DNA of 21,426 nucleotides, from IMG/VR virus record IMGVR_UViG_3300017605_000068, positions 1 through 21,426 of that record; one strand, written 5' to 3'. The number at the start of each line of letters is the position of its first letter. Positions within the stretch are counted from its first letter, which is position 1. This document shows, piece after piece, positions 1 through 21,426 of the stretch. Under the pieces are notes generated by a model. It ran no database searches and was not told where the DNA came from. It worked only from the letters and a program-made list of their open reading frames with translations. This stretch comes from a virus. The position numbers and the translations under genes are program-made.

Positions 1-512
1 GCCGTTAACGTGTTCTGACAAACGACTCGGACGGTCGTGAGTTTCGCAATGGCTCTCATGCTGCTATCGTGGGAACTGGCGAATAGCAGATAGGTTTGGT
101 GAAGGTCGTCTGTGCCGGCAATCCTGAAGTCATGAGGAATGCGAGCAAGACACCATACGCGTTCGCCCTTACCGAGTGCACCTGCTGATTCGTAGTGCGC
201 GCCGTTCTCTGCCTCAAGCAAGGTGTCAACGAAGTCAAAACAAGCTGCGTTTTGAATCGGTGTGTATTGATCGCCTACTGCGCCCAAGAATGTTTCGTTG
301 TCGTTTCTGAATATTCCCCAAGCTGGAACGAGTCGATCGCCGTAGCTGAGCTGCCGTTTGCTGACTTCCCAATTGAGGCCTGCAAGCTGGATTGCCTGTT
401 GCCAGTTCTGCGCTTCGCTGACGAGCTGTCCAAGTTTGTGCCATGGGGCCTTGCCTGCTGCGAACATTTCATATTTACCGCTGACTGCGTTGAATGATAG
501 ATTGTGAGCCAT
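1..512 (-). CDS. DUF932 / TIGR03299-type phage-plasmid protein (3' end outside window)
   Basis: This minus-strand gene starts at the ATG at 512-510 behind a GAGGAG Shine-Dalgarno and is open for 170 codons to the window edge, so its C-terminus is missing. The N-terminus contains GKAPWHKLGQ (residues 20-29). The visible end reads VRVVCQNTLT (161-170). Both motifs are hallmarks of the DUF932 / TIGR03299 family found in phages and plasmids. The molecular function of that family is not established, and it is usually located among early or DNA-metabolism genes. It lies downstream of two tiny minus-strand genes and probably shares their promoter. It is transcribed away from the structural genes, which suggests the left edge of this window borders the early region. 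Confidence 0.85.
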   Translation of the reverse strand, partial: MAHNLSFNAVSGKYEMFAAGKAPWHKLGQLVSEAQNWQQAIQLAGLNWEVSKRQLSYGDRLVPAWGIFRNDNETFLGAVGDQYTPIQNAACFDFVDTLLEAENGAHYESAGALGKGERVWCLARIPHDFRIAGTDDLHQTYLLFASSHDSSMRAIAKLTTVRVVCQNTLT

Positions 513-550
513 TGAATTAATCTCCTCGATTAGGTTGAATGTTTGATGTG

Positions 551-573
551 CCGGGCTACTCGCAATAGCCCGG
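551..573 (-). terminator. Perfect hairpin between minus-strand genes (terminator or attenuator candidate)
   Basis: CCGGGCTA at 551-558 and TAGCCCGG at 566-573 form an 8-bp perfect GC-rich stem with a 7-nt loop. It begins directly after the stop codon (574-576) of the 41-residue minus-strand gene and lies about 40 nt before the DUF932 start. On the minus strand no U-tract follows, so it is not a classic intrinsic terminator. It could be a pause/attenuator, a processing site or an mRNA 3'-end stabiliser. On the plus strand a T/C-rich stretch follows, but no plus-strand gene feeds it. Confidence 0.45.
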
Positions 574-699
574 TTACTTCTTTCCAATAAACCACTGCGT
601 GCAATTCTCTTCTGCGTATCTGACTGCATCCTGCTTCCGTCTGAATTCCAGATAAAACCATTTCTTTGTTCTGCTGCTGAATCCTTGAAGGGTGAACAT
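574..699 (-). CDS. Hypothetical 41-residue basic protein
   Basis: The small minus-strand gene begins at ATG 699-697. That codon overlaps the TAA of the upstream gene (701-699) by one base, as expected for translational coupling. The product, starting MFTLQGFSSRTKKWFYLEF, is basic and rich in aromatic residues, with no recognised domain. It resembles the many tiny phage accessory proteins but I cannot assign a role. The tight coupling, the natural composition and the hairpin placed directly after its stop codon support it being real. Confidence 0.6.
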   Translation of the reverse strand: MFTLQGFSSRTKKWFYLEFRRKQDAVRYAEENCTQWFIGKK

Positions 700-839
700 T
701 AGTTGGCCTCCGATACCCAATAGAGATTTCCGTCTGTTGCTTCTCGCGCTACAGCATTAGCTTGCTCTGCCTCTTCGATGGTCATTTCCAATCTGGCGAA
801 AACTTCTGAACCGTCTGTCAACTCGAATTCGTATTCCAT
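699..839 (-). CDS. Hypothetical 46-residue acidic protein
   Basis: The minus-strand gene starts at ATG 839-837, preceded by AGAAAGGA at a suitable distance. The product begins MEYEFELTDGSEVFARLEM and is strongly acidic, with a predicted beta-strand start followed by a helix (TIEEAEQANAVARE). No family is recognised. It is the first gene of the minus-strand operon and is coupled (TAATG) to the basic 41-residue gene. An acidic and basic pair encoded in adjoining frames could interact, but that is only an inference. Confidence 0.65.
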   Translation of the reverse strand: MEYEFELTDGSEVFARLEMTIEEAEQANAVAREATDGNLYWVSEAN

Positions 840-869
840 TTCTGTGTGTCCTTTCTAATTAATTTAACT

Positions 870-879
870 GTGTATACAC
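870..879. promoter_or_regulatory. 10-bp palindrome, operator candidate
   Basis: GTGTATACAC is a perfect palindrome located between the predicted minus-strand -10 element and the first minus-strand start codon. That position, in the early 5' leader, suits a repressor operator. The half-site is short and no repressor gene is visible in the window, so the role is inferred. Confidence 0.35.
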
Positions 880-908
880 TACGGCACTGCGAATCATAAC
901 ACAAGCAA

Positions 909-937
909 ATAATACTTATCTAATCAATATGAATCAA
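909..937 (-). promoter_or_regulatory. Sigma70-like promoter for the minus-strand operon
   Basis: Read on the minus strand, TTGATT (937-932) and TATTAT (914-909) are separated by exactly 17 nt. They match the -35 consensus at 4/6 and the -10 consensus at 5/6. The start point would be near 902, giving a leader of about 60 nt before ATG 839. The surrounding AT-rich stretch is unlike the coding DNA. Confidence 0.5.
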
Positions 938-956
938 TAATGAACGTTTATGAACG
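929..956 (+). repeat. Helically phased ATGAA repeats in the divergent control region
   Basis: ATGAATC at 929-935, ATGAACG at 940-946 and ATGAACG at 950-956 recur at 11- and 10-bp spacing, so they face the same side of the helix. They overlap and flank the predicted minus-strand -35 box and precede the plus-strand HNH gene. This is typical of a cooperative regulator-binding site, but no protein partner can be named. Confidence 0.4.
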
Positions 957-976
957 ACTAGGAATAGTGGTTTCAC

Positions 977-1420
977 GTGGAACTGAGCACAAGATATTGG
1001 GGTTTAAGAAAAAAAAGACTTGACAAGAAAAGTGCAAAAGAGCACGTTTTAGCACAAATGACTCGCATTAATTGGGCGAATGCGAAGATTTACAAGCGAT
1101 TCAGATACAAGAAGCGCAATCCTGCCCTTGCAGAAGCTTGGCGCCAATGGCGTGCTGAGCGTCGAGAGCAATACAAAGAATATCTACAAGGTTCGTGGTG
1201 GCAACATCGGCGAGCTGAGAAGCTAAAGCGGGCAAAGCATCGCTGTGAGAAGTGCGGAGCTCAAGACAATCTTCGGGTGCATCATAAGAACTACGATCGA
1301 CTGTATAGGGAAAAGGATCGAGACCTACAGGTTGTTTGCCGGCCTTGTCACGAAGTCATTCACGGAATCTTGCATGAGCAGAAGTATTATGCAAAAACGA
1401 CGTTCAGAGTCGTGAAATGA
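977..1420 (+). CDS. HNH endonuclease
   Basis: The 147-residue product has a basic N-terminal half and a C-terminal HNH nuclease domain. The visible metal ligands are C90-x2-C93 and C121-x2-C124-H125, with H129. The catalytic region is VHHKNY (101-106), followed by E112 and DLQVVC (116-121). The stretch SWWQHRRAEKLKRAKHRC leading into the domain is typical of free-standing phage HNH proteins. The GTG start at 977 is the first possible in this frame; the nearest SD-like AGGAA is rather far upstream, and ATG 1061 is an alternative. HNH proteins encoded near terminase genes commonly assist DNA packaging, and this one sits upstream of the packaging genes. A mobile homing role is the alternative. 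Confidence 0.88.
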   Translation: MELSTRYWGLRKKRLDKKSAKEHVLAQMTRINWANAKIYKRFRYKKRNPALAEAWRQWRAERREQYKEYLQGSWWQHRRAEKLKRAKHRCEKCGAQDNLRVHHKNYDRLYREKDRDLQVVCRPCHEVIHGILHEQKYYAKTTFRVVK

Positions 1421-1466
1421 GTACCCAAGTGAAAGCCGCACTGCTCTAGGTGTATGTTGAAAGAAC

Positions 1467-1495
1467 TTGACAAAAATCGATTGCTAAAGTACAAA
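1467..1495 (+). promoter_or_regulatory. Sigma70-like promoter for the packaging/structural operon
   Basis: A perfect -35 box TTGACA (1467-1472) is followed after 17 nt by TACAAA (1490-1495), which matches the -10 consensus at 4/6. It lies in the gap after the HNH gene and points toward the TerS candidate and the gene string leading to terminase. A small AGCCC/GGGCT hairpin at 1538-1552 lies in the resulting leader. Confidence 0.5.
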
Positions 1496-1599
1496 GTTCG
1501 CGCGCATCCCACGTACAAAAGTCTTCCGATAGCCTTAAGCCCTTCCTGGGCTCCGCACTTGAATTGCGCCTCAAAACTTCAGGAGGTGCTGACAATCAA

Positions 1600-2082
1600 G
1601 TGAAGGACATTCACACGTTTTCCTATCATCTTAAAGACTTGGCAAAACGGCCTGCGCATGTGATCCGTGAAGTTGAACAGGCGTTAGCACCGACCAATCG
1701 AGATGTTGCACGCCGAGTCAAAGGTCAAATCTACTCTCGTTACCTGGCCGCCAAGGTGATGAACGAGCTCATATCAGGTGATCGAGTCGAGATTGGTAAG
1801 CTGTCGATCTACCTGGATCGGACCGAAGGCAAGGTAGCTGACAAGATGCAGGTCGAGGTGAGAAGTGTTGAGTATCACGTCAGTTTACCCCAGATCGATC
1901 AACCCTCTCTTGACTCCTACATCGATGGACACATTGCAGACACAAGGTCCTTGGGAGATGGCTCACAGAGCGAGTCTTCAGAATGCAAACTAGATCAGCA
2001 ATCTAGTGTAGAACGAAGCGAAGTCGAATCGAACGAAGTGGGTGGGGTGGGGGAACAATCTGGGGAAAAGGCCACCGGGTGA
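1600..2082 (+). CDS. Possible terminase small subunit (phage protein of unknown function)
   Basis: I choose GTG 1600 because an AGGAGG Shine-Dalgarno lies at 1581-1586; an upstream TTG at 1564 would lie before it. The product is 160 residues. Its middle section (KVMNELISGDRVEIGKLSI then YLDRTEGKVADKMQVEV) resembles the end of many small terminase subunits, where a helix plus 'DRTEGK' motif precedes a strand-forming tail. The last 45 residues are low-complexity, rich in Ser, Glu and Gly. No clear N-terminal helix-turn-helix is visible, so the assignment is tentative. Position, upstream of TerL in the same direction, agrees with it. The AT-poor, G-rich 3' end contrasts with the flanks. Confidence 0.45.
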   Translation: MKDIHTFSYHLKDLAKRPAHVIREVEQALAPTNRDVARRVKGQIYSRYLAAKVMNELISGDRVEIGKLSIYLDRTEGKVADKMQVEVRSVEYHVSLPQIDQPSLDSYIDGHIADTRSLGDGSQSESSECKLDQQSSVERSEVESNEVGGVGEQSGEKATG

Positions 2083-2142
2083 GGAACACAGTAGGTAAGT
2101 GAGTCTCATCTATCAACTCTGGTTTAGGTTCTTTCGAGTCTC

Positions 2143-2226
2143 ATGTTTGAGTGGTCGCATGTAGTGATTGGCGGGTTGGTGTTGATTGTTTGTTTGATGG
2201 TAGGGATGTATGTAGGCACTCGGTGA
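2143..2226 (+). CDS. 27-residue single-helix membrane protein
   Basis: A short reading frame from ATG 2143 encodes MFEW followed by a hydrophobic helix (about residues 7-23) with a central Cys (C17) and a GTR tail. The Glu-Trp just before the membrane segment and the mid-helix Cys recur in two other tiny membrane proteins at 2444 and 3074, which is the main reason to believe it is translated. The Shine-Dalgarno is weak (GAG four bases upstream). Function is unknown; a holin- or spanin-like or host-membrane role is possible but unsupported. Confidence 0.45.
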   Translation: MFEWSHVVIGGLVLIVCLMVGMYVGTR

Positions 2227-2267
2227 AACGAAGCAGTACAGACGCTCTGAAGTGAGTTCAATCTATT

Positions 2268-2447
2268 ATGATGGAAGCGATTCACACTTCACTAGCTGGT
2301 GTCTCGGTTAAATGTCCGTTCTGCGGTTGGGCAATGACGTACACATCTCATGACGGGAAGAATGTTAAGTGCCTCAACCCTGGTTGCGAGCAGAAGGAAG
2401 TTGTTTACGAAGTGCGGCCTTATGTCGCGTTGACGAGGCAGGTATGA
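2268..2447 (+). CDS. Zinc-ribbon protein, copy A (59 residues)
   Basis: The gene is too short to stand out by length but has a clear four-cysteine metal site: C16-x2-C19, C35-x4-C40, with the core CPFCGWAM and KCLNPGC. It is paralogous to the 62-residue protein at 2886, which has Cys at the same first positions (16 and 19) and the same WAM and CLNxxC signature. The start is one of two adjacent ATGs at 2268/2271. Its stop overlaps the next start (ATGA at 2444-2447), so it is coupled to a membrane protein. Zinc ribbons of this size bind nucleic acid or protein; no specific target is visible. Confidence 0.75.
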   Translation: MMEAIHTSLAGVSVKCPFCGWAMTYTSHDGKNVKCLNPGCEQKEVVYEVRPYVALTRQV

Positions 2448-2593
2448 ATACCGAAGACGATATCAAGGCGTTTCTGGAAGAGAGAGAGAGTGGGGAGCTG
2501 GCTACTTCCGTCAGTATGGAGTGGGTGACTTGGGCCTCGATGATTGTGTTTCTATTGTGTGTTTTGGGGATCGTGTGGATCACGATACATTGA
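2444..2593 (+). CDS. 49-residue membrane protein with acidic N-terminus
   Basis: The start ATG 2444 overlaps the stop of the zinc-ribbon gene by four bases. Residues 1-24 are polar and acidic (MNTEDDIKAFLEERESGELA). A Glu-Trp pair (E26-W27) then leads into one membrane helix (about 30-47) containing C39. The product is probably anchored by the C-terminal helix. It shares the EW-helix-Cys arrangement with the genes at 2143 and 3074. No family is recognised. Confidence 0.65.
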   Translation: MNTEDDIKAFLEERESGELATSVSMEWVTWASMIVFLLCVLGIVWITIH

Positions 2594-2594
2594 T

Positions 2595-2885
2595 ATGAAC
2601 GTCACGCTTGCATGGGATGCGCCTACGAAGTTGGTTGACGATAGCCCGATACCTGCGGGTTCGGTCATTCAGTACAAGCTGTCTCAGGTGAAGCCTGGGG
2701 TAAGCGATGTCGTCATTGCGACAACTCAGGCAACACAGGTGCCTGTCTCGTTTGATCCGTCTGTTGGCTATTTGTTTTATGTTACAGCACAGATTATTCC
2801 GTTTGGGGTCGAGAGCGGGCGTTCGAATACGCTGGATCTGACGCCGGCTGCGATTGCGGCGCCGGTTAATCTCAGGGTTGTTTAG
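2595..2885 (+). CDS. Fibronectin type III-like domain protein (96 residues)
   Basis: The protein is one beta-sandwich-like domain. It starts VTLAWDAP (3-10), has an IQYKLSQ strand (25-31), then YLFYVTA (59-65) and ESGRSN (73-78), and ends in PVNLRVV. This strand pattern (LxWDxP, Y-x-L, YxFxVxA, SxxSN) is characteristic of Fn3 domains. The start ATG 2595 follows one base after the upstream TGA. Single Fn3/Ig-like proteins are often displayed on phage virions where they stick to cell-surface sugars; here the gene lies before terminase rather than with the tail genes. It shares the YxFYVTA strand with the 142-residue protein at 3629. Confidence 0.7.
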   Translation: MNVTLAWDAPTKLVDDSPIPAGSVIQYKLSQVKPGVSDVVIATTQATQVPVSFDPSVGYLFYVTAQIIPFGVESGRSNTLDLTPAAIAAPVNLRVV

Positions 2886-3074
2886 ATGGAGAAGGAAACG
2901 ATTCAGTATCGACCGAAGACAACGGTTTACTGTTGGAAGTGTAATTGGGCGATGGTTATGGAGCAGCAACCGGGTGATCTTCCGCTATTACATCGTTGTC
3001 TGAATGCGCACTGCGCGAACTTCGACAAGAGTTTTGATATTCATTTTCCGATGCTGGTTGAGCAGATTGTTTGA
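2886..3074 (+). CDS. Zinc-ribbon protein, copy B (62 residues)
   Basis: This is the second copy of the small zinc-ribbon family. The cysteines are C16-x2-C19 and C38-x4-C43 within VYCWKCNWAM and HRCLNAHC. The gene begins at ATG 2886 immediately after the TAG of the Fn3-like gene, and its TGA shares one base with the next ATG (TGATG at 3072-3076). Compared with copy A the spacing between Cys pairs is three residues longer and the remainder has diverged widely, so the duplication is old. Function is unknown. Confidence 0.75.
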   Translation: MEKETIQYRPKTTVYCWKCNWAMVMEQQPGDLPLLHRCLNAHCANFDKSFDIHFPMLVEQIV

Positions 3075-3163
3075 TGTACCTGACTCCTCTTGAATGGACG
3101 TTGTTGTTTTTGCTTTTCGGTGTGTGTTTCTTGTTGGGCTATGTGTGGCGGCGGTCGAAGTGA
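3074..3163 (+). CDS. 29-residue single-helix membrane protein
   Basis: The gene is coupled to the zinc-ribbon gene by TGATG. The product begins MYLTPLEW, then has a hydrophobic helix of about 17 residues (8-24) with a central Cys (C18), and ends in the basic tail WRRSK. The tail would place the C-terminus in the cytoplasm by the positive-inside rule. The EW before the helix and the central Cys match the products at 2143 and 2444. It is the second zinc-ribbon plus membrane-protein pair in the window. Confidence 0.6.
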   Translation: MYLTPLEWTLLFLLFGVCFLLGYVWRRSK

Positions 3164-3169
3164 GGGTGG

Positions 3170-3628
3170 ATGGCGACGCAGATATTCAACATCAAGACAG
3201 TTGAGAAGATTGTTGTTAAGGATCCTGGGGAGGCAAAGGGCAAGCACCGGCTGGAGTTCGTATTCAATATTGGAGATGTCAGACTAACTATAGGAGATAA
3301 CGCAATGGTGAACTTCACCAAGGTAGGACAGTTTGTAGAGTTTAGTATCACGATTCTCGATGGGAAGGGCCGTCCGGCACAGATTGATGGAGATATTTCC
3401 GTAACGAATTCGAATGAGATTGCTGGTGGGGTGTTCTTCGATCAGGTGACGCGAACCGGGAAACTGACTTGCCTGGATGAAGGGATCGGGCAGGTTGTGT
3501 TTCAGTGCGATGCGGATTTGGGCGGGGGCGTGAAGCCGTTGGCCGGGACACTGGACTTCACAGGTCCTAACTTGACTGAGGCGAGTGTGTTTACGGTTAC
3601 GGTTGGAGAGATTCAAGAGCCTGCTTAA
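3170..3628 (+). CDS. Ig-like beta-sandwich protein (152 residues)
   Basis: The start ATG 3170 has a GAGGG Shine-Dalgarno. The protein is rich in beta-strand patterns. After an N-terminal section (IFNIKTVEKIVVKD), a domain from about residue 48 reads GQFVEFSITILDGKGRPAQI, then ISVTNSNEI and GIGQVVFQCDADL, ending ASVFTVTVGE. This alternation and the 'change in constant x value' style of strands resemble bacterial Ig-like (Big-type) domains. It lies directly after the second zinc-ribbon/membrane pair and is followed by another beta-sandwich protein. A surface-decoration or adhesin role is inferred; no signal peptide is visible. Confidence 0.6.
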   Translation: MATQIFNIKTVEKIVVKDPGEAKGKHRLEFVFNIGDVRLTIGDNAMVNFTKVGQFVEFSITILDGKGRPAQIDGDISVTNSNEIAGGVFFDQVTRTGKLTCLDEGIGQVVFQCDADLGGGVKPLAGTLDFTGPNLTEASVFTVTVGEIQEPA

Positions 3629-4057
3629 GTGATTCTCCCTTCGGTGCTGCTTATGGTGAGTCTGTTACAGGGGGGTGCGGTTGATGACGCATCCTCTTGT
3701 GTGGGAAATTCCGGGTTGGGCGATTCGACGGTGCAGGCCGGGAGTGAAGTCAAGCTGTGCTGGAGCACTCAGGATGTCGAAGATGTTGGGAATCCGCAAA
3801 ACGGCGGGGTGTTCAAGTACTTCAGGCTGCGCAGGAGTCAGACTCCAGAGGGCAGTTGGGATGTTATTGTCTCAAAGCTCATGCGCGATCAGTGTTTCGA
3901 GCAGGATGATGTCATTTACGGAAGTTATAAGTATGTTGCCGATCGGACATATCACTTTTACGTCACGGCGATCTATGAATTGACGGATGAGGGCGGAGTT
4001 AAGCGGTTGTCTGAGACTCCTGGGAGTCAGCACGCACGAGTAACGGTTAAGCAGTGA
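3629..4057 (+). CDS. Fn3-like protein with possible signal peptide (142 residues)
   Basis: The GTG start at 3629 follows the upstream TAA without a gap; ATG 3653 is an alternative. The N-terminus ILPSVLLMVSLLQGGA is hydrophobic and could be a weak signal peptide, but it lacks the basic n-region. The body has a beta-sandwich pattern (EVKLCWSTQ, FKYFRLRRSQ, DVIVSKL, then YHFYVTAIYEL and HARVTVKQ) compatible with an Fn3-like fold. The YxFYVTA strand is shared with the protein at 2595. Three cysteines (SSC, KLC, DQC) are present. I treat it as the Fn3-like member of the second copy of the small-gene cassette. Confidence 0.6.
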   Translation: MILPSVLLMVSLLQGGAVDDASSCVGNSGLGDSTVQAGSEVKLCWSTQDVEDVGNPQNGGVFKYFRLRRSQTPEGSWDVIVSKLMRDQCFEQDDVIYGSYKYVADRTYHFYVTAIYELTDEGGVKRLSETPGSQHARVTVKQ

Positions 4058-4080
4058 CCTTGAATTTCTCGCCGGGACGC

Positions 4081-4086
4081 GAGGAG
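4081..4086 (+). promoter_or_regulatory. Shine-Dalgarno deciding the start at 4095
   Basis: GAGGAG lies eight bases before ATG 4095. It selects the 58-residue frame over an overlapping frame that would start at GTG 4054. Confidence 0.6.
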
Positions 4087-4094
4087 TACGAGAG

Positions 4095-4271
4095 ATGGGA
4101 CGCAAAGACCGGGAAGATGGGGCGTTACCGAGTTGCGATTGGGAGTTTTGCAGTCTGCCGGCGAATTGGGACTACTGGAAGCATTACAAGACAGGGAATA
4201 AGCCCGATGCAAAGCCGGTTATCAAGGTTTACGATGGGATCAAGCCTGAAGAACTAAGAAAGAATCACTGA
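4095..4271 (+). CDS. Hypothetical 58-residue protein upstream of TerL
   Basis: ATG 4095 has a well-placed GAGGAG. The product is hydrophilic and rich in Trp, Tyr, Asp and Lys (CDWEFCSLPANWDYWKHYK, then VIKVYDGIKPEELRKNH). Its stop is directly followed by the TerL start at 4272. A competing frame (GTG 4054 to 4257) overlaps it, but its second half has a random-looking Ser/Arg/Gly composition, so I prefer this one. No family is recognised. The location between the cassette genes and terminase suggests a packaging accessory, without further support. Confidence 0.65.
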   Translation: MGRKDREDGALPSCDWEFCSLPANWDYWKHYKTGNKPDAKPVIKVYDGIKPEELRKNH

Positions 4272-6821
4272 ATGTCTGTTGCCCCACCTGAAAAGCGAAT
4301 TATCCGGTACGAAGCGACGCCCACGTTAGGGCGCTTCCATCGTAGCAATGCTTTTTACAGGAACATCATGGGGCCGGTTGGTAGCGGGAAGTCCAGCGGG
4401 TGCTGCAACGAGATTATGATGCGAGCACACGCGCAAAAGCCTGGTCCGAGAGGCAAGCGAAGGTCGAGATGGGCAGTAATTCGAAACTGCTACGACGCGC
4501 AGACAGAGATATTGACGGAAACAAGGGGTTGGCAACTGTTCAAGGATTTGGATCCCGAGGATAAGGTGGCAATGCTGGAAAACGGAGCGATGGTTTTCGC
4601 AAAGCCCACCTACTACTATCGGGCTCCTCATGATGGCGAGATGGTTGGTATCCGCTCTCAGAACGTCGACCTCTTTGTTACCCCCAATCATAAGCTCTGG
4701 GTCAGTGGCAGAAGGACTCGCAAAAAAGTTTGGTGTCGACATGAGTTTAAGAAGGCTGAAGAAATCTACGGGAGTGGTGAAGTCTGGCGCATGTCTTCGG
4801 AGTCGAAAGGTTGGCAGGGTGGGTCGACGCAGTTTAGCGAAGACTTCTTGGAGTTCTTGGGTTTCTGGTTCGCTGAAGGCTATGCTGGAGTCTATCAAAG
4901 AGCGGTTAGCGGCGGTCAGCATTACCGCTTGGTCGTAAGTCAAAAGAAGTATTGCCCGTATGTCCAAGAACTGCTGAAGCGTTGCGGTTTGCCTTATGGT
5001 CGACATGATAAGGGTGGAGGAAATTTCAACTATACCCTGTCGACTGCTGAGCCTGAGACTAAGGAACTGATTCATAAGCTGGCCGACTGTGGCAAGTCGA
5101 CAACAAAGAAGGTCCCAACGTGGATTAAGAATGCTCCGATCACGCATTTGAGGGCGTTTCTCCGTGGGCATCAGATGGGAGATGGGCGCTTTAAGACAGG
5201 TCCACACAGTTGCGATCAGCATGTTACGGCGTCGGTCGACCTGGCGAATGATCTTCAAGAGATGCTTGCAAAGACTGGCAAGGCGTCGACCGTCACTTAC
5301 AGCGGTGGCAGGTATGAAGTTACCGTGTCGACCAAGGAAAGATCGAATCCAGTCATTCAGAAACGACATTGGCGCAAAGAGAAATACACCGGATACGTTT
5401 ACTGCGTTGAGGTCCCAACACATATTGTCTATGTGAGGCGGAACGGGAAAGCTGTTTGGTGTTCTCAAACTTACGGGGAACTTAAGGATACGACTATCAG
5501 AACGTGGCTCGATTGGTTCCCAGAGGATGTGTATGGAAAATTCCACTGGACAGACTACGAGCACTATCTGGAGTTTAATGATATCGAGCTTGAAGTATGG
5601 TTTAGGGCCCTTGATCGGCCTGACCATGTTGCGAAAGTTCTCTCGATGGAAGTCACAGGAGCGTGGATCAACGAAGCGCGCGAAGTCCCGTACTCGATCG
5701 TCAAAGCGGTAGGTGATAGGGTTGGGCGATACCCGTCGAGGCGCGAGGAAGGGTGTTCGTGGCGTGGGGTGATTCAGGATACAAACCCTCCGGATACAGA
5801 CCATTGGTGGGCTGTGCTGGCGAATAAGGACAGAAGTACGGATTTTGGGCGCGATTTGCTGTCCTCAGTCGAGCAGTCGGAAGCGTTGATGAGGGAGCAA
5901 GGACAGACGGCGCCGATGTTTGAATTCTTCTCGCAACCTGGAGGCTTAATTGAAACAGGACTTGATGGAGAAGGTCGCCCTATCTTTGTACCTAACCCGC
6001 GAGCTGAGAATCTTAATAACCTCGAACCAGGCTATTACATTAGCCGAATGGCAGGCGCTACTGCCTCACATATCCGCGTCTATTACTGCGGAAATTACGG
6101 CTTCTCCTTCGACGGCAAACCAATCCTTCCGGAATATCGAGATCAAACCCACTGCGCCAAAGAACAGCTCAAACCCGTTCGTGGCATACCTATACAGTGG
6201 GGCGCAGACTTCGGGCTTACCCCCGCGATTGTTTTCGGACAGCGTTTCCCCAATGGACGAATAACCTGGGTTGACGAGCTGGTTGCTACGGATATGGGCT
6301 CGGAGAACTTCGCCAAGCTGTTTGTGCAGTATGTCAATGCAACGTTTGCGGGACATCGTTTTGCCGATGGGACAGGGGATCCAGCGGGCGAGCAGAGAGC
6401 GCAGACCGATGAGGCAACGCCATTTCAGATATTCAATCAAGTGCTGGAGCAATCAAGGATGCCGATTCGGCTGTATCCCGCGAGAACGAATGACTTCACT
6501 ATCAGGCGGGAAGCGATTGCGCACCCTTTAGGGAGATTGATTGACGGGGCGCCTGGGCTGCTGGTGAGTCCCAAGTGCGCGGTGACACGCAAGGGATTGC
6601 AAGGTGGGTACTGCTACAAGCGCATGAAGGTTTCTGGGGATGAGAAGTATCACGACAAGCCCGACAAGAACAAATTCTCGCATCCGGTCGAGGCTGGCGG
6701 GTACATGAATCTGGGGATGGGTGAAGGTGTCAGTCTGATTATCCCTGACATCAACGAAGAGGAAGAGGAAGGCACGCGGAAGCCTTGGGGTACGGGGCGA
6801 AGCGCGGTTTCAGGATACTAA
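4272..6821 (+). CDS. terL: Terminase large subunit (packaging ATPase/nuclease) containing an intein
   Basis: The 849-residue precursor splices to about 522 residues, a normal TerL size. The ATPase has Walker A GPVGSGKS (34-41). The adenine-motif region RN/TYGELKDTTIRTWLDWFP is interrupted by the intein between N72 and T400. Walker B is AWINEAREV (464-472) and the coupling motif is DTNPPD (503-508). The C-terminal RNase H-like nuclease is visible as GADFGLTPA (catalytic D646), GDPAG (D703) and SHPVEAGGY (E807 in the place of the usual third acid). It would cut concatemeric DNA and pump it through the portal at 6821. The Shine-Dalgarno is poor, so the start abutting the upstream TGA implies translational coupling. 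The stop overlaps the portal start (TAATG). Confidence 0.95.
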   Translation: MSVAPPEKRIIRYEATPTLGRFHRSNAFYRNIMGPVGSGKSSGCCNEIMMRAHAQKPGPRGKRRSRWAVIRNCYDAQTEILTETRGWQLFKDLDPEDKVAMLENGAMVFAKPTYYYRAPHDGEMVGIRSQNVDLFVTPNHKLWVSGRRTRKKVWCRHEFKKAEEIYGSGEVWRMSSESKGWQGGSTQFSEDFLEFLGFWFAEGYAGVYQRAVSGGQHYRLVVSQKKYCPYVQELLKRCGLPYGRHDKGGGNFNYTLSTAEPETKELIHKLADCGKSTTKKVPTWIKNAPITHLRAFLRGHQMGDGRFKTGPHSCDQHVTASVDLANDLQEMLAKTGKASTVTYSGGRYEVTVSTKERSNPVIQKRHWRKEKYTGYVYCVEVPTHIVYVRRNGKAVWCSQTYGELKDTTIRTWLDWFPEDVYGKFHWTDYEHYLEFNDIELEVWFRALDRPDHVAKVLSMEVTGAWINEAREVPYSIVKAVGDRVGRYPSRREEGCSWRGVIQDTNPPDTDHWWAVLANKDRSTDFGRDLLSSVEQSEALMREQGQTAPMFEFFSQPGGLIETGLDGEGRPIFVPNPRAENLNNLEPGYYISRMAGATASHIRVYYCGNYGFSFDGKPILPEYRDQTHCAKEQLKPVRGIPIQWGADFGLTPAIVFGQRFPNGRITWVDELVATDMGSENFAKLFVQYVNATFAGHRFADGTGDPAGEQRAQTDEATPFQIFNQVLEQSRMPIRLYPARTNDFTIRREAIAHPLGRLIDGAPGLLVSPKCAVTRKGLQGGYCYKRMKVSGDEKYHDKPDKNKFSHPVEAGGYMNLGMGEGVSLIIPDINEEEEEGTRKPWGTGRSAVSGY
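4488..5468 (+). other. Intein with LAGLIDADG homing endonuclease, inside terL
   Basis: Residues 73-399 (327 aa) interrupt TerL in frame. Splicing block A is CYDAQTEILTETRGW with nucleophile C73. Block B is LFVTPNH with T137 and H140. Block F is YVYCVEVPTHIVYVRRNG with H384. The C-terminal junction is WCSQ/T. The terminal residue is Gln399 instead of the common Asn, and the penultimate residue is Ser instead of His; the +1 extein nucleophile is T400. The two endonuclease helices are LGFWFAEG (196-203, acid E202) and FLRGHQMGDG (296-305, acid D304), so the homing nuclease looks intact. Removing it joins RN to TYGELKD, a normal TerL sequence. The DNA is unusually rich in GTCGAC. Confidence 0.93.
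4665..5332 (+). repeat. Cluster of nine GTCGAC hexamers
   Basis: GTCGAC occurs at 4665, 4735, 4823, 4999, 5039, 5096, 5235, 5285 and 5327, all inside the intein. They fall in all three codon phases (giving VD, GRH/CRH and ST), so protein sequence does not explain them. Reading every TCGA in the rest of the window I found no other GTCGAC, although GTCGAG, GTCGAT and GTCGAA are common. Confidence 0.75.
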
Positions 6822-8929
6822 TGGCAAGCACCTTACAACGGCTGGTCAACATTCTTCAAAGCACGTCGCTGATCGACGAGAAGTCGATTCAGGAAGATAA
6901 GGGCAAGATTGCGGCTCGCTGCTATGAAGAGTTCGAGATGGATTTGCGTTCTCGCGGAGAGTGGGAGCAGCAAAGCAAAGGTGCGCTGGAAATTGCCAAG
7001 CAGGTCTGGAGCAAGAAGACGGAGCCGTGGGATGGGGCGGCAAACGTCAAGTACCCGTTGATTGCAGGTGCGGCGGTGCAGTTCGGGGCAAGGGCGTATC
7101 CAGCGATTCTCTCAGGGCGAGATATTGTGCGCACGAAGATTGTTGGGCAAGATCCTGACGGCTCGAAGAGTGCGCGGGCGGCTCGTGTGCAGAAGCATAT
7201 GAATTATCAGTTGACGGAGCAGATTAAGGATTGGGATGAGGGCATGGACAAGCTGTTACATGGCTTACCAGTCCTCGGCACCATGTTCAAGAAAACTTAC
7301 TGGAGTAAGCTCCTTGAGCGTCCCGTAAGCGAATTGGTCCTCCCGCACGACTTGGTTGTTAATAATGATACGACGAAAGACATACTTGAAGCGCGACGGA
7401 TTACGCACATATTTGCGTTATTCAAGAATGAGATTATCGAACGGATGCGCTCGGGAATCTGGACAAAGGACGAAACGATTCTTGAGCGGCTGAATCCGAC
7501 TGGCACAGACGAGCAAGGGCCGTACACGGTTCTCGAACAGCATCGGTGGCTGGACCTGGATGATGATGGGTACGAAGAGCCTTACGCAGTCACGATGTTG
7601 CCGGGTATCGGCATGACTGACGGGGGTGTACATCAGTTTCAGGTGGGAGATATTGTGCGGATTGTCCCGCGATACTTCCCTGAAGACGTGGAATTGAACG
7701 AGGATGGCAAGATTAAGAAAATTAATCCGCAGTGTGCCTTCTCGAAGTACACGTTTATCCCTGATTTCTGCGGCAAGTTTTACGATGTTGGCTTTGGGCA
7801 GCTGTTGAATCCGCTGAATGAGGCGGTAAACGGGCTGATTAATCAGCTACTCGATGCTGGCACGCTGTCGAACATGCAATCTGGGTTCATTGCCAAGGGA
7901 TTGAAGGTCAAGGGCGGGGAAATGCGATTCTCCCCGGGTGAATTCAAGCAAGTCAACTCGTTGATGAACGATTTAAGGGGCTCGATCCTGCCATTGCCGT
8001 ACAAAGAGCCTTCTCCGACGCTGATGAACCTGCTTACGTTCCTGGTTGATGCGGGAAAGCAGCTGAGCTCGGTGTCTGAAGTGTTGTCGGGTGAGCAAAG
8101 CGGCGTGAATGTCCCGGCAACAACGACTCTCGCGCTGATCGAACAGGGCTTGAAGGTGTTTACAGCCATCAACAAGCGCGTGTATCGCGGCATGGCGTCT
8201 GAGTTCGAGATTATCTATTACCTCAATGCGCGCTATCTGTCTGATGCGGAATATTTCAAGATTCTGGACGAAGAAAACATCATTGCGCGTTCCGATTATG
8301 CGATGGGTGATTGCGATATTTACCCCGTTGCGGATCCGACGAATGCCACCAGTACGCAAAAGCTGATTAAGGCTGAAGCATTGATGAAAACAATGGGGAT
8401 GCCGGGGGCGGCTGATCCGAGAGCGATCTTGCACAAGTATTACGAGGCGCTGGAGATTGACGACTTAGAGAAATTCCACCCAGAGCAAGGCCCTGAACCT
8501 CCTCCCGATCCGAAAGCGGAAGACATCAAGTCGAGCATTCAAGAGCGGCAAGCGAAGTTACCGTATGAAATCGAGAAGCTCAGGACTGAGAGCATTAAGA
8601 ACATCGCGCTAGCCGAAGCCGCCGAGATAGGCCCGCAACTGGAGCAATACAAGCTGGCGTTGCAGTCGGTGTTGCAAGACAGGCAACAACGTGGCGATCA
8701 GGAGCTACAGCAGCAGCAGATGGATCAGCAGGCTCAGATGCAACAAGCGCAGATGATGCAGCAGCAACAAATGCAGCAGCAGGATCAAGGGCATCAAGCC
8801 GGGATGCAGCAGCAGCAGATGATGGCCGATCAGCAGGACGCGGATGCTACCCGCGAGCATGAGATGGGATTGGCGGGGATGGAAGCGGAAGCAGCGGCAC
8901 AGAACAACGATAGCGGTGTCGGTGCGTGA
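6821..8929 (+). CDS. Portal protein
   Basis: The start is ATG 6821, which shares a base with the TerL stop; the frame is open further upstream, but only inside terL. The 702-residue length and position right after TerL are those of a podovirus-type portal. Typical features are EPWDGAANVKYPLI near residue 70 (membrane-free helical wing start), GMDKLLHGLPVLGTMFKKTY, a central PLNEAVNGLINQLLDAG, and YKEPSPTLMNLLTFLVDAGK before the clip/crown. The portal forms a dodecameric ring at one capsid vertex, binding terminase on one side and the scaffold on the other. The last 80 residues are an extremely Gln- and Met-rich, probably coiled-coil or disordered, tail (about 626-673) that would form the internal crown or barrel. 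Confidence 0.92.
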   Translation: MASTLQRLVNILQSTSLIDEKSIQEDKGKIAARCYEEFEMDLRSRGEWEQQSKGALEIAKQVWSKKTEPWDGAANVKYPLIAGAAVQFGARAYPAILSGRDIVRTKIVGQDPDGSKSARAARVQKHMNYQLTEQIKDWDEGMDKLLHGLPVLGTMFKKTYWSKLLERPVSELVLPHDLVVNNDTTKDILEARRITHIFALFKNEIIERMRSGIWTKDETILERLNPTGTDEQGPYTVLEQHRWLDLDDDGYEEPYAVTMLPGIGMTDGGVHQFQVGDIVRIVPRYFPEDVELNEDGKIKKINPQCAFSKYTFIPDFCGKFYDVGFGQLLNPLNEAVNGLINQLLDAGTLSNMQSGFIAKGLKVKGGEMRFSPGEFKQVNSLMNDLRGSILPLPYKEPSPTLMNLLTFLVDAGKQLSSVSEVLSGEQSGVNVPATTTLALIEQGLKVFTAINKRVYRGMASEFEIIYYLNARYLSDAEYFKILDEENIIARSDYAMGDCDIYPVADPTNATSTQKLIKAEALMKTMGMPGAADPRAILHKYYEALEIDDLEKFHPEQGPEPPPDPKAEDIKSSIQERQAKLPYEIEKLRTESIKNIALAEAAEIGPQLEQYKLALQSVLQDRQQRGDQELQQQQMDQQAQMQQAQMMQQQQMQQQDQGHQAGMQQQQMMADQQDADATREHEMGLAGMEAEAAAQNNDSGVGA
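8706..8845 (+). repeat. CAG/CAA-rich low-complexity tract at the portal 3' end
   Basis: Imperfect runs of CAG, CAA and ATG codons encode the Gln/Met-rich portal tail (QQQQM, MQQAQMMQ, MQQQQMM). The units vary, so this is a degenerate repeat rather than a pure microsatellite. It could change length by slippage without altering the frame. Confidence 0.6.
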
Positions 8930-8942
8930 AGAAAGGAAAAGT

Positions 8943-9248
8943 ATGCTAGGTTTCGAGTGGGCATTAACTCAACTACGAAATGGGCATAAAGTCCAGCGTG
9001 GGGGATGGAATGGCAAGGATATGTATATTGCTCTTCAAGAAGGATACCCTAATGGCATACCAATTAACGCTAACACGGCTAAGGCTACGGGGCTTCCTCA
9101 AGGAACAGTATGCAAGTTCCTGCCGTATATCATGATGAAAACTTCCGACAAGGCCCCTTCATTTGTTCCGTGGTTGGCAAGTCAGACGGACATCTTAGCG
9201 TTAGATTGGGATTACTATATCGCTGCGCCATCGACGGCTAGTGCGTAA
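8943..9248 (+). CDS. DUF2829 protein, Tad2-like (possible anti-Thoeris)
   Basis: The start is ATG 8943 behind GAAAGGA; translation upstream would run into the portal end. The 101 residues show the family signature: FEWALTQLRNGHKVQRGGWNG (4-24), PYIMMKTSD (61-69) and VPWLASQTDILALDWDYY (75-92). DUF2829 includes Tad2, a phage protein that binds and sequesters the cyclic ADP-ribose-type signal of Thoeris defence, disabling the effector. Many DUF2829 members have not been tested, so an anti-defence function is inferred from family membership only. It sits among assembly genes between portal and co-chaperonin. The stop overlaps the next ATG (TAATG). Confidence 0.85.
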   Translation: MLGFEWALTQLRNGHKVQRGGWNGKDMYIALQEGYPNGIPINANTAKATGLPQGTVCKFLPYIMMKTSDKAPSFVPWLASQTDILALDWDYYIAAPSTASA

Positions 9249-9460
9249 TGGAATTCAGTCCTGACGAGAAGGATTTGATTGCGACATGGCTCCATCATCC
9301 GACAACGGGAATCGTCTTCAGGGAATTGCGCAAGGATTTTCAATCTGCAAACGAGGCGACCTGCCTGGGTGCTACGGCGGACGAATCGCACTCCAATGCA
9401 GCATTCAGGGAAGGGCAACGGGAAGTGTACAACTCAGTATTGAACATTTTGGAGGAGTAG
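9248..9460 (+). CDS. Hypothetical 70-residue phage protein
   Basis: The gene begins within the stop of the DUF2829 gene (TAATG) and its own TAG abuts the next ATG, so it is embedded in an operon. The product starts MEFSPDEKDLIATWLHHPTT and ends with NAAFREGQREVYNSVLNILEE. Its 'FREGQR..YNSVLNIL' C-terminal helix resembles small unknown proteins common beside phage head genes, where EGxR and N residues are conserved. I cannot name a function. It appears mostly helical and soluble. Confidence 0.75.
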   Translation: MEFSPDEKDLIATWLHHPTTGIVFRELRKDFQSANEATCLGATADESHSNAAFREGQREVYNSVLNILEE

Positions 9461-9829
9461 ATGAATAAGGCAGTGCAAGCGGTTAGCGTAGACGATGCTT
9501 ACAAGATGCTAGAGCCTGCGGGGCATCGCATCATCGTTCGGCCTGACAAGATCGAGGAGAAGGTTGGAAGCCTTTACATTACCGAACAGGCGAAAGACAT
9601 GGAAGTCCGGGCTGCTTCGATGGGTGTGATTGTTGCCAAGGGCAAAAGTGCTTGGAAAGCATTTGACGATGGTGAGCCGTGGGCTTCGGTCGGTGACAGG
9701 GTGATGTTTGCTACCTATGCAGGACGGGATGTCCCAAAAGCCCTTGCCTATCGTGTAGCGCCGACTGCCGATCGGCTTGTTGTGCTGAATGATGAAGATA
9801 TTTTGATGATTGTGCGCGAGGAAAAATAA
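9461..9829 (+). CDS. GroES-like co-chaperonin
   Basis: The 122-residue protein has the Cpn10 barrel. LEPAGHRIIVRPDKIEEK (17-34) is the first strand region. GSLYITEQAKDMEVRA (36-51) corresponds to the mobile loop, with LYI as the hydrophobic tripeptide that docks on GroEL. MGVIVAKG (54-61) is followed by VGDRVMFATYAGRDV (77-91), and LVVLNDEDILMIV (106-118) is the closing strand. Phage GroES-like proteins (such as T4 gp31) replace host GroES so the host chaperonin folds the capsid protein. It lies upstream of the scaffold and coat genes, as that role predicts. A GGAGGAG Shine-Dalgarno precedes ATG 9461. Confidence 0.92.
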   Translation: MNKAVQAVSVDDAYKMLEPAGHRIIVRPDKIEEKVGSLYITEQAKDMEVRAASMGVIVAKGKSAWKAFDDGEPWASVGDRVMFATYAGRDVPKALAYRVAPTADRLVVLNDEDILMIVREEK

Positions 9830-9830
9830 T
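9803..9830 (+). promoter_or_regulatory. Promoter candidate upstream of the structured RNA
   Basis: TTGATG (9803-9808) and AATAAT (9825-9830) are separated by 16 nt, matching the -35 consensus at 4/6 and the -10 consensus at 5/6, inside the end of the GroES-like gene. Transcription would start near 9837, about 30 nt before the structured RNA. The spacing is plausible but such matches also occur by chance. Confidence 0.35.
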
Positions 9831-9864
9831 GAAGGGCAAAGGCAAAAAGAAAAAAGGTTGCTAG
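9829..9864 (+). CDS. 11-residue lysine-rich micropeptide (doubtful)
   Basis: ATG 9829 shares a base with the stop of the GroES-like gene (TAATG), the coupling seen at several other junctions here. The product MKGKGKKKKGC is almost entirely lysine and glycine with a terminal cysteine. It could be a real DNA- or RNA-binding micropeptide, a leader peptide for the adjacent RNA, or chance. It is far too short to judge by composition. Confidence 0.25.
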   Translation: MKGKGKKKKGC

Positions 9865-9867
9865 CAG

Positions 9868-10073
9868 TTTAGGGGTTAAGCGGCTCCACACTTCACACTA
9901 CCGATAACCAAGCTTTCACTTACTCTCGTAGAGTTGCGAAGCTAACCGTTATCCACCTGGGTGTGAGCAGTGGCTTCCCCTAAAAACTTTGGTCTACGGT
10001 AGGCATACCGTTTAAAGGCCACCCAAAGCAGTAGAAAAGGCTCTATTCGAATTCGAGCGGATAGGGCCTTTTC
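9868..10073 (+). ncRNA. Novel structured RNA candidate (about 200 nt)
   Basis: This 200-nt stretch has no convincing gene but folds extensively. TTTAGGGG (9868-9875) pairs with CCCCTAAA (9977-9984). Nested inside are AAG/CTT, CCAC/GTGG (9886-9889 with 9970-9973), TCACAC/GTGTGA (9893-9898 with 9961-9966), GATAAC/GTTATC (9903-9908 with 9948-9953), AGCTTT/GAAGCT (9911-9916 with 9938-9943) and ACTCT/AGAGT (9922-9926 with 9930-9934). A second hairpin has CTTTGG/CCAAAG (9987-9992 with 10023-10028) around ACGGTA-GGCA-TACCGT (9996-10011). A terminator hairpin follows. It matches no RNA family I recognise; it is not a tRNA. It could be a stand-alone phage RNA or a leader controlling the scaffold/coat operon. 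A GTGGC/GCCAC alternative pairing (9970-9974 with 10018-10022) might allow switching. Confidence 0.65.
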
Positions 10074-10079
10074 TTTTGG
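10034..10079 (+). terminator. Strong intrinsic terminator
   Basis: A 13-bp stem pairs 10034-10046 with 10061-10073 (GAAAAGGCTCTAT with ATAGGGCCTTTTC, one G-U pair). It encloses a 14-nt loop that contains the palindrome TCGAATTCGA and is followed by TTTTCTTTT-like sequence. It ends only about 10 nt before the next gene's start, so it probably works as an attenuator or 3' end of the structured RNA, with partial read-through. Confidence 0.8.
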
Positions 10080-10087
10080 ATAAAGCA

Positions 10088-10282
10088 ATGAAGTACATCG
10101 ACTCAGTGCGTTATTTCAAGCTCCGGGAAGAGGTTGCAAAACTTGACGAGAAGCTCGGCTTCTTCAAGCAGAGAAGGGAAGCATTCGAAGGGATGGAGAA
10201 GTTTTTGGAAAACGAGTTAGTCACTCTGAGAGCAGAGATGGCGGGTTTGGAAGAAAGCGAAAGTGAGAGCGCACATGGCTGA
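10088..10282 (+). CDS. Hypothetical 64-residue coiled-coil protein
   Basis: I choose ATG 10088 over a TTG 12 bases earlier because the latter lies in the terminator tail; GGA at 10078-10080 is a modest Shine-Dalgarno. The product is almost wholly helical with heptad-like spacing (LREEVAKLDEKLGFFKQRRE, then MEKFLENELVTLRAEMAGLE) and ends in a Ser/Glu-rich tail. It overlaps the scaffold gene by 8 nt. It might be a small scaffold partner, but no family is recognised. It is the first gene after the terminator. Confidence 0.7.
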   Translation: MKYIDSVRYFKLREEVAKLDEKLGFFKQRREAFEGMEKFLENELVTLRAEMAGLEESESESAHG

Positions 10283-11252
10283 AGAGTCCATGACAGTAAC
10301 GTTTGACGATTATGCACCACCAGCACCAGCGGCTGAACCGCCCAAGGTAGAGCCTGCTCAAGAGAGTCGGCCAGTAACGAAGACGATTACTGATCCTCCT
10401 CCTGGTGATCCGGTTGTCTTCACGGAAGAGCCGGAAGAAACTGCGGAGCCAACTGCGGACCATGCTCCGTTTGGCTATGTGGATCCGGTCGAGGGAAAGA
10501 CTGACGCCGAGATTGAGCGCATGGCGCGGTCGATGGGATGGAAACCACTCGATAAATTCAGGCTCAATCCGCGTGCCTGGGTTCCCGCCAAGGCGTGGGT
10601 GCAAAACAAGCCACTCGTCGATCAAATCAAGGAACTGAAGCGTGAGCATGCCAAAGACTTACAGGTTGCCAATGAGCATTACACGCGTGTTCACGATACC
10701 GCGTATCGCAAGGCATTTGAGGACTTGAACGCACAGAAGCGCCAAGCTGTCATCGACCAGGATGTTGAAAAGGTCGAGGCGATTGACCGTCAGATAGCGC
10801 AAACACAAGTCGAGCAGCTCAAGACGGCGCCTCGTCCTGTCAACACGATTGACCCGGCTTACAACGACTTCATTGCGGCTAATCCCACTATCTATAACTC
10901 ACCGGACTTATGGAGTTTCGCAGTTGCCTATGAAGCGCAGTTGATGAATTCGCATCCTGACATCGACGCTCGGCTGGAAGCGGTGGCTTCGGCAACACGT
11001 AAGGCATTCCCTGAAAAGTTCGGCAATCCACGCAAGCAGGCTCCTCAGTTGTTTGAAGGTGCAACCGCCTCGGCTCCGATGGGCGCGGGAAGCGGTAAGA
11101 AGGCATTCACCGTCAACGATCTCACTGCGGAAGAGAAGGAAGTCATGGGGCGGCTGGTGCGCACCAAAACCCTGAAGCCTGAAGAGTACCTGAGGGACAT
11201 CGCCGAGTTGCGCGGTGGCAAGCAGGCATTTGAAATCGAGGATAGGAGATAG
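10275..11252 (+). CDS. Scaffolding-like protein
   Basis: The ATG at 10275 gives 325 residues. A Pro/Glu-rich disordered N-terminus (APPAPAAEPP, EEPEETAEP) is followed by DAEIERMARSMGWKPLDKFR (a short conserved-looking element). A long charged helix spans roughly residues 110-190 (LVDQIKELKREHAKDLQVAN onward, with DLNAQKRQAVIDQDVEKVE). The C-terminal section from FEGATASAPMGAGSGKKAF is Ala/Gly-rich and ends in a basic and acidic helix. Position between portal and coat, acidic disordered start and central coiled coil fit a capsid scaffold that is expelled or degraded during maturation. No catalytic protease motif was seen. Scaffold proteins diverge fast, so the call is structural. Confidence 0.7.
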   Translation: MAEESMTVTFDDYAPPAPAAEPPKVEPAQESRPVTKTITDPPPGDPVVFTEEPEETAEPTADHAPFGYVDPVEGKTDAEIERMARSMGWKPLDKFRLNPRAWVPAKAWVQNKPLVDQIKELKREHAKDLQVANEHYTRVHDTAYRKAFEDLNAQKRQAVIDQDVEKVEAIDRQIAQTQVEQLKTAPRPVNTIDPAYNDFIAANPTIYNSPDLWSFAVAYEAQLMNSHPDIDARLEAVASATRKAFPEKFGNPRKQAPQLFEGATASAPMGAGSGKKAFTVNDLTAEEKEVMGRLVRTKTLKPEEYLRDIAELRGGKQAFEIEDRR

Positions 11253-11256
11253 GTCA

Positions 11257-11700
11257 ATGGCTGAAAAGACTCGTCCTGTAGAGGGCGCAAGCAGAGCAGA
11301 AAACAGACCGCAACGCGTTCCTGTCGGTCAACGGAATGTCATCAAGTACGCTCCGATTCCTGGTTATCGGCTGCGCATTGTGAATGACGTTGAAGATCGG
11401 TTGGATGTGTTCAAGGCGGCTGGTTATGAAGTCGTGACGGGGAAGGACTACGGGGAAACTGTCGGGGATCCTGATTGCGCTGATCCTAAGAAGTTAGGTT
11501 CGGCAATCACCAAACATGTCGGGCTAGGACGCACAGGCGTTCTGATGAAGATCAAGGAAGAGTATTACCAGGAACAACAAGCGATCAAGCAACGTGAAGT
11601 CAACGAGGTTGAAGCCACGATGCAGGAGAGCGCCGAGAAAGAGCGCCTCACTGACCGCTTGGGGAATGAGCGCCTGGAAGGAATTCAGATAACGCGGTAA
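11257..11700 (+). CDS. Phage head-region protein of unknown function (147 residues)
   Basis: ATG 11257 follows GGAGATAGG. The first 25 residues are charged and disordered. A compact domain begins RNVIKYAPIPGYRLRIVNDV, with DRLDVFKAAGYEVVTG, which looks like a small alpha/beta fold in which residues around a glycine describe an 'offset' strand. LGRTGVLMKIKEEYYQEQQA then leads into a long helix. Similar small proteins lie between scaffold and coat genes in related podovirus-like genomes, but their function is not known to me. A capsid-internal or minor head role is the best inference. Confidence 0.75.
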   Translation: MAEKTRPVEGASRAENRPQRVPVGQRNVIKYAPIPGYRLRIVNDVEDRLDVFKAAGYEVVTGKDYGETVGDPDCADPKKLGSAITKHVGLGRTGVLMKIKEEYYQEQQAIKQREVNEVEATMQESAEKERLTDRLGNERLEGIQITR

Positions 11701-11724
11701 CTAACTTTTTGGAGGACTGAGAAC

Positions 11725-12318
11725 ATGGCTGGATTTGGATTAAGGCCAATTAAGCATTTGAGCGGTGCTCCCTACAACGGACAGTGCAACGAGTACGTGC
11801 ATCTTGCGGCTGATTCAGCGGCAATCGGCGTCGGCTCACCTGTCAAGTTGACTGGCACGCTCGCGGCAAACGAGGACGGAAAGTATCTACCTGTCGTCGC
11901 TGTCGGGACTGCGGGAGCAGCAGCAGTCGGGGTATGCGTCGGCGTCAAGCCGATCACATCATCTTCGACAACGTATTGCGAAGCATCAACACTCCGCACG
12001 ATTCTTGTCGCGGACGACCCCGACTTGATTTTCGAGATTCAAGAAGACGTTGCCGGGGGCGCTATCGCCTTGGCATCGGCTGGCTTGAATGCGAACCACA
12101 CGGCTGAATCGGTCAACACGACAACCGGCTATTCAACGGTTGAGTTGGATTCCTCAGACGTGGCGACAGACACAACGGGGCAGTTAAGGATCCATCGCCT
12201 TTCAGAGAAGGTCAACAACGTGGCTTTGGCAACAACGGCTCCGCTGCCGATCTGGGAAGTATTCATTGCGGAGCATCAGTTGGGTCAAGCAACAACGGGC
12301 ATTGGCACTGACATTTAA
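11725..12318 (+). CDS. Head decoration/stabilisation-like protein (197 residues)
   Basis: A TGGAGGA Shine-Dalgarno precedes ATG 11725. The protein starts MAGFGLRPIKHLSGAPYNGQ and continues as Gly/Ala/Val/Thr-rich beta strands (GVGSPVKLTGT, AVGVCVGVKPI, IFEIQEDVAGG), ending LPIWEVFIAEHQLGQ. This start and composition recur in phage proteins encoded directly upstream of the major capsid gene, commonly described as decoration or capsid-stabilising. Its own role here is inferred from position and composition. No signal peptide or enzymatic motif is present. Confidence 0.7.
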   Translation: MAGFGLRPIKHLSGAPYNGQCNEYVHLAADSAAIGVGSPVKLTGTLAANEDGKYLPVVAVGTAGAAAVGVCVGVKPITSSSTTYCEASTLRTILVADDPDLIFEIQEDVAGGAIALASAGLNANHTAESVNTTTGYSTVELDSSDVATDTTGQLRIHRLSEKVNNVALATTAPLPIWEVFIAEHQLGQATTGIGTDI

Positions 12319-12344
12319 CGTTCTAACACAAAGGAGATAAACCA

Positions 12345-13259
12345 ATGGCAGGGATCATCAACACTGGTTCCTTTGCGAAATCGTTAATGCCTGGTGTCAA
12401 AGCTTGGTTCGGCGCCTCGTATAACGAATACGTCAAGGAATACACGAAGATTTTCAAGCAGGAAACCTCGGACAAAGCCTATGAGGAAATGGTTTCCGTA
12501 ACCTCAATGGGTTTAGCCGGGGTGAAGTCTGAAGGATCTTCCATCGCTTACGATGCGATGAAGCAGTTCTATGTGAACCGCACGCCTCACGTGGTTTACG
12601 GCCTGGGCTTCATCATCACGCGGGAGCATAAGGAAGACAATCAGTATACCGAAGTTGCCAAAGCACGCTCGACCGCTTTGGGCTTCTCCATGCGTCAGAC
12701 AAAGGAGATTGTTGGCGCAAACCTCATTAACCGGGCGTTCACGGCGGGCTATACCTTCGGGGATGGTCAAGTGCTGTGCTCGGCTTCTCATCCGATTGTT
12801 GGCGGAACATTCTCCAACATCCCGAGTGTTGCCGGCGATCTGAGCGGGGCAGTTCTCGAACAGGGCGCTATCGACATTGCGGCTTTTGTCAACAATCGCG
12901 GACTCAAGATCAAGGTGATGCCTCAATCGTTGCTGATTCATCCAAGCAATATGTTCGAGGCAGAGCGGATTCTTAAGTCTGCACTGGAGTATGACACGGC
13001 GAACAATGCAGTTAACGCCTTGAAGTCTCTTGGCTCATTCCCCAAAGGTGTCAACGTCAATCACTACCTGACTGACGCTGACGCTTGGTTCATCCTCACC
13101 GATTGCCCGAACGGGTTAACTCTGTTTCAACGTCGCGCTTTGGAGCTGTCCAGTCCTGAAAACGACTTCGATACTGAGAACGCCAAGTTCAAGGCAACGG
13201 AGCGGTACAGCTTCACAAACGGCGATCCTCGCTCCATCTACGGAAGCGCAGGAGCTTAA
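12345..13259 (+). CDS. Major capsid protein (HK97-fold, Mu gpT-like)
   Basis: An AAAGGAG lies upstream of ATG 12345. The 304 residues resemble Mu gpT-type coat proteins: an N-terminal arm (FAKSLMPGVKAWFGASYNEY), a spine helix region, and GFIITREHKEDNQYTEVAKA. The later part contains MPQSLLIHPSNMFEAERIL, NHYLTDADAWFILTDCPNG and ENDFDTENAKFKATERYSF followed by DPRSIYG, which are well conserved among phage coats. It would form the icosahedral shell, assembled on the scaffold candidate with help from the GroES-like protein. An intrinsic terminator directly follows. The codon use appears typical of a strongly expressed gene. Confidence 0.9.
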   Translation: MAGIINTGSFAKSLMPGVKAWFGASYNEYVKEYTKIFKQETSDKAYEEMVSVTSMGLAGVKSEGSSIAYDAMKQFYVNRTPHVVYGLGFIITREHKEDNQYTEVAKARSTALGFSMRQTKEIVGANLINRAFTAGYTFGDGQVLCSASHPIVGGTFSNIPSVAGDLSGAVLEQGAIDIAAFVNNRGLKIKVMPQSLLIHPSNMFEAERILKSALEYDTANNAVNALKSLGSFPKGVNVNHYLTDADAWFILTDCPNGLTLFQRRALELSSPENDFDTENAKFKATERYSFTNGDPRSIYGSAGA

Positions 13260-13266
13260 CTCTTTT

Positions 13267-13306
13267 ACGGCTCGGGATAAAGGCAAGGGCCTGAGCCGTG
13301 TTTTTT
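13267..13306 (+). terminator. Intrinsic terminator after the capsid gene
   Basis: ACGGCTCGGG (13267-13276) pairs with CCTGAGCCGT (13290-13299) in a 10-bp stem with one G-U pair and a 13-nt loop, followed by G and six Ts. It begins eight bases after the capsid stop codon and would limit read-through into the virion-surface genes. Confidence 0.88.
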
Positions 13307-13331
13307 CACAAACACGTAAAGGAGCTTCACG

Positions 13332-14033
13332 ATGGCAACACCAACAAGATTCAGCAACGGCATTACAACGGTCAGAAAAGACAACGTGCTCGGCATGTTC
13401 GGGCTTCCTGATCCGACTGAGTGGATCGTATTTTGGGAAGACTTCGACAAATCCCAATTCAACAACATCACGGACACAACGACCTGGGACATAACCAACA
13501 CTGGAACAGGAACAATCGCGCTTACCGATGTGCTCGGCGGTTGTCTGCTGCTGACTAACGCGGCGGCTGATAACGACGCTCTTTTTGTGCAAAAGAAGGG
13601 CGAATGCTTCAAGTTCACTGCTGGCAAGAAAGTGTTCTTCAAGGCTCGTTTTAAGGTCAGTGATGCGACCGAATCGGACTTCATTATCGGGCTTCAGATT
13701 ACCGACACAACCCCGCTTGATGTGACTGATGGCGTGTTTTTCCAGAAGGATGATGACGACGCGCTGCTCGATTTCCACGTCGAGAAAAACAACACAGCAA
13801 CTGACAAGACGGCCATTGCTACGGTCGTGAGCGATACCTTCCTTGAGGTTGGCTTCTACTACGACGGGGTTTCCGAAATCACCTACTTTGTTGACGGCGT
13901 GAAAAAGGGCACTGCGGCTGTAACCAATCTGGTTGACGACGAGGAATTGACAGTCTCTTTCGGCATCCAGAACGGGGAAGCTGTCGCCAAGACGATGACC
14001 GTCGATTACATACTCGCGGCTCAAGAGAGGTAG
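13332..14033 (+). CDS. Virion protein with concanavalin A/LamG-like fold (233 residues)
   Basis: A strong AAAGGAG precedes ATG 13332. The protein has a lectin-like jelly-roll pattern: EWIVFWEDFDKSQF, GGCLLLTNAAADNDALFVQ, KKVFFKARFKVSDATESDFI, IGLQITDTTPLDVTDGVFF and a final set of strands VGFYYDGVSEITYFVDGVK. The FxxRFKVSDATxSDFxxGL pattern recurs in phage structural proteins following the coat gene. It is probably a capsid decoration or surface protein that might bind carbohydrate; no enzymatic residues were identified. It is the first gene after the coat terminator. Confidence 0.7.
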   Translation: MATPTRFSNGITTVRKDNVLGMFGLPDPTEWIVFWEDFDKSQFNNITDTTTWDITNTGTGTIALTDVLGGCLLLTNAAADNDALFVQKKGECFKFTAGKKVFFKARFKVSDATESDFIIGLQITDTTPLDVTDGVFFQKDDDDALLDFHVEKNNTATDKTAIATVVSDTFLEVGFYYDGVSEITYFVDGVKKGTAAVTNLVDDEELTVSFGIQNGEAVAKTMTVDYILAAQER

Positions 14034-14036
14034 TTA

Positions 14037-14525
14037 ATGGCTAGCGGAGATATCCTGCATCGCTTTTCGTGGGACGCAAACCAACTGGACGCCTCGGCTC
14101 CAAGTCTTCCTGATTGGCGGACAAACGGGCGGGGCGTTCAATCACTGGCTGTCAGTGACTTCTCAATCGTCGGGGATATCTTCGATTCCAAGTATAGCGG
14201 CGGCGGGGTCACGGTCGATCATTACCTGCTCTGTGAGTCTGCCGCTGCCAATGACACGAAGATAGAAGGCTCCTGGGAACGCACAGATTTGAACGGTCTG
14301 GATGCTGACTCCGACTCGTTTGCAACGGCGGTTAGCAGCGGAGATGTGACAGTACCAGGCACAGCGGGAAAGCTATTCAAGGTGAGTATCGCTTTCACCG
14401 ACGGCGCGCAAATGGACAGCTTGGCGGTGAATGAACCGTTTCGCTACAGGATCCAGCGCAAGGCTGCGGCTTCAGACATTTCCGGGCGGCTTCAGTGGAT
14501 GCACATTGTAATTAAAGAAACCTAG
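14037..14525 (+). CDS. Hypothetical virion protein (162 residues)
   Basis: ATG 14037 follows closely on the previous stop, with GAGAGG as a Shine-Dalgarno. The product opens MASGDILHRFSWDANQLDAS and continues with strand-rich segments (DHYLLCESAAAND, GKLFKVSIAFTDGAQMDSL, FRYRIQRKAAAS), ending RLQWMHIVIKET. The layout looks like a small beta-sandwich. I do not recognise a family. Neighbours are lectin-fold proteins, so it is probably another virion surface component. Confidence 0.7.
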   Translation: MASGDILHRFSWDANQLDASAPSLPDWRTNGRGVQSLAVSDFSIVGDIFDSKYSGGGVTVDHYLLCESAAANDTKIEGSWERTDLNGLDADSDSFATAVSSGDVTVPGTAGKLFKVSIAFTDGAQMDSLAVNEPFRYRIQRKAAASDISGRLQWMHIVIKET

Positions 14526-14528
14526 CTC

Positions 14529-15761
14529 ATGGCAAGACTCTTTAGTTATGTGGCTGGCACGACTACCAGTCACATTAACTGCACCAACAACTCATCACTG
14601 AAGCCTACAACTGCGTTCACTTTGCAGGCATGGGCTTACCGTACTGGTGTGCTTGAGGCTGGCGGGGCTGGCATCGCGAGTCTTTGGAGTTCTGGTGGCG
14701 GCGCCAAGGGTTACTTGATGTGGGCCGAACCTGCGGCGGCTAACCTCAAGTTCAACATTGAAGGCACGTCGATTGATTCGGGCGTCGTTTCGGCTCTGAA
14801 TACCTGGCAACACATTGTCTGCTGGTGGAATGGCACGACAATGAAGATTTACGTCGATGGAGTCGAGAAGGCATCGACTGCCAAGGGCGCCTTTACCCAT
14901 TCCGCAATCGACTTCCTGATTGGCACGTATGATTCTGTCGATCAGACGCAAAAGACATTCCCTGGAAGAATCTGCGAAGTCGCTCTATGGTCGGTCGCCC
15001 TGACGGCCTCCGAGATTACGCAACTCTCCAAGAAATTCTCTCCGCTGTTTATCAGAAAGAGTTCTCTGGCTGAGTATTGGCAGGTCAGAGGCAATGCTTA
15101 CCCTGAGCAGGGATTGATTCGCGGGATACAGGGGACACGCATTTCGCAACCGTCAGACAATGGCGGTCCAACTAAAGCGGAGCATGTTCCAGTCTATTAC
15201 CCATCGACAAACAGCCTGGGCATGGGTGCGGCGATATTCTACCCGTCCGTGACTGTGACGCCTAGTCCGGCAACGGTCGTTGCGCTCACGCTTGGGCCTA
15301 CCGTTGTTCTCGGCTCAATCGTCTTGAACAATCTCGGTACGGCTGATGTCGTCGTCGATACGATCGGTCCTGATGGCATCCTGTACAGCTCCGTAACAAT
15401 CACTCCAGACCCGGCTGATGTGGTGGTTGACACGACAGGCCCAACGGTTATCGAGACAACGATTACTTTCCCGCCTCCCGAACCAGACGAGATGTTTCAG
15501 ACAACTCGCTGGAAGTGGTGGAAAGGCTATTACAGGCCGGGAGATGCCGGCGGGATATGCGATCGGTGCGGGTTCGAGATATGGCTTTCCATGCTTTACA
15601 AGGAATGGAATGGAGCCAAGGTTTGCGCGAAGTGCTTTGAAGAAAGACATCCGCAAGACAGGTTGCGCGGTGTGCGCGACAACAAGCCGGTAAGGGAACC
15701 AAGGGTTCCTGTATTAGATCATTTCGTACAACCAGGGGATATCACTCCCGAGGATCTATAG
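14529..15761 (+). CDS. LamG-like lectin protein fused to a C-terminal zinc ribbon (410 residues)
   Basis: Residues 1-175 form a LamG/concanavalin A-like domain with recognisable strands AFTLQAWAYRTG, NTWQHIVCWWNG, MKIYVDGVEKAS and GRICEVALWSVALTASEI. A Val/Thr/Pro repeat linker follows (ADVVVDTIGP and ADVVVDTTGP, two diverged copies, about 280-305). The C-terminus has a four-Cys ribbon: C344-x2-C347 and C366-x2-C369, in the setting GGICDRCGF, LYKEWNGAKVCAKCFEERHP and PQDRLRGV. That ribbon normally occurs as a small separate phage protein near tail or structural genes, so this looks like a fusion. LamG would bind host or environmental sugar; the ribbon could stabilise attachment to the virion. 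Confidence 0.8.
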   Translation: MARLFSYVAGTTTSHINCTNNSSLKPTTAFTLQAWAYRTGVLEAGGAGIASLWSSGGGAKGYLMWAEPAAANLKFNIEGTSIDSGVVSALNTWQHIVCWWNGTTMKIYVDGVEKASTAKGAFTHSAIDFLIGTYDSVDQTQKTFPGRICEVALWSVALTASEITQLSKKFSPLFIRKSSLAEYWQVRGNAYPEQGLIRGIQGTRISQPSDNGGPTKAEHVPVYYPSTNSLGMGAAIFYPSVTVTPSPATVVALTLGPTVVLGSIVLNNLGTADVVVDTIGPDGILYSSVTITPDPADVVVDTTGPTVIETTITFPPPEPDEMFQTTRWKWWKGYYRPGDAGGICDRCGFEIWLSMLYKEWNGAKVCAKCFEERHPQDRLRGVRDNKPVREPRVPVLDHFVQPGDITPEDL

Positions 15762-15763
15762 AT

Positions 15764-16057
15764 ATGGCACTGAGCAGAGCGAAGGACTACAAGGGGAATC
15801 CCGATGATGTCAGCTTTATCGGTCCTGTGTACAAGTGGGTGCTGGCAACCCCAAGCGATACGGTTGATGATCCTGCGGGTACCTCCAGGGGTTTATATAT
15901 CGACACGGCGGGAGCAGTTAAGTTCAAAGACGGCGTGGGTAACACTGTGGGCGCATTGGTTGGATTGGCTATCGGTGTCATACACCCTGTCCAGGTTTCA
16001 AGAGTCTTTAGTACGGGAACGACCGTAACCGCAACTGACATTTGGCTTCTGTATTAA
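15764..16057 (+). CDS. Spike-base-like virion protein (97 residues)
   Basis: The gene starts two bases after the upstream TAG. The product has the pattern LATPSDTVDDPAGTSRGLYI, then a Gly/Val-rich pair of strands, and HPVQVSRVFSTGTTVTATDI ending in LLY. The order 'TPSD..DPA..RGLY...VxVxRVxxTGTT' is that of the small spike-base proteins (RCAP_rcc01079 family of the gene transfer agent) and related phage proteins that form the foot of a capsid spike or fibre. It lies between lectin-fold genes and tail-type proteins, as expected. The family call rests on pattern recognition. Confidence 0.65.
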   Translation: MALSRAKDYKGNPDDVSFIGPVYKWVLATPSDTVDDPAGTSRGLYIDTAGAVKFKDGVGNTVGALVGLAIGVIHPVQVSRVFSTGTTVTATDIWLLY

Positions 16058-16082
16058 CTATTTCAACATCTCGGAGGTAGTC

Positions 16083-16541
16083 ATGGCTGGTTGGACAAAC
16101 AAAGGCAAGTATCGAAATTTGGAAAACGGCTACAGGGGCGGCACGATTCCAGCTAACTATTACATCGCCCTGGTCACTTCGGCGGCTGCTCCTACGGCTG
16201 ACATCAACACAAAGTCCGAACTGACGGAAGTAGCCAGCGGCAACGGCTACACAACGGGCGGAATTCAGTTGACCAAGAATTCGACTGACTTCGATGTGTT
16301 GACCGAAGACGATTCAAACGATCGGGCATTAATCCAGATTAAAGACATGGTGTGGACCGCTTCAGGCGGCAACCTGCCGGGATCTGGTAATGGGGCTCGC
16401 TACGCCATCATGACCGATGCCAACGCAACGCAAGGTTCGAGAGAGGTCTTATGGTATTGGGATCTCACTTCCGACCGCGTGGTATCGGATGGTCAGACAC
16501 TAACCCTTCAGAACCTTGAGGCAAGATTGAATGAGTCTTAG
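16083..16541 (+). CDS. Conserved phage structural protein (152 residues)
   Basis: A CGGAGGTAG Shine-Dalgarno precedes ATG 16083. The protein begins MAGWTNKGKYRNLENGYRGG and contains NYYIALVTSAAAPTADINTK, GNGYTTGGIQL, DDSNDRALIQIKDMVWTASG and REVLWYWDLTSDRVVSDG. This combination is common to tail-region or structural proteins in environmental phages, with a beta-rich fold. Function is not known in detail; a tail or adaptor protein is likely. The end overlaps the next gene by 11 nt. Confidence 0.75.
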   Translation: MAGWTNKGKYRNLENGYRGGTIPANYYIALVTSAAAPTADINTKSELTEVASGNGYTTGGIQLTKNSTDFDVLTEDDSNDRALIQIKDMVWTASGGNLPGSGNGARYAIMTDANATQGSREVLWYWDLTSDRVVSDGQTLTLQNLEARLNES

Positions 16542-16983
16542 TAACGGTGAGCGGTGGCCGGATGTCCTGAATCTCTTTGGTAATTCCGGGGGTACGTACA
16601 ACAATCCGGATACCCTCATGCTCACGATAACTCCGGAGGCGCTCTATACCAAGGGAAGGGATCATTTGATTGGGAGGATGCGAAACCCTAATCTCCCTGA
16701 TGATCCGCTATCGAACTACTACCGGATGGCTAAGAGTCTTCCGGTAACTATTTGGGATCGACTACAGATAGAAGTCTTCGAAGAGACTGATTTGGATGCG
16801 ATGGGAGAGCCCGTCAAAGTGTTGCGGAGCCATCCAGAAAAACTCGATCCGCAATTGAGAGAGATTCGACGGGTGGCACTGGAAAGCATTCGACTCTGGG
16901 TAACTGAGCTATTGCATCGTGCTCTGGAAGAACAAACGATGACGGTGCATATCGGCCCGAAAGATCTAAGGTACAAACTCTAA
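16531..16983 (+). CDS. Hypothetical protein (150 residues)
   Basis: ATG 16531 lies within the end of the preceding gene. The protein is not beta-rich like its neighbours: after MSLSNGERWPDVLNLFGNSG there are helix-prone charged segments (IWDRLQIEVFEETDLDAMGE, EIRRVALESIRLWVTELLHR) and a final MTVHIGPKDLRYKL. No family is recognised. Its place directly before the large adhesin candidate hints at an accessory or assembly role. Confidence 0.7.
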   Translation: MSLSNGERWPDVLNLFGNSGGTYNNPDTLMLTITPEALYTKGRDHLIGRMRNPNLPDDPLSNYYRMAKSLPVTIWDRLQIEVFEETDLDAMGEPVKVLRSHPEKLDPQLREIRRVALESIRLWVTELLHRALEEQTMTVHIGPKDLRYKL

Positions 16984-19900
16984 ATGGCTGTCCTTCAAGA
17001 CGCTGCTTCGGCTCTGGCGGCTGGTTCGTGGGTGAAGATCCACAACGCCGAGAGCAACGGCTACACTCGAATTCTGTTCAACGACAACTGCAATAACAGC
17101 TCGGGCATAGGCTCGTTCAAAGATCGTTTCCAATGGGATCCAAGCGCAAAGCAATGCTGGTTTGCGGGGGCTGATGCGGGCGGGAACATTGCTTGCGGGA
17201 AGATAGTCAAATTCGATGAGAACACTAACCTATGGAGTAACCCTGTTCTTAGCATTCGCGCTGTTTTATCTCCTCTGGGGATCACAACCATTACGCATAA
17301 CTACGAAAATAGCGCGTTCGATCCTGTCTCCAAAAGACTCTACTGGAGAAGCTTCAACTCTAATCGTTATTGGTATTACCTCACGACTGCTGACACATGG
17401 ACAGAGATAGCCACTTACCCTGGACCGGTCGCGCAAGCCTCTGCGATGGAGTGGATACCGTCAATGGGGCTGGTGGTAGCCGATCTGGGTAGACTCTATA
17501 AATACAATCCAGCGGCTAATACCTGGACGCTGATTGCCTCGGGGCTGAACTTCGGTTACAGCAACTTCCTTCAGTATATCCCATTGCTCAATCTGGCTCT
17601 CTTCGGTGGTGGGCCTTCCACTCCGAACAAGATGTTTAAGATGACTGTTCCTGGCGGAGTCGTTACCGCATTGAACGATTCGCCTTACGTTCTGGGAACA
17701 TCCTCACCGACCGGAGCGGTCGTTACGCATGATCCGAATACGGGGTTGCTGCTGGTTGTTCCTCAAGCGGGCGGGCTCAAGCAGTATGACGTTGCAACGC
17801 AGACCTGGACGAATGTTGGCCCAACGCCTTTCACGACTGCCAACGGTGCGGGAAACATTCAGGCGCTACCGATCCCCGAGTATGGCGTTACCTTCTGGCT
17901 GAAGAATAAGCAGACAGAATGGGGTGGGGCAAACCTGCTCAATGGCACGTGGATGTACAAGCATAGTGTCGCGCCTCCGACCGATCAACCGCCTACGGTG
18001 TCTATAAGCTTCCCTGCTAACGGTGCGGTTGTTGCGGGCAACGTGGCGATTACGGCAACGGCTAGCGACGATCACGGCGTGGCTGGCGTGCAGTTCAAGA
18101 TTGATGATGTGGACTTGGGAGCCGAGGATACCGTTGCCCCTTATACAACAACATGGGACAGCACTTCAGTTCTGAATGGCTCTCACACGATTAAGGCAGT
18201 TGCCCGAGATACAGGAACAAACACGACAACGGCGAGCATCACGATAACAACATCCAACTCGGCTCCTGGGCAGGTCACAAACAGCGTCACGATTACCAAC
18301 ACTTCAGGCGGGGCAATCACCAATCGGGCTATCTCGCTGCCTCGGGTATTCCGCAAGGGTGAGATTGCGCAGTATGCCCAAGCGGTTGTTGCTGGCACTC
18401 CAGTACTGACGCAATGCGATGTCAAAAATCGTTGGGATGATGGTTCGCTGAAGTATGCGATTTGCAGCTTCGTGATCCCCTCGATTCCTTCGGCTGGCTC
18501 GGTCGTCGTCACATTCCAGAATCAGAGCGGTGGGAATAATACCGGGTTTCTGACGCAGACTGACATGCTGGCTGCGGGCTATGACTTCAACGCGGCTATC
18601 AACATGACGGGTAGCGGTGGGCAGGCACGCTCGGCGGTGGCTCGCACGATGCTTGCTGCGGGTAGCTGGCGCTATTGGCTCCAAGGTCCGATCTGTACGG
18701 CTGTTATTATCGAGGACAGAAGCCTATCAAGACTCTATGACGTGGACTTCGGGGATGGGTCAAAGGCGTTACATCCGATCTTTGAAGCTTGGTTTTACCC
18801 TCAGGGCAATCGTGTGGAAGTGGGTTACGGGCTTGAGAATTGTTGGGCGTCTAGCACTGCAATCAATAGCTCGCGGGATCTGACTTACTCTTTCAACCTG
18901 ACTTCAGGGAATGCAAGTCCGCAAACACGTTACACGCAAGCTTCGTTCCTCCATATTGGCTGGACACGGTGGGGAAAGATTTACTGGATTACGACTCCTC
19001 CGACTGTGCGCATAGATCATAAGCTCGCCTATCTCGTCACGACGCGGGCGATTCCCAATTACGATCAAACCTACTTCCCGTCTGCCTCGCTGGAAAGCAC
19101 ACGCTACACGCTCTACCAGACTGAGAGCACAACTGTCAATGAGGATGGAGCAGGCAATACAACCAAGATCGGAAACTACTCTACGGGGATGAATGCGGCT
19201 GGTGCGGCTGACTGGATTGGCTTGCATAGCACATGGGAAACCCTATGGCTCTACTCCATGTCCGATCAGGGATGGGAGATGCTTGTTGGAAACGGGCTCC
19301 TGAGCGGTCGCATCCCCTGGTATCTGCGCGAAGCTGATACGGGAGCTGGTACAGGTGACTTCTTCGATCAGCAATATACCCAGGTCGTTAATCTCCAGAA
19401 TCCGGGGGCAAAGAGCGGAACGGGAACGGTTGATACCTTCGGGCGGGTTATCTCGATCAATGCGAGGCGCACCGTCAGTCTGGATACGCTAGGAACAGCA
19501 ACGGTATCTGGCGATCAAATCAATTTCGGAACGATTACCCAAGGTGGTTGGGGCAACCTGGAACGCAATCATCAACCTTCCGTCTGCTACCTGCCTTATC
19601 TGTTTACGGGGCGCTACTGGCTGCTCGAACAGATGCAGATGGAGGCGGCTTATAACATCGCCTGGAAGCTGGCGGCTTACGGCTCGGACTTCGCAAGGCC
19701 TGGTGATGTCGGGTTCCTGAGCGATACGAATATCCGAGGGGATGCCTGGGGATTGAAGTGCGTCGTTCATGCGGCGTTCCTGAGTCCTGATTCATCGCCT
19801 GAGAAGGCTTACTTCATCGACAAGATTAAGGATAACATCGCGGAATGGGAAGGCGTCAACAATCTGACTCTGACCTATTCGACTAAGCAGCAACAATGGA

Positions 19901-20556
19901 ATTATGGGCGCAATCAGAGAGTCCAGAATCCCAATTGGCACACTCCGCCTTCGCCTCTCGGTCAGTTTGGCAATCACTCGCCGGCTGCGGTGCAGTTCCC
20001 CTTGAAGGTCGATGGCAATGCAACCCTGATCTCTGGTGTCAGCCCTTGGGAAGAGAATTTCATGATCTGCGTGTTGGGACAGGCGCGGGATATGGAAGTT
20101 ATCAACCCGGACACACTACTGCGGTTCATGGCTAAGATTCGCTTTCATATTAACCTGGATGGCACTCCTTCGAACCTCAAGAACCTGATTGAGTCTTATC
20201 GCACGCCGGGGATGTTTACCTCAACGGGGAATTGGGCGCAAACGATTGCGGCCTGGATGAATGGATGGGATCAGACAACGGTTGCAAACAATCCCTGGTT
20301 CGCGCGGCGCACGAATCTTGAGCCTGACCATAGTTACTCGTTCATCTCGCTATCGGCTGACGCCTTCCTGGCTCCTTATACGGTCGATGGGCTGACAGGC
20401 ATCAACGCTTACAATGCCAACAAATCGACGTGTCCGAATCTATCGCAACTGGCAACGGTCAGTCCGAAGTGGGGAATTATCCCGCTCGATTCGCAACTGA
20501 GTTTACCTGGGCAGGTTCCTCAACCGCCTACTAACTTAAGAAGGGTGATCCCTTAA
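16984..20556 (+). CDS. Multidomain virion surface protein: beta-propeller, Ig domain and lyase-like module (1190 residues)
   Basis: Residues about 20-330 look like a Kelch/galactose-oxidase-type beta-propeller, with repeating WTEIATYPGP, NTWTLIASG and QTWTNVGPTPF blades. Residues 336-426 form a bacterial Ig domain (PPTVSISFPANGAVVAGNVA, GVQFKIDDVDLGAEDTVAPY, GSHTIKAVARDTG). From about 427 a third region has NRAISLPRVFRKGEIAQYAQ and RWDDGSLKYAICSF (483-496), resembling the N-terminal part of exo-rhamnogalacturonan lyase-like proteins. Helices near 900-960 (NIAWKLAAYGSDFARP, RGDAWGLKCVVHAAFLSP) suggest an alpha/alpha toroid. The best inference is a receptor-binding protein or capsular/pectic polysaccharide depolymerase. 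Catalytic residues cannot be named. No signal peptide is seen; the stop overlaps the next start (TAATG). Confidence 0.75.
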   Translation: MAVLQDAASALAAGSWVKIHNAESNGYTRILFNDNCNNSSGIGSFKDRFQWDPSAKQCWFAGADAGGNIACGKIVKFDENTNLWSNPVLSIRAVLSPLGITTITHNYENSAFDPVSKRLYWRSFNSNRYWYYLTTADTWTEIATYPGPVAQASAMEWIPSMGLVVADLGRLYKYNPAANTWTLIASGLNFGYSNFLQYIPLLNLALFGGGPSTPNKMFKMTVPGGVVTALNDSPYVLGTSSPTGAVVTHDPNTGLLLVVPQAGGLKQYDVATQTWTNVGPTPFTTANGAGNIQALPIPEYGVTFWLKNKQTEWGGANLLNGTWMYKHSVAPPTDQPPTVSISFPANGAVVAGNVAITATASDDHGVAGVQFKIDDVDLGAEDTVAPYTTTWDSTSVLNGSHTIKAVARDTGTNTTTASITITTSNSAPGQVTNSVTITNTSGGAITNRAISLPRVFRKGEIAQYAQAVVAGTPVLTQCDVKNRWDDGSLKYAICSFVIPSIPSAGSVVVTFQNQSGGNNTGFLTQTDMLAAGYDFNAAINMTGSGGQARSAVARTMLAAGSWRYWLQGPICTAVIIEDRSLSRLYDVDFGDGSKALHPIFEAWFYPQGNRVEVGYGLENCWASSTAINSSRDLTYSFNLTSGNASPQTRYTQASFLHIGWTRWGKIYWITTPPTVRIDHKLAYLVTTRAIPNYDQTYFPSASLESTRYTLYQTESTTVNEDGAGNTTKIGNYSTGMNAAGAADWIGLHSTWETLWLYSMSDQGWEMLVGNGLLSGRIPWYLREADTGAGTGDFFDQQYTQVVNLQNPGAKSGTGTVDTFGRVISINARRTVSLDTLGTATVSGDQINFGTITQGGWGNLERNHQPSVCYLPYLFTGRYWLLEQMQMEAAYNIAWKLAAYGSDFARPGDVGFLSDTNIRGDAWGLKCVVHAAFLSPDSSPEKAYFIDKIKDNIAEWEGVNNLTLTYSTKQQQWNYGRNQRVQNPNWHTPPSPLGQFGNHSPAAVQFPLKVDGNATLISGVSPWEENFMICVLGQARDMEVINPDTLLRFMAKIRFHINLDGTPSNLKNLIESYRTPGMFTSTGNWAQTIAAWMNGWDQTTVANNPWFARRTNLEPDHSYSFISLSADAFLAPYTVDGLTGINAYNANKSTCPNLSQLATVSPKWGIIPLDSQLSLPGQVPQPPTNLRRVIP

Positions 20557-21426
20557 TGGCTGACTTCTACCTGAGAAGCACTGACGGAAACGATGCAGAT
20601 AACGGATCTACTTGGGCGCTGGCTAAAGCAACTCTGGCGGGTGCATTCACAGCGATGTCGGCGGGAGATCGTTGTTTCGTTTCCAAAGATCACGCCGAAA
20701 CGCAAGCCTCAGCAATCACGTTAACGAGTCCTGGCACTGCGGCGTCACCTTGCCAAGTGATCTGTGTGGATGATACGGGCTCTCCAGAGCCAGCGACAAC
20801 CAAAGCCACGACAGCAACGATATCGACTACTGGAGCCAATAACCTGAACTTCGGTGCGGGCCATTGCTACATGTATGGAGTCACGTTGCAGTCTGGCAGT
20901 GCTGGCAATGCGGCGAACTTGGTTTTCAATACCCAGACAGGTGTATGGATTATGGAATCCTGCGGTCTGAAAATCAACAATAGCAACGTCGGTTCTCTGA
21001 TGCAGATTGGATCAAGCAGTGCCTATACCTCGGGCCTGTTGAGGCTGCTGAACTGCACGCTGACTTATGGTGCCACTGGCAATACCCTGAAGGTCCAATC
21101 TCCATTGGAAATAATAGGGGGCTCGCTGGCGGGAACTATACCTACAACATGGCTACTAGCGACTACGGCAATCCCCTGCGGGTTTATTCGTATTGCTGAC
21201 ATGGATCTTTCGGCAATCACTTCGGGAAAGAATATTGCCAACGTGGGAACGGCAACGATGCGGTTGTCTATTGAGAATTGCAAGCTGGCTTCCGGCGTGG
21301 CGCTGACAACTGGAACGAATGTCGGGCATGGCGGCTGGCAGATTGATATGGATAACTGCGATTCCTCGGATACGACTTATCGATTTCAGCGGCATCGATA
21401 CGAGGGAGACGTTTACAACGAAAACA
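20556..21426 (+). CDS. Parallel beta-helix-like virion protein (3' end outside window)
   Basis: The gene starts at ATG 20556, sharing a base with the upstream stop, and stays open for 290 codons to the window edge. It begins MADFYLRSTDGNDADNGSTW followed by AGDRCFVSKDHAETQASAIT, a start typical of phage beta-helix proteins. The rest shows short alternating hydrophobic strands with Asn, Thr and Gly turns (LNFGAGHCYMYGVTLQSGSA, GVWIMESCGLKINNSN, LRLLNCTLTYGATG), as expected for rungs of a right-handed beta-helix. It is likely a tail spike, fibre or other host-contact protein. The C-terminus and any catalytic site lie outside the window. Confidence 0.75.
   Translation, partial: MADFYLRSTDGNDADNGSTWALAKATLAGAFTAMSAGDRCFVSKDHAETQASAITLTSPGTAASPCQVICVDDTGSPEPATTKATTATISTTGANNLNFGAGHCYMYGVTLQSGSAGNAANLVFNTQTGVWIMESCGLKINNSNVGSLMQIGSSSAYTSGLLRLLNCTLTYGATGNTLKVQSPLEIIGGSLAGTIPTTWLLATTAIPCGFIRIADMDLSAITSGKNIANVGTATMRLSIENCKLASGVALTTGTNVGHGGWQIDMDNCDSSDTTYRFQRHRYEGDVYNEN

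Follow-up and report, generated by a model that had tools for sequence, protein, structure and literature searches.

Gene content of the block before the terminase gene

The window analysed here is the whole IMG/VR record IMGVR_UViG_3300017605_000068, comprising 21,426 bases from an uncultured phage. Its rightward late genes begin near position 2143 and continue through the genes for the terminase, the portal, a GroES-like protein and a putative major capsid protein. Just 5' of the terminase gene, the list of open reading frames contains eight tiny genes packed head-to-tail, referred to below as the cassette (Table 1). From 2268 to 4057 the intergenic spacing is between -4 and +6 bases, and stop and start codons meet in the junctions ATGA (2444, an overlap of TM1 with ZR1), TGATATG (2595), TAGATG (2886), TGATG (3074, between ZR2 and TM2) and TAAGTG (3629). 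Such junctions predict translational coupling from ZR1 onward. Close gene packing extends into the structural genes and is thus no peculiarity of the cassette. The frames with their positions, the cysteine motifs and the overlaps of stop with start codons given in a first-pass annotation of this DNA were all reproduced.

Table 1. Genes of the cassette and its downstream neighbours (positions in the window).
Feature	Position	Strand	Description
TM0	2143-2226	+	27-residue single-span membrane peptide: EW, hydrophobic span, C-terminal R
ZR1	2268-2447	+	59-residue C4 zinc-ribbon-like protein
TM1	2444-2593	+	49-residue protein with acidic N-terminus and single C-terminal membrane span
FN1	2595-2885	+	96-residue beta-rich protein with Fn3-like motifs, no signal peptide
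ZR2	2886-3074	+	62-residue C4 zinc-ribbon-like protein, putative ZR1 paralogue
TM2	3074-3163	+	29-residue single-span membrane peptide with RRSK tail
IG	3170-3628	+	152-residue beta protein, Ig-like by pattern
FN2	3629-4057	+	142-residue protein with Fn3-like motifs, GTG start, hydrophobic N-terminus
Ninth small gene	4054-4271	+	Between FN2 and terminase; GTGA overlap with FN2
Terminase large subunit	4272-6821	+	Intein-interrupted; neighbour, outside the cassette
Portal	from 6824		
GroES-like gene	9461-9829		
Putative major capsid gene	12345-13259		Named by position relative to the gene orders of MW202796 and MW202785

Coding potential was assessed by a codon-usage score, with the large genes of the record as training set and wrong-frame segments of equal length for comparison. 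Six of the eight frames showed clear coding bias (p <= 0.004): FN1, IG and FN2 (p = 0.0005 each), ZR1 (p = 0.0015), ZR2 (p = 0.0025) and TM1 (p = 0.004). The bias of TM0 (p = 0.07) and TM2 (p = 0.09) was marginal, as expected for so few codons, and the marginal case for these two as genes is made by position and hydropathy. In the ninth small gene, a sliding codon score switches from the frame of 4054 to that of 4095 about 70-95 bases in, indicating a -1 frameshift, a pair of overlapping genes or an error in the sequence.

At the left end of the window, a divergent DUF932 gene on the minus strand (3-509, E = 1e-27) runs off the record, and an HNH endonuclease gene lies at 977-1420 (PHROG, E = 1e-8). 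The orphan protein encoded at 1564-2082, which has a polar acidic tail and no relatives among phages, is by position a candidate for the otherwise missing small terminase subunit. The terminase contains an intein (Hint part and LAGLIDADG_3, E = 3e-6) between RN and TYGEL, which apparently ends in Gln, not Asn, before Thr; the terminase of the nearest relative has no intein at that site. Further downstream, a Laminin_G_3 protein (14529-15761) carries near its C-terminus a CxxC..CxxC zinc motif (CDRCGF..CAKC) that is weakly similar to a DksA/TraR finger.

Similarity between the two runs of genes

The first-pass annotation had described the region as two runs repeating the order zinc ribbon, membrane protein and beta-sandwich protein. 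The cysteines of ZR1 are at residues 16, 19, 35 and 40 (CxxC-15-CxxxxC) and those of ZR2 at 16, 19, 38 and 43 (CxxC-18-CxxxxC). Both proteins thus have the two Cys pairs with ribbon spacing of a C4 zinc ribbon, and metal binding is predicted. Besides the four cysteines they have WAM and CLN in common. Identity is 24-26% (26% over 50 residues, E = 2e-4 in a single BLASTP comparison), with a z-score of 5.9 and p = 0.0045 against shuffles in which the cysteines were kept fixed. None of 11,243 similarly long background frames from related loci equalled this score. These values support the paralogy of the zinc ribbons noted at first reading.

FN1 and FN2 show 29-35% identity (29% in the alignment with E = 6e-5) and a z-score of 5.3, and none of 4,190 background frames scored as high. 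Across these background comparisons, the top scores L077_4852 and L050_1320 turned out on inspection to be out-of-frame artefacts. Their assignment to the Fn3 family, made in the first-pass annotation, found no profile support. The motifs VTLAWDAPT and Y.FYVTA are suggestive at most, and the best match, of FN1 to an Fn3 domain of neogenin, is in the expected register and weak (E = 0.4). Neither protein matched the Fn3 profile PF00041 at E <= 10 or was recognised by Pfam, PHROGs or NCBIfam, an A5 profile compared with a few Fn3 sequences gave no significant result, and sequence searches of the PDB returned nothing usable. IG likewise gave no match to Bacterial Ig-like group 2 (PF02368) at E <= 10 or to any Pfam Ig model, so that assignment by profile failed for both Fn3 and Big_2. 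In pairwise comparison IG is unrelated to FN1 and to FN2. If FN1 does have an Fn3 fold, it starts at what would be strand B and ends in PVNLRVV, resembling strand A of a next domain; the protein may be circularly permuted, or its subunits may exchange strands.

Homology of the membrane proteins was not confirmed. TM0 and TM1 have hydropathy values of 2.74 (over 18 residues) and 2.68, respectively. Of 583 small hydrophobic frames, 19 gave a similarity score as high as that of TM1 with TM2. This is indistinguishable from chance, and TM1 and TM2 have only their place in the order in common.

Taken together, an old tandem duplication of a unit with a zinc ribbon gene and an FN gene appears likely, in which a membrane gene occupies the central position of each copy and IG joined the second one. 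The paralogy is read from two protein pairs that are short and share 24-35% identity. The two runs have no nucleotide repeat beyond small matches of 15-20 nt, and any duplication must therefore be old. The repeat is also imperfect, as the first run has no counterpart of IG. The duplicated order holds for the zinc ribbon and beta proteins, for which each pair is the best among thousands, but not for homologous membrane proteins or for an Ig-like copy in the first run.

Alternatively, independent zinc ribbons and independent beta proteins could have come into a similar order by chance within a block of small genes. C4 zinc ribbons are generically alike: when only background frames with a C4 motif are considered, 1 of 194 equals the ZR1/ZR2 score in one direction (0 of 194 in the other). 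The chance-level membrane pair, the symmetry broken by IG and the missing nucleotide repeat also speak for this explanation. On the other hand, it has to account for two pairs that each outscore thousands of frames and stand in the same order, for WAM and CLN shared beyond the cysteines, and for the significance against Cys-fixed shuffles, which makes it unlikely in our view. The distinction matters because, if both runs represent a duplication that was kept, the genes were selected as a set, offering a rare handle on the function of tiny phage genes that have no relatives. Otherwise, the cassette is a typical variable block of small genes beside the terminase of tailed phages.

Occurrence in related phages

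The nearest relative, contig L005, has 67% identity in the terminase and 53% in the portal, and its sequence starts 478 bases before the terminase gene. Next come isolated phages, with 41-47%, and prophage-like contigs, which reach 55% at most. Searches with tblastn, phmmer and two-sequence profiles detected no part of the cassette in any of these relatives, and no copy of it in 33 related records and about 1 Mb of related loci. It was also not found in IMG/VR scans, phage records and 348 genomes; short back-translated word searches reach close relatives only, so that an empty result is weak for short proteins. Desulfovibrio-type genomes, chosen from terL matches of 47-55% and searched for a host-linked copy, gave no match to FN1, IG or ZR, and no description of such a cassette was found in the literature. 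This agrees with the earlier remark that the arrangement matches no known phage system. A conserved gene order in related phages, whose survey had been suggested as a check, is neither demonstrated nor refuted, since what the survey showed was the lack of any cassette, not the presence of single copies. A candidate relative of ZR2 in contig L004 was rejected because the matching stretch lies out of frame within a gene that neighbours a reverse transcriptase ORF. In that region (L004:7648-10013), the reverse transcriptase ORF (8568-10013) adjoins a gene (7648-8262) with a terminal variable region of the WYWSSTQ..AYAWMQ..GYQ type, an arrangement resembling a diversity-generating retroelement.

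IG is the sole part of the cassette with relatives, which occur in the IMG/VR contigs L066/L068 and L067 (98% alike to one another). The identity is 53% over 130 residues (22-151, E = 4e-38), and we regard the protein as a true homologue. The terminase of these phages belongs to a different family, and their IG homologue lies between terL and portal, directly before a portal-like gene, whereas IG in the cassette lies before terL. No ZR, FN or membrane homologues are found next to it. This location without the other parts indicates that IG moves independently. The terminase-portal interval of L067 also contains a small gene (L067:3257-3493) with an Acb2/Tad1 hairpin domain (PF24729, E = 1e-9), and the IG homologue is located two genes after it. 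The Acb2/Tad1 family is linked to anti-CBASS activity. Of the three genes before terL in L068, one encodes a beta-like protein, another a membrane protein of 49 residues and another a protein containing CxC and CxxC pairs. They have no sequence similarity to the cassette proteins, and may reflect convergence on the same types of parts at the same place, or chance.

The slot before terL is occupied in relatives by variable small genes, which encode terS, a holin and endolysin, or basic small proteins. Phage Pmp11 has a holin and an endolysin gene just before terL, L068 has a holin-like gene near terL (weak PHROG lysis match, E = 0.07), and L078 has a small membrane ORF near it; the small genes of Hodr encode basic proteins without zinc motifs or membrane spans. 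The frequent location of lysis genes directly before terL, as in Pmp11, L068 and L078, would be compatible with a lysis-associated cluster in which the single-span peptides act as holin or pinholin or as spanin-like accessories, the other proteins being passengers. However, no endolysin or spanin was found in 1-4271, TM1 and TM2 matched no holin family in profile scans, and two of the three membrane peptides are only marginal as genes. As the record is a genome fragment, lysis genes may lie beyond it. We consider this role quite improbable.

Proposed roles and comparison with known systems

Building on the observed coding bias, gene order, coupling and pairwise similarity, we tentatively favour the view that the cassette is not one machine but a set of separate, coupled accessory genes opening the late operon for packaging and head formation (probability roughly 0.4). 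According to this reading, the core of an orphan accessory block would derive from an old tandem duplication of three consecutive genes, for a zinc ribbon, a small membrane protein and a beta-sandwich protein. The two copies would have diverged past nucleotide similarity, and the Ig-like gene, also present in an unrelated phage group, would have been inserted into the second copy. The overlapping stop and start codons suggest joint and late synthesis of the products. FN1 and IG lack a hydrophobic segment at the N-terminus; proteins that lack export signals and are made alongside head genes would most likely serve as virion decoration or adhesion domains. The same record encodes other Ig/lectin virion-type proteins, i.e., a Big_7 protein at 16984-20556 and the Laminin_G_3 protein. 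Virion association of FN1, IG and FN2 is putative.

The membrane peptides would most likely reside N-out/C-in in the inner membrane, as accessories in lysis timing or entry blocking, with the zinc ribbons staying in the cytoplasm as host-takeover proteins. The charges of TM0 and TM2 favour the N-out/C-in orientation by the positive-inside rule. If this rule holds, at most a few residues outside the span would face the cytoplasm, offering a cytoplasmic zinc ribbon little to hold on to.

Several points argue against separate accessories. No profile database identifies FN1, FN2 or IG as an Fn3 or Ig protein, the paralogy is read from short proteins of low identity, and FN2 is possibly exported: its N-terminus has a hydropathy of 1.90, lacks a positive n-region and could be a weak signal peptide. 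An order that occurs twice is also expected if the products act together. The first-pass annotation had proposed one membrane module, in which each zinc ribbon works with the adjacent single-span peptide and a beta-sandwich protein, in two versions, for superinfection block, lysis tuning or anti-defence. The repeated order, the close coupling and the paralogous ZR and FN pairs are consistent with this, as are the possible signal peptide of FN2 and the position of the IG relative in L067 near the Acb2/Tad1 hairpin protein. However, FN1 and IG, which make up two of the three beta proteins, lack a visible export route, the paralogy of TM1 and TM2 is not demonstrable, and there are no relatives in which the parts could be seen to co-occur; the relatives of IG occur elsewhere without the ZR/FN/membrane set alongside. 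Furthermore, PADLOC profiles gave no match for ZR1, ZR2, FN1, FN2, IG, TM1 or TM2. A single coordinated function at the membrane is therefore not supported and rather unlikely, though it is the main alternative to separate accessories. The more specific proposal of a new phage module, with a unit of zinc ribbon, single-span peptide and beta-sandwich protein duplicated into two specialised versions that jointly act at the membrane, we consider very doubtful. The cassette supplies eight short, clearly delimited genes that are open to testing in a laboratory strain.

Among known systems, the Lar restriction alleviation proteins (PF14354) are, like ZR1, small C4 zinc-binding phage proteins, and residues 15-42 of ZR1 match them weakly. 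A Lar identity was rejected: the match reached 17-18 bits against a cut-off of 28.6, in a search that matches 14 of 14 control genomes, and unlike ZR1, ZR2 gave no match to the profile at all. ZR1 also has a match to S27e, which is likewise below threshold. The podophages Pmp11, BcepC6B, Ss1 and Hodr, as well as L068 and L078, have close-packed small genes in the same slot, sometimes with a holin or endolysin, but none of them has the ZR/TM/FN set or its duplication. Phage heads are known to carry Ig-like decoration proteins, for example T4 Hoc (PMC10385173) and T5 pb10 (PMC5292684). The cassette proteins differ in being single small domains, with no detectable sequence relationship to these and no capsid-binding domain identified; what IG and the FN proteins would share with Hoc and pb10 is being Ig-like or beta-sandwich phage proteins encoded among head and packaging genes.

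Follow-up and report, generated by a model that had tools for sequence, protein, structure and literature searches.

Nine clustered GTCGAC palindromes in the terminase intein of an uncultured phage: a candidate DNA-level array

The window analyzed here comprises a complete IMG/VR virus record of 21,426 bases. It encodes an HNH nuclease, the large terminase subunit (terL), a portal protein, a GroES-like protein, a capsid protein and tail proteins, a layout similar to that of Alcaligenes phage vB_Af_QDWS535 and of a Manatee Spring phage genome. Among the portal relatives listed, records are 40-65 kb in length; thus, about half of the phage genome probably lies outside the 21.4 kb record. The HNH nuclease gene (977-1420) is upstream of terL, and its product has a second match to a PHROG with the name terminase small subunit. 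By position, the ORFs at 3170-3628 and 3629-4057 are alternative candidates for the small terminase gene. The GroES-like co-chaperonin (9461-9829) is encoded in the structural module, in the same place as in QDWS535. A scan of 22 ORFs of the window, plus terL, identified no methyltransferase.

The terL gene (4272-6821, plus strand) is split by an intein directly after the residues VIRN. The N-terminal extein (4272-4487, plus strand) contains the P-loop GPVGSGKS, recognized by eye, and ends with WAVIRN; the C-terminal extein (5469-6821, plus strand) begins with TYGELKDTT. An antisense ORF of 492 aa (4326-5804, minus strand) is in register with terL and spans the intein, and a Pfam search with it gave no match. 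On the sense strand, the codons TTA, CTA and TCA together occur once vs 7.1 expected, and the single occurrence is probably the stop of this ORF.

The intein (4488-5468, plus strand; 981 bp, 327 aa) has the residues expected for splicing: Cys1, a TxxH block (TPNH, T65-H68), a terminal Q327 and Thr as the +1 residue of the extein. Its end (SQ) has Gln instead of the commoner Asn, with Ser as the penultimate residue. The LAGLIDADG motifs are FWFAEGY (E130) and MGDG (D232), and both acidic residues are invariant in eight aligned sequences (the alignment was made without the intein of locus L010, which has an in-frame stop). The Pfam match is LAGLIDADG_3. The predicted fold has a mean pLDDT of 78, with low values at residues 65-105. 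A Foldseek search with this fold returned the homing-endonuclease inteins PI-SceI, TliVMA and PI-PfuI, as well as I-DmoI, and because of these matches we consider the insert to be a normal intein with predicted activity. The splice-block residues, the two motifs and the fold together indicate a putative LAGLIDADG homing-endonuclease intein.

Relatives were sampled as the best 80 of 155 for the intein, the best 80 of 285 for TerL and the best 80 of 587 for the capsid. Nine related alleles (L005-L011, L093 and L094) have an insertion at the same site after VIRN, and each carries at most one GTCGAC. The L093 intein (8001-8966, 50% identity) is on a 195 kb contig binned as Nitrospira and that of L094 (8001-9017, 42% identity) on a 68 kb contig binned as Nitrosotalea. 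These bins span bacteria and archaea, and the contigs are proviruses or misbinned phages. The L010 intein (5454-6491) has its stop in the endonuclease domain, either from decay of the intein or from sequencing error. DNA methylase genes of mycobacteriophages (RedBird, Dorothy and ShiLan) match 98% of the intein length at 30% identity; inteins and puzzling insertions are described in this gene family (PMC9957025, PMC11855218). Phage TerL inteins are also known from mycobacteriophages (TerL1-a to -e, TerL6, Pham3880; PMC5050341). Like these, the intein described here is a predicted homing-endonuclease intein that interrupts the ATPase half of TerL.

The window contains nine copies of the hexamer GTCGAC, the SalI site, and all of them are within 668 bp of the 981-bp intein (4665-5332). 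Two sites encode Val-Asp (site 1, 4665-4670, V60 D61; site 7, 5235-5240, V250 D251) and two encode xRH (site 2, 4735-4740, C83 R84 H85; site 4, 4999-5004, G171 R172 H173). The other five encode xST (site 3, 4823-4828, G112 S113 T114; site 5, 5039-5044, L184 S185 T186; site 6, 5096-5101, K203 S204 T205; site 8, 5285-5290, A266 S267 T268; site 9, 5327-5332, V280 S281 T282). All three codon phases are occupied. There is no copy in the remaining 20.4 kb of the record. A first-pass annotation had reported these nine intein sites, in all phases, and had found none elsewhere by eye; the exact counts agree, with the absence valid for the 21.4 kb record only.

When counted against a Markov model, the total is ordinary for the window (9 vs 10.6 expected, or 5.9 from dinucleotide shuffles); it is the distribution that is anomalous. 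Among 2052 strand-merged hexamers, GTCGAC is the most enriched in the intein (binomial P 8.8e-13). The 5-mer GTCGA (1e-9) and the best 7-mers (4e-10) are both weaker, and we therefore take the unit to be exactly 6 bp. One-mismatch neighbors are not enriched (3 vs 5.2 expected), and HincII- or AccI-type variants account for none of them, so the specificity looks exact. A longer motif was rejected, as the 7-mers are weaker and the flanks are not conserved (mean identity 0.22). No helical phasing was detected in the spacing of the sites.

To place this cluster among others, we scanned 3.65 Mb of DNA in 228 pieces, the window among them and none shorter than 9 kb, for the best palindrome cluster in each, using 60 of the 64 palindromes and leaving out the four alternating AT or GC words. 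The -log10 P of the best cluster per piece has a median of 3.0 and a 99th percentile of 6.1, with 6.3 for the runner-up and 12.0 for the window. The earlier suggestion that the enrichment goes far beyond chance is supported.

Outside the intein, GTCGAC is absent where 4.6 (codon model) to 6.5 (Markov) copies are expected. TGATCA, CTCGAG and AGCGCT are likewise absent from this DNA (4.9 to 6.6 expected), and all 64 palindromes pooled number 177 vs 255 expected. One relative (L346) has no GTCGAC vs 7.6 expected and 371 palindromes vs 607, whereas another (L347) does not avoid the word (2 vs 2.1). Across 26 viral relatives of like GC, GTCGAC occurs 49 times vs 89 expected. The first-pass annotation had proposed that the genome avoids this palindrome under restriction pressure. 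The depletion is real, but it is ordinary palindrome avoidance, common to many palindromes.

Given the intein protein and phage codon usage, only 0.98 GTCGAC are expected, yet nine of the ten positions that could encode the word do so (P ~6e-10). Synonymous permutation of the intein gave a mean of 1.5 and a maximum of 7 copies, with none of 20,000 permutations reaching nine, and draws from phage codon usage also gave nine copies in 0 of 20,000. Codon bias as the cause was rejected: each of three shuffles, of 20,000 sequences, gave none with nine sites. The protein is also unusual: the window intein has ten GTCGAC-encodable positions, and ten related inteins have 0, 0, 0, 0, 0, 2, 2, 2, 2 and 7. 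The intein with seven (L011, 8001-8963) uses none of them, the opposite of the window intein. For the 20 residues that the sites encode, identity to seven relatives is 15-35%, vs 39-57% for other intein residues. The intein protein itself thus appears, from sequence comparison, to have been bent towards encoding GTCGAC, and it seems to be the DNA rather than the protein that was shaped to hold the word. A DNA-level cause, one of two possibilities raised in the first-pass annotation, is supported over a protein-level one by the codon tests, the divergent site residues and the control scan.

The array is not a conserved intein element. Of 88 related inteins, 76 lack GTCGAC altogether, ten have one copy and two have two. 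The first-pass annotation had considered that the sites might prove unconserved and be explained by codon bias in the source of the intein; the former is the case, and codon bias was rejected. In the first 15 of 69 literature matches, no title or opening of an abstract was relevant to over-represented GTCGAC in inteins. The array is thus a genuine and unusual feature that is specific to this lineage.

The closest parallel is the pac site of phage P1, which occupies 161 bp of pacA and contains seven TGATCA/G hexamers whose Dam methylation governs pacase action (PMC10028697). We used P1 as a yardstick for the same statistic (44.8 kb examined, with two 20-kb pieces scored for all palindromes), and the palindromic hexamer that ranks first there is TGATCA, clustered at pac in pacA. 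When TGATCG is counted as well, the pacA cluster has 11 sites in 683 bp (P 2e-8). Both phages have a dense cluster of an adenine-containing palindromic hexamer, spanning ~670-680 bp, in terminase coding sequence, and the window thus shows the clustering of a single short palindrome at a terminase gene that a P1-pac-like site would have. The two differ in the word, and the window array is in the intein of terL and has no counterpart in relatives. There are 43 TGATCR sites outside the P1 cluster in 44.8 kb and no GTCGAC elsewhere in the window record; TGATCA at P1 pac has a P about six log units above that of the window cluster. The array may be regarded as resembling P1 pac in scale and place, by analogy and not by membership.

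Our preferred reading, to which we assign a probability of roughly 0.35 from sequence evidence, is that the intein DNA may double as a lineage-specific, nine-site array for a factor that reads GTCGAC. Its most concrete version is P1-pac-like: a hexamer cluster of ~670 bp in the terminase gene at which the packaging or replication machinery would load in a methylation-dependent manner. An exactly read six-base palindrome is the signature of restriction-modification type specificity, and SalI-type methyltransferases modify adenine. The reader would most likely be an adenine methyltransferase of SalI specificity or, alternatively, a DNA-binding protein that depends on GTCGAC methylation. The sites may have been gained within the phage lineage, at variable positions of the intein, through selection on the DNA that would have overridden both codon choice and the residues that are tolerable. 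The absence of GTCGAC elsewhere would be due mainly to ordinary palindrome avoidance. Several points weigh against this reading. No relative shares the array, the scanned ORFs gave no methyltransferase, the flanks are not conserved, helical phasing was not detected, and P1, unlike the window, has many copies of its word outside the cluster. A dispensable, mobile intein is an odd home for an essential signal. In addition, among 40 relatives bearing terL or the intein (hand-picked loci in which terL or the intein had been located, nearly all at least 9 kb), the top palindrome cluster is near terL in five vs 9.0 expected, and this phage group thus shows no habit of terL-linked clusters. Such sites may differ between phages; the result lowers our confidence in the pac-like version.

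The main rival is extreme chance, in which the window holds the record cluster met in a wide scan and the sites arose by drift, without function, in a fast-diverging intein. Hexamer counts are over-dispersed, and a few words do beat the window: when alternating words are kept, an ATATAT run in L283 (11 copies in 82 bp) has P 1e-13, and in a scan of all hexamers across 109 loci, tandem-repeat words in L115 and L154 have a P below that of the window. The non-repeat word CAAAAC (L134) reaches 6e-12 in the same scan. Extrapolation of the control quantiles gives about one such palindrome cluster per several hundred thousand windows, and a very large scan could therefore meet one. The richness of the intein protein in ST pairs and the lack of conservation in the 88 related inteins are also compatible with drift. 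Against chance, the best other non-alternating palindrome in the 228 pieces falls short of the window by nearly six log units, and the residue-level and codon-level signals agree in direction. We consider chance doubtful, if still a serious contender.

Another DNA-level role, linked to the intein and not to packaging, draws on the same sequence evidence as the packaging-like array. The sites could form an operator or an array of the partition-like or nucleoid-protein kind, or could serve as a decoy to titrate a restriction or regulatory protein. That the cluster is wholly inside the intein fits such a role, given that placement of 668 bp within a 981-bp intein by chance has a probability of ~1.5%. 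However, the window yielded no candidate binding protein, regulators usually read sites longer than 6 bp, and a restriction decoy would open the phage to cleavage. Roles of this kind are in our view unlikely.

The intein could instead derive from a donor lineage in which methyltransferase-coupled repair bias raised GTCGAC before transfer to the phage. Highly iterated palindromes (HIPs) are tied to methyltransferases and may be a by-product of mismatch repair; they occur genome-wide at about one site per kb (PMC4390886). Like HIP1 and the exceptional cyanobacterial HIPs, the window sites are an exact palindrome enriched in coding DNA, of a kind attributed to methyltransferases. Inteins are mobile, and this one retains sites that the surrounding DNA avoids. 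The density is nevertheless 9.2 per kb in the intein, and classification of the window word as a HIP was rejected, with no copy in the other 20.4 kb. In a survey of 107 prokaryote genomes (one phylum plus six further genomes), the densest has 0.74 per kb, ~12 times less than the intein. The word is also missing from most relatives of the intein (76 of 88). A compositionally foreign origin was rejected: the intein does not stand out from the phage in codon usage, GC3 (0.56) or dinucleotide signature, with a dinucleotide distance of 0.058 that is exceeded by 34 of 42 chunks. Because the composition is native and no surveyed genome comes near 9.2 per kb, recent import from an unrelated genome, the other possibility raised in the first-pass annotation, is unlikely, and the DNA-signal reading is favored over it. 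A donor phage of similar composition could still have been the source. We regard a HIP-like donor as improbable.

An assembly or engineering artefact is hardly credible: the array is known from one metagenomic record, with no near-identical copy in a search of related loci that may omit records very near the window, but the ORF is intact, the intein blocks align by eye without site-associated indels, the composition is native and the fold prediction is fair (mean pLDDT 78).

Inteins are usually seen as parasites at the protein level, with DNA that is important at the homing site only. Under the preferred reading of a lineage-specific array, GTCGAC sites across three codon phases would show an intein gaining a further role at the level of DNA, and would suggest that a methyltransferase or packaging protein specific for GTCGAC acts in an uncultured phage. 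It is conceivable, but very improbable, that the intein brings its own packaging or replication-loading array, such that intein-bearing genomes are preferentially packaged or copied. If so, this would constitute a second, DNA-level drive beside homing, or would make the intein indispensable to the phage.

Clusters of a different palindrome, GCTAGC, were observed upstream of the terL match in two related contigs, with six copies in 647 bp of L017 (1317-1963; one elsewhere) and five in 179 bp of L018 (356-534; two elsewhere). These clusters are ~2.4-3.1 kb upstream of the match, and the two contigs possibly belong to the same phage group.

Follow-up and report, generated by a model that had tools for sequence, protein, structure and literature searches.

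What is a strongly structured, gene-free segment doing between a co-chaperonin gene and the head genes of a phage? The question is raised by an uncultured phage known from a virus record in IMG/VR (21,426 bases), the whole of which is called the window here. Its late operon comprises, from left to right, genes for the terminase large subunit, the portal, a Tad2-like protein, a small ORF and GroES, followed by the gap under study, a 64-aa ORF, a scaffold-like gene, two further genes and the major capsid gene. A sequence-only reading had taken the gap for an undescribed structured RNA, either a packaging or capsid-associated RNA or a leader of the coat operon, and had favored an attenuator or switch.

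The upstream neighbor of the gap is the GroES-like co-chaperonin gene (9461..9829; PF00166 Cpn10, E 3.9e-7; PHROG 3188, co-chaperonin GroES), encoded on the plus strand, as are the gap features and the downstream genes described below. This bears out the first half of the proposed setting, between a co-chaperonin and a scaffold gene; in the second half, however, the next gene is the 64-aa ORF (orf10088, 10088..10282), which has a coiled-coil look, and the scaffold comes only after it. No relative of orf10088 was found, scans for its kin giving none close. The scaffold-like gene (10278..11252) is named by its position, as its protein has no PHROG match; scans for relatives gave none close, and by tblastn 102 loci have a relative in the corresponding position. 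The major capsid gene (12345..13259; PHROG 371, major head protein) has many relatives. Seven nucleotides past its stop, a terminator scan predicts an intrinsic terminator (13266..13300), with a stem of -17.6 kcal/mol followed by TTTTTTC, which closes the head-gene block.

Other features of the operon deserve mention in their own right. The terminase gene (4272-6821) contains an intein with a LAGLIDADG-like domain (PF14528), and a free-standing HNH endonuclease gene (977-1420; PHROG 119 and others) lies upstream of it. Between the portal gene, which ends at 8929, and GroES, thus within a structural operon, sits the Tad2-like gene (8844-9248; PF11195, E 3.8e-22), which belongs to a family of Thoeris anti-defense proteins and has matches in the same region of relatives, e.g. 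L055, L061, L076, L101, and L105.

That the gap is structured beyond what a random spacer would show is confirmed by folding. The minimum free energy of 9868-10079 is -82.1 kcal/mol, against -55.3 ± 4.5 kcal/mol for dinucleotide-shuffled sequences (z -5.9), and none of 200 shuffles is as stable. In these computations the gap resolves into three modules that fold independently. The first is a long unbranched hairpin, or rod, of 117 nt (9868..9984; -39.7 kcal/mol, z -3.9), closed by TTTAGGGG/CCCCTAAA. It had been described as six nested stems closed by a perfect 8-bp stem; the long rod stands, but it consists of about eight nested helical segments, and whereas the inner six pairs of the closing stem have probabilities of 0.89-1.0, the outer two reach only 0.41 and 0.68. 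The second module, a compact hairpin with one asymmetric bulge (9987..10023; -14.1 kcal/mol, z -3.1), corresponds to the second hairpin already proposed. The third is a terminator hairpin (10029..10078), to which the total folding signal is largely owed: folded over 10029-10080, it reaches -27.5 kcal/mol (z -6.7), with a pair probability of about 1. It was correctly recognized as a terminator, but its stem is 17 bp long (10033-10049/10058-10074, with an 8-nt loop) and not 13 bp. On its 3' side, CCTTTTCTTTT forms a U-rich tract that is partly paired to an A-tract. A strict consensus scan missed this hairpin and a looser terminator scan picked it up; with its stable GC-containing stem and U-rich 3' tract, it has the predicted properties of an intrinsic terminator. 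The head genes are hence bracketed by two predicted terminators (10029..10078 and 13266..13300).

How exceptional is the rod by itself? Among the 117-nt sliding windows of the phage, a z of -3.9 or lower occurs in 3 of 532, two of which overlap the gap terminator, which places the rod among roughly the lowest one percent. Within the capsid gene, a stretch of coding sequence (12368-12567) folds lower still (z -6.3, from a 200-nt scan with 30 shuffles). The rod is therefore unusual, not unique. It is known from one sequence only, and covariation supports neither the rod nor the hairpin.

The gap was held to be gene-free and to resemble no recognized RNA family, and both statements proved sound. 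No ORF of at least 60 aa lies within 9868-10079, the longest frame having 48 aa on the minus strand. Searched against Rfam 15, the gap gave no match at the gathering threshold; relaxing the cutoff to E<=10 added no more than two matches, both of which stay below threshold, look like chance and involve the terminator hairpin, and a phi29-type pRNA, an intron or a riboswitch was not among them. Just before the rod, a putative lysine-rich micro-ORF, MKGKGKKKKGC* (9829..9864), overlaps the GroES stop with its start and has a Shine-Dalgarno-like GAGG upstream; it is possibly the remnant of a former scaffold start. A weak sigma70-like site, TTGATG-16-AATAAT (9803..9830), is the candidate promoter, and 15.5% of random phage segments of the same length score as high, which is chance level. 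The terminator does stand right before the next start, as had been noticed: only 9 nt separate it from orf10088, and no promoter therefore fits between them.

Further evidence comes from related phages, collected through their portal and capsid proteins and supplemented with prophage-like loci of bacterial genomes, mostly from Alphaproteobacteria. In 92 of the 102 relatives in which both genes could be placed, no more than 20 nt separate GroES from scaffold. The relative with the closest capsid protein (L035, 63% identical) has 6 nt there; the nearest portal relative (L002, 55%) ends before GroES, and the closest kin thus falls outside the junction comparison. Since the two genes lie so close in most relatives, the rod and orf10088, which is absent wherever GroES abuts the scaffold, represent an insertion that belongs to the window's lineage. 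Judged by this comparison of sequences, the roughly 240-base non-coding segment and the 64-aa ORF behind it look like an accessory, lineage-specific insertion rather than a core RNA for packaging or switching.

The search for homologues of the rod extended to about 215 related loci, 41 pattern-hit loci, 48 whole records and about 690 bacterial genomes and came back empty, although such a result, obtained without a positive control, shows little. The covariance model of rod and hairpin was built from a single sequence, which limits its reach and makes it insensitive; run over the related viral loci, 20 prophage loci, the 41 pattern-hit loci, the 48 records and 692 genomes, it returned the window itself and one chance local match (E 8). 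Against phages and plasmids, blastn of the gap returned at most short matches attributable to chance. When parts of the rod were used as exact patterns to scan IMG/VR, the matches fell outside any similar fold, and the best-looking of them (L256) lies mostly within coding sequence. An apparent homologous rod in L141 (AAGGGGATTCAGC...GCATTCCTTAAAAAC) was also discarded, the stretch being a 32-aa ORF that resembles those of L134 and L148.

A minority of relatives carry other inserts at the GroES-scaffold junction, all unrelated to the gap. One has an ORF that by eye resembles a GIY-YIG endonuclease (L101:3498-3986). Another has the same order as the window with a dissimilar sequence, namely a 119-nt gap with a terminator followed by a 97-aa ORF (L130). 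In L141, the 32-aa ORF is followed by a terminator directly before the scaffold gene, and L134 and L148 have a similar arrangement of ORF and terminator after GroES. The very small hydrophobic ORF (about 32 aa, ...LIRGFSFIVALLKKVQKGE...) is common to these three loci (L134:3773-3874, L141:5034-5132, and L148:9040-9141), in each case with the terminator following it. Terminators also occur in the junction of L189 and L197, and in L118, L120, and L177 a terminator precedes GroES. When 124 non-redundant loci were scanned, terminator-like hits numbered 9 between portal and scaffold and 31 after the capsid gene, against a background of 40 minus-strand hits; of the 9, those in L101 and L203 have the look of coding sequence. 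Terminators directly after the capsid gene, as in the window, are common in this phage group. To judge from the loci compared, a terminator at the boundary between portal and head genes is recurrent yet uncommon, and only the window has the structured rod.

The explanation that best accommodates these observations, and to which we give about an even chance of being right, is that 9830-10087 is an accessory, structured, non-coding insertion that ends the portal-GroES transcript and possibly gives rise to a small RNA roughly 0.2 kb long, with the head genes expressed by read-through. A polymerase arriving from the terminase-portal-GroES side would reach the terminator at 10033-10076, where the majority of transcripts would end, so that the portal-GroES mRNA would have a 3' end that is structured and resists nucleases. 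If the RNA were processed or separately initiated, the alternative product would be the small RNA. A fraction of polymerases would read through, either because the terminator is leaky or by late phage antitermination, and produce an orf10088-scaffold-capsid mRNA that would end at the second terminator. The terminator reading is favored by the finding that the strong hairpin forms whatever the rod does. Two points speak against the explanation. First, a terminator ahead of the capsid gene with no visible promoter downstream would lower capsid expression, which would be odd unless read-through is high; as capsid protein is needed far more than portal protein, either orf10088 would have to contain a promoter or the polymerase would have to read through efficiently during late infection. 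Second, the weak promoter-like site upstream would permit a separate transcript.

This second point leads to an alternative that we consider unlikely, though credible, in which the gap is the leader of a late operon under processive antitermination. Transcription from a promoter close to where GroES ends would produce a leader of about 240 nt, and the polymerase would be halted at the terminator until an antiterminator acts, be it a phage factor or, as with the HK022 put RNA, the structured leader itself. The promoter-like site lies at the right distance for this, the terminator leaves no room for a promoter behind it and has a structured leader in front, and the whole layout recalls lambda pR'-tR'. 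However, the site scores no better than chance, most relatives have neither leader nor terminator at this position, and no antiterminator gene was identified within the 21-kb fragment.

It is less probable again that the gap is moron-like cargo and encodes a discrete small RNA, from a family not yet classified, that regulates phage or host RNAs in trans. A non-coding, structured, terminator-capped accessory insertion is what would be expected of such an RNA, and a precedent exists in the Shiga phages, whose moron site encodes AgvB and AsxR (PMC4104026), but the gap is without a convincing promoter of its own and no homologue turned up in any collection searched. A little more doubtful still is the bolder proposal of a new small RNA family in the phage head-gene block, which would either target host or phage RNAs in trans or serve the capsid operon in cis as an RNA antiterminator.

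The attenuator or switch favored by the sequence-only reading does not hold up well, and we regard it as very unlikely. Here, refolding of the rod in response to a ligand or a ribosome would decide whether the terminator forms; in one variant, a ribosome translating the micro-ORF would come to stand at the rod foot. The micro-ORF, with its plausible ribosome site, does end 3 nt ahead of the rod, and the terminator directly precedes the next start. The alternative GTGGC:GCCAC pairing on which the proposal leaned, however, has an ensemble probability of 0.0, and forcing it costs 10.4 kcal/mol and leaves the terminator hairpin standing, so that this pairing could not control termination. The only other plausible antiterminator, AAAGGCC:GGCCTTT, which was spotted by eye, carries a penalty of 17 kcal/mol, and doing away with the terminator entirely takes 27.6 kcal/mol. 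Folds begun at later start points, which mimic a ribosome on the rod foot, leave the terminator unchanged, and Rfam yields no riboswitch. The gap shows no terminator and antiterminator folds that exclude each other and are similar in energy, the penalties being 10-28 kcal/mol and the probabilities of the alternative pairs 0. A thermodynamic switch based on the fold is not supported by these models; control of termination may still be kinetic or protein-dependent.

An equally slim chance attaches to the possibility that the gap is a DNA-level remnant of a mobile element, either a MITE-like palindrome or a decayed intron, with no function as RNA. The rod does end in 8-bp perfect terminal inverted repeats with an imperfect extension, the junction also takes an endonuclease gene in L101, and the window contains the HNH gene and the intein elsewhere. 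On the other hand, there is no target-site duplication at the rod ends, where the flanks GCTAGCAG and AACTTTGG have no repeat in common, no second copy was found in the window or in the collections searched, and no Rfam intron matches. Finally, a packaging or capsid-associated RNA that acts in the prohead like phi29 pRNA has the compact structure and the place among head genes in its favor but is hardly credible, because the element is missing from relatives that share the portal, GroES, scaffold and capsid genes, and the Rfam pRNA model gives no match.

If the accessory insertion is transcribed, the GroES-scaffold junction would be an insertion point for non-coding RNA as well as for endonucleases and small ORFs, and the capsid block of such phages could be insulated by terminators on both sides. 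This would bear on how the amounts of portal and capsid protein are balanced in them. With one sequence and no homologue, the value of the observation at present is that of a lead.

The gap shares features with several known systems. Its terminator resembles the intrinsic terminators of phage head blocks, a GC-rich stem and a U-rich tract between gene blocks, which in relatives follow the capsid gene and sometimes precede scaffold or GroES; the difference is that here a 117-nt rod and a hairpin come before it, which relatives lack. Like phi29 pRNA, it would be a structured phage RNA encoded alongside head assembly genes, but it is an unbranched rod with no predicted three-way junction, matches no Rfam model and is not conserved with the packaging and head genes. 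In the lambda pR'-tR' region (lambda 6S RNA) and in the HK022 put RNA, a structured leader of roughly 200 nt, a terminator and the late genes follow one another, and the put RNA itself lets the polymerase through the terminator. The gap likewise has a structured leader of similar size ending at a terminator, but it differs in its position, in having no supported promoter or identified antiterminator, and in its absence from most kin. Small RNAs encoded by phages at accessory sites have been reviewed (PMC12197685), and they include AgvB/EcOnc01 and AsxR at the accessory (moron) site of Shiga phages (PMC4104026). The predicted element is comparable to these as a terminator-ended non-coding RNA at an insertion site in a phage late region, and the mark of moron small RNAs, an insertion absent in close relatives, is seen here in the 92 of 102 loci with at most 20 nt at the junction. 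It differs in that it is larger, comes from an unrelated organism and lies in the head genes, not next to Q/pR'. Since small RNAs at phage accessory sites are already known, an RNA of this sort would join a known kind, and one sequence supports no novelty beyond that. The gap is not shown to be a pRNA, riboswitch, attenuator, MITE or member of an Rfam family; by its predicted folds, it would act as an intrinsic terminator preceded by a structured leader.
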